Positions 1 to 64,000 of a DNA stretch of 64,000 nucleotides are shown here, one piece after another (position 1 is the first letter of the stretch; the number at the start of each line of letters is the position of its first letter). The notes under the pieces are model-generated. The model saw only the letters and a list, made by a program, of their open reading frames with translations, made no database searches and was not told the origin of the DNA. Where the stretch lies: contig OY757011.1 in the NCBI GenBank assembly GCA_963580285.1, positions 98,642,678 through 98,706,677 on the forward strand, in the 5' to 3' direction. A program made the translations under genes and the position numbers. The stretch comes from Lucinisca nassula (lineage: Eukaryota; Mollusca; Bivalvia; Lucinida; Lucinidae).

Positions 1-109
1 GATTTTTCAAAATGTTGAGTTCATCAATGTTTTTTTTAATCGTGCACTTTTGTGAGCATCGCTTTAAAACAGATTTGATAAACTTGTTACCGTAGAAACA
101 CCATAGACT

Positions 110-1159
110 TTGATCACGATGCCACCTCGTTACCGAAAACTGTCAAACTTAGACCGGGCTAGGGCACTTGGGCAGCTCCAGGCAGGGCAATCTAGTCGAC
201 GTGTTACCATAGCGTTTAACACAAATCGCAAGACTATCGACAGGATAAGGCAACGCTATGCAGCTTCTGGGGATGTCAAGGACCTCCCGCGCTCAGGAAG
301 ACCCAGGGCAACAACCCATGCCGAGGATTGACTGATCACCAACAGCACTCTAAGAAGCCGCTTTACCAATGCCAAAATGACGACTATGCGGATTCGACGA
401 CTACGAGGTGCTGGGGGCATAGCCGTCTCTGTTCAAACCATTCGGAACAGAATCCATGCTGCTGGGCTGAAATCACGTGTTCCTGCGAAGAAGCCCATTC
501 TTTTACCGAGGCACAGAGCAGCTCGTCTTCAGTTTGCTCGGAATCATGTGCGATGGAATAGACAGCAATGGCGAACTGTCGTGTTCTCAGATGAGAGTCG
601 GTTTTGCCTACATCATATTGACGGACGTCTACGTGTCTGGCGTCGGAATGGGGAGCGTCACGCGGAAGCCAACGTGCAGCCACGCCATGCTTACAATGGA
701 GGAAGTGTCATGGTCTGGGCTGGTGTGACGGCAGATAGGCGTACCAACCTCGTTGTGGTTCCAGGAATTCTTACCGGTCAACGCTACAGCGACGAGATCC
801 TACGTCCCCATGTTGTGCCTTTCCTTCAGCAAATGGGAAACAACGCCATCTTTCAAGATGATAATGCCAGACCACATCGGGCAAGAATTGTAGACGCCTA
901 TCTGCAAGCCAACAACGTCAGACGGTTAGACTGGCCAGCAATGTCGCCTGACTTAAGCTGCATTGAACATGTCTGGGATGTCCTCGGCAGAGCCGTCCAA
1001 ACGAGGATAACAGAGCACAGCACTATGGCAGATCTTCGGCGCTTCCTTGGAGAGGAATGGCATCCAATCCCTCAAGCCACCATCCGGAAGATGGTCTTCT
1101 CTACCAGAAAACGACTGATTGAGTGCAGAGACAATCGCGGAGGTTATACCCACTACTAA
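110..1159 (+). pseudogene. Tc1-type DD34E transposase, one nonsense codon
   Basis: About 349 codons, the usual size of a Tc1 transposase, which cuts and pastes its element at TA sites. The N-terminal ~70 residues form a paired-like helix-turn-helix ending in a GRPR-type motif (SGRPRATT). The catalytic part shows FSDESRF (first Asp), FQDDNARPH (second Asp) and LSCIEHVWD (Glu), with 34 residues between the second Asp and the Glu, i.e. DD34E. The frame is continuous from 110 to 1159 except for a TGA at 329-331, where relatives have an Arg codon; CGA to TGA is a typical CpG-decay change. The usual LNPIEHVWD is LSCIEHVWD here. Terminal inverted repeats could not be recognised; the left one may be outside the window. 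It lies in the last visible RNF2 intron, on the opposite strand. Probably inactive but young. Confidence 0.9.
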
Positions 1160-1270
1160 AGAAAGACAAAGTTCAAACTTATTGAATAGTGTTTCACATG
1201 TCAAATGAATTTCAAATGTCAGAATAGTGAAATAAAGTTGCTGATCTTCTTGCTTTGTTTAAGACCAGTG

Positions 1271-1401
1271 CCACGTATCAGTATATGCATAAAATGGAAT
1301 AATGTCGTATCAACGTTGATTCGATATGACAATGTTTCAATCAAAGGATGCGGTGGTCTCGATGAGTCGATATTTCATGTTTGTCGTATGCCGATACGTG
1401 G
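1271..1401. repeat. Short inverted-repeat element
   Basis: CCACGTATC at 1271-1279 is repeated inverted as GATACGTGG at 1393-1401. The interior has further GTAT/ATAC repeats and the 12-bp palindrome ATCAACGTTGAT. It may be a tiny foldback element. The rest of 1160-1628 holds nothing recognisable apart from an AATAAA just after the Tc1 gene. Confidence 0.4.
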
Positions 1402-1628
1402 CTAGTCCTTTGTTACGATTTGCACGTTTTGAAAGTTGACCCCAGTCGCACTCCGCAGCCTCTGGAGCATTTACGATCGCGTCCTTCTTACCTAAACCTA
1501 ATCAGTATTGACGAGCAGTGGCTGCTGAAGAGTTTGGTATATGCCATATGAGAATCGACCGACCCTGTGATATTTTACAGCCGATTGTATACATAGGGAC
1601 AAAACTTTTTTTACCGAGTATATATGCA

Positions 1629-2063
1629 GTGGATGACTTTCTGAACAGCCAAGAAAAGGAGTTCTATAAAAGTGGCATTGAGGCCCTTAAACACCACTGA
1701 CAAAAGTGTTTCTGTTTGTTTTGTTTGATTTGAGGTTTAACGTCCCTGTCAACACTGTAAAGGTCATTTTGGAGATGTTGCTTCCAATTTTGTGGGACTT
1801 TTACCCGACATTGAGATGAAATGACATCTCAAGCCCTGTCGCCCAATGAAACCAATTGGGTTTATAAACATGTACGGTCCAACACTCGCATCGCTTTGCC
1901 TGGGCAAGCTTAGATCCTCTAAGTGGTTTACCAGTACTCGTGTGTTGGTCGGATTCAGCTCTGTGTGGAAGCATCATGCAGCCCATATATTTCTTCAAGT
2001 CCCGATGGGCGGGGGCCACTGGCAAAAGTGTATAGATACTGAAGGGGATTATGTTGAAAAATA
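1629..2063 (+). pseudogene. Mariner transposase C-terminus, split by a SINE
   Basis: In one frame 1629-1700 reads AVDDFLNSQEKEFYKSGIEALKHH, and after the inserted SINE 2017-2063 reads HWQKCIDTEGDYVEK-stop. This matches the C-terminal tail of mariner transposases (…FYxxGIxxL…W.KCI…GDYVEK). The rest of the transposase is absent. The break coincides exactly with the SINE target duplication, whose left copy has TGG changed to TGA. The sequence upstream in the same frame (1518-1628) is open but not convincingly mariner. Confidence 0.7.
1710..2016 (-). mobile_element. Family-2 SINE, full length, 15-bp target duplication
   Basis: A ~305-bp repeat. On its own (minus) strand it starts in the GGGGCTTGAAGAAAT region and ends …GGGACGTTAAACCTCAAAT plus an (AAAC)n tail. 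It is flanked by CACTGACAAAAGTGT (1695-1709) and CACTGGCAAAAGTGT (2017-2031), 14 of 15 identical, as expected for target-primed retroposition. It interrupts the mariner fragment. At least ten other copies occur here. No clear tRNA-like head was found, but the 3' tail is shared with the tRNA-derived SINE at 49922. Confidence 0.85.
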
Positions 2064-2317
2064 GTACAATATGTCCGACAAAATTGAAATCCTTCAATAT
2101 GAGGCTCACAACATAGCAATCAGCCCTCAGCCCTCGTAAAACCCCAATTCAAACAAACAAACATAATTCCTGATGTCAGAGGAGAAACAAGGATAATAAA
2201 GGGATCATTTGCCTTATTTGTTAGAAAAATATTGTGGCTCCCTGTTAGACTCGCATTATTGAGGTGATTCCAACAAGTACCCACAACAAGGTGACAGTAT
2301 TCAGCGAAATTCATATA

Positions 2318-2412
2318 TATTAAGACCACCTTTGGGACTGTTAAAATTGAAAAGTGGTCTTCAAAAGTGGTTGAAGACCACTTTTGACCAGTTCCAAAGG
2401 TGGTCTTTTACT
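2318..2412. repeat. Foldback element with repeated AGACCAC motif
   Basis: Nested inverted repeats: an outer AGACCACCTTTGGGACT pairs with AGTTCCAAAGGTGGTCT (one mismatch), and an inner AAAAGTGGTCTTCAA pairs perfectly with TTGAAGACCACTTTT around a 6-base loop. It lies in RNF2 intron 3. The flanking stretches 2067-2317 and 2413-2625 show nothing else. Confidence 0.6.
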
Positions 2413-2625
2413 TGAGGACATTGGGTGTAGAAAATGTAAAGGAAGAAAATCAGTTGTAAAGCATGTTACCCGGTAAGCCTTTATTACTATCTTGAAAACA
2501 TGATAGTAACAGTGCCCTTTTTATTTAAGCAGCTTTTACCTGTTAAAGTGCCCCTCTCCTGAATCAGCACCCTGTCCTTTTCCAAGGCTGGTGGAAATAC
2601 TATAAAATAAACTATCTAAACTGAC

Positions 2626-2685
2626 CTGTATCTGTACTTGTTTCCAGCTGTAGCCGTAATGCAAGATACTTTGACAAATGGTCCA
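2626..2685 (-). CDS. RNF2: RING1/RNF2, exon 3 (start of RAWUL domain)
   Basis: A 60-nt internal exon. The acceptor is …CCTTCAG and the donor is ACAG|GTCAGT. Joined in phase to the exon ending at 3768, it gives V-DHLSKYLALRLQLETSTDT, which aligns with VDHLSKYLAVRLALEEL of vertebrate RNF2. This is the beginning of the ubiquitin-like RAWUL domain that binds CBX and RYBP partners in PRC1. Length is 2 + 57 + 1 nt, so phases fit on both sides. No later exon was found down to position 1; the last ~70 residues must lie to the left of the window. Identity is strong because three separately found exons join in frame and in the family's order. Confidence 0.88.
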
Positions 2686-2709
2686 CTGAAGGAAAAAAAA
2701 AACAAAGCA

Positions 2710-2923
2710 TGTTAACCCTTATCATGCTGTTCACAACAACCCCTATCTTTGGAAACAGTGTAGATCCAGATCAGATGGCTTCTGAAGAAGCCATCTGACC
2801 AGGATCTACACTGTTTGGCATTCAGTTTATGAATTTGTAGCAATAAATTACATCAAGTAATTTGATTGGTTGATAGACAGAAATTGGTGTGGCTTAAATG
2901 AATATTCAGCAAGAGAAGGGTTA
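2710..2923. mobile_element. piggyBac-like MITE, CCCTTATC family, followed by inverted partial copy
   Basis: Starts TTAACCCTTATCATGCTG and ends …TATTCAGCAAGAGAAGGGTTA. It contains the near-perfect palindrome AACAGTGTAGATCC…GATCTACACTGTT. A second, inverted and truncated copy follows directly (2924-3060), making a head-to-head pair. TTAA target sites for this family are shown by the copy at 46185. Confidence 0.75.
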
Positions 2924-3076
2924 GCCTTTGTCATGCTGAATATTTAAATATGCCACACCCACTACTGATTATCAACCAATCAGATTACTTGATGCAAATT
3001 ATTGCAACAAATTCGCAATCTGAATGACAAACAATGTAGATCCTGATCAGATGGCTTCTTCAGGACACTACTGGTT

Positions 3077-3213
3077 TCATTGACGACAGGGCTTGAGAGT
3101 CATTTCATCTCAATGTCGGGTAAAAGTCCCACAAAATTGGAACCAACATCTCCAAAATGACCTATACAGTGTTGATGGAGACCTCAAACCTCAAATCAAA
3201 CAAACAAAACATG
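3077..3213 (+). mobile_element. Family-2 SINE, 3' part
   Basis: Matches the 3' half of the family, from TTTCATTGACGACAGGGC to CCTCAAATCAAACAAACAAA, in plus orientation. The 5' half is missing. Confidence 0.75.
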
Positions 3214-3565
3214 GTTGTTAAACTGCTTTGGACCACAAAAATAGTGTTATGAAGAGATTGCTGTTTATTAAGTACCTAAGTGGCACGGATTAATGAAAAA
3301 AACTAGAAATGTGTCAATACAACACAAAAAAGAAACAAATATTAGGGTGGCTACAACAAAGATTCTAGGCACTGAGGGGAATGAATGATACACATGGCAT
3401 ATTTTCCACCATTTGCTTTGCTTATAAACTAAGACCCTCTGATGAAAGGTGTATATTCTTAAGGGGAATGGGTACACCTGGCAGATTTTTCTGCCATTTT
3501 TCAAAGGGTGGCAACATTCTGGACTTCCTGTTCACTTTTCTGAAAGCTCTATCCCTCAGAAAAAG
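3214..3565. other. Unassigned RNF2 intron-2 sequence
   Basis: Contains a small hairpin (TGGCAGATTTTTCTGCCA near 3478) and no exon-like sequence. Open frames here have no recognisable protein features. Confidence 0.3.
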
Positions 3566-3630
3566 GGGTCAACTCTTAAAGGAAAGAATTTGCTCCTTAG
3601 GAGCAAATTCTTTCCTTTAAGAGTTGACCC
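3566..3630. repeat. Perfect 65-bp palindrome
   Basis: Two 32-nt arms (3566-3597 and 3599-3630) are exact reverse complements around a single T at 3598. The left arm begins GGGTCAACTC and the right arm ends GAGTTGACCC. It lies in the RNF2 intron between exons 2 and 3. Confidence 0.9.
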
Positions 3631-3767
3631 ATATTGACATTGGAGAAAAAAATACTTTTGAAGGAGTTGTATGACATCAGCCAAAGAAGTGTTTTGTTTC
3701 AGCCCTGAGGCAGAAAAAGTGCAGTAAGGAACACTCTACATGAAGGGCCCATATATGACAACAGTAC

Positions 3768-4093
3768 CTGTAGCATTTGCAGTAGTTTTAATAAATCTGG
3801 CTTCATCAGCTCTATCCTCAGCACCTTCCTTTGGGTAGGGTCTGAACACAAGCTCTATATCGGGCGGTGGTTCTGGATGACTTGGCATTGGCTCTTGCGG
3901 AACCTCGAACATTGAATTCTCTGTACTGGAGTCATCAGAATACGGTTTCTGTTTCTTCCGTGGAGTATTGTCATTTGATGTGCACGATCCTCTGGTATCC
4001 GTGTCTGTTCTTAACAAGGCATCTGTGTCTGAGGCTTGCTTTCTCACACGCTGGGCTCTATTCAGCGCTTGCTGCCGCAACCCTTCTTCAATA
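3768..4093 (-). CDS. RNF2: RING1/RNF2, exon 2 (linker and start of RAWUL)
   Basis: A 326-nt internal exon. The acceptor is CTTTCAG|T and the donor is GCTACAG|GTACTG. With the AG carried from exon 1 it reads S-IEEGLRQQALNRAQRVRK…, matching SIEEGL..QAMNRLQRGKK of RNF2. A Ser/Thr/Pro/Asp-rich, low-conservation linker follows, containing a basic stretch (PRKKQKPYS), then DIELVFRPYP…ARFIKTTANAT, the opening strand of the C-terminal RAWUL domain. Phases are 1 + 324 + 1 nt. The intron to exon 1 is 15.6 kb and is filled with transposons, while the intron to exon 3 is about 1.1 kb. Confidence 0.93.
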
Positions 4094-4384
4094 CTGAAAG
4101 AGAGGGAAAATGATTAACGGTCATGTTGTCTGCATACCTTACCAGCTTTAATGTACCATATGTATTCCGACAGAACTAGACAAAGTGCCCGCTGGGGCAC
4201 ATATACCCCCGGCCAGTGCCATCGCCTTTAATTAGAAACTAGAAATGGTGTTTGTAAAACACAATGCCCCCAACCTTTGCTTGTCCTTAGATGGCAAAAT
4301 ATTCAACAAATATTGTTAAAGACTCAAAAACATACAACAAGAATTCCCCCGAAGGCTATGTCGCGCCTGTGGGGGCACAAAGTC

Positions 4385-4990
4385 ACCAAACCATGAAATC
4401 TAGGTCAAGGTCAAACATGGATACCTGCATAAAAATTTCACTCCTAGTTGCAAGCATGTACCAAGTATCATCAATGAAACTCTTAAAAACAGGCTCTTAC
4501 ATCAGGGTGAATGTTAGGGTTGTCACACTATTTTACAAAGTCAGTGAACCATAAAATGTAGGTCAAGGTCAGAAATGGATACTTGCATTGAAGTTTCAAT
4601 TCCTAAATGCAAGCTTGTACCAAATACAATTAATGAAGCTCTAATAGATCTTGAGAAATGGACTCTTACATTAGATAGAAAGTCAGGGTGGTCGCAATAC
4701 ATGTAATTCACAAAGTCAGTGAACCATGAAATATGGGTAAAAGTCAAACATGGATGCTTGCGTTGCAGTTGCAATTCCTAGATGCAAGTTTGTACCAATT
4801 ATAATTTAAAAAGCTTTAATAGTTTTCGAGAAATGGTGAATGTCAGGGTGGTCGCAATAATTCACGAAGACAGTGAACCATGAAATATAGGTCAAGGTCA
4901 GATATGAATGCTTGCGTTGAAGTTGCAATGCCTGGATGCAAGTTTGTACCAAGAATGATTAATGAAGCTCTAATAGTTCTCAAGATATCG
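4385..4990. repeat. ~170-bp tandem repeat, about 4 units
   Basis: Successive units start near 4393, 4559, 4732 and 4876 with TGAAAT.TAGGTCAAGGTCA, followed by TTGCAAG.ATGTACCAA and CAAAGTCAGTGAACCAT. They are diverged from one another. Confidence 0.7.
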
Positions 4991-5199
4991 ACTTGCTGAC
5001 AAGATTTTATTAGAAAAAACAAGGCATCGCATGCGATACAAATCCCCTCGCACAAGACAACTTCGTGTGTGGAAAACACTGAAATGGCAAAAGTCCAACT
5101 TGCTTGAGATATTATCAAATGCAACATTTGTGTAAAGTTTGTTTAAAAATCCATCCATAAATGTAGGTTCTAGAGTGATGACAATATTTCTCTAAAAAT

Positions 5200-7110
5200 A
5201 GTCATAGGGACCTTGACTTGAGGCCATGGCCGCGAAGTAGATCTTGCTCAAGATATTATCATAAGCATCTTTTGTGTGAAGTTAGATTAAAATCATAAAT
5301 GTAGGCGGTAGAGCAATGACAAAGTTTTTCTAAAAATAGCCATAGTGACCTTGACCTTGAGGTCATGACCTTGAAAGTCAAAGCAACTCGAGATATTACC
5401 ATAAGAAACATTTGTGTGAAGTTCTATTAACATCCATCTATAAATGTAGGCACTAGAGCGATGACTAAGATTTTCTTAAAATAGCCAGTGACCTTGACCT
5501 TGAAAGTCGAAATAGTTTGAGATATTGTCATAAGGAACATTTGTGTGAAGTTATACTGAAATCGGTGAAGAAATGTAAGCGCTAGAGCCATGTCAAAGTT
5601 TTTCTAAAAATAGCCACAGTGACCTTGACCTTGAAAGTCAAACTCACTCGAGGTATTGTCATAAGGAACATTTGTGAGAAGTTATATTGAAATCAGTGAA
5701 GAAATGTAGTTGCTAGGCCGATGACAAAGTTTTTCTAAAATTAGCCACAGTGACCTTGACCTTGAAAGTCAAAATTGCTCGAGATGTTGTCTTAAGGAAC
5801 ATTTGTGTGAAGTTATATTGAAATTGGTGAAGAAATGTAAGCGCTAGAGCATTGACAAAGTTTTTCTAAAAATAGTCCCAGTGACCTTGACCTTGAAAGT
5901 GGAACTCGCTACAGATATTGTCATAAGGAACATTTGTGTGAATCGATTTTGAAATTGGTGAAAAAATGTAAGCGCTAGAGCAATGAAAAAGTTTTTCTAA
6001 AAATAGCCACAGTGACCTTGACCTTGAAAGTCGAACTCTTTATAGGTATTGTCATAAGGATCATTTGTGTGAAGTTATATTAAAATCGGTGAAGAAATGT
6101 AGGCGCTGGAGCAATGACAAAGTTTTTCTAAAAATAGCCATTGTGACCTTGACCTTGAAAGTTGAAATGGCTTGAGATATTGTCATAAGGAACATTTGTG
6201 TGAAGTTATATTGAAATCGGTGAAGAACTGTAAGCGCTAGAGCATTGACAAAGTTTTTCTAAAAATAGCCACAGTGACCTTGACCTTGAAAGTGGAATTC
6301 ACTAGAGATATTGTCATAAGGAACATTTGTGTGAAGTTATATTGAAATCGGTGAAGAAATGTAGGCGCTAGAGCGATGACAAAATTTTTTCTAAAAATAG
6401 CTACAGTGACCTTGACCTTGAGGTCATGACCCTGAAAGTCGAACACACTCGAGATATTGTCATAAGGAACATTTGTGTGAAGTTATATTGAAATCAGTGA
6501 AGAAATGTAGGCGCTAGAGCAATGACAAAGTTTTTCTAAAAATAGCCAGTGACCTTGACCTTGATGTCATGACCTTGAAAGTCGAACTTGCTCAAGATAT
6601 TGTCATAAGGCACATTTGTGTGAAGTTATACTGAAATCAGTGAAGAAATGTAGGCGCTAGAGTGATGACAAAGTCTTTCTAAAAATAGCCAGTGACCTTG
6701 ACCTTGAGGTCATGACCTTGAAAGTCGGAACTCGCTGAGATATTGTCATAAGAAACATTTGTGTGAAGTTATATTGAAATTGGTGAAGAAAGTAGGCCCT
6801 AGAGCGATGACAAAGTTTTACTAAAAATAGCCAAAGTGACCTTGACCTTGAGGTCATGACCTTGAAGTCGAACTCGCTCGAGATTTTTTTATAAGGAACA
6901 TTTGTGTGAAGTTATATTGAAATTGGTGAAAAATGTAGGCGCTAGAGCGATGACAAAGTTTTTCTAAAAATAGCCACAGTGACCTTGACCTTGAGGTCAT
7001 GACCTTGAAAGTCGAACTCGCTCGAGTTTTTTTTATAAGGAACATTTGTGTGAAGTTATATTGAAATTGGTGAAGAAATGTAGGCGCTAGAACGATGACA
7101 AAGTTTTTCA
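5200..7110. repeat. ~130-145-bp minisatellite, about 14 units, with TGACCTTGACCTTGA
   Basis: Each unit holds GTGACCTTGACCTTGA, AAGGAACATTTGTGTGAAG, GTAGGCGCTAGAGC and GACAAAGTTTTTCTAAAAAT. TGACCTTGACCTTGA starts recur near 5480, 5620, 5750, 5880, 6012, 6144, 6275, 6407, 6550, 6690, 6837 and 6980. The reverse complement TCAAGGTCAAGGTCA is two AGGTCA half-sites without a spacer. Some units carry an extra AGGTCATGACCTTGA. Confidence 0.9.
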
Positions 7111-8400
7111 CAAATTACCAAAATGACAAAGGGCCATAACTCACAAAGTATTTTTCCGAATTTTGTCATAAGTTAATCAGTTCATCTACTCATCACCACC
7201 AATCTATTCACCAACTTTCAAGGCTCTAGCTCCAATAGTTTTTGAGATATCTTGCTGACAAGATTTTATTAAAACAATTTCAAAGGGCAATAACTCTTGA
7301 AGGGGGCATAATCCGGACAAGAAAAAAAATATGCGTCAGCTAATTTTCCATAGGAATCCATATATGAAATTTCAACACCCTACCATACACGGTTCTAAAG
7401 ATATGCTATGCATCACTTTTAGCATACATTACAATGGGCACAAATTACCAAAATGACAAAGGGCCATAACTCACAAAGCATTTTTCAGAATTTTGTCAAA
7501 AGTTAATCAGTTCATCTACTCATCACCACCAATCTATTCACCAACTTTTAAGGCTCTAGCTCCAATAGTTTTTGAGATATCTTGCTGACAAAATTTTATT
7601 AAAAAAATTTCAAAGGGCAATAACTCTTAAAAGGGGCATAATCCGGACAAGAAAAAAAATACGCGTCAGCTTATTTTCCGTGAGGAATCCATATATGAAA
7701 TTTCAAAACCCTAGAATACACGGTTCTAAAGTTATGCTACGCATCACTTTTAGCATACATTACAATGGGCACAAATTACCAAAATGACAAAGGGCCATAA
7801 CTCACAAAGTATTTTTCGGAATTTTGTCAAAAGTTAATCAGTTCATCTACTCATCACCACCAATCTATTCACCAACTTTCAAGGCTCTAGCTCCAATAGT
7901 TTTTGAGATATCTTGCTGACAAGATTTTAATTAAAAAAAATTCAAAGGGCAATAACTCTTAAAAGGGGCATAATCCGGACGAGAAAAAAAATACGCGTCA
8001 GCTAATTTTCCATGAGGAATCCATATATGAAATTTCAAAACCCCAGCATACATGGTTCTAAAGATATGCTATGCATCACTTTTAGCATACATTACAATGG
8101 GCACAATATACCAAAATGACAAAGGGCCATAACTCACAAAGTATTTTTCGGAATTTTGTCAAAAGTTAATCAGTTCATCTACTCATCACCACCAATATAA
8201 TCACCAACTTTCAAGGCTCTAGCTCCAATAGTTTTTGAGAAATCTTGCTGACAAGATTTTATTTAAAAAATTTCAAAGGGCAATAACTCTTGAAGGGGGC
8301 ATAATCCGGACGAGAAAAAAAATACGCGTCAGCTAATTTTCCATATATGAAATTTCAAAACCCTAGCATACACGGTTCTTTAGTATTGCTATGCATCAAA
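7111..8400. repeat. ~331-bp tandem repeat, 4 units
   Basis: Units begin CAAATTACCAAAATGACAAA at 7111, 7441, 7772 and, slightly altered, 8103, giving a period of 330-331 bp. The last unit is truncated at its 3' end. Units are very similar, so the amplification is recent. Confidence 0.9.
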
Positions 8401-8700
8401 AGCGTAACGGACGGACGAACAGACGAACGGACGAACGAACCAGAAGCAATATGCCCTTCCAACTTTTTCAAAGTTGGGGGCATAATGAATATGTTTGTAG
8501 CATTGACTCTTTCCATATACAGTCCACTGAAAATAACTACTGAATTTGAACAAATATAGTATAATCTAATTACATCATATCAAAAGATGAAACTGTTGTG
8601 TTGGCTGAATAATGAAAATCAAAAGTTTGTGGCAATTTGGCACAATTTTACCTGGAAATAACAATTATAAAATAGGCTGCAATAGAACAACAAAGCTTAA

Positions 8701-8938
8701 TTAACCCATTTAGTACCAGTACTACCAGAAACCCCAAAACGGGTAGTTGGCAAACAGTGCAAGGCCCAGATCAGACGCCGCAGAATGCAGTGTCTGATCA
8801 GGGCCTACACTGTTTGCAAAAGGTTCAGCTGTTTTCCAAATAAATTTTGATGAAAACACAACCTGACACCCCTAAATTTTAAAGTGGACTCCTGATATAT
8901 ATAGGGAGGAAGATTCCATTTGGTACAAAAAGGGTTAA
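8701..8938. mobile_element. piggyBac-like MITE, GGTAC family
   Basis: Starts TTAACCCATTTAGTACCAGT and ends GGTACAAAAAGGGTTAA. The centre has the palindrome-like AACAGTGCAAGGCCCAGATC…GATCAGGGCCTACACTGTT around GACGCCGC/GTGTCTG arms. Other copies are at 48814 and 59358. Confidence 0.8.
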
Positions 8939-9039
8939 AGTAGCTGTAGAATACCATATAAAGCAATACATTTTTTATTACAATATATTACTTGCATTTA
9001 TTATTGTCTGCATTTCAAGAGGAAATTTTTTATGTAAAA

Positions 9040-9560
9040 TGTAAGTTCTAGTCACTGTAGTTTCTAAGGTGACAAGGGCCATTGTATAATCTGACAAGTC
9101 GATTAAGTATGAAATATAGGTCAAGGTCACTGGGTCAAGGTATATGCTGATGAAAAATGTCATGTAGAAACATTTTAGTAAAGTATAAAGGTTCTAGTAT
9201 TAACTATAGTTGCTGAATTCCAAGGGTTATAGAGTATTCGAGCATGGTCACATGGTCAAAGGGTATGCAGAGAAGGCATGTCAAGGAGAAACAGTATGTG
9301 AAATTCAAAGTTCTCTCAACTATAGTTGCTTGAGATCCAAAGGGTTATGGTATAATCTGACAAAGTCAAATAAGCGTGAATTATAGGTCAAGGTCACTGG
9401 GTCATGGTGTATGTTGATGTAGCAAGTCATGATGAAACATTAAGTAAAGTATGAGGGTTCTAGTAACTATAGTTGCTGAATTCCCAAGGGTTTAATATGG
9501 TATAATTTGACAAAGTCAATGCAGCATGAAATATAGGTCAAGGTCATGGGTTTTTTTTCC
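9040..9560. repeat. ~150-190-bp tandem repeat, about 3 units
   Basis: Repeats of GGTATAATCTGACAAGTC, GAAATATAGGTCAAGGTCA and GGTTCTAGTA.CTATAGTTGC. AGGTCA half-sites recur as in the array at 5200. Confidence 0.7.
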
Positions 9561-9671
9561 TATTTTTTTTTTCTCTTATTACTGCTACTTGCTCACATCT
9601 GAGCATTACGAGCAGGATTTCCTGGGTGGTAACCAGAACTGGTATGAAGGGTACACAGAGATGCCATGTAA

Positions 9672-9760
9672 ATTTGTTTGATTTGAGGTTTAACATCCCT
9701 GTCAACAGTGTATAGGTAATTTTGGAGAGTTGCTTCAAATTTTGTGGGACTTTTTCGCCG
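9672..9760 (-). mobile_element. Family-2 SINE, 3' fragment
   Basis: TTTGTTTGATTTGAGGTTTAA… to TTTTGTGGGACTTTT, the 3' end of the family read on the minus strand. Confidence 0.7.
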
Positions 9761-9788
9761 CTGCCGGGATCAAACCCAGGATCTCTAG

Positions 9789-10180
9789 TAGGGCTGGCTA
9801 ATCAGAGCTGAAAAGATAATCGATTATCAGTCCTGTCATTGCGATCGATAATCGATTAGTAATCGCTAAGATTTGTGTCAATATTTTACCTGTCTGGCTT
9901 TCTGTCTGAGCATGACTCTTACCATCTCTTGCACTTTACCATATGTATATTTGAACAGACAGGCCTTAGCAAACAGTGTAGACCCAAATAAGACGCCGCA
10001 TAATGCGGCGTCTCATCAGGGTATGCACTGTTTGCCACTCATACAGCTATTTTAGGCATAACTTTGGGTAGTAAATTGTACCTATCAAGTAATCGATTAA
10101 AAGCAAATCAGAAATGATAATCATTTTTGTGGAATTTATCGATCGATTAACCGATTATATGATTAATCGTGGCAGCCTTA
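9789..10180. mobile_element. Element F: small DNA transposon, repeated ATCGATTA ends, 8-bp target duplication
   Basis: Ends are TAGGGCTGGC… and …GGCAGCCTTA (inverted, 8 of 10 identical), flanked by ATCTCTAG at 9781-9788 and 10181-10188. Subterminal regions repeat TAATCGATTA-like motifs (9808-9868 and 10088-10165). The middle carries a hairpin of the AACAGTGTAGACCC type (9976-10032). The 8-bp duplication and TAGGG-like ends suggest hAT. It is non-autonomous. Confidence 0.75.
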
Positions 10181-10689
10181 ATCTCTAGCATCAGAATCAG
10201 AATTGGGGTGCGTAAATTTACCGGAATGGACCTAATTACCGGAATGCACCATTTTTCACCCCGGTTTCCACCATATTTTTAGGACATTTATATAAAATAC
10301 AACCTATTTTCATTTCATAACCATATTGTGCATGTCCTTTTTCACAAATTAATTTGTAAAATGTGGAATATGGATCAGTTCACAATAACCTCACCCAGTG
10401 CGTCTGAACCACCACAATCACTTTACCTAGTGGTGTTTGGAGCAGCAATATGTTGAAAAACATTACAGACATTCATCCAAATAGTTATTTCTAGAACCAG
10501 ATAGTATGACACTCTAATGCATATAGATACAACAGGCATAGGCGTGTGCCTTTTATATAAATATATCACCAATTTACGAATCCATTTATTAATTACCATT
10601 ATGCTAACACATCCGCGTGACACAGTGTATTCTTTCATATCTCAAAAATTTTGAGTTTTCTGATGAATATCTGTGATATTTTTTCTTAT

Positions 10690-10800
10690 TTATACTGCAA
10701 ACATAAGTGGTGGGTGCTCATCAGAACCACCCCAGTGAGGCGGTTCTAACGAGTACCCACAATCTCTGTTTTGGAGCAAAAGTAAGGAAAATATTGAATA
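10690..10800. repeat. GTACTCGTTAGAACC hairpin repeat
   Basis: GGGTGCTCATCAGAACCACC pairs with GGCGGTTCTAACGAGTACCC, flanked by TTTATACTGC and GAGCAAAAGTAAGGAAAATA. It is one of about eleven copies in the window. Confidence 0.75.
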
Positions 10801-11384
10801 CCTCCTTGGACCCCAGTTTTCTCTATATATGTGGGGTTTGTGGGGTCTTCATTTCACGGACTTGTTAACTTGGTGTTCTTTCGCTATTGTGAGTCATGTT
10901 ACAGTTGATTATCGTTATCTCGTTAAACTGATATTTCAAACTGCTGCTTAAGTGAGACTAGATTTTGCCAACTTTTCAGTTCTTCTATTTTTTTCATTAC
11001 ATGTAGATTTGAAATCTTTTTATCTCAAACTACTGTTATTTCAAATAAAAATTTCCTGTCCCTTGGAGTTTGATAATTTGATAATAACCTAAAATAAATA
11101 AAATAATAATAATAATAAATAAAATAAAAAGGCATATAATAATTTATCAGCCAATTTAAATTCTGCCAGCTCAAAGCGATTAAAGTATATTTGTGAAAAA
11201 AAAAAAAAACAATAAACCTGAAAGCGTGCCTGAGTAGGTGTGGATAATCTAATTATCTTAGTTGTTGATAAGACACGGTCAGTGTTTTAATTAGGTGTGA
11301 AGGTGTAAATGGTCGGTCTAACGCACGCCAGCTTGATCCAAATAACGCACATCAGCTTAACACTTTAAAAAAAAACAAAAACAA

Positions 11385-14300
11385 GAGGCCCATGGGCCAC
11401 TATGCTCACCAGAGCTCAGGTGGGCACTGCCCAATGGCAGCCATGTATTTTAACATGATATCATTTTAATCTACCAAATGAACCCCCATGTCCAATTGAG
11501 CACCCATGTGGACTCAGTATCTGAAACATTAGGCCTTTTATGAAGTAGAGGGGTGGGGCATGGACCCAATGGAGCCCTGGTTGATATCACTAAATGTGTC
11601 TTATCATAAGGAACAAGAATATATCTGGTTCAGCAGTGGGGATCTGTAAGGCCTCTTAAGTAGTAGAGGGGTTGGGGCATGCCATGTCGATCCCAGGAAA
11701 GCCCGATTGCTGTCCCTAAATGTGTCTTATCATAAGGACCAAGTATATATATGGTTTAGGGATGGGAATCTGAACTGTTTCTAAGATTTGAGGCCCTTTT
11801 ATGAAGTGGAAAGGATAGGAATGGCCCCTGCGGACCCCCCTACAGTAGGTGTGCTAATAATAAGGAACAAGAACATATATAATTATGGGGTGGGGATTTG
11901 AATGGTTTCTGAAATATAAAGCCTTTTATGAAGTGGAAGGGCGGGGCACATTGCCTCAGCACAAAGAGACCCCCAGGTTGGTTTGATTAGACGAGTCTTA
12001 TCATAAGGAACAAGTATATAATTTCGGGGTGGGGATCTGAACTATTTCTGAGATATATGGCTTTTAATGAAGTAAAGCGATGGGGCCTGGCCTGGGCATG
12101 CCCAGGGGACTCCTAAGCTGGTGTCACTGAATGCATCTTATCATAAGGAAGAAGAATATATGTGGTTTAGGGTGGGGCTAAGAACAGTTTCTGAGATATA
12201 AGGCCTTTTGTGAAGTGGAGGGGTGGGGCAAGGCCCCGGGAGACTCCCAGGTTGGTGTCAATGAATGCGTCTTTTCATAAGGAACAAGAATATATGTGGT
12301 TTAGGGGTAGCAATCTGTAGGGTTTCAGAGATATTGTGAGATTAAGAAATGGAGGGGTGGGGCATGGCCCCAGCACATCCCTGGGGACCCGCAGGTTGGT
12401 GTCACTGAATGCGTCTTATCATAATGAACAAGAATATATATGGTTTATATATATGACAGCCAGCAATAATATTTCTTCAATACTAAGAACATTTTCATAT
12501 TCTTATCTTCACCATATGTCTGGATCCAATTATAGAACTAGAAATGTATAAAGTTTGATTAAAATTCATCAATTGGGCATGAGCTTGGGTGCAGAAAACC
12601 AATTTTTGGCTGAAAATCAAGTTTTCTGGAGCCTATGACCTTAAAAATTAGGACAAGGTCACCAAAGTCTAATTAAATTTTTTGTTGCTGGTATATTGAA
12701 AAGTTTGACCAAAATCCATTGATTTGTTCATGAGATAGGGTGCAGACAAGCCATTTTTTGTCCAAAGTTGACAGTTTTTAGGGGCCTGTGCCTTTTAAAA
12801 ACCAAAACATGACTGATTTCCCCCTCCTGGTGAACCATGTAAGATTGGTCACAAATCCACAATCCATCCATAGATTCAGGAGATATAGTGCCTAAATCAG
12901 GATATGCTGAGCTGCTGTCGCTGATGCAAAACAGGATCTGCATCTAAAACAACATATCCTTCTCCCCCTGTTATTTTTTTTTTGCTCACCAGAGCTGAAG
13001 CTTATGGGATAGGCAGTTGTCTGTCATCGTCTGACGTCAACACTTTTAAATGACAACTCCTCTGAAGCCACTGGGCCGATTCAGCCATAACTTAATCTGT
13101 AGCATCCTTGGGCTGGGGCCCTGGGGGATCGAAAGTTGTGTTTTTTTTATGAAAATGGGCTCATTAGTTTGGTTGCTGTGGCAACTTTGAGTTTCCATGG
13201 GGAAAATAGAAAAATGGCATTTACTGCCAAGCCTTTGACAAAAAATTTATAGAAATGTTCCTTGAGTAAATTTCTTTCAGCCATATACATGTACTTTTAT
13301 GCCAACCTTGGGGTCCCCCAGGGTGTGCCGAGACCATGTCCCATCCCCTCCATTACATAAAAGGCCATGTATGTTTGAAACCATTCAGATCCCCAGCCCC
13401 AAACCATATATATTCTTGTTCTTTGTGATAAGACACACTCAGTGACACCAACCTGGGGATCCCCTGGTTGTGCTGGGGCCATGCCCCACCCCCTCCACTT
13501 AGTTAATCCAATATCTCAGAAACCGTTCAAATCCGCACCCCTAAACCATATGTATATTCTTGTTCCTTATAAGACACATTAGGTGATACCAACCTAGGGG
13601 TCTCCCAGAGTGTGCCTGAGTGCCATGTCCCGACCCTCCACTTCAAAAAAGGTGAAATATCTGAGAAGCTGTTCAGGTTACCCCATCCCTAAACCACATT
13701 AAATTTTTTCCTCATGATAAGACGCATTCAGTGATACCAACATGTGGGCCCAGGGGGTGTATCGGGCCCGCCGACCCACCCCTCCTCTTCATAAAAAGCC
13801 ATATATTTCAGAGACCATTAAGATCCCTGCCCCTAAACAATATATTTTCTTATTCCTTATGGTAAGACTCATTCAGTCACACCAACCTGAGGGTCTCTTT
13901 GTGCTGCAGCAATGTGCTGGGGGCATGCCCCGCCCCTCCACTTCATAAAATGCCATATATCATAGAAGCCATTCAGATCCCAGACCCATAATCATATGCA
14001 TTCTTATTCCTTATAATTAGACATATTAAATCACACCAACTTGTGGGGTCCTCTCCCCTCCATTTCACAAAAGGGCCTCATATCTCAAAAACTGTTCAAA
14101 TCCCCACCCTTAAACCATATACATGTATATTCTTGGTCCTTATGATAAGACACATTCAGAGACAACACAATCTAGAGCTTTTCTGGTGTCCAGCTGGGCC
14201 ATGCCCCAAACCCTCCGATGCAGAAAAGGCCTTGTATCCCAAGAATGGTACAGATCCCCACCCTTAAGGCTTAATCCATATATATTCTTGTTCCTTTTGA

Positions 14301-14537
14301 TATGGCGCATTCAGTGATACCAACCATGGCTTCATTGGGTCCATGCCACATCCCCGCCAATTCATAAAATAACAAATATTTCAGATACAGTGTCGACATG
14401 GGTGCTCCGGGGTATGGGGGTATGTTTGGGAGACTTTAAAATCGGTATATTAAAATCATATGCTAAAATATATTGCTGCCAGTGGACAGTGCCCACCTGA
14501 GATCTGGTGAGCAAAGTGGCCTATGGAGCTCTTGTTT
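11385..14537. repeat. 3.15-kb foldback of two opposed minisatellite arrays
   Basis: Left end AACAAGAGGCCCATGGGCCAC and right end GTGGCCTATGGAGCTCTTG are inverted, as are the subterminal CAGGTGGGCACTG / CAGTGCCCACCTG. The left arm (11541-12440) has about 7 units of ~135 bp (AAGTGGAGGGGTGGGGCATG, TGTCTTATCATAAGGAACAA). The right arm (13290-14400) has about 8 units of the same sequence in reverse (TGCCCCACCCCCTCCACTT). The centre (12540-13290) is mostly single copy, with TTTTTTGCTCACCAGAGCTGAAG at 12969. Confidence 0.85.
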
Positions 14538-14539
14538 TT

Positions 14540-14705
14540 TGTTTTGGTTTTATGGCCCTTTCAAGATTTTCACTTATTTTGAGCTAGTTGTTAATCAGAG
14601 GTGGGAAAAAACCAGAGTTCCCGGATAAAAACCACATGACCGTCCCTTGCAGAACCTCCTAATGCTTAACAGTTGGTGCTTTTACCCACTAGGCCATGAA
14701 GTCTA
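14540..14705 (-). mobile_element. tRNA-derived SINE, GGCCATAAAACC tail
   Basis: Read on the minus strand: CATGGCCTAGTGGGTAAAAG (A-box-like), then a Gly/Arg-poor body, and a tail of TTGAAAGGGCCATAAAACC. Same family as 49540-49735 but more decayed. Confidence 0.6.
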
Positions 14706-14759
14706 TTTGTTGGGGGTGCTTGGTTAATGTTTTGCGTCAAAGTTTCTAAGAGATTTTAT

Positions 14760-15360
14760 CTTCTGAACCCTTTGATAGATATAGTTGATACTTACATTGA
14801 AGTTACATACTGGTCTCAAAATTTCATTGATGCATGTCCCACCCCCACAGTGACCTTGAGGTCAAGGTCACAGGCTCAGAAATTTTACATTTGGTTAAAG
14901 TTTTAAGACAAAGTTTATAGATGCGTGTATGTTCTAAACTCTAAGACAAACTCAGTTGATACTTGCATCAATGTTGCATACCAGTCCAAAGATTTTGTGA
15001 TGTATGTCCCTTCCCCCACCCATGGTGACCTTGACCTCAAGGTCACAGACTTAGAAATTTTACATTTGGTTAAAGTTTTATGACAAAGATTATACATGTA
15101 AATGCCTGTATTTTCTAAACTCTAAGACAAATTCAATTGATACTTGCATCGATGTTGCATACCAGTCCAACGATTTCATTGATGTATACCCCACCCTGCT
15201 GCTTCAGTCACATGGATGCCCCCACCCTTCAGTAACTTTTGTGCCCTCACTCCATCGGTCCATTTAGAAATTTTATGTTTGGTTTAGCTTTTACAAGCAC
15301 TTTTGTAGATTCTTATAGCTTCTTGACTTCTTCATTCATATTACATTAAGCTTGAAAGAT
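14760..15360. repeat. ~170-bp tandem repeat, about 3 units, with TGACCTTGAGGTCAAGGTCA
   Basis: Units repeat AGTTGATACTT.CAT…GTTGCATAC, ATTTCATTGATG.ATG.CCC and TTTTACATTTGGTTAAAGTTT. Two units carry inverted and direct AGGTCA half-sites (14851 and 15024). Confidence 0.7.
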
Positions 15361-15461
15361 ATATCAAAGGGGGCGGTGACCAGGGGTATGTGTCACTCTT
15401 TCTCTAGTTTTAAGCACTCATATTTTCCAAACCATTTGATGGATTGGGTCCATATTTGCAA

Positions 15462-15746
15462 TGTGTTTGTTTGAATTGAGGTTTAACATCCATGTCAACA
15501 TTTATTTAGGTCATTTTGGAGACGTTGCTTCCAATTTTGTAAAACTTTTACCTGACATTGAGATGAAATGGCATCTCAAGCCCTGCCGCCCAATGAAACC
15601 AAAAGACTTATATGCATTGGACAGTCTGACTCATTCTACTTTACCTTGGCAGGCTTAGTCCTTCTTGTGGTCAGTTTCAGCTCTGCGTGGAAGTACCATG
15701 CTGCCCAATTTATTTCTCCAAGCCCTGATGGGCAGGTGCAGGTCCA
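15462..15746 (-). mobile_element. Family-2 SINE, near full length
   Basis: From TGTTTGTTTGAATTGAGGTT to CAAGCCCTGATGGGCAGG, on the minus strand. Open frames here are SINE sequence. The stretch 15747-16240 ends a dispersed element (GAACTAGAAATGTGTC.ATACGACAC) and holds no gene. Confidence 0.75.
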
Positions 15747-16242
15747 TATTTGGAATGATCATAGTTATTTTTATAAAGTTTAATCAGCAATACACCCCAC
15801 CACCACACAAACACCTATGCCAATAACCTCAAAGACACTATTCCAGGGGAGATATGCTGTCTGATGACAACTGTTGTTACATGACTTTTTTGGGATGAGG
15901 TGAGCCCCTAGACGGGGGCATCTGTGTCGTATTGACACATTTCTAGTTCTATCAGTGCTGTTCAAACCCAGATGAAGTGTGTGCCCACCACTCTTCTCAA
16001 GTTTGTACATGTAAGTTCTGCTGATGGTATGCCTAGAAATCACCTTATGATTTATGATTTAGAACTAAGCTGCAATAATACCAGCATTGTTACACAAAGT
16101 TTGAACAAAAATACAAGTCCCCATTAGAAATTATTGCATCCTTCACTGTTCACAAAGTTCTGTAAGCGGTATGGTAGCTCATGAAACAGGATAAGTTATT
16201 TAGTTCAAAAGAATATGCTTATTATTGAGTAAATATTATAGC

Positions 16243-16325
16243 CGGCTGTCAGCAGACTTTTAGGTCTGGTGACCGCCGGCTGTCACTAGACCTAAAAGTC
16301 TGGTGCCAGCCGGCTGTCAGCAGAC
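16243..16325. repeat. Three GCCGGCTGTCA repeats with inverted core
   Basis: GCCGGCTGTCA occurs three times in 83 bp, each followed by G/C-C/T-AGAC. AGACTTTTAGGTCT and AGACCTAAAAGTCT are exact inverted copies. It resembles an isolated pair of iterated transposon ends. Confidence 0.6.
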
Positions 16326-17531
16326 ACTTCCTTTAAAAAATCCCTACTTAAATTACATGACTGTGTATGCTCCTGCAAACCTGGAATGTATTTAATGTAC
16401 ACCTGCAAATCTGCTGCGAGTAATGGTCAAAGATGAAAGACCTATCACATTATCAGTAGGAAGATAACAGTTTACCATGACACAATGCAACCACCATACA
16501 TAATAATAAATTTCCTTGTTCAAGAACCGTGGCTAATTTTCAAAGGAACTTTTCCAGAAACAGTTAAAATAAAGAAATACTCCGGTCTGCAAAATATATC
16601 GATAAATGCTGTTTTTATCTGTTTTAATGTTGCTTTTCATTTTCATAAAATTTGTCACGTGACAACAAATCTTCAGTTTCTGTTTACACTGCTAAAATAA
16701 GCGGTTTCCATCTTCATTTCCAAAACCCACAGTGTGTGACATCCCTACCGGTGTGGAATTCGAAAAACTAAAATTATATCCCTATTACCGCAAAACTGAT
16801 TTCATAATCAATGCCAAAAACACTTACAAATACGAAGAAAACATTATTGATTCTGTCTGCTACATGTGGGGTTTTTCGCCATTTATATTCTGCTGGATCC
16901 CGGGTGCTTTAATTCGACCCGTTTTATGACAATGACGCTTTCTAATGCCGAAAACCAGTCCGAGGGAAAGCGGATACAACCGAATTACCATCTAATGGAA
17001 TTTACATACGCAAAAAAAGTAAAACATAAAAACAGTCATAATGCAGATAAAGGTGGTTGTTAATCATTTTGCTAAAACATATATATTGTTTATTTCCGTT
17101 GAAGGAATGAAACAATAGTTTGACTAGACACAATTTATCAGAATCGGTAGAACAGTTTGTTTTATATACTGATTTGAACAGTTAATACACCGTTAATTAG
17201 TAACACCAGTATACCTTAAGTTTCATAATATTGCACAAGGAAATCAAAGGACTTTCAAAAATGGTATCCATTTAATGATCAACTCAATATGCAGGTGAAA
17301 AAATAATAAAGTATTAATAAAAATGCATAAAATGGGGGAAAATGGGTACATTCTGGTAATTAGGTCCGTTCCGGTAAATTTACGCACCATCAGAATTGTT
17401 ACTGGTGACATATCAAATGACATTCATACACCATTTATGCACTAACTACTGAGCTATCACGCTCCCTCAATCATTCCTCCTTATCTGGAGCTATGCAAGA
17501 TGTCTAACTCTTGTTAAAAGCAAATAATGAG

Positions 17532-19702
17532 GGTAACAAGACGTTTCGCCCCCAAGACGATTCCCCCCTGGTCGTTTCCCCCCTGGTCGTTTCCCCCAGG
17601 TCGTTTCGCCTCCTTTTTTGGACCCTAGTCGTTTCGCCCCCAAAACCCTAGTCGTTTCGCCCCCAAAACCCTAGTCGTTTCGCCTCCAATTTGTTTTCCT
17701 AATTTTTATATATAAAATATTGATATATGACACCGAGAGAAAGAAAGAGAGAGAGATAGAAGAACATGTTCTTTAAATGGGAATGATAATCAGCTGGGTG
17801 CCCAGAAGGCTGCCTCGTTGAGGCCCCCTTGGGGACACCCTCCTGATGGAACCCGGAAATATGCAAAGCGAAGACAGCATGGCTGTCAGAACGGAGCATA
17901 CATTCCTGGAATAGGTCAAGTACAGAACAATTTAACAGGCGGGGCAACGGTAAAGACCAAATTTGTTAGGGTTACACTAAAATTTTGAAGCAACAGGAAC
18001 AGGCCTCAATAATTTTAGTATAACAAGTCCTAGTCACACCTCCCCGAGTGGCCACTTTTAAGGCCCGGTGCCGGCCGGTAACTAAGGATAAGTTGATGCT
18101 ACTTAAATATTTGCCTCTTAACAATGTTAATAAAAGTGAAAATTAGTCTAGACATTGATAAGTGGGCGAAACGACTAGGGGGCGAAACGACTAGGGGGAC
18201 GAAACGACTAGGTGTTGCTGCATCCAACCTTACTAAGCATCTCGACAAACATAACATCTTGTATGATCTTCAACATGGATTTAGGGAAAGGAGGTCCTGC
18301 GAAACACAGCTCATCCAACTTGTTGATGAGCTTGCACGAAATCTATCAGCAGGTCACCAGACTGACCTGATACTCCTGGATTTTAGTAAAGCATTCGATA
18401 AGGTTAGCCATATTAAATTACTCCACAAACTGCACCAACATGGCATAACCTCAAACACCCTAAACTGGATCAAAGCTTTCCTTTTTGGCCGTACTCAACG
18501 TGTAGCCCTAGAGGGGGAAACCTCATCCCAAATTCCGGTCACATCTGGGGTTCCCCAAGGATCAGTACTGGGACCGATCCTGTTTCTTTTATACATCAAT
18601 GACCTACCAGAGCAGATCCACTCACAGGTCAGACTTTTTGCAGATGACACGGCAATATATTTGGCTGTCCGCAGTGATGCTGACTGTACCTTATTGCAAA
18701 GGGACCTCCAAAAGCTTGAAACTTGGGAAAAGAACTGGGAAATGGAATTTAACCCGGGTAAATGCCAGGTCCTACACATTTCCCGTTCTAAAGAACCCAT
18801 TAGACACAATTACATTCTCCACGGTGAAGTCCTCCAGGAGGCTGATCATGCCAAGTACCTGGGCCTTGAGTTTAGCCGTGATTTAACTTGGAACACCCAC
18901 ATTCAAAACGTGACCACCAAAGCAAATCGGACCCTGGGCTTCATACGTAGGAATATACGCACCAAACATCAAGGCATACGTGAAACAGCTTATAATACCC
19001 TTGTTAGGCCCCAGCTTGAGTATGCCTCCCCTGTGTGGAGCCCATATACCCAGTCAAATATAAACAAGGTTGAGCAAGTCCAAAGAAGAGCAGCTAGGTG
19101 GGTCAAACATGACTACTCTTCATATAGTAGTGTGACCCAGATGCTTAATACCCTGGAATGGAGATCATTGGAACAGAGGCGGGCAGATGCTCGCCTCCTA
19201 TTGTTCTACAAGATAGTATATAGTCTTGTCGAGATTCCGCTCCCTACATACATCCGACATCCAATCAGAACTACTAAAAACATGCATACTATGCACTATA
19301 TTCAAATCCCTACTACTGCCAGTTACTATAAATACAGTTTCTTCCCCTTGGCTGTGGTACAATGGAATCACCTTCCTCCTCATGCTGTTGTGTGCTTCGA
19401 TCTGGATTCTTTCAGATCGACCATATGCACCCTCCATCACCCAATGCCATGAACTGTGAATTATTGTTTTTATCTGCTTTTAATCTCTACTTTACTAACA
19501 CTGTTTTTACTTTCAATTCTCCTAAAATCTAATACTTTTTCTTCTATCACACTTTTCTTTTTCTGACGCGCGCAGCTGCACATAATCCTCGCGAGAGGGT
19601 GCTGCAGGATATATAGATAGATAGATATGACTCGGGGGGAAACGTCTTGGGGACGAAACGACTAGGGGAGGAAATGGTTTGGGGGCGAAACGTCCCGGAT
19701 TC
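17532..19702. mobile_element. Element B: DNA transposon with iterated CGTTTCGCCCCC ends, 8-bp target duplication
   Basis: The left end has about six repeats of TAGTCGTTTCGCCCCCAAAA or shortened forms (17541-17695); the right end has inverted copies (19630-19695), and further copies lie at 18163-18212. The flanks ATAATGAG at 17524-17531 and 19703-19710 are a target duplication. The interior contains a 5'-truncated LINE. The right duplication begins only 3 bp into the RNF2 intron, measured from the exon 1 donor at 19713. Confidence 0.8.
18124..19452 (+). CDS. Non-LTR retrotransposon reverse transcriptase, 5'-truncated
   Basis: Open frame of 442 codons. The first ~37 residues (to about 18220) are translated from element B's own repeat, so the start is probably not biological. 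From LTKHLDKHNIL on it is a Jockey/CR1-type reverse transcriptase: HGFRERRSCETQL, LLDFSKAFDKVSH, SGVPQGSVLGPILFLLYINDLP, the catalytic LFADDTAIY, NPGKCQVLHISR, KYLGLEF, and the C-terminal NTLVRPQLEYASPVW and YKYSFFPLAVVQWNHLPP blocks. The endonuclease and first RT motifs are missing. A (TAGA)n-like tail (19612-19627) marks its 3' end. It lies inside element B, antisense to RNF2. Intact as far as it goes but unable to transpose alone. Confidence 0.9.
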   Translation: MLIKVKISLDIDKWAKRLGGETTRGTKRLGVAASNLTKHLDKHNILYDLQHGFRERRSCETQLIQLVDELARNLSAGHQTDLILLDFSKAFDKVSHIKLLHKLHQHGITSNTLNWIKAFLFGRTQRVALEGETSSQIPVTSGVPQGSVLGPILFLLYINDLPEQIHSQVRLFADDTAIYLAVRSDADCTLLQRDLQKLETWEKNWEMEFNPGKCQVLHISRSKEPIRHNYILHGEVLQEADHAKYLGLEFSRDLTWNTHIQNVTTKANRTLGFIRRNIRTKHQGIRETAYNTLVRPQLEYASPVWSPYTQSNINKVEQVQRRAARWVKHDYSSYSSVTQMLNTLEWRSLEQRRADARLLLFYKIVYSLVEIPLPTYIRHPIRTTKNMHTMHYIQIPTTASYYKYSFFPLAVVQWNHLPPHAVVCFDLDSFRSTICTLHHPMP

Positions 19703-19713
19703 ATAATGAGCAC

Positions 19714-20129
19714 CTGTGTGTTAATGCAGCCGTGCTATGGTGTTTATTCAATTTTGCCAGAACCCTTTCTTGGTGAGCCTCGTATTCATCTCTGCTTGGA
19801 TAAATTTTCGAAATCAATGCATCAAAATTAGGGTCGGGTCTTAGTGACCTTTTCGACACCAGTTTCTTTCTACATGTAGGGCATTCTTTGTTTCCACTTC
19901 GCAAGGCGGTAATGATGCATTCATGACAAAATCTGTGCAAACATTCTTTAGTTGTCATCGTATTTTTCAGCATGTCAAGGCATATTGGACACATCAGTTC
20001 ACTATGTAAGCTTCTTGGAGAGACTGCTATTTCAGTGTTGTCTGTTATTGCTTCTTGTGGTGTCCTGTGTAGCTCATATAAACTCAATTCCCATGTTTGG
20101 GTTGGAGCATTTGCGACTCCGTTCGCCAT
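19714..20129 (-). CDS. RNF2: RING1/RNF2, exon 1 (RING domain)
   Basis: Encodes the E3 ligase subunit of Polycomb repressive complex 1, which monoubiquitinates histone H2A in the nucleus. I chose the ATG at 20129-20127 ([20 protein letters not shown]), which fits the family's N-terminus; an upstream in-frame ATG at 20210 would add 27 unrelated residues. [19 protein letters not shown] and [20 protein letters not shown] are almost identical to vertebrate RNF2. The C3HC4 RING spans about residues 47-88 (CPIC…CLHRFCHEC…CPTC), followed by [18 protein letters not shown]. The exon ends AALTH-AG|GTGCTC (donor at 19713), and the next exon supplies T-ATTGAAGAA. An element B copy begins 11 bp downstream of the donor and element D lies 141 bp upstream of the start. 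Confidence 0.95.
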
Positions 20130-20135
20130 TTTGAA
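20119..20135 (-). promoter_or_regulatory. YY1/PHO-like motif over the RNF2 start codon
   Basis: On the minus strand the start context is TTCAAAATGGCGAACGG. AAAATGGCG matches the YY1/Pleiohomeotic core, which often overlaps start codons. This is motif-level evidence only. Host 5' flank is limited to 20130-20261, because a (TTA)n run (20231-20260) and then element D follow. Confidence 0.35.
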
Positions 20136-20228
20136 AATAATTGCTTTAACGCATGCGTTACCGGACCACAATTTGTTAGCCCACGAATTGGGTTTTGGTA
20201 CATGCAACAAAAAAATACACGTCTGTTA

Positions 20229-20229
20229 A

Positions 20230-20261
<32 letters not shown>
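20229..20261. repeat. (ATT)n microsatellite
   Basis: About ten ATT units immediately before the left target duplication of element D, upstream of RNF2. Confidence 0.9.
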
Positions 20262-20262
<1 letters not shown>

Positions 20263-20400
20263 AAGAACTCGGGTATTTGGGAAAACCGAAAACAAACTTT
20301 TACCGGAAATAACCGAAAACAAATTCTCATAACCGAAAACAAACTATATCACCAATTATACCATGATTATTGTACATTTAGACATATACATGTTTAAAAG

Positions 20401-22017
20401 CGGTTGGTAGAAATACCGGAACACACCAAAACACCGGAACACACTGGTAATTACCGGAACACACTAAAAAAATTGTTTGGGGGCTAATTAAATAGTTTTT
20501 TTTTTGTTGGGGGGATGGGGGTGGGGGAGTATGTGCATAATATATATTTTGTGTGTCATATTTTGACCAAATGTAACCTATGAACATACTTTATACACCC
20601 TGGCTCAGTTAAGAACCAAATGATTAATCCTGTTATATGGCAGTGTGATCCTGTAAATTTTTGTCATGATGAGTTACGTATTAGAAATTTATAACTCACT
20701 AATTAACTTCAAAATGTTATTTTAAATGAGAAAAAAAAATACGATGTGGATTAATTTATAAAGAAAAAGGTATTGTATAATTTTAGGTTTAACATCCTCA
20801 TCAACACTTTATAGGTCATAATAGAGACGTTTCCCATTTTGTTGGACTTTTACCCGACATTCAATTGAAATGACATATCAAGCCCTGCCGCATAGTGGAA
20901 CCAAAGAGGTTATATGCATGGACGGTCCAACTCGCATCGCTACACAGTCTGATCTGGACCTTTGCTGGCAACATATGTTTGATGACAGGTTTTCTCATGG
21001 CATGGCAAAAATCGGACCACTACTTCAAAATCTTTAGTTAAGTTGATTTTTGAGTATAGATTGTGTTTTTATATACTTTATACATTGTTTAGAGAGAGAC
21101 AGAGACAGAGAAAGAGCAAAAGAATTATATAGTTCGAACAAATTGACCTGAGACTGGTGAACTCTATTAACATAATTTCACACCCAACTGAATGCATGTA
21201 TTTATCTTCGCCGTCTCTCGAAAATGGCGATATTGTTATTCAATACATAGAGGTCGTTAAATGGGTCGCAATTCACGGGATGCCGAAAATTCACGAGAAG
21301 TTTACGATAGCCGACGTATTAGCCGATAACATTGACTAATTTATTCCTTGCATAAAGGTCATGAAATAAAACTGTGCAAATATAAAAACATGTCTTGCTA
21401 TGTTTCATCACCATTTATCCTATTTCATTCTCTGCTCAGAATAAAACCAATAGGCTGGTGCATTATGGAAAGACATGACCTTATCTGTTCATTAGGCCGT
21501 AAACCACATATAATATCAGACAGGGCAAACGCATGGGGCGGACAGTCAGCACTAAGCAGGCTGGTTAAAAATTTTAGATAACATCTTGATATATTTTCCC
21601 AGCTAACGGTTTTGACATTTAATGTTTATCGTCTGAATCGGAGACACATTGCTAGAAATGTCAAATCTTTATTTTATTTATTTATTTTTTTTTTTTGATG
21701 GAAGAATATGCAAACTGACTACATTTTGTAATCAGATAGAGTTATATCAGAGAGTTGTAACCTTAAAATAATTATCTCTTCAATATTCTGACCCACCGCA
21801 CCGGAACACATTTATATAAAAATAAAATGGAATAAGATTAATTAATTGTTTGATTGTAGGATCAGAATTGTTAGTAACAACATCGTACACACTAAAAACT
21901 GTAATTAAGTCATAAATACGGTTTTAAATGATATACAATAAAAAAAAAAATGAGTGTGTTCCGGTAATTACCAGTGTGTTCTGGTGTTTTGGTGTGTTCC
22001 GGTATTTCTACGAACCC
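20401..22017. mobile_element. Element C: nested DNA transposon with iterated ACCGGAACACAC ends, 9-bp target duplication
   Basis: Starts CGGTTGGTAGAAATACCGGA and ends TCCGGTATTTCTACGAACCC. Each end carries three ACCGGAACACAC-type repeats. GTTTAAAAG at 20392-20400 and 22018-22026 is a 9-bp duplication of element D sequence, and the inverted arm of D at 23490 shows the uninterrupted site. Inside are a family-2 SINE remnant (20785-20950) and open frames at 21157-21339 and 21348-21581, which resemble no family I know. Confidence 0.85.
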
Positions 22018-23039
22018 GTTTAAAAGTTATGTAAATAGATACTATGGCCAAGTTTTGGAGAATAATTTGAAATAATAACGATTTTATTGCATTTTTTATA
22101 CAATTTTCATAGATGGACCGGGATCTACACTGCTTGTACATGTAAATGTTTGCCTTGTTGTTTGTGATCTAAATGAATACATTATACTAAGTAACTTGAT
22201 TGTTTGATGGTCAGAAATGTGTGTGACTAAAACAATTTATTCAGCAGGATTCTGCTTAAGAAATTTAGTCAAAAATGGTTTAACTGGCTGGTCATCAGCA
22301 TGTCCCAGGTTAGGTAAATGCCAAGCCAGTAACATCCGAATCTACACTGATTGTACTTACTGCTTGCCATGTTGTTTTTGATTTAAATGAATACATTGTA
22401 GCTTGTACTTTGATAGTCAGGAATTGGTCTGACTAAATTAATTTATTCAGCAGGATACGGTTTTAGAAATTGTGTATATATAAAAAAATACGTCGAGTAT
22501 ATCCTTTGGATGCGCGTTTCACTGGTCATCAGGAGGTCAATGATTTGATAACGGCCCTGCTAGGAACATCTTGTCATGAAGATTGATCATTAAATCATTT
22601 CAAGTGTGATACTCCTCCTTCTGCTCATCCAAGAAGGGCAGTTATCAGTTTATTAAAGAAAGAATCTGCGCTGGACTAGTTGACAGTATAGGTGGCTAAG
22701 CCTGCCCAGGAAAACGTGATTAAGTAATTGACTCCCTTGATATGACATAAATAGTGTTGACAGGCCTTTTAAACTTTAAGGAAGACATCAGTGGAATAGA
22801 GTGCACATTTGAATATCTCCAAACAAGCATTTTTCTTGGTTATAACATGATTTGTTCTTATTAAATACAAAATTTCTACAGCCGTATCCTGCTGATCCTG
22901 ATGTTACTGGTTTGGCAGTTAGCTAACCTGGGACCTCCTGATGACCAGCCAGATCATCACGAAAACATGTCTATATAATTTTGACCCTCTTGAACCCCAC
23001 ATTTATATAGTAAAACTGGGGTTTACAGGAATAAACCTT

Positions 23040-23165
23040 ATTTTTCTTATTTCTGCTCTAAAATATAGATTGTGGTGACTCGTTAGAACCGCCCGGACGA
23101 GGCGGTTCTAAAGAGTACCCAAAATCTATATTTTTAGCAGAAATAAGAAAAATATCACAATTTTT
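23040..23165. repeat. GTACTCGTTAGAACC hairpin repeat
   Basis: GACTCGTTAGAACCGCC pairs with GGCGGTTCTAAAGAGTACC. The outer arms TTATTTCTGCTCTAAAATAT and ATATTTTTAGCAGAAATAAG also pair. Lies inside element D. Confidence 0.8.
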
Positions 23166-23627
23166 CATCATCAAATTTTAGTGTGTTTTTTTCGGTGGTA
23201 AAGTTTACAATGTATTTGTATAGGCGTGTTATCTTAATGTGAACCATTTGACTAAATTTATTAAGCAGAATCCTGCTAAATAAATTGTTTTAGTCACACA
23301 CATTTCTGTCCATCAAACAATCAAGTTACTAAGTATAATGTATTCATTTAAATCACAAACAAGAAGGCAAACAGTTAGAACAAGCAGTGTAGATCCCGGT
23401 CCATCAATGAAAATTGTATAAAAAGGCAAAAAATCATTATTATTGAAAATTATTCTCCCAAACTTGGCCACAGTATCTATTAACATAGCATTTAAACATG
23501 TATATGTCTAAATGTACAATAATCATGGTATAATTGGTGATATAGTTTGTTTTCGGTTACGAGAATTTGTTTTCGGTTATTTCCGGTAAAAGTTTGTTTT
23601 CGGTTTTCCCAAATACCGCAAGAACTC

Positions 23628-24115
23628 TGCAAGAACTGACATATACAAGGGATCCTTCTTTCCTCAGACAATTAGAGATTGGAATGTCCTTCCAGATTCG
23701 GTTATTTCATCCGAGGAAGGTGCAAAGGATAATATAGCTAAGTTTACTACTTTGTCGGAAGCTACGAACTAACTTGCCTTTTCACAAGTCTTGGTTTTCT
23801 GGCGAAAGAATGTGTACTGTACTGGTTGATCGCTTACGTATAAGCCTGCCCAGGAAAAGTGTGGATAGGTAAACGGACCGGCTCAAAAATGACCAAAAAT
23901 TGTTTTGACTGGGCCGTTAAACTCCAATACAAACAAACAAACACAAGTCTTGGTGAATGGATGTCATTTGACCTGTCACCAGTAATAATTCAGATCATCA
24001 TTAATCAATTTCCATCCTGTTTGTCTTTTTAATGTTTTATACATCCCGTGGATTCAACGTTGCGTCAATGTTGTGTGCCAGAAGAAAAAGAAGAAGAAAA
24101 GGAAGAAGAAGAAGC
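23628..24115 (+). pseudogene. LINE 3' end: RT C-terminus and 3'UTR
   Basis: 23628-23771 translates to …RTDIYKGSFFPQTIRDWNVLPDSVISSEEGAKDN…EATN-stop, the conserved C-terminal tail of Jockey/CR1-type LINE proteins (SFFPRTI.QWN.LP). The 3'UTR continues to an AGAAGAAAAAG-rich tail near 24110 and is interrupted by a SINE. 24116-24335 holds nothing recognisable. Confidence 0.75.
23796..23941 (+). mobile_element. tRNA-SINE (family 1), 5'-truncated, 13-bp target duplication
   Basis: Begins TTTCTGGCGAAAGAATGTG and ends GGGCCGTTAAACTCCAATAC plus (AAAC)n. CACAAGTCTTGGT at 23783-23795 and 23942-23954 is an exact 13-bp duplication of the LINE 3'UTR. Confidence 0.9.
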
Positions 24116-24334
24116 TTAAAAAATAGAAAAATCTTGGGAGAGCAACAATCACAAGACTTAGCCTACCCTGGGCAACAGTAGGAAAAGTAAACACTCACAG
24201 GGACGAGCACAACAACAAGCAATTGACAAACGGAACATTTCATTACGAAAACACACATACTTCTATATTGAAAATCTTACCACCCAAAAAATAAAATCTT
24301 TAGATATTTTATTATTATTATTATTTGCAGAAAA

Positions 24335-24382
24335 CGTAGATACATTTGTTGGCACTCATTAGAATCGCCTCGGCGAGGCAGT

Positions 24383-24386
<4 letters not shown>
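24335..24386. repeat. Left half of a hairpin repeat split by a LINE
   Basis: TTGGCACTCATTAGAATCGCCTCGGCGAGGCAGTTCT is the left arm, loop and start of the right arm of the GTACTCGTTAGAACC hairpin. The right arm resumes as TAACGAGCAGCCACAATCTATGCTTTTGAGCAG at 26755 beyond the LINE. Confidence 0.75.
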
Positions 24387-24430
<44 letters not shown>

Positions 24431-26754
24431 CTTATACTGAGTCGGTCATATCTGGCCATTACCTCAGTTGATTGGGTGGCTAAATTTAGAATTTAGCTGG
24501 AAAAAAAAAAGAAAAAAAAAAAAAAAGAGAGGCACTGGATGCGTCCTTAAAACTATTTACAATCTGCATAACAGAGGTATCCTAAAACGCATACCTCTGA
24601 GACCCAATCTTACACTGTGCGGGCTTTGAACCCTTCTGCGGACTTGGCATTCACCGCAGAGGAGGGAAGACTATTCCATTGGGGAATAGTTCTAGGAAAA
24701 AACGAGTTCTTCAGGGCATCACTATAGGACTGGTATCTACGATATTGTGAGTCGTTTAATTTTGATGCCCTTGTTTGGGTCGACAGTGTTACAGGGGTCA
24801 AGTACCTATCTTTATCAATAGACACTGAATCAGAGTGTATCTTGTAGAAGAAGGTTAAAGACGACTGCTCACGACGGGCCTCCAGGGACGGCCACTCTAG
24901 CTCATTAAGCATGTCACCGACGCTACTTCTATTTCGCCATCGCCTACAGGTCCATCGAGCAGCTGTCCTCTGCACCTTCTCCACCTGCTGAGTCTGAGTT
25001 TTAACATAGGGGTGCCAAATGGGTGATGCATATTCGAGTTGAGGGCGAACCAATGTTTTATATGCAACATCCTTTGTCTGCCTAGGTGCAAAAGCCAAGT
25101 TCCGTCTAAGGAATCCCAAAGTCCTAGTTGCTTTAGATGTAATCTCTGAGATATGTTGACCCCAATCAAGATCGTCAGTGATGGTGATACCAAGATATTT
25201 GGCGGATTGAACATGCTCCAAAACTTGTTGGTGAAGAGTATAGTCAAACTTAATTTGCTTGTCCGGAGGGTGTCGTGACACTCTCATTGAGTGACATTTG
25301 GCCACATTGAACTTCATTTGCCAATCGGCCTCCCACTGTGCAAGTTGATCCAGGTCATCTTGTAAAATAAGACAGTCAGAAGGAGAATATATGTTCCTAT
25401 ACAGGACACAATCATCAGCAAACAAACGGACCGATGACCTGATATTATCGGGGAGATCATTAATGAAAACCAAGAAAAGGACCGGTCCAAGGACCGAACC
25501 TTGGGGGACTCCAGATAAAACAGGGACTGGATCAGACGCTTGGCCATCAAGTACAACTTGTTGTGAGCGCCCAGAGAGCCATGAGCTAATCCACCTATGC
25601 GTGGATCCTCTTATCCCATAGTACTCCAGTTTATGTAATAGCCTTCTGTGAGGTACCTTGTCAAAGGCCTTAGCAAAGTCCATGATAATCAAGTCAGTCT
25701 GTTTGTGGCCACGATTTATGGCCCCATCCAGATTGCTCACAATGTCATGGTAAAATTGAACAAGCTGCGTTTCGCAAGACCTTTGACTCCGGAAACCATG
25801 TTGACAGTCAGCAAGAATGCTCTCAAAGGCTAAGTGCTTGTTGATGTTGCTTACTAATATATGCTCCAAGGTTTTGCAACAGATGCATGTTAGCGACACT
25901 GGTCTATAATTTGCTGCATCATATTTTTCCCCTTTTTTATAGACCGGGGTTACATTTGCTTGTCGCCAGTCATCTGGTACAGTGCCCTGGGCAAGTGATT
26001 GATTGAAGATAAAGGCCAACACAGGAGATATTTCAGCACTACATTCCTTAAGTACCCTGGCATTCAGGTCATCGGGCCCAGATGCCTTATGTATCTTGAG
26101 CTTACCTAACAGTTTAGCGACCCCATTGGGGTCAACTGTTATGTCCCCCATAGAGGGGAACGGACTTGCACCTTTAGATGGTAGCTCACCATCAGTTTCA
26201 CGCGTAAATGCTGATTGAAACTGTTTATTGCAAATATTAGCCTTATCGCGCGCATCTGTTTTTAGAATTCCATTTTCCCTTAGCGAAGTGATCCCAATCG
26301 CATCCTTTTTCAGGGACTTTACGAATGACCAAAACTTTTTAACTTTACCATTCTTTTGGGGACTATCGGGATCTATATTGTCATCTTCAAAGGTAAAGAT
26401 GCTGGAAACATGCTTCCAATATGCATCTCTTATAACCTTTTGCACATGTGCTCTGAACCGTTTGTAATGGTTCTTAACGTCAGGGCTGCTAGACTTGCGA
26501 GCACGAAAATACATTCTATTCCGTCTTCTGATGAGATGCTTGATCGTGTTATCGATCCATGGTGCCCTATATTTTGTTTTGGTCATTTTAGTTGGTATAA
26601 ACCTTTCCATTGCCGTGGTTAATTCGGACTTAAAACTGACCCACAGGTCATTAACTGACATGTGTGAGAGGTCAGAGGAAAGGAACGAATCCTTAAATCG
26701 CGCCATATGGTCTCGCAGACCATCCATATCCGCACGTTTGTAGAGAAAAACTTT
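24387..26754 (-). mobile_element. 5'-truncated Jockey/CR1-type LINE with GATA tail
   Basis: Minus-strand element: ORF, ~180-bp 3'UTR, A/T-rich stretch, the 3' terminus CCGACTCAGTATAAGAAGAT and a (GATA)n tail, seen on the plus strand as (TATC)n at 24387-24428. An independent 87-bp copy of the same 3' end at 37435 confirms where the element stops. It was inserted into the hairpin repeat; the short shared TTCT at both junctions may be the target duplication. Confidence 0.85.
24610..26727 (-). CDS. LINE reverse transcriptase, 705 aa, uninterrupted
   Basis: The N-terminal ~200 residues are the linker after a lost endonuclease (AMERFIPTKMTKTKYRAPWID, basic RRRNRMYFRARK). The RT domain has GPDDLNARVLKE, WRQANVTPVYKKG, NYRPVSLTCICCKTLEHIL, HGFRSQRSCETQLVQF, IMDFAKAFDKVPH, SGVPQGSVLGPVLFLVFINDLP, the catalytic LFADDCVLY, KCHSMRVSR and KYLGITIT. 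The C-terminus has KTLVRPQLEYASPIWHPY and SFFPRTIPQWNSLPSSAV. The absence of frameshifts over 2.1 kb indicates a recent copy. The endonuclease domain is missing because of 5' truncation. Confidence 0.93.
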   Translation of the reverse strand: MDGLRDHMARFKDSFLSSDLSHMSVNDLWVSFKSELTTAMERFIPTKMTKTKYRAPWIDNTIKHLIRRRNRMYFRARKSSSPDVKNHYKRFRAHVQKVIRDAYWKHVSSIFTFEDDNIDPDSPQKNGKVKKFWSFVKSLKKDAIGITSLRENGILKTDARDKANICNKQFQSAFTRETDGELPSKGASPFPSMGDITVDPNGVAKLLGKLKIHKASGPDDLNARVLKECSAEISPVLAFIFNQSLAQGTVPDDWRQANVTPVYKKGEKYDAANYRPVSLTCICCKTLEHILVSNINKHLAFESILADCQHGFRSQRSCETQLVQFYHDIVSNLDGAINRGHKQTDLIIMDFAKAFDKVPHRRLLHKLEYYGIRGSTHRWISSWLSGRSQQVVLDGQASDPVPVLSGVPQGSVLGPVLFLVFINDLPDNIRSSVRLFADDCVLYRNIYSPSDCLILQDDLDQLAQWEADWQMKFNVAKCHSMRVSRHPPDKQIKFDYTLHQQVLEHVQSAKYLGITITDDLDWGQHISEITSKATRTLGFLRRNLAFAPRQTKDVAYKTLVRPQLEYASPIWHPYVKTQTQQVEKVQRTAARWTCRRWRNRSSVGDMLNELEWPSLEARREQSSLTFFYKIHSDSVSIDKDRYLTPVTLSTQTRASKLNDSQYRRYQSYSDALKNSFFPRTIPQWNSLPSSAVNAKSAEGFKARTV

Positions 26755-27060
26755 CTAACGAGCAGCCACAATCTATGCTTTTGAGCAGAATAAATAAATA
26801 ATGTATACCCCTGGAATCCTCAGTTTTACTATATAAAAGTGGGGTTAAAGGGGTCAAAATTATATAGGCATTATTGTGTCTCTGATGGTAGCTTTGGGTT
26901 AATTGTATCGATTCCTGATACAATTCTGTTATGTCCTTTTCCTCAGATGGGTTGATTGGACTGTTAGGAAGCACTTAACAACAAATGCACGATATAGAAC
27001 AAATTGCAGAACTGTTTTGTTGAAATAATAATAATAAACAAGTAGGACAAGAGGACCAAT
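26755..27060. repeat. Right half of split hairpin repeat and flank
   Basis: TAACGAGCAGCCACAATCTA continues the hairpin cut at 24386, followed by the family's outer sequence (GTATACCCCTGGAATCCTCAG…AAAAGTGGGGTTAAAGGGG). The remainder is unassigned. Confidence 0.6.
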
Positions 27061-27860
27061 ATGGCCCTGAAGCGCTCACCTAATTTCGAGATGTCACATA
27101 ACTTCTGAAATAAGTTCCGAAAGTCATATGGAAACCTGACAGCCATCTTATTCATTGACGCATATCTGTTGCACTTCGATCGGTAGAAGGTCACCTTGAA
27201 GTTTCTATACTCTTTTAATTTTGTCAGCCATTTACTCTATTGTAGCAAAACCATTTTAGTAGAAAAGAAGTGAATTGTGGAAATGGCTAGGAATCGATAC
27301 AATATTAACCCACAACCCCCATCAGTGACACCAAAGGGAAAGAAACACAATTATGAAATAACTATAATGCAATGGAAACATCAATAGCGGAAAACCAAAA
27401 GGACAGTTACTTTCCCACAGAATGGCCAATTGGCTATCCAAAACAAAATAATATAAGCGATACAAACACTCAAAAGACAAACCATAACAAAAATAAACCG
27501 CGACAGAAGAACCACCACCCGAACAACCTTCCTGTGAAGTTTGAAATGAATTAAGCCAAAGGTATGAGAGGACTTGTCATTTAAAAACATTTATATTTTA
27601 AGCTCCGACAGCCATCTTGTTCATACAAACAGAACTATTAAGCAGCTGCTTCTGTAGAGGATCATCTAATAGAAGTGAAGACAATGATCAAGAATCGATA
27701 CAATTAACCCACACCTGTCATCAGAGAACCAAAGGGAAAGGAATACAGTGCCTAATGGAAACATCACTAGCGGAAAGCCAAAAGGACAGTCACTTTCCCG
27801 CTAAAATGCCAAGTGGCTATCCAAAACAAAAAAAAAATATATATATAATTAAGGCGTAAT
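27060..27860 (-). repeat. Dispersed repeat (CGATACAATTAACCC family), two partial copies
   Basis: AGGAATCGATACAAT.TTAACCC, GACACCAAAGGGAAAGAAAC and GGACAGTTACTTTCC occur at 27290-27500 and again at 27690-27840. They match, inverted, the segment at 33230-33500. The part at 27070-27250 (AAATGGCTGACAAAATTAAA on the minus strand) matches 33490-33620. Open frames here read through this repeat. Confidence 0.7.
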
Positions 27861-28270
27861 TATAACAAATTTAGTGACACAGAGGCCTTTCTGATATTTA
27901 ATCTTCATCAGTGTGTCTCAACCCCAAAGTTTTGAAACCGAAACGTATGATGGACAAGACCCGGCACACACCGACCGACGTAGCCTATGAGACAGGTCAG
28001 CTGGAGGCATCAGGCAAGAGAGCCTACCCGCGGACTTATAGGCGTCCCCCACCGATACACACATTCAAAAACGAAATATAACAAAAAAAAAAAAAAAAAA
28101 AAAAAACGCACCAGAAGAACCGCCTGTGCAAGATTCATGTGACGTTTGAATGAGATTGGACCAAAGGTATAAGAGGAGTCATCATTTAAAAGTGTGTTTT
28201 TTTTTTTTTTTTTTTTTTTCATTTTTAACTCTGGCAGCCATCTTGTTCATTGGAACATAACTGTTTTAGC
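27861..28270. other. Unassigned, with a homopolymer A/T pair
   Basis: Poly-A (28081-28105) and poly-T (28196-28219) runs surround another partial copy of the CAGCCATCTTGTTCAT repeat. No gene-like feature. Confidence 0.4.
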
Positions 28271-28273
28271 TAA

Positions 28274-28823
28274 TTAAAGGTGCATTATTGAGCTAACTGG
28301 AAAAAATGCTTCCAAAAATAAAATACATATAGCCGATATTTTTCTTTAAAATAATACAAATGAATGCATTTTATGCAAAAATGCGAACAATTATGATGAC
28401 AGGTAAACGAGTTTGAGAGGGATTCCCTAACTAGGTTTCGAACACTAGTTAGATCTATTTTTAGTTCGTGACAAAAATAGAATCCCCATATATGACGTTA
28501 TGCGACGTTCATTTTTGGCCTTGTTTTCTTAGGCCATGCCTGAATCGGAAAAAAATATGACGCTGAATACCATGCCATAAGTAACGACACTCAGAGACGA
28601 TACTGTCGCTATGTATGTGCAAAGTGCCAGATTTATTTTTAGAACAGAAATTCTGAACACTTGTTCAGAGCGAAGGGTAAACTCGAATGAAAACGACCAT
28701 TTTCACAAAGTTCTGAAGCTGTATTTGGCTCCAAAAGTGTACACATGACAAAGGAGTATGCATTGAAGATAAAAATCAGAAGAAAAAAAAATGAGACCCG
28801 GAAGCTCAATAATGCACCTTTAA
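28274..28823. mobile_element. 550-bp MITE with ~20-bp inverted ends
   Basis: TAAAGGTGCATTATTGAGCT at the left and AGCTCAATAATGCACCTTTA at the right are exact inverted repeats. The interior has no open frame of note. Ends adjoin TTAA-like sequence. The family is not assigned. Confidence 0.75.
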
Positions 28824-29317
28824 GGAGGGGGTAACCTAAGTAACATTCATGAGAAGTTTGAATGAAATCAGACTAAAGGTGAAGAATAATTTCTCATTTA
28901 TAGTTTTGTCCATTTTAAGCTCTGTTGGTCATTATGTTCATCAGAGCTGAACCATTTTAGATATTTTGGGAGAGGTCAACTAAGCAACATGCTTATGAAG
29001 TTTGAATAAAAATTACTCAGGGGTGTTGAAGAAGTAGTGGTTTAATTTTTTTTTCCATTTCATTTTTAGTCTGGTGGCAATCTTTTTCATCGAAACGGAA
29101 AGAATCCAGCTATTTTGACAGATAGCTGCCTATACAACATTCCTATAAAAAGAAATTGAAGGCAAATAACAGGAATCGATATAATTAACCCACGGCTCCC
29201 ATCAGAGACACCGAAGGGAATGAAACACAAACAGGAAATGGCTAGACCCCAATGAAAACATCAACAGCAGAAAGCCAAAAAAGACAGTAACTTTCGCATA
29301 AAATGGCCAGCTGGATA

Positions 29318-29357
<40 letters not shown>

Positions 29358-29740
29358 TAACAACAATAAACCGCGACAGAAGATCCACCGGGGGCTTAAA
29401 TCGATTTAACGCGGCCGCATTTCTCGCCCTTACTTCGAATTCCGTCGCGATTTAGACAAATACTTTGTTCAGTCCGCATGAAGGACTCCTAAATCATCCG
29501 TGTAGCATCTCCGAGAACACAAAATCAAACTACCAACTACAACATCGCAACGACTTCGGCACCCAATTTCGTAAAATCATTCTGCGATAAAAAGATTGGG
29601 TTCAACATAAATGTAATACGACAGACTGCATGCATGGTAGTTAACCCAATCACGGTTGACAACTTTGCTTCCCTTTTTAATTTCACGCCGGTGGGTCAGG
29701 CCTCAGATTCTATGACTGTTCCAGCTTAAAGGCTTACTGA
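28824..29740. repeat. Mosaic dispersed repeat, left of the retrozyme
   Basis: Contains copies of the CAGCCATCTTGTTCAT and CGATACAATTAACCC repeats and a (GA)n run (29322-29352). Then comes a segment (29400-29740) that matches 32660-32870 (CACCCAATTTCGTAAAATCA, ACGCCGGTGGGTC). Confidence 0.65.
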
Positions 29741-29745
29741 ATCGA

Positions 29746-29791
29746 GGGTCACTGATGAGGCCTCATTAGCCGAAACTGGCTAATCTGGCCC
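29746..29791 (+). ncRNA. Hammerhead ribozyme motif, type I, partly degenerate
   Basis: Stem I GGGTCA/TGGCCC, core CTGATGA (29752-29758), stem II GGC…GCC, GAAA (29772-29775), cleavage triplet ATC. C after GAAA cannot pair with the A before TC, so stem III is weak. Probably poorly active. Confidence 0.7.
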
Positions 29792-30004
29792 AGAAAATAT
29801 GCACACTTCATATATTCCACTTCTGTGGTGTATTCATTGCTTCCAAAGGATAACCATTTTATAGAACACATTTTACGTCACTGCAGCTGGTGTCTGGGAA
29901 TGTGTGGCGGCCGTAAAAAGTCTCCCTGCCTACATCATAGTGTAGTTTGTATTTTTGGTCCTTTGGGATCATTGATTCCATTGTGAAATTTTGAAAACAA
30001 TTGA

Positions 30005-30050
30005 GGGTCGCTGATGAGGCCTAATTGACCGAAACAAGCTAGTCTGGCCC
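30005..30050 (+). ncRNA. Hammerhead ribozyme motif, type I
   Basis: Core CTGATGA (30011-30017), stem II GGCC/GACC with loop TAATT (one mismatched position), GAAA (30031-30034), cleavage triplet GTC (30042-30044), stem I GGGTCG/TGGCCC. The A-to-G change beside the core converts an A-U pair into G·U. Confidence 0.75.
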
Positions 30051-30130
30051 AGAAAACATGCACACTTCATATTATCCAGTTCTGTGGTGTATTCCTTTCT
30101 TTCAAAGCATAACCCTTTTATAGAACATAT

Positions 30131-30680
30131 TTACTGAGAATTAAAGAGAATTTAATTTTATGTTATGTTGGATGGTGCCTGATGCTCCCCATTGGAATCT
30201 AACTGTTGGTTTCCTTTTGCTCCAGCTTTTCAGTGGTTTCTTGCTGTTGAGTTCTCACAATTGTTTCATCTGTTTGGTTGTTTGATTTCTGTGTTCTCAG
30301 AGATGTTGCATTGATGAGTTTGGAGGCTTTCATTTGGACTGAATCAGTTATTTGTCTACGAGTAAGGGCGAGGAGTGCAGCCACATAAAATCGATTTAAG
30401 TCCCAAGTGGGGGTTCTTCTATCGCGGTTTATTTTTGTAACGGTTTGTCGTTTGAGTGTGTACATCGCTTATACTATTTTGTTTTGGATAGCAAATTAGC
30501 CATTTGGAGGGAAGTAACTGTCCTTTTAGCTTTCCGCTATTGATGTTTCCGTTGGAGTCTAGTTATTTCATTTTTTTTCTGTGTCTTTCTCTTTTGTGTC
30601 ACTGATGGGAGCTGTGAGTTAATTGTATCGTTTCCTGATCATTGCATTCACTTCTATTTGTTACTTTGAACACTTTGTAA
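30131..30680 (+). repeat. Dispersed repeat, right of the retrozyme
   Basis: Continues the segment matched at 32870-33440: CTAACTGTTGGTTTC, CAGTGGTTTCTTGCTGT, ATCGCGGTTTATTTTTGT, TAACTGTCCTTTTAGCTTTC. Together with 29400-29740 it forms one repeat split by the retrozyme. Confidence 0.75.
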
Positions 30681-31550
30681 GCCTAAAAATACTATATTCA
30701 CTTAAACCCAATAGGTCTCGAATCGACGTCAATAAGGATGCGTTCATTAAATATTGAATAACTTGCTTAAAACACGGAGTATCTTAGCAAAATAAAATGT
30801 TATGTGCTTTGAAAAACAAAACAAAACAAAACAAATTAAAAAACAACAACAATAAAACAAAAACAAACAAACAAAAACAACAAACAAACTGGTCTTTCCG
30901 GAATCTAAATATAGCATACCCATGCAATTTTGTCCGAAGGGACATTTTCTTGCGTCAAGGCTAAGGCCCATATGTCAGCAGCTATATCTTCTTGCAAACT
31001 TCTTAAACATATTTTTGCATATATGCAGTGAGGACACTGATCAGACTGTTCCTCTAGGAACAGTCTTATTTGGGTTCACGCCGCAAAACAAAAAAAAAAA
31101 CTGCCCCCAATGAGGTGGTTCTAATGTGCACCCATAACCTAAAATTGGAATATATAAGATTAAAATTTAGCAGGAAAAAAGTTTTGGAGCCTTCGTCTTC
31201 TTGGACAACCAGTAAAATAACATGTTTACAAATCAATATAATTAAAAACCTTTGTTACCCCCACTTTCTTTAGAGAAAAGTGGAGCTTAATATTGTAATA
31301 TTTTAATTAATTTTAGTTTTGCTATAGAGAAACGTGGTGTTTACGAAGGGGTGCGTGTGGTATTCATTTTTGTCCTTATATTTGCTCAAAAACAAAAACT
31401 GTGGGTACTCGTTAGAACCGCCTCATTGAGGCAGTTATAACAAGCACTCCAATATATATTTGGATTGTGAGTACTTGTTAGAACCACATCATTCGGAATA
31501 AGAATTGTTAATGGTGACACGTCAAATGACATTCATACACCAGGACCTGT
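30681..31550. other. Low-complexity and hairpin-repeat remnants
   Basis: (AAAC/CAAA)n run at 30820-30890, a piggyBac-MITE core remnant (CTGATCAGACTGTTCC…GGAACAGTC, 31038-31065) and hairpin-family pieces at 31108-31140 and 31375-31480 (GGGTACTCGTTAGAACCGCC). No gene seen. Confidence 0.55.
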
Positions 31551-31590
31551 GGTCCGGGATGTTAGTCCGGGATGTTAGTCCCTAGCTCGC
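31551..31590. repeat. GTCCGGGATGTTA, three tandem copies
   Basis: GGTCCGGGATGTTAGTCCGG and its continuation give 13-bp repeats, directly after a CAAATGACATTCATACACCA segment that also occurs at 17410. Confidence 0.7.
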
Positions 31591-32130
31591 ACCAAAGAGG
31601 TAAACTTAGCTTTACCGTCCTCAGCCCTTCAGTTTGAGGCATTGAGGCAGAACTCACAATCTATATTTTAGACTAGAATTAAAAAAAAAAAAAAAAAAAA
31701 AAAATCAATCAAACATTTTCTTCCGAAAAAATGTTAGTTCTAGGAATAATACTAACAGTGCAAGGATGTGTTATTGTAATTACATGACTGTATTATGTTC
31801 TATTTCCTTTAGTATTTGAATTTGTTTTCTTGCATAAATATCTATGCGCATGGCTGTTTGAAGCCATTGTCAAATGGACAGAAAGCCGTGCTAAAACAGC
31901 AAAAACCATGCTCAAATCATGAAATTCGCGTGCTGTTTGAACATGGATTTGGAGCTTTTATTTTCACAAGACTGTCCTTGCTTTGTTTACGTTACGTTGA
32001 GCGACGTAACGTTATCGCCCTGAGGGTAGCGTTTTATGGTTCTGACGTCAGATGGTTACTGCGTGACAACGTAATTGTAAACAACGTTCTGAACTGGCCG
32101 CCATGTTGGTTCGCCGGTCGCATTTGAAAT
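31591..32130. other. Unassigned, CpG- and palindrome-rich
   Basis: An open frame of 103 codons at 31816-32127 has no recognised domain. The region holds ACGTTACGTTGAGCGACGTAACG, a perfect CRE-type TGACGTCA (32043) and CCGCCATGTTGG (a YY1-like site). It may be a decayed promoter or just AT/GC mosaic. Confidence 0.25.
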
Positions 32131-35100
32131 TTATATGGTAGAGTGGCTGGTTGAGTAGTTACTTACCTTACTTATGTTACTTAGAATTCTACTTAGGTTA
32201 CTTATCCTACTTATCCTACTCATCTTCGTTGGGACAGATTTCGCCGCTTACTTAGTTTACTTAGCTTACTTAACTAACCTGGTATGGGTAGCGTAGCTGG
32301 TGGAGTGGTTACTTACCTTACTTATGTTACTTAGAATTCTACCTAGGTTACTTAATTTGCTTATCTTACTTACCCTACTCATCATTGTTCCGAGGGACAA
32401 GGCCGCTAATTTAGTTTACTTAGCTTACTGGACTTACTTTGGTATTTGTAGCGTTGCTGGTGGAGCAGTAACTTACCTTACTTAAGATACTTAGAATTCT
32501 ACTCAGGCTTATCCTACTTCCCCTACTCATCTTCTTCGGTACAGGCTTCGCCACTTACTTAGTTTACTTAGCTTACTTAACTTACTCTGGTATGGGTAGA
32601 GTGGCTAGTGAAGAGTTACTTACCTTACTTATGTTGCTTAGAATTCTACTTAGGTTATATACTCAGAAAAATATATAACCGCAATGACTTCAGCACCCAA
32701 TTTCGTAAAATCATACTTCGATGTAAAAAGATGGGGTGCAGCATGGGTGTTGTGCGACGGGCTGCGTGCGTGGTGGTTGGCCCGGTCGCGGTTGGCGGCA
32801 TTGCTTCCCTCTTTGGGTGCACGCCGGTGGGTCGGGCCTCGGATTCTGTGGCGGTTCCAACGTAAAAGCTTATTGAGAATTAGAGAGATCTTATTCAAGG
32901 TAATGTTGGTTGGTGCCTGATGCTCTGTCTCTGGTCGGGCCCATCGGAGTCTAACTGTTGGTTTCTTTTGCTCCAGCATTTCAGTGGTCTCTTGCTGTCG
33001 AGTCCTCACCGTTGTTTCATCTCTGTGGTTGTTGTATTATTTGTGTTCACAGAGATGTTGCACTGATGAGTTAGGAGGCCTTCATGCGGACTGAACAAAT
33101 TATTTGTCTAAATCGCGACGGAAGTAAGGGCGAGGATTGTGGCCATGTAAAATCGATTCAAGCCCCCCCCCCCCCCCCCCCCCAGTGGAATTCGTTTCCG
33201 CTGACCGTTCCAAGGCGGTTCTTCTGTCGCGGTTTATTTTTGTTATGGTTTGTCTTTGGGTGTTTGTGTCGCTTATGTTATTTTATTTTGGATAGCCTAT
33301 TGGTCATTTTGTGGGAAAGTAACTGTCCTTTTGGCTTTCCGCTGTTGATGTTTCCGTTGGAATCTAGTTATTTCATAACTGTGTTTCTTTCCCTTTGGTG
33401 TCACTGATGGGGTTATGGGTTAATTGTATCGATTCCTAGCCATTGCCTCAATTCACTTCTATTCTACTAAAATGGTTTTGCTACAATAGAGTAAATGGCT
33501 GACAAAATTAAAAAGAGTAGAAACCTCAAGGTGACCTTCTACCGATCGAAGTGCAACAGATATGCATCAATGAATAAGATGGCTGTCAGGTATCCATATG
33601 ACTTTCAGAACTTATTTCTGTTGGTGTTTCCATTAGGGTTTGTTGTTTCATGTTTGTGTGTCTTTCCCTTTAGTGTCTCTGATGGGAGCTTTGGGTTGTT
33701 TGTATCGATTCCTGATCATTGCCTCCACTTCTATTTCTTAGTTTACTTATCCTACTTACCCTAGTCATCCTCGTTGCGACAGACTTCACCGCTTACTTAG
33801 TTTACTTAGCTTACTTAACTTACAGTGGTAAGGGTGGTATAGGACAGTTACTTACCCTACTTACGTTACTTAGAATTCTACTTAGATTACTTAGTTTACT
33901 TATCCTACTCATCATTTTTCGGAGTGACAAGGTCGCCAACTTAGTTTACTTAGCTTACTCAACTTACTTTGGTATTGGTAGCGTTGCTGGTAGAGCAGTA
34001 ACTTACCTTACTAATGTAACTTATAATTCTAATCAGGTCCTTAGCTTACTTATCCTACTTACCTACTTATCCTCGTTGGGACAGACTTCGCCGCTTACTT
34101 GGTGAACTTAGCTTACTCAACTTACTTTGGTATTGGTAGCGTTGCTGGTTGAGCAGTAACTTACCTTACTTATGTTAGAATTCTACTCAGGTTAATTAGT
34201 TTACTTATCCTGCTTACCTTACGAATCTTCTTTGGTACAGACCTCGCCACTTACTTAGTTTATTTAGCTTACTTAACTTACTCTGGTATGGGTAGAGTGG
34301 CTAGTGGAGCAATTATTTACCTTACTTATGTTACTTAGAATTCTACTTAGGTTACTTTAATTACTTATCCTACTTACCCTACACATCCTCTTCGGTACAG
34401 ACTTCGCCGCTTACTTAGTTTGCTTAGCTTACTTTACTTACTCTGGTATGGGTAGAGTGGCTAGTGGAGTAATTATTTACCTTACTTATGTTACTTAGAA
34501 TTCTACTTAGGTTACTTAGTTTACTTATCCTACTTACCCTACTCATCCTCGTTGGCACAAACTTTGTCGCTTATTTAGTTTACTTAGCTTACTTAACTTA
34601 CTATGGTAAGGGAGGTATAGCTAGTAGGACAGTTACTTACCTTACTTACGTTACTTAGAATTCTACTTAGGTTACGCAGTTTACATATCCTACTTACCCT
34701 GCTCATCATTGTTCGGAGTGACAAGGTCGCCAACTTTGTTTACTTAGCTTACTCAACTTACTTTGGTATATTGGTAGCTTTGCTGGCGGAGCAGTAACTT
34801 ACCTTACTTATGTTACTTAGAGTTCTACTTAGATTACGTAGTTTACATGTCCTACTTACCCTACTCATCCTCTTCGGTACAGACTATGCCGCTTTCTTAG
34901 TTTACTTAGCTTACCTGACTTACTCTGGTATGGGTAGAGTGGCTAGTGGAGTAATTCCTTACCTTACTTATGTTACTTAGAATTCTACTTAGGTTACTTA
35001 GTTTACTTATCCTACATACCCTACTCATCCTCGTTGGTACAGACTTTGTCGCTTATTTAGTTTACTTAGCTTACTTAACTTACTATGGTAAGGGAGGTAT

Positions 35101-35915
35101 AGCTAGTAGAACAGTTACTTACCTTACTTACGTTACTTAGAATTCTACTTAGCTATAGGTTACGTAGTTTACTTATCCTACTTTCCCTACTCATCATTGT
35201 TCGGAGTGACAAGGTCGCCAACTTTGTTTACTTAGCTTACTCAACTTACTTTGGTATATTAGTAGCTTTGCTGGCGGAGCAGTAACTTACCTTACTTATA
35301 TTACTTAGAGTTCTACTCACATTACGTAGTTTACATATCCTACTTACCCTATTCATCCTTTTCGGTACAGACTATGCCGCTTACTTAGTTTACTTAGCTT
35401 ACCAGCTGACTTACTCTTGTATGGGTAGAGTGGGTAGTGGAGTAATTCCTTACCTTACTTTTGTTACTTAGAATTCTATTTTGGTTACTTAGTTTACTTA
35501 TCCTATTTACCCTAGTCATCCTCGTTGGGACAGACTTCGCCGCTTACTTAGTTTACTTAGCTTACTTAACTTACTGTGGTAAGGGTGGTATAGCTAGTAG
35601 GACAGTTACTTGCCTTACTTACGTTACTTAGAATTCTACTTAGGTTACTTAGTTTACTTATCCTACTTACCCTAATCATCATTGTTCGGAGTGACAAGGT
35701 CGCCAACTTAGTTTACTTGGCTTACTCAACTTACTTTGGTATTGGTAGCGCTGCTGGTAGAGCAGCAACTTACTTTGCTTATGTTACTTAGAATTTAACT
35801 CAGGTTACTTATCCTACTTACCCTACACATCCTCTTCGGTACAGACTTCGCCGCTTACTTAGTTTACTTAGCTTACTTAACTTACTCTGGTATGGGTAGA
35901 GTGGCTAGCGGAGTC
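32131..35915. repeat. ~160-bp TTACTTA satellite, about 17 units, higher-order trimers
   Basis: Units contain TTACTTAGAATTCTACTTAG near 32184, 32334, 32494, 32641, then 33873 and about every 160 bp to 35791. Three sub-types differ in the segment after the CATC: a (CGTTGGGACAGACTTCGCC), b (TTCGGAGTGACAAGGTCGCC), c (CTTCGGTACAGACTTCGCC). From 34545 the order is a-b-c repeated four times. A 1.1-kb repeat copy interrupts the array at 32660-33735. Confidence 0.9.
32660..33735 (+). mobile_element. Dispersed repeat inserted into the satellite
   Basis: The longest copy of the CACCCAATTTCG / CGATACAATTAACCC family in the window, in plus orientation from GCACCCAATTTCGTAAAATC to GTATCGATTCCTGATCATTG. 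It includes the empty retrozyme site (32867-32886) and a poly-C run (33165-33183). No coding capacity seen. Confidence 0.7.
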
Positions 35916-36590
35916 GTTTCATTGCATTCTGCTTGGGGGCGGCCTCATGTTCAAACATGTTTTCTCGGGACCCGGCGAATGTTAATGTATGAAAAACCAT
36001 GGTTGATCCCTATAGAATAGCATTTCATTGATTATAAGAATGTTTGTTTAGAACATATTTTCACTGGTATTTTATTGTTACAGCTATAATTAATATTTGA
36101 CATTTAATAATCAGATAAAATAAATTTCGCCGCAATAAACATTTAAAAGCAGGTTTATTCTTCTTTTTTTCTTTAGAATGTTTGCTAAAAAAAAATAAAT
36201 AAAAAAAAACACTCATGGTTTTTATTGTAACCTTGGACCCATCAATTCCATTGATTGGTCCCAGTTGTAACTGTTAAAATATTTGCCATTTTATAATCTG
36301 ACATAAAATAAAATTTGCAATAAACATTATAAATTAACAGGTTATCAATTTTAAATTAATTTTTCAAATCAGTATATATAGTCTGCAGGATATGAACCAT
36401 TGATTATTGTAAGGCATGCAAGGTCATTGGTCTGCAGATTATATCCTTTGGTCCACTGCAGACCGGTCCACTGTCCAAAGGTCGGCAAGGTTTGGTCTGC
36501 AGATTATACCCAACCGCCTTATTTTCCCTTCCCAAAGTTACTACTACTACTACTACTACTGTTACTAACTAACTAATACAATACAAATCC
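35916..36590. other. Unassigned AT-rich sequence with GGTCTGCAG repeats
   Basis: 36385-36510 repeats GGTCTGCAGATTATA twice, with CACTGCAGACCGGTCC between; an (ACT)n run lies at 36541-36562. No gene seen. Confidence 0.4.
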
Positions 36591-36636
36591 GAACTAACTA
36601 ATACAAATAGAGCAAAACACCTTTCTACTTTGTATC

Positions 36637-36727
36637 ACAGGGACTTGTAGCAATAAAGTATATAGTCTATTATTCAGTGTCACAATATACAAATTCTTAA
36701 AAAAAATGCTACAAGTCCCTGTGCTTT
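36637..36727. repeat. Inverted repeat upstream of zinc-finger exon 1
   Basis: CACAGGGACTTGTAGCA (36637) and TGCTACAAGTCCCTGTG (36711-36727) are exact inverted copies. Confidence 0.8.
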
Positions 36728-36893
36728 GTATTAAAAATTTACCTCCAGTGGATTTGCAAAACAAGACAGAGACAATGCGCTGATTTGTAATGGTAGCCAA
36801 TGCGGAAAGTGTCGTGTTTTGTTGTCTTCGTGCAGGCATTTTACCCTATCTTCGAATGGAAGAAATCGTTGTCGCAAAAAGGCCCGTTGCAAG

Positions 36894-36951
36894 ATGAACG
36901 AAAGCAGCATTAGACCAAATGCCGATATTTCAAACCAATTTTTGGAAGCCG
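36894..36951 (+). CDS. C2H2 zinc-finger protein, probable first coding exon
   Basis: ATG at 36894 gives MNESSIRPNADISNQFLEA-G, then the donor GCCG|GTAAAC. The single G left over joins AG from the exon at 50282 to make a Glu codon and continues …FLEAEAELTDEDEDIHVCKRC, so phase fits. The frame stays open upstream to 36735 (…NGRNRCRKKARCKMNESS), so translation might begin earlier or this may be part of a longer exon. No in-frame upstream ATG was found in that stretch. The intron that follows is 13.3 kb. Support is phase plus an acidic, sensible join; transcript evidence would be decisive. Confidence 0.6.
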
Positions 36952-37084
36952 GTAAACAAACAGACGATTTTTTAGTTGTTTTTGGTTATTTTATATGAAA
37001 ATATAGACTCAGCAATTGGGCGGATATGACACTGTGATAGATGAGTGGTTAGTGCACTTGCCTGTGCGCCCCCCGCCCATAGGG

Positions 37085-37372
37085 GCTTTTGTTTGTTTGT
37101 TTTGGAGTTTAACGGTCCAGTCAACACTATTTAGGTCATTTTTGAGCCGGTCAGTTTATCTATCCACACTTTCCTTGGCAGGCTTATACGTAAGCAGTTA
37201 ACCAGTACAGTGCACATTCTTTCGCCAGAAACTGACAACTGCCCTTCTTGAATCAGCGGAAGGGAGAGAATGACCGTAGAAAAGATTTCATGATCAATCT
37301 CCACGAAAGAATGTTGCCCACCCCGGCGGGAGTCGAACCAGCATCCTCCTGATCACCAGTCAGACGTGCCAG
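37085..37372 (-). mobile_element. tRNA-SINE (family 1), nearly complete
   Basis: On the minus strand: GACTGGTGATCAGGAGGATG, the B box GGTTCGACTCC, the body GCAGTTGTCAGTTTCTGGCG, and the tail GACTGGACCGTTAAACTCC plus (AAAC)n. The A-box end is missing. Confidence 0.85.
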
Positions 37373-37434
37373 TACCCATAAAAACCAAGGCAGTGGCTAT
37401 TCGTACGGCCCCGTACGAACAGCCTGCATTGGCT

Positions 37435-37521
37435 ATCTATCTTCATATACTGAGTCGGTCAAACTTGGCCATTACCTCAGTTGGGTGGTGCGCTAAATTT
37501 AGAATTTAGCAAAAAAAAACA
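37435..37521 (-). mobile_element. 87-bp LINE 3' tail inside the end of element E
   Basis: Same 3' terminus as the LINE at 24387 (CCGACTCAGTATATGAAGAT plus GATA). CATTGGCT at 37427-37434 and 37522-37529 is an 8-bp duplication of transposon end sequence. A strongly 5'-truncated insertion. Confidence 0.85.
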
Positions 37522-37999
37522 CATTGGCTTATCGTACGGCCCCATACGATTAGCCTGTATTGGCTAATCGTACGGCCCTGTACTTTTAGCCAATATAGGC
37601 TATACTGGCTAATCGTACGGCCATTCTAGTTCGGTACCAAGAAAGTGATACTGCTGGTGGTAAGACAAAACAGCTTATCGTACGGCCTCAAAAGACTAGC
37701 CATTCCTAGCCCCTATGTGAAACGTGCTGAAACCCAAAACATAAAGGATATTAATGCACGGGCTGTGAAGTTTGTATCAAATTGACCCAATTGTTTAGGA
37801 GGAGTTCGCATTTAAAGAAACTTTTGACGGCGCACGACGGACGACCCACGGCACAAGCCAGACAATTTTAAGCAATGGAACCGCACTTCTTCTAGAAGGC
37901 GTATTCATCAGATAACAAGTCCATGTAATGAACACCCCTCTAAACCTCCCATTATACACAGAAAAAGTAAGATTTACAGGGGAAGTCATTATTTGCCTT

Positions 38000-38105
38000 A
38001 TTTTGCCATAAAATTTAGAATATGGGTACTCGTTAGAGCCGCCTAATTGAGTCGATTCTAACGAGCACCCACAATCTATATGTGGACAAGAATTAAGAAA
38101 AATAT
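38000..38105. repeat. GTACTCGTTAGAACC hairpin repeat
   Basis: GGGTACTCGTTAGAGCCGCC pairs with TCGATTCTAACGAGCACCC. Confidence 0.75.
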
Positions 38106-38483
38106 CAAACATTCTCATCTTTCGTACAGAAAGACAAACGTTCGGATAATGGCCAAACTACATGCCCCTCCCCACAAACTAAGAAAATATTTCATGTCAT
38201 ATGATCATAGCTCTACATCAGCCGGCTTTTTATTTATTCGTTTGATTGTATTTAACGATACGTCCACTAACCCTTGTCGTATCCCAGAGAAAGGGAGATT
38301 GAAAAAAATTGAAAAAAAAAAAACAAAAAAAAAAACATGACAAATGTAGACGGACAGGCAGCGTGACGGACAGACAGGACGATTACTTAAGGCACCCACA
38401 AAATATTTCATCGGGACTTGAAGAAATAGATGCACTGCATGATGCTTTCACGCAGAGCTGAAACCGACCGCACATGAGTACTG

Positions 38484-38697
38484 GTTTTGTTTTGTTTGAC
38501 TTGAGGTTTAACGTCCCCGTCAACACCGTGTATGTCATTCTGGAGACGTTGCTTCAAATTTTGGAAGGGTTTATATGCATGGATCCGCTTATAAACCCTA
38601 TTGGTTTCATTGGGTGACAGGGCTTGAGTTGTCGTTTCATCTCAATGTCGGGTAAAAGTCCCACGAAATCGAAAGCAACGTCTCCAAAATGACCTAA
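38484..38697. mobile_element. Two family-2 SINE 3' pieces, head to head
   Basis: 38484-38570 is the minus-strand 3' end (TTTGACTTGAGGTTTAACG); 38571-38697 is plus orientation (TATTGGTTTCATTGGGTGAC … CCAAAATGACCTA). Confidence 0.75.
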
Positions 38698-38726
38698 GAA
38701 AATATTTTGTCTAATGTGCTCTTGCC

Positions 38727-38844
38727 TGTACAGTGTTTACAGGTACGTTAAATCTTTTCTACGGTCATTTTCTCCCTTCCGCTGATTTAAGGACGGCAGT
38801 TGTCAGTTTCTGGCGAAAGAATGTACACTATACTGGTTAAACGC
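38727..38844 (+). mobile_element. tRNA-SINE (family 1), middle fragment
   Basis: TTTTCTACGGTCATTTTCTC to CTATACTGGTTAAACGC, cut at the boundary of the CAGGG-ended element. Confidence 0.7.
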
Positions 38845-38845
38845 C

Positions 38846-40691
38846 AGGGCTTTAGATAAGGCTGCGTACCGCGTAAATTACAAAATTAATTGGGAGGATA
38901 CTCCTTTTTTTCAAATCTGCTGCGTATCAGGTACGAAAAACAAATTAGCGTTACGCATTTAATATTTTTTGAGAGCGTATTTTGAACGCACGTGAAATAA
39001 ATGACGTGTGTAATAAAAGGCGGGAAATTCTTACACGGGAAAATTATGCATTCATAAATTATTTCAAGGGAATCAAGTTTTATTGGGGTTTGGGTTACGG
39101 TCCTTTCAAGATTATATCACATATAGAGCCGATCCGATCATTAATCAGGTGGGCGTAAACCGGAGTAATCTGAACTACAGTAAGACGAGCGAGCAGTGAA
39201 GTCTCGGATCAGTCAGCGCATGCGCGCATGTCTTCATTAGCCGTATTGATTGGATGAGCAGGTCATTGCTCAACAGTATCGACGCTCATCAGCCTGCGCA
39301 TCGCTGATTTTACAAGCTGGGTTATCCAAACGGACTTGCGTAGTTGTTGCGCATGTTGTTCTGACTTACAAAGTGGTTGCGCGTGCTGGTCTTAGACTTC
39401 GAGTATCGTGCGACCAGTGAAGACTCGGAGTAGCCTGCGCATCATTGCAAACTGCTCAGTCTTCGCTGACCCCAAGAGCCTTTTGCAGGACTACTCAGAG
39501 ATAGGTTGATCTGGGTCTTTGCAAGGTGTTGTGCGACGCAGCTCGGTATACACACTGTTTACTTGTAATACTGTCGCAGACTGATCAAGCCGCGGGTATA
39601 TTGCAAACACTAGCTTCGCATTTTGATCAGAGTCTTTGCAGATCATTGGCAACCAGTGAAGACGCACGTTCAGCCTGGGTTCTGAAACGTCAAATGACAT
39701 GGATAATTATTGAGTATTCTCCCTTGAACAGAATACTTATTCAGTCATCGTTTTTTTTTTTTTGTATTGCTTTAATAACACGCTTTCAGATGAATCAAAC
39801 AAATTATTTTTTATTTAAATATTATAATTCTATATTAAAAGATACCTAGAAGTTAATGTTCAAATGTTTTTTTTTTTAAATAATAAACGTTGCTATTGCT
39901 TCGACCCAGTACACCACTTATTTGTGAAATGCATGTAAATATGAAATTACATAATTCCAGTAATCACATCAGTACCATTAGCTCCATTAACTTGTGAGAA
40001 GCCAATGGATCATAACGATTTTGATGGCATTTCATAAACCAAATAATGGTGCTCATTTTAGTCATGTCGACCGTCTGCCCTAAAATCATAACTGGAGCAA
40101 TGCAATCCTTAAGTTCTTTTCAGCTAATCAGGAACCTGTGTCTGCCGCACTTTTTGTGAAAAAGGTCCTGACAGATTTTTGACCCAGTAACTAAATATCC
40201 ATGGACAATATATGATGAAATTGAGAATATGGTTTTGAAAAGGAATTATAAAAGTTTTAAAGAATATGAGTTTCATTCCATATCTTGGACAATAAAGTGA
40301 AGCTGATATTCTAATTTTTTAGAAACTCTTTGGCCACAATAATCAGCCATTGAAGTCCTGCTATCAGCCAAGAGAACTGAACCCCAAAAGTTAGATTTCT
40401 CCGTCAACAAACTGCTCAGAAGAGATTTCAATATGGCATTGTTTTGTCTGATTTGTGGCCAGGGATACTGCTTGTTTTCTAATAGACACAGATATTGAAT
40501 ATGTGTATCTATAAGAAAACAAACAGTACACCTGGCCACAAATCAGTCCATAAAAACACTGTGTCGAGGCTGCAAAATAAAGTTTTTTGGTTTATTTTTC
40601 AGTACTCTTTAAAAATTTCTCGTTACTCCTTTTTTTAAAAAAGGACGAGTACTGTACTCTTTTGAAAAAAAAAATTATCTAAAGCCCTGTC
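38846..40691. mobile_element. hAT-like element with CAGGGCTTTAGATAA ends
   Basis: CAGGGCTTTAGATAA at 38846 is matched inverted by TTATCTAAAGCCCTG at 40677-40691. CAGGG ends are typical of hAT, but the 8 bp on either side do not match, so no target duplication is visible. No transposase domain was recognised. Inverted near-duplicates of ACACAGTGTTT/CAGATATTG sequence occur near 40440-40560. Confidence 0.55.
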
Positions 40692-40789
40692 ACAGATTTT
40701 TTTTTTTCAGGAAACACCACGAAAACATGCCTAAATAATAGACTGACCCCTTTGAATCCCACTTTTATATAGTGAGGGGTAAACCTTAT

Positions 40790-40905
40790 TTTTCTTTTTT
40801 CTGCTCTAAAATAATTATATATTGTGGGTACTCGTTAAAACCGCCATAATCGGGTACCCACAATCTATACTGCGAGCAGAAATAAAAAATATCACAATTT
40901 TTTAT
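40790..40905. repeat. GTACTCGTTAGAACC hairpin repeat
   Basis: TTGTGGGTACTCGTTAAAAC and CGGGTACCCACAAT, with outer arms CTGCTCTAAAATAAT / GAGCAGAAATAAAAAATATC. A second, weaker copy is at 41300-41410. Confidence 0.7.
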
Positions 40906-42346
40906 TTATAACTTTTCTTCTTTTTTTCAGCGATAAAGGTTACATTGTATTTGTATAGGCGCGTAGCCATTTCGGAGATGTGAAAAAATGCACTATGTCG
41001 CACGGGTGTGTTATCGTAATGCTGCAGACTAAATTGATCATACGATGTGGAAATATTGATGACACAATAATCAGTCTGTGCATCTTAGATTCTACCCAAT
41101 CTTATCAATATATTTGTTGTTCACAATGAGCATGGCAGTTTTGTATTGATACAGGCTAAATGCAAAGTTTTAATAATGATATTATTTGCGCCGCTCCATC
41201 CCTCAGGGAGATCAGCCTGTGCATCCGCACAACATCACGGTACAGGCCTTTATAATTTTGATCCACTTAAACCCCACCTTTTATTGTAAAGCTTTACAGG
41301 GGTGCACATTATTTTTCTTATTTCTGTTGATAATTAAAATCATAGATACTTGTTAGAACTGCCTCGCCGATGGCGGTACCCAAATCTATGTTCTGGGCAG
41401 AAATATGATCCTTCAGCGGTCGCATATATGATGAGTTCTATAACCTCATCTGCTTTGCATACTGTCAACGCTTAAATAGGGTGAAAATGTTGAGAGAAAT
41501 TCAAGTAGCTTAACATTTAAGTAAGTAAAGGAAACTGAAGAATTAAAATATGTTAAAAACCATCTTAACAATAACCTTGGATTACGTTTCCCTGTGCATT
41601 CAGCTTTGAAGGTCTTCCCGCCATGGATACAGCTAAACATTATTTCCGACACTTTAAGAGCCTCATTGATAGTGTTTTTAGGACATCTGCTTTTAGCAGC
41701 CGAATTGTGCGTGATCTGCGCTTATAAAATTGAACGCAGTTAGAAAGCTGATAATGTTCAATGTTGCTTTCCAAAGCACTATAACTTGTAAATTTTTCAT
41801 CAACACTAAATGATATTTCCATTCTGAAAAACGATATTTGAAGCAATTAATTTCATTAACTTACCATCCTAAACAAACTGATAATCGATAGTACTATTAA
41901 ACAATTAAATTATTTTCTGTTGACATGTATATACCATCGATATTAATATTTAACAATACTTATAAGTATATATACATAAATAATATAAATCTGATTCGCA
42001 AAATATATTTTAACCTATTCCTTGGTACCGAATTATAGCCGTACGATTAGCCAATATAGCATATATTGGCTAAACGTACGCGGCCGTACGATTAGCCAAT
42101 ACAGGCTAATCGTACGGGACCGTACGATTAGCCAATGCAGGCTATTCGTACGGGGCCGTACGAATAGCCACTTCCAAAAACCAACAGTCAAACAGACTAC
42201 CTGTATGTGAAGCTATCAGTTTGAGCCTGCAAAAATATCTAATCTAACAAATGAAAGCACTGTTTCATTACATGATCTGCAATATACTGATAAATGGGCT
42301 GATTAAAAAATTTGAACAACCTGGTACTCGAAAAGATAAATTCACT

Positions 42347-42662
42347 GGTAGCAACCCGGCCCCAACTCATCGGTGCTTGAAGAAATAGATGGGCTGCATG
42401 ATGCTTCCACGCAGAGCTGAAACTGAACTGACAGCACAAGAGTACTGGTAAACTGCTTAGAGGATCTATGACTGCCAAGGCATAGTGGTGTGAGTTGGAC
42501 AGTCCATGCTAATTAACCCTGGTGGTTTCATTGGGCAACAGGGCTTGAGATATCATTTCATCTCAATGTCGGGTAAAAGTCCCACATAATTGGAAGCAAT
42601 GTCTCCAAAATGACCTAGACAGTGTTGATGGGGACTTTAAACCTCAAATCAAACTCACAAAC
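42347..42662 (+). mobile_element. Family-2 SINE, near full length
   Basis: From CCCGGCCCCAACTCATCGGT to AAACCTCAAATCAAACTCAC in plus orientation. Confidence 0.8.
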
Positions 42663-42689
42663 ACTGATAGCAACCTCAGGACAACTTAT

Positions 42690-42880
42690 GTTCATTGATG
42701 CTGTTCCTTATGATAAGACACATTCAGTGACATCAACCTGGTAATGCTGGTATCCCCTTGGGGTATGTCTCACCCCCTCCAGTTCACTATTGACTGAATA
42801 TCTAGGAAACTGTTCAGATCCCCACTGCTAAACAATATACATGTACATTGTTGTTCTGTATGATAAGATGTATTCATTTG
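42690..42880. repeat. Isolated unit of the 135-bp minisatellite
   Basis: CCTTATGATAAGACACATTC, CACCCCCTCCAGTTCACT and GAAACTGTTCAGATCCCCAC match the right arm of the foldback at 13.3-14.4 kb. 42881-43379 holds no recognised feature; the 97-codon frame at 43032 has no known domain. Confidence 0.65.
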
Positions 42881-43379
42881 TGACATTTATAGGTTAATAT
42901 TTAGCTTCAATACCGTACAGGTTGGAATAAACATATTTTTATTTGACTTTGGTAAGATATATCAGTCAGTTCCAAGTTCCCTAAACGCAGCGTGTGACCA
43001 GGGTTATAATGTCTAAATCAAATGGTTAAAAATGACCCTTTTTCGCCAAGTTATTCTCCTATTTATGTCACCACGCCCGAAGGAACATAGCTCCCAGCGG
43101 CCTCACAATGTATGTGCATCGTTGTATCAACGCGACGTTGCTGAGGCATCATGTGCCCACGAGGAGAACTTCTCAGTAAGATTTTTAGCAGCTGGGAAAT
43201 CACCGAATGTCCTGAGCTTATTTAGAAATATATGGTTTACCATGAAAAAAAATAACAGGCATGTTTACGAATCTTTCTTTCTTCCTTTTTCTCTTTGTTT
43301 GGGTGGTTTGGTGAGGCAAAGGTGATGTGTATCTTGTATCACTAGGGCGTCCAGCTGTATTGGCTTAAAGTTGGGCAAA

Positions 43380-43556
43380 TATGTTCTTTAAAAGGGTTAT
43401 CCCTTGGAAGCAAGGAATACACCTCAGAACTAGAAAATATGAAGTGTACATTTTTTTCTGGGCCAGACTAGCTAGTTTCAGCCAATTGGGCCTCATCAGT
43501 GACCCTAAAATATTTTCAAAATTCCAGAAAGTGTCCTTGCAGCTGGTGACAGTAGA
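43380..43556 (-). mobile_element. Retrozyme-like element, partial, minus strand
   Basis: The 3' end on the minus strand is …CCTTTTAAAGAACATA, matching the terminus of the other two copies. It carries one complete hammerhead motif. The other boundary is not sharp and no target duplication was found. Confidence 0.65.
43460..43505 (-). ncRNA. Hammerhead ribozyme motif, type I, fully paired
   Basis: On the minus strand: stem I GGGTCA/TGGCCC, CTGATGA, stem II GGCC/GGCT (loop CAATT), GAAA, then ACTAGCTAGT, which forms a 3-bp stem III with an AGCT loop, and the cleavage triplet GTC. The best stem III of the eight canonical-core copies. Confidence 0.82.
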
Positions 43557-44700
43557 GGGGAAGTGTTATTATTTTTTCTGTTTCTACACTTCTTTCTCCT
43601 CTGTCCCTTTCTTTCATCTCCTCTTCTATCTCTTTTCTCGCTTTCTCTGGGAGACGGCACAAAATGACTCATAAGGGTTGACCTGTTGTTAAACTCAAAT
43701 CAATCAATCTTTTTTTTTTGTCGTCAAATTTTTTAACCCTCGGGGATCTTGTCAACAAAATATCTAGAGAACTGCTTCGTCTACTTCTGACATTGTTATG
43801 ATAATTTCCTCATAAATCAACTTTCCTGAGCAGTACTTTCAGTACTTTGATTGGATAATTATTAACAACAGTTATACTAATTTTACAATAGAAAAACTTG
43901 AAAGATACATTCAAACTAAATAATTCATAGCGTGTTATTGAAAATATTCCCATTGTTAGGCAAGCACTTTCACCTAGAAATATGGCCACTGTGCGGTTGC
44001 TACAGGAAGTGATGCCACCCCAAGGTACTTAATATATAATTTGACCAGGGTATCGAATAGTCCTTTGAAGCTGTCAGTGCACTGGCTGTTAAAAACTTGG
44101 AATCAGAATTGTTACTTTCAATCTGAAGAGCCTTGTGTTGTCAGCTTAGCAAGTGTGGACTGTCCAAACAGCTGGCAGGTAGCTGGAAACCAAATGTTGT
44201 CAAATATTTCAGGGATACAGACTAAGCATTTTGCTTTAGATGCTGAGACTGCCATAAATCCAAATTTTACATTAAGTTAATATGCATTTTTATTCAAAAC
44301 TTAGACACCCAAGCAAACATTTAGGCACCTTGGGCGACTGGGCGCCTCTTAGTCTGAATCCCTGTATTTGAGTGTGCCAAGCTCTTTATTTTGTATTGTT
44401 GTTTGACACACAATTGCCCAGTATTTTAAAGTGAAGTTCTCCTTGCTTCCCATGGTTTTGTTCTTTAGTTCACCCTTTGTAAATTAAGTAACAGAACGCA
44501 TCCGGATGATGGAAATCAGGAGTCTAGGATTGCAATTTTAAGAGAAACACTGCGATAGAGTGCCTCAGTACTTGCCTTTAACTAGGAAGATGGGGAACAG
44601 TAGATGTTTGGAGGGCTTACACAACTTCAGGTCCTCAGGTGAAACAAATTTGGTCTTTGTTGAAGCTCGGCTGTTTTCGTAGAAAACAACAAAGTATTGT
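43557..44700. other. Unassigned intron sequence
   Basis: Pyrimidine-rich (43560-43650) then AT-rich. The 79-codon frame at 44041 has no known domain. No repeat family recognised. Confidence 0.3.
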
Positions 44701-44705
44701 TATAG

Positions 44706-44868
44706 CTCTTGCATCATCATCGTGAGGTCCCACCAACAGCTAAGGTCATATGGAGATGGGACCTCTGTTTAAAGACTCATCCGAAAGTCTGGAGAAGCCC
44801 GGGATCGATCCTGCGACCCCTGGTTTACAAGGCGAGTAGCGTAACCACTGCACCACGGAGGCTTCTAA
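44706..44868 (-). mobile_element. tRNA-Thr-derived SINE
   Basis: On the minus strand 44865-44794 is a 72-nt tRNA-like head: an A box (TGGTGCAGTGG), a CTTGTAAACCAG anticodon arm with TGT in the anticodon position, and a B box (GGATCGATCCC). The arm GTAAACCAGGGGTCGC is the same as in eukaryotic tRNA-Thr(TGT). A ~90-bp body (GACTTTCGGATGAGTCTTTA) follows. The acceptor stem is imperfect, so this is a SINE and not a functional tRNA. Confidence 0.75.
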
Positions 44869-45511
44869 CATCATTGTCGTCCTGCAAAAACTTGGACATT
44901 TTGTACTATCTCTGTCATTACTGAACATATTTACTTGAAACTCTGACTAGTTGTTCATTAATATGAAAAGGGGAGAACTCATACCAATAGGTGAGGTAAC
45001 CCTCAAAATATTTTTGGCAGAGTTATGCCCCTTTTTCGACTTAGAATTTTTGTTTTCTAAAAGAAACTGCAGCCGAGCGTTGGCACCTGCTTGCGGTGCT
45101 CTTGTTGTAATCTTGGCCGCAGACATTGAAACTAACACCAACCCAAGGTTTCGCTGTGGACTGAGCAAAAAATATTGCAAAAACTCTCAGAAATGTGCGG
45201 ACTGTGAAAAGCTTTTTCATTCCTCATGTTCAGAGTTAGATAAAACAATTGCTAGAGCTTAAAATTGGAGTTGAAACTTGGTATTGCAAAGATCCCAAAG
45301 CTGACTGTGGCCTATGCAGCGGTGTGAAATATGGATTCACACAGATTGTGCATTCCTTTCAGATGCTGAGTATGGCAAATTGGTAATTTTTTCGGACTCG
45401 TTCTTCAACGAACCTACAGAACTGGAAAAGAGAAACAAATTTGAACTTCTAGCTGTCAAAGGAAAAGGGAGTTAAATCTCTGACTACTGACACAAGAAGG
45501 CAAAATTTTGT

Positions 45512-45790
45512 TTTTGTTTGTTTGTTTGTATTGGAGTCTAACTACCCAGTCAACACTATTTAGGTCATTTTTGAGCAGGTCAGTTCACCTATCTATACTT
45601 TGCCTGGGCAAGCTTATGCGTAAGAGGTTAATCAGTACAGTGCAGATTCTTTCGCCAGAAACTGACAACTGCCCTTCTTGAATCAGCGAAAGGGAGAGGA
45701 TGACGATAGAAAAGATTTCATGATCAATCTCCATGAAAAAATGTTGCCGACCCCTGCAGGTATCGGACCCACGTCCTCCTGATCACCAGT
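45512..45790 (-). mobile_element. tRNA-SINE (family 1) in the LINE
   Basis: TTTTGTTTGTTTGTTTGTAT… to CTCCTGATCACCAGTCA, minus orientation. The flanks CAAAATTTTG and ACAATTTTTG are a likely imperfect target duplication. Confidence 0.8.
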
Positions 45791-46184
45791 CAACAATTTT
45801 TGTAAAATTAAGTATTGAAACTTTGCAGTATAAAGATCAACAGTATAAGAGAAAAAATACTGAAACTTTTAGCTTTCCTCGATACTCAATACCACATATT
45901 GTGGCTATTTAGGAAACAAAGACAGACAGTTCAATTATGACTTCGGAGCTTTTCCCTGAAACTTGTGAATACAATATCTACAGAAAAGATAGAAACTCTC
46001 ATGGCGGCAGGATGATGTTGCTCGTTCACAAAAACATCTCTTGTGTGCCATTCTTGGAAGTTGGAACTAGAAAACGACTCCCAATCTGTTTGGATTAAGG
46101 TTTTTGCAAACGAAACTTCTCACTTTATAGCAAGTTGGTACATGTATCGACCACCAAATGGCACAGTCAAAAACTTCCAGTTAT

Positions 46185-46708
46185 TTAACCCTTATCTTGC
46201 TGTTATCGACAACCCCTATCTTTGCAAACAGTATAGATCCAGATCAGATGGCTTCTGAAGAAGCCATCTGATCAGGATCTACACTGTTTGGTATTCCGTT
46301 TATGAATTTGTAGCAATAAATTACATCAAGTAATTTGATTGGTTGATAGTTTGTTTGATTTGAGGTTTAACGTCCCAGTCAACATTGTAAAGGTCATTTT
46401 GGAGACGTTGCTTCCAATTTTGTGGGACTTTTACCCGACATTGAGATGAAATGACATCCGAAGCCCTGTCGCCCAATGAAACCAATAGGGTTTATAAGCA
46501 TGGATGGTCCAACTCCCACTGCTTTGCCTGGGCAGGTTTAGATCCTGTAAGCGGTTTACCAGTACTCGTGTGCCGGTTGGATTTAGCTCTGTGTGGAAGC
46601 ATCTTGCAGCCCATATATTTCTTCAAGCCCCGATGGGCGGTGGCTATGATTGGTTGATAGACAGAAATGGGTTTGGCTTAAATGAATATTCAGCAAGATA
46701 AGGGTTAA
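46185..46708. mobile_element. piggyBac-like MITE, CCCTTATC family, with nested SINE
   Basis: Ends TTAACCCTTATCTTGCTG and CAGCAAGATAAGGGTTAA. Removing it joins the LINE frame as …FQL-F-K-DQLDS across a single TTAA, which proves TTAA target duplication. The core has AACAGTATAGATCCAGATCA…TGATCAGGATCTACACTGTT. A SINE interrupts it at 46350. Confidence 0.9.
46350..46642 (-). mobile_element. Family-2 SINE nested in the MITE
   Basis: TGATTGGTTGATAG stands on both sides (ending at 46349 and again at about 46648-46661), a 14-bp target duplication of MITE sequence. Full-length copy. Confidence 0.85.
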
Positions 46709-47325
46709 GGATCAGCTTGATAGCATGAAGTCTCAGAATAAGGGTAAAAACTTCCTGCAGCTCGTGTTCCAGGTGACTTCAACTTCAGAGACATCGTCGA
46801 CCCAATAGACTCAGCAAAAAAGGCACAATGCTAAATCCCTCTGAAGGACAAACATTGGTTGACATTATGAATGATCATGGCTCGGAACAAATTGTTTACT
46901 TCCAATTAGGCCTCATCAGTGACCCTCAGATATTTTCAAAATTCCACATTGGAATCAATGATCCCAAAGGACAAGAAAATATAATCTACACTATGATGTA
47001 GGGCAGGGAGACGTTTTACCGCCACCACACATTCCCAACACTATGATGTAGGGCAGGGAGACGTTTTACCGCCGCCACACATTCCCAACCGAAACAAGCT
47101 AGTCTGGCCCAGAAAACATGTACACTCCATATTTTTCACTTCTGTGGTGTATTCCTTGCTTCCAAAGGATAACCCTTTTATAGAACATATTTAACTTCAC
47201 TACAGCTGGTGTTTCGGAATGTGTGGCGGCGGTAAAACGTCTCCCTGCCCTACATCATAGTGTAGATTATATTTTCTTGTCCTTTGGGATCATTGATTCC
47301 ATTGTGGAATTTTGAAAATATCTGA

Positions 47326-47371
47326 GGATCACTGATGAGGCTTAATTGGCCGAAACAAGCTAGTCTGGCCC
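47326..47371 (+). ncRNA. Hammerhead ribozyme motif 1 of array
   Basis: CTGATGA 47332-47338, stem II GGCT/GGCC, GAAA 47352-47355, GTC 47363-47365, stem I GGATCA/TGGCCC with one A-C mismatch. Confidence 0.78.
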
Positions 47372-47586
47372 AGAAAACATGTACACTCCATATTTTTCTC
47401 TTCTGTGGTGTATTCCTTGCTTCCAAAGGATAACCCTTTTATAGAACATATTTAACTTCACTACAGCTGGTGTTTCGGAATGTGTGGCGGCGGTAAAACG
47501 TCTCCCTGCCCTACATCATAGTGTAGATTATATTTTCTTGTCCTTTGGGATCATTGATTCCATTGTGGAATTTTGAAAATATCTGA

Positions 47587-47632
47587 GGATCACTGATGAG
47601 GCTTAATTGGCCGAAACAAGCTAGTCTGGCCC
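47587..47632 (+). ncRNA. Hammerhead ribozyme motif 2 of array
   Basis: Identical in layout to motif 1, with the same GGATCA variant in stem I. Confidence 0.78.
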
Positions 47633-47847
47633 AGAAAACATGTACACTCCATATTTTTCACTTCTGTGGTGTATTTCTTGCTTCCAAAGGATAACCCTTT
47701 TATAGAACATATTTAACTTCACTACAGCTGGTGTGTGGGAATGTGTGGCGGCGGTAAAAAGTCTCCCTGCCCTACATCATAGTGTAGATTATATTTTCGT
47801 GTCCTTTGGGATCATTGATTCTATTGTGGAATTTTGAAAATATCTGA

Positions 47848-47893
47848 GGGTCACTGATGCGGCCTAATTGGCCGAAACTATCTAGTCTGGCCC
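47848..47893 (+). ncRNA. Hammerhead motif 3 of array, core mutated
   Basis: The core reads CTGATGC (47854-47860) instead of CTGATGA, so cleavage is unlikely. Stem I is GGGTCA/TGGCCC, and stem III is ACT-ATCT-AGT (3 bp). Confidence 0.75.
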
Positions 47894-48108
47894 AGGAAAC
47901 ATGTACACTCCATATTTTTCTCTTCTGTGGTGTATTCCTTGCTTCCAAAGGATAACCCTTTTATAGAACATATTTAACTTCACTACAGCTGGTGTTTGGG
48001 AATGTATGGCGGCGGTAAAACGTTTCCCTGCCCTACATCATAATGTAGATTATATTTTCTTGTCCTTTGGGATCATTGATTTCATTGTGGAATTTTGAAA
48101 ATATCTGA

Positions 48109-48154
48109 GGGTCACTGATGAGGCCTAATTGGCCGAAACAAGCTAGTCTGGCCC
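48109..48154 (+). ncRNA. Hammerhead ribozyme motif 4 of array
   Basis: CTGATGA 48115-48121, perfect stem II GGCC-TAATT-GGCC, GAAA 48134-48137, GTC 48146-48148, 6-bp stem I GGGTCA/TGGCCC including one G·U. Confidence 0.85.
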
Positions 48155-48369
48155 AGAAAACATGTACACTCCATATTTTTCACTTCTTAGGTGTATTCCT
48201 TGCTTCCAAAGGATAACCTTTTTATAGTACATATTTAACTTCACTACAGCTGTTGTGTGGGAATGTGTGGCAGCGGTAAAACGTCTCCCTGCCCTACATC
48301 ATAGTGTAGATTATATTTTCTTGTCCTTTGCGATCATTGATTCTATTGTGGAATTTTGAAAATATCTGA

Positions 48370-48415
48370 GGGTCACTGATGAGGCCTAATTGGCCGAAAC
48401 AAGCTAGTCTGGCCC
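48370..48415 (+). ncRNA. Hammerhead ribozyme motif 5 of array
   Basis: Same sequence as motif 4: CTGATGA 48376-48382, GAAA 48396-48399, GTC 48407-48409. Confidence 0.85.
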
Positions 48416-48630
48416 AGAAAACATGTACACTCCATATTTTTCACTTCTTAGGTGTATTCCTTGCTTCCAAAGGATAACCTTTTTATAGTACATATTTAAC
48501 TTCACTACAGCTGTTGTGTGGGAATGTGTGGCAGCGGTAAAACGTCTCCCTGCCCTACATCATAGTGTAGATTATATTTTCTTGTCCTTTGCGATCATTA
48601 ATTCTATTGTTGAATTTTGAAAATATCTGA

Positions 48631-48676
48631 GGGTCACTGATGAGGCCTAATTGGCCGAAACTATCTAGTCTGGCCC
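48631..48676 (+). ncRNA. Hammerhead ribozyme motif 6 of array
   Basis: CTGATGA 48637-48643, perfect stem II, GAAA 48657-48660, stem III ACT/AGT with loop ATCT, GTC 48668-48670, full stem I. The most complete motif in the array. Confidence 0.87.
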
Positions 48677-48813
48677 AGAAAACATGTACACTCCATATTT
48701 TTCTCTTCTGTGGTGTATTCCTTGCTTCCAAAGGATAACCCTTTTATAGAACATATTCCCTACTTGCGATAAGAACACTTTGGATTTGATTCTTACAACT
48801 TTACCAGGACAAT

Positions 48814-49043
48814 TTAACCCTTTTAGTACCAAATGGAATCTTCCTCCTTATATATAGCAAGTGTCCATTTCATAATTTAGGGGCGTCAGGTTGTGTTTTC
48901 TTCAAAATCTATTTGGCAAATGGCTGAACTTTTTGCAAATAGTGTAGGCCTGGATCAGACGCCGCGTTCTGTGGCGTCTGATCTGGGCTTGCACTGTTTG
49001 CTAGGGTACCCGTTTTGGGGGTGTCCGGTACAAAAAGGGTTAA
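48814..49043. mobile_element. piggyBac-like MITE, GGTAC family, in the LINE
   Basis: TTAACCCTTTTAGTACCAAA … GGTACAAAAAGGGTTAA. Removing it gives the LINE frame TLPGQF-K-DIQSRDK across one TTAA. The core palindrome holds GACGCCGC…GCGTCTGATC. Confidence 0.9.
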
Positions 49044-49309
49044 AGATATCCAGTCTCGAGACAAACGTAGTGATCACGAAATTGTTTACAGATTTTTAAA
49101 AATCTTCATACTACCTATAAAGAAACCACATAGAAAGGTTTACTTATATCAAAAAGGTTGCTATGAAACTATGAGGAAGGATGGCTAAAATTTGCAAAGG
49201 AGAATTTAAAAATAATATCCCCGCCAAAACTAGCAGCTCTGCATCTTCGATTCCTTGAATCACACCAAAGATAAGAAGAAAGATGCAGAGAAGAAATAAT
49301 TCAAGCCTG

Positions 49310-49440
49310 GCTCGGATCACATATGAGACACCAAGTTCTGCAATTGGTCAGGTGTTTTTTCTCTGGGTACCCTGGTTTTTGCCCACCTGATTAACGATCG
49401 GCTCGATATGAGTGAAATAGTCGTGAAAGGGCCATAAACC
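49310..49440 (+). mobile_element. tRNA-SINE (GGCCATAAAACC tail), 3' part
   Basis: GGTCAGGTGTTTTTTCTCTG … GATTAACGATCGGCTCGATA … GTGAAAGGGCCATAAACC plus poly-A. Confidence 0.75.
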
Positions 49441-49539
49441 AAAAAAAAAAATGAAGAAATAAGATTCATGCTAAGCTAAAAAAGTTGGAAGTGGTAAACT
49501 CCGGACAAAATTTGAAAACTTGACGAGAAATTAAGAATG

Positions 49540-49735
49540 ACGTTTTTCTTATTTTGGTTTTATGGCCCTTTCAATAGTATTTCACTCGTATCGAGCCGAT
49601 CGTTAATCAGAGGTGGGCGAAAACTGGAGTACCTGGAGAAAAATCACCTGACCATCTCGAACCCACCACGGTTAGAGACCTAATGATTTATTGAAGAGTC
49701 TGTGCTCTTATCCACTAGGCCATGGAGGCCCATAA
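49540..49735 (-). mobile_element. tRNA-SINE (GGCCATAAAACC tail), full length
   Basis: Minus strand: the head CATGGCCTAGTGGATAAGAG (A box), the B box GGGTTCGAGATGG, the body ATTAACGATCGGCTCGATAC and the tail TTGAAAGGGCCATAAAACC. A third decayed copy of the body lies at 39085-39175. Confidence 0.8.
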
Positions 49736-49921
49736 TTAAGAATGACATTAAAATCAGCATGATTTGTATGTGAACAACTTGGTAGATCATAAAGTCAAAT
49801 CCAAGAGACTTCTACAGATATATCAATAGCTAGAAGAATGACAGGCAAGGTGTTCTGGGACACCCCTTATCGCTCGGGGTAAATATTGCTCTCAGGCGAG
49901 AATGTGATCACATGTTTCCAG

Positions 49922-50237
49922 AAGCCGTCCTTGGTAGCTCAGTCGGATGCCCATCTGACTGGTGATCAGGAGGATGCAGGTTCCATACCTGCCGGGGTCG
50001 GCAACATTCTTTTGTGGAAATTGATCATGAAATCTTTTCTACGGTCATTCTCTCCCTTCCGCTGATTCAAGAAGGGCAGTTGTCAGTTTCTGGCGAAAGA
50101 ATGTGCACTGTACTGGTTAACCGCTTACGTATAAGCCTGCCCAGGAAAAGTGTGGATATGTAAACTGACCGGCTCAAAAATGAGCTAAAATTGTGTTGAC
50201 TGGGCCGTTAAACTCCAAAACAAACAAACAAACAAAC
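49922..50237 (+). mobile_element. tRNA-SINE (family 1), full length, 11-bp target duplication
   Basis: The head has an A box (TAGCTCAGTCGG), an anticodon arm CTGACTGGTGATCAG (loop CTGGTGA, anticodon position GGT) and a B box-like GGTTCCATACC. The body holds GGGCAGTTGTCAGTTTCTGG, and the tail is GGGCCGTTAAACTCCAAAAC plus (AAAC)n. CATGTTTCCAG flanks it at 49911-49921 and 50238-50248. It lies 34 bp before the zinc-finger exon at 50282, with a likely branch site (AACTAAT) in between. Confidence 0.92.
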
Positions 50238-50281
50238 CATGTTTCCAGTCAGGAATCAAAATAACTAATTTTATTTTTCAG

Positions 50282-50373
50282 AGGCAGAGCTAACAGATGA
50301 GGATGAGGATATACATGTGTGCAAGAGGTGTAACATTGCCTTCAAAGATATACAGAAATATTTGGCTCATAAG
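50282..50373 (+). CDS. C2H2 zinc-finger protein, exon 2 (first half of finger 1)
   Basis: Acceptor TTATTTTTCAG, donor AAG|GTATTG. Reads (G)AG-AELTDEDEDIHVCKRCNIAFKDIQKYLAHK and continues in phase 0 into the exon at 56515 as VKHDN. The joined CKRCNIAFKDIQKYLAHKVKH is a canonical C-x2-C-x12-H-x3-H zinc finger split by an intron after the first His. Not attributable to a named family from the sequence visible. Confidence 0.88.
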
Positions 50374-50410
50374 GTATTGTCAGAGCGCATATTTTTGCAG
50401 GTTTATGTAC

Positions 50411-50657
50411 TTAAGCCATAAAATGTCAATCACGACAATTGTCGTCTGCTTTGTCGTCTGCTAGTTACTTCAAAAGTCATTTTTGCAAACAGTGTGGACC
50501 CAAATCAGACTGCTCCTAGAGGAGCAGTCTGATTTGTGTCCACACTGTTTGCCTGTACAGAAAAATATTTTTTAAAACTTTTGCAAATAATTCAGCCGAC
50601 GACATAAGCTGACGGCATTTTTTCAGGTGTAATTTTTCTCGGCATCTTAAGGGTTAA
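50411..50657. mobile_element. piggyBac-like MITE, third family
   Basis: TTAAGCCATAAAATGTCAAT … CATCTTAAGGGTTAA, with the core AACAGTGTGGACCCAAATCAGACTGC…GCAGTCTGATTTGTGTCCACACTGTT. Same core plan as the other two MITE families but different ends. Confidence 0.75.
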
Positions 50658-50696
50658 TATTAACCTTCACCAAGCTGAACCAAGATATCCTTTTTT

Positions 50697-51865
50697 AGCT
50701 CACCTGAGCACGAAGTGCTCAAGGTGAGCTTTTGGGATCAGTCTTTGTCCGTCGTCCGTGCGTGCGTGCGTCCGTCCGTCGTCAGCTTTTGCTTTAAACA
50801 ACATCTCCTCCAAAACTGCTGGACAGATTTTGATCTAATTTCACAGGAATGCTCCTTGGGTGATCCTCTACCAAAATTGCTCAAACCGTTCCGCTCGGGT
50901 GAACAAGATGGCCGCCAAAGCTAAAAATAGAAAAATTCTTTAAACGACTTCTCATGCTTAACAAGTGGATGGATTTTGAAATTGTTTCACAGGAATGTTC
51001 CTTGGATGACCCTCTACCAAAATTGCTCAAACCGTTCAGCTCTGGTGAACAAAATGGCCGCCAGAGCTAAAAATAGAAAAACCTTTAAACAACTTCTTCT
51101 CCTTAACCAGTTGATGGATTTTGAAACTATTGCACAGGAAGGTTTCTTGGGTGCCCCTCTACTAAAATTGCTCAAACCAATCCGCTCGGCTGAACAAAAT
51201 GGCCACCAGAGCTAAAAATAGAAAAACCTTTAAAGGACTTCTTCTCCTTAACCAGTGGATGGATTTCGAAATTACTTGACAGGAATGTTCCTTGTGTGAC
51301 CCTCTACCAAAATTGCTCAAACAGTTCCGCTCGGGTGAACAAAATGGCCGCCAGAGCTAAAAATAGAAAAAGCTTTAAACGACTTTTTCTCCTTAACTAG
51401 TGGATGGATTTTGAAATTACTTCACAGGAATGTTCCTTCGGTGACCCTCTACCAAAATTGCCCAACCGTTCCGCTCGGGTGAACAAAATGGCCGCCAGAG
51501 GTAAAAATAGAAAAAGCTTTAAACGACTTTTTCTCCTTAACCAGTGGATGGATTTTAAAATTATTTCACTGGAAGGTTACTTGGGGGATCCTCTACCAAA
51601 ATTGCTCAAACTGTTCAGTTTTAAACCCCATTGGTTTCATTGGGTGGCAGGGCTTGAGATGTCATTTCATCAAAAATGACTTTTACTTCTCAAAATGACT
51701 TCTACTCCTAAACAGGCAGACTAATTTTGAATTAATTTCGCAGAAATGGTCTTTGGGTCCAACCAAAATTGCTCAAACCCTCCACTCCACCATATATTGC
51801 CCACAATTCCGTTTGTACAATAGGATCAGGTGAGCGATCCAGGGCCATCATGGCCCTCTTGTTTT
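50697..51865. repeat. Dispersed element with ~145-bp tandem units (CACAGGAATG family)
   Basis: Left end AGCTCACCTGAGCACGAAGT forms a hairpin with GTGCTCAAGGTGAGCT, followed by a CGTCCGTCC run. Five units of GATGGATTTTGAAATTACTT…AACAAAATGGCCGCCAGAGC recur every 142-148 bp. A family-2 SINE scrap is at 51622-51675. Right end GGATCAGGTGAGCGATCCAG…GGCCATCATGGCCCTCTTG. Open frames here are repeat sequence. Confidence 0.8.
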
Positions 51866-52772
51866 GAAAGCAGGCTGATCACGATCTATACTGTTTTCCA
51901 TTCTGTTTCTGAATCCATGGTAAAAATTGAAATCTTGCAACACAAATGGCTGAAAACAGGGAGGAGTCTACAGATATATTCAACATGATAATGGTTAACC
52001 TGTATGCATAGTTGCATACATGTATAAAACAAAAGTGCTTGAACATTGGCATAAAATATACATGTGAGAACAGACTTCCTTGTAGGTCAGTAATGCTTTC
52101 AGACACAAGACAAGAGATAGACAGCAAAGAGGAAACAACTATATGGGTGGTTGTTTTACTTTGGGCAAGTACACTTGAGGAATCCTCTAACTGAGGAGAC
52201 AGTTTTACATAAGTGAGTGGGGCGTGTTAATCTTGTACACAGAAGGAAAAAATAGAACAAGAATTTTTCAGGTGAAAATTTGTGATGTTTTCCTTATTTC
52301 ATGTTCAGACATAAAATGTGGGTGCTTTATTTAGAACTGCCTCATTGAGGCAGCTCTTACGAGTGCCCAGAATCCAGTTTTTGAGCAAAAATAAAGGAAA
52401 ATGATGTTCACAAATTTATATTTCTAGAATGAAAGGGGAGGTAATACACAAAGTTACAATGGAATTTTGGAATTCCCTGGTATTAAACACTGTTCGTCAG
52501 CTGTTTGCGTTCAAATTGATTTTTTTCACTCTTTGAGCAGAACGTATATAAAATTTTGGTGAGATTTACTTTTGTTAATCTGAGCAAATACTACTTGGTT
52601 TGGGAAAAACTGTGGTTAACTGACAGATTTTATGGAAATTACCAAAAATTGTGCTCAGTAAACTCCTGAAATTTCTGAAAAACTCACTATTGCCACCAGA
52701 TATTGCTGGACCGATTGGCATTCTCCATTTTGTAGAGCCCTGGTGTATGGGGATGTTCATTTCTCAGACTTG
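51866..52772. other. Intron sequence with hairpin repeat
   Basis: 52305-52405 is a hairpin copy (ACTGCCTCATTGAGGCAGCTC core, outer GAGCAAAAATAAAGGAAAAT). The segment 52600-52770 is partly repeated at 53030-53130 (AATTACCAAAAATTGTGCT, GGGATGTTCATTTCTCAGAC). No coding sequence seen. Confidence 0.45.
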
Positions 52773-52985
52773 TTAACTCTTCTCTTGCTGAATATTCAGT
52801 TTATCCACACTCATTTCTGATTTAGAACCAATCAGATTACTTGATGTAATTTATTTTTACAAATCCATAAACTGAATGTCAAACAGTGTAGATCCTGATC
52901 AGATGGCTTCTTCAGAAGCCATCTGATCTGGATCTACACTATTACCAAAGATAGGGGTTGTCGTGAACAGCAGGATAAGAGTTAA
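52773..52985. mobile_element. piggyBac-like MITE, CCCTTATC family, inverted
   Basis: TTAACTCTTCTCTTGCTGAA … CAGCAGGATAAGAGTTAA, with core AACAGTGTAGATCCTGATCA … TGATCTGGATCTACACTATT. Confidence 0.8.
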
Positions 52986-53207
52986 GTTGTTGACCTGATG
53001 GGACTTGGACTTTTTGAAAGAAGCTTCTATGCAAATTAATTGACAATTTTTACGGAAATTACCAAAAATTGTGCTTGGTGAACTCTGGAAATTACAGGGA
53101 TGTTCATTTCTCAGACTTGTTAAACTGATGGGACTTGAACATTTGGAGTGAAGCTTTTTAAAATGCTGTCTTTAGAGCTCAGACAAATTCTGGACAAACT
53201 TGATACA

Positions 53208-53385
53208 CTGTCCCTGCCCGACGTGGCTGGGCTGCATGATGTTTCCATGCAGAGCTCAAACCGACTGCACACGATAAGTGGTAAACCACTAAGAAGGTCT
53301 ATGCCTGCAAGGCAAAGTGCTGCGTGTCGGCCTGTCCATGCATATAAACCTTATCGGTTTCATTGAGCGGCAGGGATTGAGTCTA
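53208..53385 (+). mobile_element. Family-2 SINE, 5' part
   Basis: CCCTGCCCGACGTGGCTGGG … GGTTTCATTGAGCGGCAGGG; the 3' part is missing. 53386-53860 has no recognised feature. Confidence 0.65.
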
Positions 53386-53867
53386 AAATTTTATGATCAA
53401 AGATTATGTTAAATAATTGATATTTTCAATGTTGAAGAGGGAAGAAGATTTGTTGTGGGGAGAGAGGCGAGTGGGTCAATCTGATACAACAATTTTTATT
53501 TTCTGTGTCAAACAAAATTGGACCTTTCATAAATTCTTCAAAAGCCATAACACATTCAGCTTATTCATATTCCTGTAAATCAAAATATGAACAATCAATC
53601 CAACCTATAAAGGAAAAAAGAATAATTATGAAGATTGAAAAGAACAGGACTGTCTGCAGTTCAGTGAGTCATTCCAACCTCTTCATTTGACCAGCGATAA
53701 TGTCTTTTGACTTTTCATCAAACAAAAATACCTCAAATAATTACTGTTATTAATAACAACTATTTTGTCTTGTTCAGTGATGAAAATATAGTCTAACATC
53801 ATGTACTTGATGTAGGGGGAAAGCTTTTAAGACCAGTTTAGCAACAGGGCAGAGGCATATACTCTGG

Positions 53868-53962
53868 TTATTTAATCGGCCACCAATTGACCAGTATTGA
53901 CCAGTAATGACCGGTTAAAACCACTGGCCCGGTCAATACTCATATTGACCGGCTTTTTGCCA
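53868..53962. repeat. Iterated TTGACCAGTA / TTGACCGG motif
   Basis: CAATTGACCAGTATTGACCA followed by GTAATGACCGGTTAAAACCA, then the inverted CCGGTCAATACTCATATTGA. Five GACC/GGTC motif copies in about 80 bp. Confidence 0.6.
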
Positions 53963-53964
53963 AC

Positions 53965-54320
53965 CTTGGATTGAGATATCATTTCGATTGAGATATCATT
54001 TCGATTGAGATATCATTTCATCTCAGTGTCGGGTAAAAGTCCCACAAAATTGGAAGTAATCTCAAAATGACCTAAATAGTGGAAGTGAAAGCATTTTGCA
54101 GCGCAATCTATTTCTCCAAGCCCAGATGGGCAGGGGGCACTCATCCAAACAAACCAATTGGGTTTATATGCAAGGATGGTTCGATTCACACCACTTTGCC
54201 TGGGCAGGCTTAGACCTTCTAAGAGGTTTACCAGTGCTCATGTGTGTTCGGATTCAGCTCTGCATAGAAGCATCATGCGGCCAAATCTATTTCTTCAAGC
54301 CCATTGGGTGGGGGCTCATT
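53965..54320. mobile_element. Two family-2 SINE pieces
   Basis: 53965-54080 plus orientation with GAGATATCATTTCGATT repeated three times; 54085-54320 minus orientation with a rearranged order of segments. Confidence 0.6.
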
Positions 54321-54399
54321 TGTCTTTTTGTAAAATTATGATTGAAAAGTTTGCAAGAAGATGTAGCAAACAACATAAGCAGGCAACATTTTCAGATAC

Positions 54400-56272
54400 A
54401 GTTTGTGCGTGTGCGTGCGTCCGTCCGTGCGTGCATCCGTAAACTTTTTCTTCAAACGACATCTCCTAAACCTTTGATCAGATTTTGACCAAACTTCACA
54501 GGAATGATCCTTAGGTGGTCCCCTTTCAAAATTGTTCAAATGGTTCCGGTCCATTGCACATATAGGTCACAGGAGCCAAAAATAGATTTTTTTCATCGAA
54601 AACTTTAAAAATCTTTTGGGATCACTTTTTGTCTGTCGTCCGTCGTGCGTCCGTTTGTGCGCACCAACGAAACAACATTTAGGGGGCAAAAAATTTGGAC
54701 AGTTTGACACTTAAGTATATATTCGTGAGTCCAAATGGGGTTTATTCCGTTATTTGGGTACTTAAGTGGCAAAAATTCGCTCTTAGGTGGCTTGCCGCTT
54801 AAGAGAATTTGCCGCTTAAGTAGTCAATATGCCGACGCCTAGCCACTTAAGTATCCGTTCGTGAGAACATCCGTGCGTGCGTCCGTAAACTTTTTCTTCA
54901 AACGACATCTCCTCCTAAACCCTTGATCAGATTTTGACCAAACTTCACAGGAATGATCCTTAGGTGGTCCCCTTTCAAAGTTGTTCAAATGGTTCCGGTC
55001 CGTTGCACATATAGGTCACAGGAGCCAAAAATAGATTTTTTTCATCAAAAACTTTAAAAATCTTCTTCTCTGAAACCGCAAGGCCCAGGACATTGATATT
55101 TGGTATGAAGCTTCATCTAGTGGACCCCTACCAAGATTGTTCAAATTATTGTGCTGGGGCCAAAAATGCCCCGCACTGGGACCCTTTGGTTTTACATGGG
55201 CTTATATAGGGAAAATCTTTAAAAATCTTCTTCTCTGAAACCACAAGGCCCAGGTCTTTGATATTTGGTATGAAGCTTCATCTAGTGGACCCCTACCAAG
55301 ATTGTTCAAATTATAGTGCTGGGGCCAAAAATGCCCCACCCCCCGGGGGCCCTTTTGTTTTACATGGGCTTATATAGGGAAAATCTTTAAAAATCTTCTT
55401 CTCTGAAACTGCAAGGCCAAGGTCTTTGCTATTTGGTATGAAGCTTCATCTAGTGGACCCCTACCAAGATTGTTCAAATTATAGTGCTGGGGCCAAAAAT
55501 GCCCCCGCCCCAGGGCCCTTTGGTTTTACATAGGCTTATAAAGGGAAAATCTTTAAAAATCTTCTTTTCTGAAACTGCAAGGCCCAGGTCTTTGATATTT
55601 GATATGAAGCTTCATCTTGTGGACCTCTACCAAGATTGTTCAAATTATAGCCCTGGGGCCAAAAATGCCCCGCCCCGGGGGCCTTTGGTTATACATAGAC
55701 TTATATAGGGAAAATCTTGAAAAATCTTCTTCTCTGAAACCACAAGGCTTAGGTTTTTGATATTTGTTATGAAGCTTCAGCTAGTGGACCTCTACCAAGA
55801 TTGTTCAAATTATAGCCCTGAGACCAAAAATGCCCCCGCCATGTGGCCCTTTGGTTTTACATAGACTTATATAGGGAAAATCTTTAAAAATCTTCTTCTC
55901 TGAAACCACAAGGCTTAGGTCTTTGATATTTGTTATGAAGCTTCATCTAGTGGACCTCTACCAAGATTATTCAAATTATAGCCCTGGGGCCAAAAATGCC
56001 CCCGCTCCAGGGCCCTTTGGTTTTACATAGACTTATTTAGGGAAAATCTTTTTTTACATAGACTTTTTTATGCAGGGTAAACCTTTAAAGTCTTCTTCTC
56101 TGAAACCACAAAGCCCAGGTCTTTCATATTCGATATGAAGCTTCATCTTGTGGACCTCTACCAAGATTGTTCAAATTATAGCCCTGGGTCCAAAATTGAC
56201 CCTGCCCTGGCCCCACTTATTATACATTGGATCAGGTGAGCGAACCAGGGCCCTCTGGGCCCTCTTGTTCAT
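54400..56272. repeat. Dispersed element with ~167-bp tandem units
   Basis: Begins in a CGTGCGTCCGTCC run with AAACGACATCTCCT, and contains seven units of CTTCTTCTCTGAAACC.CAAG…GAAGCTTCATCTAGTGGACC near 55110, 55272, 55440, 55605, 55771, 55939 and 56134. Right end GGATCAGGTGAGCGAACCAG…GGGCCCTCTTG. A ~220-bp insert at 54650-54875 repeats ACTTAAG motifs (see 63005). Confidence 0.8.
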
Positions 56273-56278
56273 GGCATC

Positions 56279-56489
56279 CTAACCCTTATCTTGCTGAACA
56301 CAACAACCCCTACCTTTGCAAACAGTGGAGATCCAGTATAGATGGCTTCTGAAGAAGCAATCTGATCAGGATCTACGCTGTTTGTCATGCAGTTTGACTT
56401 GAACCAATACATTGTGTCAAGTAAGTTGATTTGTTGATAATCAGAAATGGGTGTGGCTAAATGAATTTGTTCAGCAGGATAAGGGTTAA
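56279..56489. mobile_element. piggyBac-like MITE, CCCTTATC family
   Basis: CTAACCCTTATCTTGCTGAA … TTCAGCAGGATAAGGGTTAA, ending 25 bp before the exon at 56515. Confidence 0.8.
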
Positions 56490-56514
56490 TCGCTAACTGA
56501 TATTTATATTATAG

Positions 56515-56680
56515 GTTAAACATGACAACTATAAGATCAAGTATTGCCGATCTGAGGTGGATAAACGGATGATAATGCCCAAACTTGTTTGCAAGTCTGT
56601 AGCCAAGAAAGAACAAGTAATAGAACAGAACACCGCTGAGCCTGCAGAGGAAAAAGAAAATGAAGAAAATCAAAAGAAAA
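56515..56680 (+). CDS. C2H2 zinc-finger protein, exon 3
   Basis: Acceptor TTATATTATAG, donor AAAAGAAAA|GTATG. VKHDNYKIKYCRSEVDKRMIMPKLVCKSVAKKEQVIEQNTAEPAEEKENEENQKK, then one base. It completes finger 1 (second His at VKH) and continues into a basic patch and an acidic, Glu-rich linker. Length is 166 nt (55 codons + 1). Confidence 0.88.
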
Positions 56681-56711
56681 GTATGTTTTGTTTTGCTTTC
56701 TGTACATGATG

Positions 56712-57325
56712 TTAACCCATGAAATGCCAATCATGTCAATTGTTGTCTGCTTTGTCGTCTGCTGGTTACTTTAAAAGTCATTTTTGCAAACAGTGTTAAC
56801 CCAAATCAGACTGCTCCTAGCCAATAGGGTTTATAAGCATGGACCGTCTGACTCGCACCGCTTTGCCTGGGCAGGCTTAGAAGAAGCCATCTGATCAAGA
56901 TCTACAGTGTTTGTTATGCAGTTTCGGCCCCACCAATTGGGGCTTGAAGAAATAGATGGGCTGCATGATGCTCCATGCAATGCTGAAACTGACCGCACAC
57001 GAGTACTGGTAAACCTCTTAGAGGATCTAAGCCTGCCCAGGCAAATTGGTGCGAGTCGGACCATCCATGCTTATAAACCCTATTGGTTTCATTGGACGAC
57101 AGTGCTTGAGATGTAATTTAATCTCAACATTGGGTAAAAGTCCCACAAAATTGGAAGCAGCTCTCCAAAATGACCTATACAGTGTTGACAGGGATGTTAA
57201 CCTCAAATCAAACAAATTGTCATGCAGTTTGTGAAATGAAGAAATACAATATGTTGAGTAATTTGATTGGTTGATAGTCAGAAATGGGTTTGGCTAAGTT
57301 AAATTATTCAGCAGGATAAGGTTAA
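56712..57325. mobile_element. MITE/SINE mosaic
   Basis: Third-family MITE start (TTAACCCATGAAATGCCAAT) breaks off in its core at 56820. A 60-bp family-2 SINE scrap (56821-56880) follows, then the second half of a CCCTTATC-family MITE running to GCAGGATAAGGTTAA at 57325, itself holding a full SINE. Confidence 0.7.
56925..57216 (+). mobile_element. Family-2 SINE, full length, 14-bp target duplication
   Basis: TTGTTATGCAGTTT (56911-56924) and TTGTCATGCAGTTT (57217-57230) flank it with one mismatch. Plus orientation from CGGCCCCACCAATTGGGGCT to CTCAAATCAAACAAA. Confidence 0.88.
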
Positions 57326-57440
57326 TTTTCCTCATTGGGGTACACCTCCTTATCTGGAGCTATACTTTCTTATTTTGACTACTTGACACCACAACATATC
57401 CTCAAAGCTGCCTTTTTGGACAGTTTTTCAAAACTCTGTC

Positions 57441-57590
57441 TTTTAACCCGTATCCTGCTGCATAAATTAATTTAGCAACACCCATTTACATTTCATCCAA
57501 TCAAATTACTTGATGTAATCTATTCATTCAAATTTGCAAACTGAATGAGAAATAGTGTAGATCCTGATCAGATGGCTTCTGATGATTTAG
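57441..57590. mobile_element. piggyBac-like MITE, truncated
   Basis: TTTTAACCCGTATCCTGCTG … GATCCTGATCAGATGGCTTC, ending mid-palindrome. Confidence 0.7.
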
Positions 57591-57659
57591 AATATCGGTA
57601 CATGTGTTCATAAAGGTCCAAAATATGCGTAATTATCATGATGAAAAGTATGTTTTCAG

Positions 57660-57762
57660 AGCGAAGAGGACGGAAGAAAATTGCTGAGTCAATCAACCAG
57701 GATCTAGTCATCAAGGAGAAACCAGTGTATATTTGCAATAAATGTGACAGAAAATTCAATAG
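57660..57762 (+). CDS. C2H2 zinc-finger protein, exon 4 (first half of finger 2)
   Basis: Acceptor GTATGTTTTCAG, donor AATAG|GTAAGC (strong consensus). KRRGRKKIAESINQDLVIKEKPVYICNKCDRKFN-(AG). The joined product ICNKCDRKFNREATLRRHNEMEH is a canonical C-x2-C-x12-H-x4-H finger. Begins with an AT-hook-like basic run, KRRGRKK. 103 nt (2 + 99 + 2). Confidence 0.92.
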
Positions 57763-57819
57763 GTAAGCTAGAAATACCATAAAAGACCTAAAGATTCGGA
57801 CACCTTGGAGACTTTATGT

Positions 57820-58115
57820 AGTTCTTCTAAAATTTTAACAAATTTGTTTCACAATCCAACAAGGAGTCCAAAAAGTACAGATGGAATGACAAACAGTGTA
57901 GACCTTGATCAGACTGTTCCTTCAGGAGCAGTCTGATCTGAGTCTGCACTGTTTGCTTAGCCCTGTCTGTAGGTCTTCTAAAATTTTAACAAATTTGTTT
58001 CACAATCCAACAAGGAGTCCAAAAAGTGCAGATGGAATGACAAACAGTGTAGACCCTGATCAGGCTGCTCCTTCAGGAGCAGTCTGATCTGAGTCTGCAC
58101 TGTTTTGCTTAGGCC
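57820..58115. repeat. ~145-bp tandem duplication
   Basis: TTCTAAAATTTTAACAAATT to TGTTTGCTTAG.CCTGTCTGT occurs twice (57826-57970 and 57973-58125). Each copy carries a MITE-type core, AACAGTGTAGACC…GAGCAGTCTGATCTGAGTCT. Confidence 0.8.
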
Positions 58116-58340
58116 TGTCTGTCCAAATACTTAGGATCATTACTGAAGATACATTTTCAGGTGATGCAACTCGTTCTAGTTTACAGTGAAACTTCATTAA
58201 TTCAAACATGGATGGCTCTTTTACCATAGCTAATAGGAACTCACTCTCAAATCTCTGGAGAATTCTTCAAATTATTCCATATACTCATATATTTAGGAAT
58301 TCTTTAGCACTGACTCTAAATCATTACTTCTCTTGCCTAG

Positions 58341-58490
58341 AAGCCGCCGTGGTGTAGTGGATAAGCTGCTCGCCTTGCAAATCAGGGGTCATAAGATCAA
58401 ATCCTGGGCTTCTTCAGACTTTCGGATGAGTCTTTAAACCAAGGTTGTCTCCATATGATCTTAGTTGTTATTGGGATGTAAAACACAAAC
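58341..58490 (+). mobile_element. tRNA-derived SINE (tRNA-Thr-like family)
   Basis: GAAGCCGCCGTGGTGTAGTG (A box), CGCCTTGCAAATCAGGGGTC (anticodon arm), AGATCAAATCCTGGGCTTC (B box), and the body CAGACTTTCGGATGAGTCTT shared with 44706. Ends with GGGATGTAAAACACAAAC. Confidence 0.75.
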
Positions 58491-58509
58491 ACACACACAT
58501 ACTTCTCTT

Positions 58510-58900
58510 ACCTGTGTGGTTCGGGCCTAGTTCGGGTCACGTGTGACACTAGTTTCTGCAGCGGAAGGTCAGGTGGTTTTTCTCAGGGTTTTCTGGTTTC
58601 TTCCACCACTAATTGACAGTGAGCTAAACGGCCCCTGCCCATCTGGGCTTGAAGAAATAGATGGGCTGTATGATGCTTCCATGCAAAGCTGAAACCGACC
58701 CGCACACGAGTACTGGTAAACCACTTAGAGGATCTAAGCCTGCCCAGGCAAAGCGGTGCACACCGGACCGTCCATGCTTATAAACCCTGTTGGTTAAACC
58801 TCAAATCAAACAAACAAACAAAGACAGTGAGCTAAAATAAGGGAAATAATCTTGAAAGGCCGTAAAACATCCCCCACCCCCTTCAAAAAAAATATTGAAA
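58510..58900 (+). mobile_element. tRNA-SINE (GGCCATAAAACC tail) split by a family-2 SINE
   Basis: Body GGTCAGGTGGTTTTTCTCAG resumes after the insert as GACAGTGAGCTAAAATAAGG … GAAAGGCCGTAAAACATCCC. Confidence 0.7.
58629..58822 (+). mobile_element. Family-2 SINE with internal deletion, 14-bp target duplication
   Basis: GACAGTGAGCTAAA at 58615-58628 and 58823-58836 is exact. The 5' half (GGCCCCTGCCCATCTGGGCT…TATAAACCCTGTTGG) is joined directly to the tail TTAAACCTCAAATCAAAC, so the middle is missing. Confidence 0.88.
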
Positions 58901-58904
58901 AGGT

Positions 58905-58975
58905 ATGTTGTGTGTACACATTAGAATCACCTCAATGAGGCAATTCCAATATGTACACACAACATTCCGTTATTT
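58905..58975. repeat. Hairpin repeat
   Basis: TGTTGTGTGTACACATTAGAATCACC and GGCAATTCCAATATGTACACACAACA are inverted around CTCAATGA. Diverged member of the hairpin family. Confidence 0.75.
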
Positions 58976-59021
58976 TATTATCATAGAAGATTGAAAAGAA
59001 TCCCCATTATGCCCCTTGACC

Positions 59022-59326
59022 TTGTTTGTTTGTTTGTTTGATTTGAGGTTTAAAGTCCCCGTCAGCACTGTAAAGGTCATTTTGGAGACGTTGCTTCCAA
59101 TTTTGTGGGACTTTTACCCGACATTGAGATGAAATTACATCTCAAGCCCTGCTGCCCAATGAAACCAATAGGGTTTATTAGCATGGCTGGTCCCACTCGC
59201 ACCGCTTTGCCTGGGCAGGCTTAGATCCTCTAAGGGGTTAAATCGTGTGCAGGTCGGTTTCAGCTCTGCGTGGAAGCATCATGCAGTCCATATATTTCTT
59301 CAAGCCCCGATAGGCGGGGTCCCCTG
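59022..59326 (-). mobile_element. Family-2 SINE, full length
   Basis: CTTGTTTGTTTGTTTGTTTG … CAAGCCCCGATAGGCGGGGT, minus orientation. One of the best-preserved copies. Confidence 0.85.
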
Positions 59327-59357
59327 ACCTGCCGCTATCATTAATCTCATTACTTCA

Positions 59358-59591
59358 AACCTTTTTGTACCAAGTGGAATCTTCCACCTTATATATAGCA
59401 GGAGTCCATTTCTAAATTTAGGGGTGTCAGCCTGTCAGGTTGTGTTTTCTTCAAAATTTGTTTGGAAAATGGCTTAACTTTTTGCAAACAGTGTTGGCCC
59501 TGATCAGACGCCCCCTTCTGCAGCGTCTGATCTGGGCCTGCACTGTTTGTCAGGGTACCTGTTTTGGGGTTTCCAGTACAAAATGGGTTAA
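59358..59591. mobile_element. piggyBac-like MITE, GGTAC family
   Basis: AACCTTTTTGTACCAAGTGG … CCAGTACAAAATGGGTTAA, with core AACAGTGTTGGCCCTGATCA…TGATCTGGGCCTGCACTGTT. Confidence 0.8.
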
Positions 59592-59727
59592 ATACCCTTA
59601 TCACGAACACATTAGGTATATGAACTGTAGATGTTGGACTATACTTTGGTATGCCCTGTCAGTGGGTGAATATGTTTGTGCCATGCAGAGCAAACATAAC
59701 CCCAGATAAGAGGGGATATCCACATAT

Positions 59728-59850
59728 TATTTTATCTTATTTTTGCTCAAAAAACATATAGTATTGGTACTCATTGGAAGCGTCTCGCCGAGGTGCTTCT
59801 AATGAGTACCCAAAGCATATGTTTTCATGCAAAAATAAAAAAAATATCGG
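59728..59850. repeat. GTACTCGTTAGAACC hairpin repeat
   Basis: TTGGTACTCATTGGAAGCGT pairs with GCTTCTAATGAGTACCCAA; the outer arms GCTCAAAAAACATAT and ATATGTTTTCATGC also pair. Confidence 0.75.
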
Positions 59851-60129
59851 TACTTTTCTGGCGAAAAAAGCGCCTTATTGAGTTATGGTGCAATTTCTTT
59901 CCTTTAAGAAAATAGAGACTAGATCCCTCAATCTTGAAAGGAAAAAAGACCCCCCCCCCCAAAAACAAATGGTTACAAATAATGTCTACTTCCTTTTTTT
60001 TTTTTTTGAATGATTACCGGTATGTTTCTATGAAAATCTTCAGCAAATCAGCTGATTTGCTGATTTCAGAGGTTTTACATCAAACAAACAAAAAAAAAAA
60101 AAAAGAGCCAAAGTTCCATTCTGAGTAGA

Positions 60130-60650
60130 AGTAAAACAAAGATCAGGAATCGATACAATTAACTTACTCCACCCATCAAAGACACCAAAGGGAAAGAAAC
60201 ACAAACATTAAGCGACCAGACCATAATGGAAACCTAAACAAAGGAAGGCCATAAGGACAGTTACTTTCCCACAAAATGGCCATATGGCCATCCAAAATAA
60301 AAAGACACAAGTGATACACACAGTAAGTAACAAACAACACCATAAATAAACCGCCACAGAAGAACCGCCTTGGAACGGTCAGTGGAATGATTTCCACTGG
60401 GGGGCTTACATCGATTTTACGTGGCCACAATCCTCGCCCTTACTTCCATCGCAATTTAGACAAATAATTTGTTCAGTCCGCATGAAGGCCTCCTAACTCA
60501 TCAGTGCAACATCTCCGTGAACACAAAAATCAAAGAACCACTGAGGTGAGACAACGGTGAGGACTCGACAGCAAGAAACCACTGAAATACTGGAGCAAAA
60601 GAAAACCAACAGTTAGACTCTGATGGGCCAGTATGTCAGAAATTGATTTT
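60130..60650 (-). repeat. Dispersed repeat (CGATACAATTAACCC family)
   Basis: AGGAATCGATACAATTAACT, GACACCAAAGGGAAAGAAAC and GAACCGCCTTGGAACGGTCA match the inverse of 32940-33460. 59851-60129 has only poly-C, poly-T and poly-A runs. Confidence 0.75.
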
Positions 60651-60789
60651 TTTATAAGAGTAGTGGTATGGTCTGGATGCTTCAACAGATTTCATCAAAA
60701 TCAGTTTCCATCCCTGATACAATTCAGGTTTCCAGATAACAAAAATTGAAGACAATCTAAAAGTAATTTTCTACATTTCTTCATAAAAC

Positions 60790-61110
60790 ATCTGCTGTGG
60801 GTAACTTGTTAGAATCACCGTGCCAAGGTGGTTCCTACAAGCACACATGTAAGTTTACTGGGAGAAATCAGAAAGTTTACCTCAAACCCTATGTTATCTT
60901 GAACACTGAATTTTATCATGATAACAAGTCCAGGTAATGGACACCCCTTTAACCCATTGTATGTAGTGAAAGGGTTTACAGGGTAAACATTATTTTTCTT
61001 AGTTTTTCTCTAAAACATAAATTGTAAGTACTCATTAGAACCTCCTCAATGAGGTGGTTCTATCAAGCACCCACAATCTATGTTTGGCAAGAAATAAGAA
61101 AAAATATGAG
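60790..61110. repeat. Two hairpin repeats
   Basis: 60795-60850: GTAACTTGTTAGAATCACCG…GGTGGTTCCTACAAGCAC. 61005-61105: GTACTCATTAGAACCTCCTC…GAGGTGGTTCTATCAAGCAC with outer TTTTTCTCTAAAACATAAAT / TATGTTTGGCAAGAAATAAG. Confidence 0.75.
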
Positions 61111-61197
61111 AAATTTCTGTCTAAAGCAGCTAGTTTAGAGATGTGAAAGACGCCATTTTAGCATGTGGATGTGATATCACAATGTGTTCCATTTCAG

Positions 61198-61574
61198 GGA
61201 AGCCACATTACGTCGTCACAATGAAATGGAACATGTAAAGGACGAAGATGATGAAGAGGAAGAAGAGGGTATTGAAGAAGACTTTAACAATGATGATGAT
61301 GAGGACGACGATACCGAGTATAAACCCAGCGCTGCAGATGTGAAGACAGAGATAGAAGAAGACAGTCAGGAAGTAGAAGATATGCCTCCACTCACTGCTG
61401 AGGAAATGGCAGAAGTGGGACCGATAGATGGTGTTGTGGTTGTGCCTGCAGATGGTATCATTGTATTTCCGGGTAATGTTCATATAGTTCGGGGAGACAC
61501 AGATGAAGAAGACAATGATGATGGTGAATCTCCTAAAGATGACAAAGAAATTGGGCTAAATAATGTTACAGAAG
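61198..61574 (+). CDS. C2H2 zinc-finger protein, exon 5 (finger 2 end, acidic domain)
   Basis: Acceptor TTCCATTTCAG, donor GAAG|GTGAGT. (AG)G-EATLRRHNEMEHVKDEDDEEEEEGIEEDFNNDDDEDDDTEYKPSAADVKTEIEE…: the two zinc-binding His of finger 2, then a ~45-residue Asp/Glu-rich tract. After that come VKTEIEED, which contains a sumoylation consensus (VKTE), and a hydrophobic stretch VVVVPADGIIVFPGNVHIV. A second acidic run (DTDEEDNDDGESPKDDKE) ends the exon. 377 nt (1 + 375 + 1). The composition suggests a nuclear transcription regulator; function inferred only. Confidence 0.93.
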
Positions 61575-61767
61575 GTGAGTTTGTTAACCCTTATCCAGCT
61601 GCATAATTAATTTAGGCATTTTGAACTAAGTCATTTTTAGAGCTCAAATTTTATTGTAGTGTATAGCCAGTGGGTATGTTGTGGGCATATCTCCTATTAT
61701 AATTGTAGACTGATCTTTTGAAACTGTTCATGTAATTTTTCCATTGTCTGAAGGTGTGCACCTGGTT
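61575..61767. other. Intron with MITE end fragment
   Basis: GTTAACCCTTATCCAGCTGC at 61586 is an isolated end of the CCCTTATC MITE family, followed by the first copy of the duplicated GTAGACTGATCTTTTGAAAC segment. Confidence 0.55.
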
Positions 61768-62516
<749 letters not shown>

Positions 62517-62799
62517 AAAATCGTGCATGTGAAATAATTTCAATCACTTTATCCACATGGATTTCAATTTACATATAATACTATTTTATGACAAGTGCCT
62601 ATACTATAGACTTCACATTTTATGATTGTCTTGTTGTGCCCCTTGCTTTTTCCTTGTCATCAGTTTTCAAAATATTTTTGTAGACTGATCTTTTGAAACT
62701 TCATGTAATTTTTCCATTGTCTAAAGGTATGCACCTGGTTTCATCTATCTATCTGTCTGTCTGTCTGTCTGTCTGTCCGTCCGTCTGTCCGTCCGTCCG

Positions 62800-62990
62800 T
62801 CCGTTGGTCCGGGCACACCAATGGGCACTAGTTGGGTAGGACGTTGTTGAGTATTTGCCATTTATTCTGTTAGTGTCCGAAAAAAGTAGCCAACAAGATT
62901 TATTGCTTTGTTGGGTAGTTTAGGGGTATTTTTGTGTCTTGTTGGGTAGTTTTTAACATGGAAGTACCCAACAAGTGTCCATCTGTGAGG
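62800..62990. repeat. Short element with GTTGGGTAG repeats in a CCGT run
   Basis: CACTAGTTGGGTAGGACGTT, CTTTGTTGGGTAGTTTAGGG, TCTTGTTGGGTAGTTTTTAA and the inverted GTACCCAACAAGTGTCC, bounded on both sides by (CCGT)n. Confidence 0.7.
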
Positions 62991-63004
62991 ACGTCCGTCC
63001 GTCC

Positions 63005-63228
63005 GGAGGCACCAACGAAACGACATTTAGGGGGCCAAAAATTTGGACATTTTGACACCTAAGTATATATTCGTGAGTCCATATGGGGTTTATTCCGTAA
63101 TTTTGGTACTTAAGTGGCAAAAATTTGCTCTTAGGTGGCTTGCCGCTTAAGATAATTTGCCGCTTAAGTAGTCAATATGCTGACGCCTAGCCACTTAAGT
63201 ATCCGTTCGTGAGAATGTCCGTCCGTCC
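63005..63228. repeat. Short element with CTTAAGT repeats in a CCGT run
   Basis: GGAGGCACCAACGAAACGAC … CCACTTAAGTATCCGTTCGT, with CTTAAG five times in direct and inverted order. Almost the same sequence is at 54655-54870, also between CCGT/CGTG runs. Confidence 0.8.
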
Positions 63229-63512
63229 GTCCGTGCGTCCGTCCATCCATCCATCCATCCATCCATCCATCCATCCATCCATCCATCCATCCATCCATCA
63301 AAATCGTGCATGTGAAATAATTTCAATCACTTTATCCACATGGATTTCAATTTACATATAACACGATTTTATGACAGGTGCCTATAGACTTCACATTTTA
63401 TGATTGTCTTGTTGTGCCCCTTGCTTTTTCCTTGTCATCAGTTTTCAAATTATTTTTCTTGTCTGATAGCACTGTGGCAGGGCTAGAGCCATATTTTCTG
63501 CCGCCGCTGTTC

Positions 63513-63723
63513 TTAATCCTTATCTGGCAGAATAAATAAAATTAGCTACACCCATTTCTTACCATCCACCAAGCAAACTACTTGATATATTGTATTGGTT
63601 CAATTCACAAACTGCATGACAAACATTGTAGATTCTGATCAGATGGTTTCTGCAAGCCATCTGATCTTTATCTACACTGTTTGCAAAGGTAGGGGTTGTC
63701 ACGTTCAGCAGGAAAAGGGTTAA
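63513..63723. mobile_element. piggyBac-like MITE, CCCTTATC family, inverted
   Basis: TTAATCCTTATCTGGCAGAA … TTCAGCAGGAAAAGGGTTAA, ending 22 bp before the exon at 63746. Confidence 0.8.
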
Positions 63724-63745
63724 TGTTTATGTTTTCTGATCACAG

Positions 63746-63963
63746 GCAACTCAACTAGTCAAAGTGAAGCTGCCCTAGCACAGGTTAATGAGGAGCCACC
63801 ATCCACAGAAGCCAGCGGTTTATCAGAATCTTCACTGCGGGGGCAGCCTTCACCAGTGAGCATAGTGAGGGGTCCACCAGCCCCAAAACGACTGAAGATC
63901 AGTGACGAAGACAGGGAGCAGAGAAAGTTTGTTTGTCATATCTGTCAGAATAAGTTTAAAGAG
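63746..63963 (+). CDS. C2H2 zinc-finger protein, exon 6 (linker, start of finger 3)
   Basis: Acceptor TTCTGATCACAG, donor AAAGAG|GTACAA. (G)GC-NSTSQSEAALAQVNEEPPSTEASGLSESSLRGQPSPVSIVRGPPAPKRLKISDEDREQRKFVCHICQNKFKE: a Ser/Pro-rich linker, a basic PKRLKISDE that could be a nuclear localisation signal, and the first Cys pair of a third finger (VCHICQNKF) whose His pair lies in the next exon outside the window. 218 nt (2 + 216). The gene is therefore incomplete at its 3' side. Confidence 0.92.
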
Positions 63964-64000
63964 GTACAAACATTCTGTTATTAATTTAGAAAGTTTTAGA

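Follow-up and report, generated by a model that had tools for sequence, protein, structure and literature searches.

A family of 261-bp hammerhead-bearing tandem repeats in Lucinisca nassula, interpreted as animal non-LTR retrozymes

Overview

The stretch of Lucinisca nassula DNA analysed here (the window, 64,000 nt) carries a 261-bp hammerhead unit in three insertions, with varied 5' ends, a 3' end common to at least two of the three, and one 5' inversion. Judged by sequence, the array and the other insertions form a new family within the animal non-LTR retrozymes, a known class of small non-coding mobile repeats. Taking the evidence as a whole, we consider it likely that the family spreads through an RNA that self-cuts, is circularised and is copied in trans. 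A reading of the letters alone (the sequence-only reading) had picked out the tandem array and called it retrozyme-like with type I hammerheads. This assignment is partly supported, in that it fits both the sequence and the published class in size, GC content, tandem arrays, lack of an open reading frame and dispersed insertions. The anatomy of the insertions is the new part of the array analysis.

The 261-bp array

We number the unit from u1 at position 47089 (CCGAAAC), which places the predicted hammerhead cut after u16 (Table 1). Tandem repeat finder and direct repeats give a period of exactly 261 and 6.4 copies for 47089-48757, in agreement with the exact 261-bp spacing that had been claimed, and the six motif starts read from the sequence (47326, 47587, 47848, 48109, 48370 and 48631) are confirmed as the 5' strands of stem I. 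The interval originally assigned to the array, 46904..48756, does contain it, but the part at 46902-47088 lies outside and is an inverted partial copy with an internal 50-bp duplication. The GC content of the array is 0.40, and no coding was seen in it, the longest open frame having 62 codons. The unit length and GC content fit the short (about 150-450 bp), low-GC tandem repeats by which the retrozyme class is recognised.

Table 1. Features of the 261-bp family in the window (u, position in the unit)
Feature	Position	Strand	Description
Array A	47089..48757	+	six full 261-bp units and 103 nt of a seventh; tandem repeat finder, direct repeats, unit comparison
Inverted 5' segment	46902..47088	-	u261 down to u126, then u175 to u125 again; inverted repeats, BLAST, per-site comparison
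Two 50-bp direct copies within the inverted segment	46988..47087	.	repeat search
Hammerhead 1	47326..47371	+	exact core; stem I 5/6 pairs (A.C mismatch); predicted cut after 47365
Hammerhead 2	47587..47632	+	exact core; stem I 5/6 pairs; predicted cut after 47626
Hammerhead 3	47848..47893	+	core damaged (CTGATGC at 47854); stems intact
Hammerhead 4	48109..48154	+	core and stems I/II intact; stem III 2 bp; predicted cut after 48148
Hammerhead 5	48370..48415	+	core and stems I/II intact; stem III 2 bp; predicted cut after 48409
Hammerhead 6	48631..48676	+	core and stems intact; stem III 3 bp, loop ATCT; predicted cut after 48670
Predicted hairpin	48705..48752	+	u51-u98 of the last unit, just 5' of the 3' end; fold prediction
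3' end of array A	48757	+	u103 (..GAACATATT); 87 nt beyond the last predicted cut
Insertion B	29742..30133	+	about 1.5 units; 3' end u103-105; TTACTGA at both edges
Insertion C	43377..43526	-	5'-truncated (about u217), ~0.6 unit; one intact hammerhead, stem III 3 bp

Units 1 and 2 differ by one base and units 5 and 6 by two, and the remaining pairs by 9-19 (unit comparison). With these two near-identical pairs set aside, two unit types alternate at u50, u125 and u212 along 47089-48757. The pattern suggests that the array probably grew, or was homogenised, by duplication of units after insertion, or else that its template was not one monomeric circle. The alternation argues against the copying of one monomeric circle that was left unchanged later, and might stem from a template that was dimeric or from crossing over by two units.

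Unit duplication, to which the near-identical neighbours point, also favours a different explanation, i.e., DNA-level spread (by unequal crossing over, extrachromosomal circles or rearrangement) of an ordinary satellite or short tandem repeat whose hammerheads are idle remnants. We regard this as improbable, and return to it with the motifs and the insertions below.

Hammerhead motifs

Each of the six unit junctions reads, in type I order, stem I, CTGATGA, stem II, GAAA, a short stem III, GTC and stem I. The bare CTGATGA..GAAA..GTC pattern has nine matches in the window versus 0.38 expected; seven of these come from the retrozyme-like family, and the two others are at 22938 (+) and 27876 (-). 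A type I descriptor that takes the stems into account, tolerating at most a single mismatch per stem in stems I and II, gave seven matches with an exact core versus 0.04 per shuffled window (200 shuffles), and eight versus 0.17 with one core mismatch allowed. The descriptor matches have the layout expected of retrozyme hammerheads, with an open stem I and CUGAUGA..GAAA..UH in order. We also sought a minimal Penelope-type hammerhead elsewhere in the window; this candidate was rejected, as all matches of the scan (four sites on the + strand and one on the - strand) are members of the retrozyme-like family.

The sequence-only reading had placed every element in each unit. This holds for half of the array motifs, in which an intact core is combined with full stems I and II (cores at 48115, 48376 and 48637). 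Counted over all six, CTGATGA is present in five, GGCC-TAATT-GGCC in four and GGGTCA in four. The first two motifs have GGCT-TAATT-GGCC, which is still pairable, and GGATCA, which leaves an A.C mismatch against TGGCCC. Stem III is 2-3 bp long in all six. The picture of six equivalent ribozymes that cut a transcript to 261-nt monomers is thus too strong, given three motifs intact by sequence and a very short stem III. Many type I hammerheads of animals have been reported to possess a weak helix III and to work better as dimers (PMC7761336). In the copy at 43499 (-), stem III is ACU/AGU with the loop AGCT, and ACTAGCTAGT is a palindrome that could pair between molecules at 10/10 positions; for the other two stem III versions, intermolecular pairing covers 8/10 positions.

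The damage to half of the array motifs fits the satellite explanation, whereas the retention of every core base and of stems I and II in three array motifs and in insertion C speaks against it. Differences between loci affect 8 of 116 hammerhead positions and 44 of the 398 remaining ones, the latter including two bases past the end of C (Fisher p = 0.22). Visible selection on the hammerhead is therefore not upheld, as its conservation between loci is not significantly better, and this too is in line with a satellite.

Rfam scores and predicted folds

The whole 64-kb window contains no Rfam family at gathering score. A covariance search had been proposed as a check of the hammerheads, with the lack of a hit above threshold to count as refutation, and formally this is the result obtained; it is a further point for the satellite explanation. 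A relaxed threshold applied to 46500-49200 returned seven hits. The top three by bits are not hammerheads; they belong to two microRNA families and a bacterial sRNA, and map to the flank (48854-49004). The hammerhead hits, three to Hammerhead_3 (20.6, 18.2 and 18.2 bits versus 48.5; E 0.46 to 2.1) and one to RAGATH-1-hammerhead (19.4 of 56.3 bits; E 5.5), fall on hammerheads 4, 5 and 6, and support them weakly. Thus, neither Hammerhead_1 nor Hammerhead_3 attains its gathering score, the best hammerhead hit having 20.6 of 48.5 bits. Because stem III is very short, we rank this result below that of the descriptor, and read the shortfall as a probable case of low sensitivity to type I motifs with a short stem III, not as refutation. 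An Rfam gathering score is not a defining feature of retrozymes, a class originally found with RNAmotif descriptors (PMC7229834).

For isolated motif pieces, the lowest-energy fold differs from the hammerhead fold in all nine rows tested (the row for 29752 is one base off register, and its pair counts are void). In the three intact array motifs, the hammerhead fold lies 2.4-2.5 kcal/mol above the lowest-energy fold, in which stem II persists, stem I is kept wholly or for the most part, and extra pairs span the core. When placed in a 76-nt context, the four array motifs with CAAGCTAG favour a fold without stems I and II, and the two with CTATCTAG retain stem II and most of stem I. Folded as 261-nt circles and compared with 60 dinucleotide shuffles each, all five units tested (of six) are more stable than the shuffles in the sense orientation (z -1.6 to -2.6), and none of the five is in the antisense orientation (z -0.4 to 0.1).

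Dispersed copies and insertion ends

The earlier description covered the array; insertions B and C are additional. They were found by BLAST with the unit (E up to 0.001) within the 64-kb window, which brings the family to three dispersed loci of 6.4, 1.5 and 0.6 units with different flanks. In insertion B, the hammerhead core at 30011 fits the descriptor and that at 29752 appears only in a looser scan. Compared with the array consensus, the one full unit of B has 28 differences in 261, gaps included. No relatives of the family were identified by three pattern scans of viral contigs, two of prokaryotic contigs or a distant BLAST (two units) of plasmids, collections that imply nothing about other animals.

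The 5' ends vary, with the direct part of A starting at u1, B near u230 and C near u217. At the 3' end, C stops at u104, or at u121 (to about 43351) if a weak flank match is real. The distance from the predicted cut to the end is 87 nt in A and 87-89 nt in B, depending on how the short repeat is shared; in C it is 88-89 nt (one extra base), or 115 nt if the insertion extends to u121. The C flank resembles the unit to u121, with a gap, at P 0.009 versus random window pieces, this being one of three flanks tested. A single 3' end common to all three loci is weakened by this match, and the claim is held for two of the three. The probability that two further loci end within 2 nt of the first 3' end by chance is 0.0004; with C set aside, the chance of a shared end is 5/261, or about 0.02. 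Since a self-cut linear RNA would end elsewhere, the template was likely circular or uncut, with an internal start of the reverse transcriptase.

The word TTACTGA flanks B; two random 24-nt stretches share a word of 7 or more with P 0.026. At the edges of A and C there is no convincing target-site duplication, only 5-mers that are common by chance (0.31). Three separate insertions with different flanks, of which two share a 3' end and differ in their 5' ends, one has a short edge repeat and one a 5' inversion, argue against the satellite explanation and are consistent with the retrozyme reading.

The hairpin predicted just before the 3' end of A was considered as a structure of the family. None of its 18 pairs is changed on both sides, and the 83.3 per cent of cells that are paired equals the shuffle mean (37-61 per cent when the hairpin is slid). 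As the pair counts give no covariation, the hairpin is not upheld as a proven structure.

The inverted segment upstream of the array has homology that may reach 46892 (u9), with a gap (BLAST). At its outer edge it has u261, which in the unit lies next to u1, the base that opens the direct array; flank and unit share CC at this edge. Target-primed reverse transcription of L1 is known to yield 5' inversions, attributed to twin priming, and about 70 per cent of 5'-inverted L1 insertions have 2-5 bp of microhomology at the 5' junction (PMC2912911). The same source gives 5' inversion as rare in Alu and SVA, which are moved in trans (one example and 4 of 477, respectively). In shape, the segment at 46902-47088 is what twin priming would leave as a 5' inversion, although an inversion at the DNA level would look alike. 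As a 5' inversion, it would be anatomical evidence favouring target-primed copying of retrozyme RNAs.

Other features of the window

Reverse transcriptases were searched for among stop-to-stop frames of at least 130 codons. Two LINE-like open reading frames with an RVT_1 match were identified, at 18097-19452 (+) and 24610-26754 (-), with TAGA-type short repeats downstream of both. The product of the latter shares 95 per cent identity, at 87 per cent coverage, with a protein deposited under a Candidatus Thiodiazotropha MAG (the best of 6581 proteins, of which 120 were listed). Bacteria of the Candidatus Thiodiazotropha type live in lucinid clams. The occurrence of an animal-type LINE in such a MAG may most simply be explained as host DNA in the symbiont assembly. 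Taken alone, this match makes a bivalve, perhaps close to Lucinidae, the probable source of the window. One LINE is surrounded by short arrays, at 17542-17689, 18164-18212 and 19629-19694, whose related units of 14-32 bp are GAAACGACTAGG-like and occur on both strands.

Also encoded are a Tc1/mariner-type transposase (332-1159, +; 275 codons, with HTH_Tnp_Tc3_2 and DDE_3) and a RING finger protein (19701-20225, -; zf-C3HC4), which by eye we take to resemble RING1/RNF2-type proteins. Short tandem blocks at 37523-37602 and 42068-42170 have a near-palindromic 36-bp unit (GGCTAATCGTACGG-like and its complement). Satellite-like arrays with periods of 131-482 bp occur at 5366-7109, 7109-8398, 33737-35914, 50826-51616 and 55047-56051, none of which reaches an Rfam gathering score. 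A hairpin in the flank to the right of the 261-bp array, at 48932-49004, has sub-threshold hits to microRNA families (mir-1263, 29.4 of 95 bits), and related hairpin arms are found at 46217-46290.

Proposed mechanism and candidate helpers

By analogy with the published class, read-through transcripts would self-cut at GTC, and the resulting 261-nt RNAs would be closed into circles by a host ligase. A reverse transcriptase supplied in trans would then copy the circle or an uncut multimer, beginning at a preferred internal site about 87 nt past the cut, and the product would be integrated by target-primed reverse transcription.

Penelope-like elements have been called a strong candidate helper for animal retrozymes (PMC7229834), and biochemical data are available for the Poseidon element of Anolis (Frangieh 2024, PMC11167929). 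In vitro, its enzyme starts 111-118 nt into the ORF, at an AC-rich stem loop. The hammerhead cut is given in that paper as 26 nt into the ORF, which puts the start 85-92 nt beyond; recounted by us on the printed RNA, the cut is at 29 nt and the start 82-89 nt beyond. The internal start needs no homology to the target, and both target strands are cut and extended. AT-rich, ATT-type targets are a further mark of Penelope-like mobilisation. The 87-89 nt measured in the clam family is compatible with either range. Chance alone would place an end in an 11-of-261 window with a probability of about 4 per cent, and the match between 87-89 and 82-92 nt is one coincidence on two or three loci, which we regard as suggestive. 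Mobilisation by a Penelope-like enzyme that starts 82-92 nt past its own cut in vitro is therefore testable, and unproven. The need for circles is argued against by the finding that unprocessed RNA was the main substrate of the Anolis enzyme and that hammerhead mutants left insertion unaffected in vitro (PMC11167929).

We tentatively suggest, while thinking it rather doubtful, that animal retrozymes could act as SINE-like partners of Penelope-like elements, the two sharing a module made up of a type I hammerhead and a start about 87 nt downstream of its cut. The enzyme would load inside circular or multimeric RNA, run through one or more units and be able to prime from both target strands, giving rise to multimers and 5' inversions.

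The retrozyme might instead be mobilised by a LINE of the kind found in the window, an alternative that concerns the helper only. It is a distinct possibility, though not one we favour. Two LINE-like reverse transcriptase reading frames lie in the same window and 5' inversion is well known for L1, but the TAGA-type repeat downstream of both LINEs is absent from the retrozyme end. A 3' end common to the two LINEs and the retrozyme was rejected on comparison by eye.

The copies could also be fragments or pseudo-LTR repeats of an autonomous, hammerhead-bearing Penelope-like element, rather than a free-standing retrozyme. Such elements do carry type I hammerheads, are arranged in tandem and have pseudo-LTRs (PMC11167929), and the 3' end geometry agrees with that measured for the Anolis element. 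However, an own reverse transcriptase with a GIY-YIG endonuclease, as expected for a Penelope-like element, was not found for array A, in which the absence of any frame longer than 62 codons likewise counts against this origin. The two reverse transcriptase reading frames of the window match RVT_1 only, and the nearest family copy is 3.0 kb from the one at 24610-26754 and 10.3 kb from that at 18097-19452. Furthermore, a minimal form without helix III or loop contacts is given for Penelope-like hammerheads (PMC7761336), whereas insertion C and the motif with its core at 48637 have a helix III of 3 bp. We consider this origin very unlikely, and retain that of a free-standing retrozyme.

Under the retrozyme reading, insertion ends hint at which enzyme copies these RNAs. 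Mapping the ends relative to the cut would be a simple genome-wide test of the helper, and the copies described here suggest that it could be workable. The approach may be useful as a 2020 review finds in animal retrozyme repeats no conserved motif from which to deduce the mobilising autonomous element (PMC7761336, section 9).

Comparison with known systems

Hammerhead-bearing small repeats had been said to occur in several animals, in agreement with the description of non-LTR retrozymes with type I hammerheads, 170-400 nt long, in mussel, coral, axolotl and others (Cervera and de la Pena 2020, PMC7229834). The 261-bp family resembles these in unit length, a GC content below 50 per cent, tandems from dimers to multimers, the type I hammerhead with a short helix III, and the lack of coding sequence. 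Units are species-specific according to that paper, and the likeness is one of description, not of sequence. Northern blots revealed circles of the published retrozymes, and RtcB carried out the ligation in vitro. Loop 1-2 tertiary contacts were also checked, and the mussel motifs lack most of the conserved contact bases (PMC7229834). In the main text of that paper we noted no fixed insertion end and no 5' inversion.

The LTR retrozymes of plants (PMC4918200, as described in PMC7229834) are likewise non-autonomous and self-cutting, with a circular RNA in the published model. They differ in having a type III hammerhead, an LTR and a length of 600-800 nt, versus type I, no LTR seen and 261 bp here. 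The W-elements of Schistosoma are similar in being tandem and transcribed, and some of them have working hammerheads and further copies at other genomic places (PMC8490949); they belong to another phylum, and are likened to the 261-bp family by description, not by sequence.

Poseidon of Anolis (PMC11167929) encodes a reverse transcriptase/endonuclease and the 261-bp family does not. The clam family further differs from it in a helix III of 2-3 bp and in an end that follows a predicted hairpin whose loop is not AC-rich, in place of the AC-rich stem loop. Alike in both are the type I hammerhead and the tandem organisation, and the presumed position of the start may be as well, at 82-92 nt past the cut in Poseidon versus 87-89 nt here.
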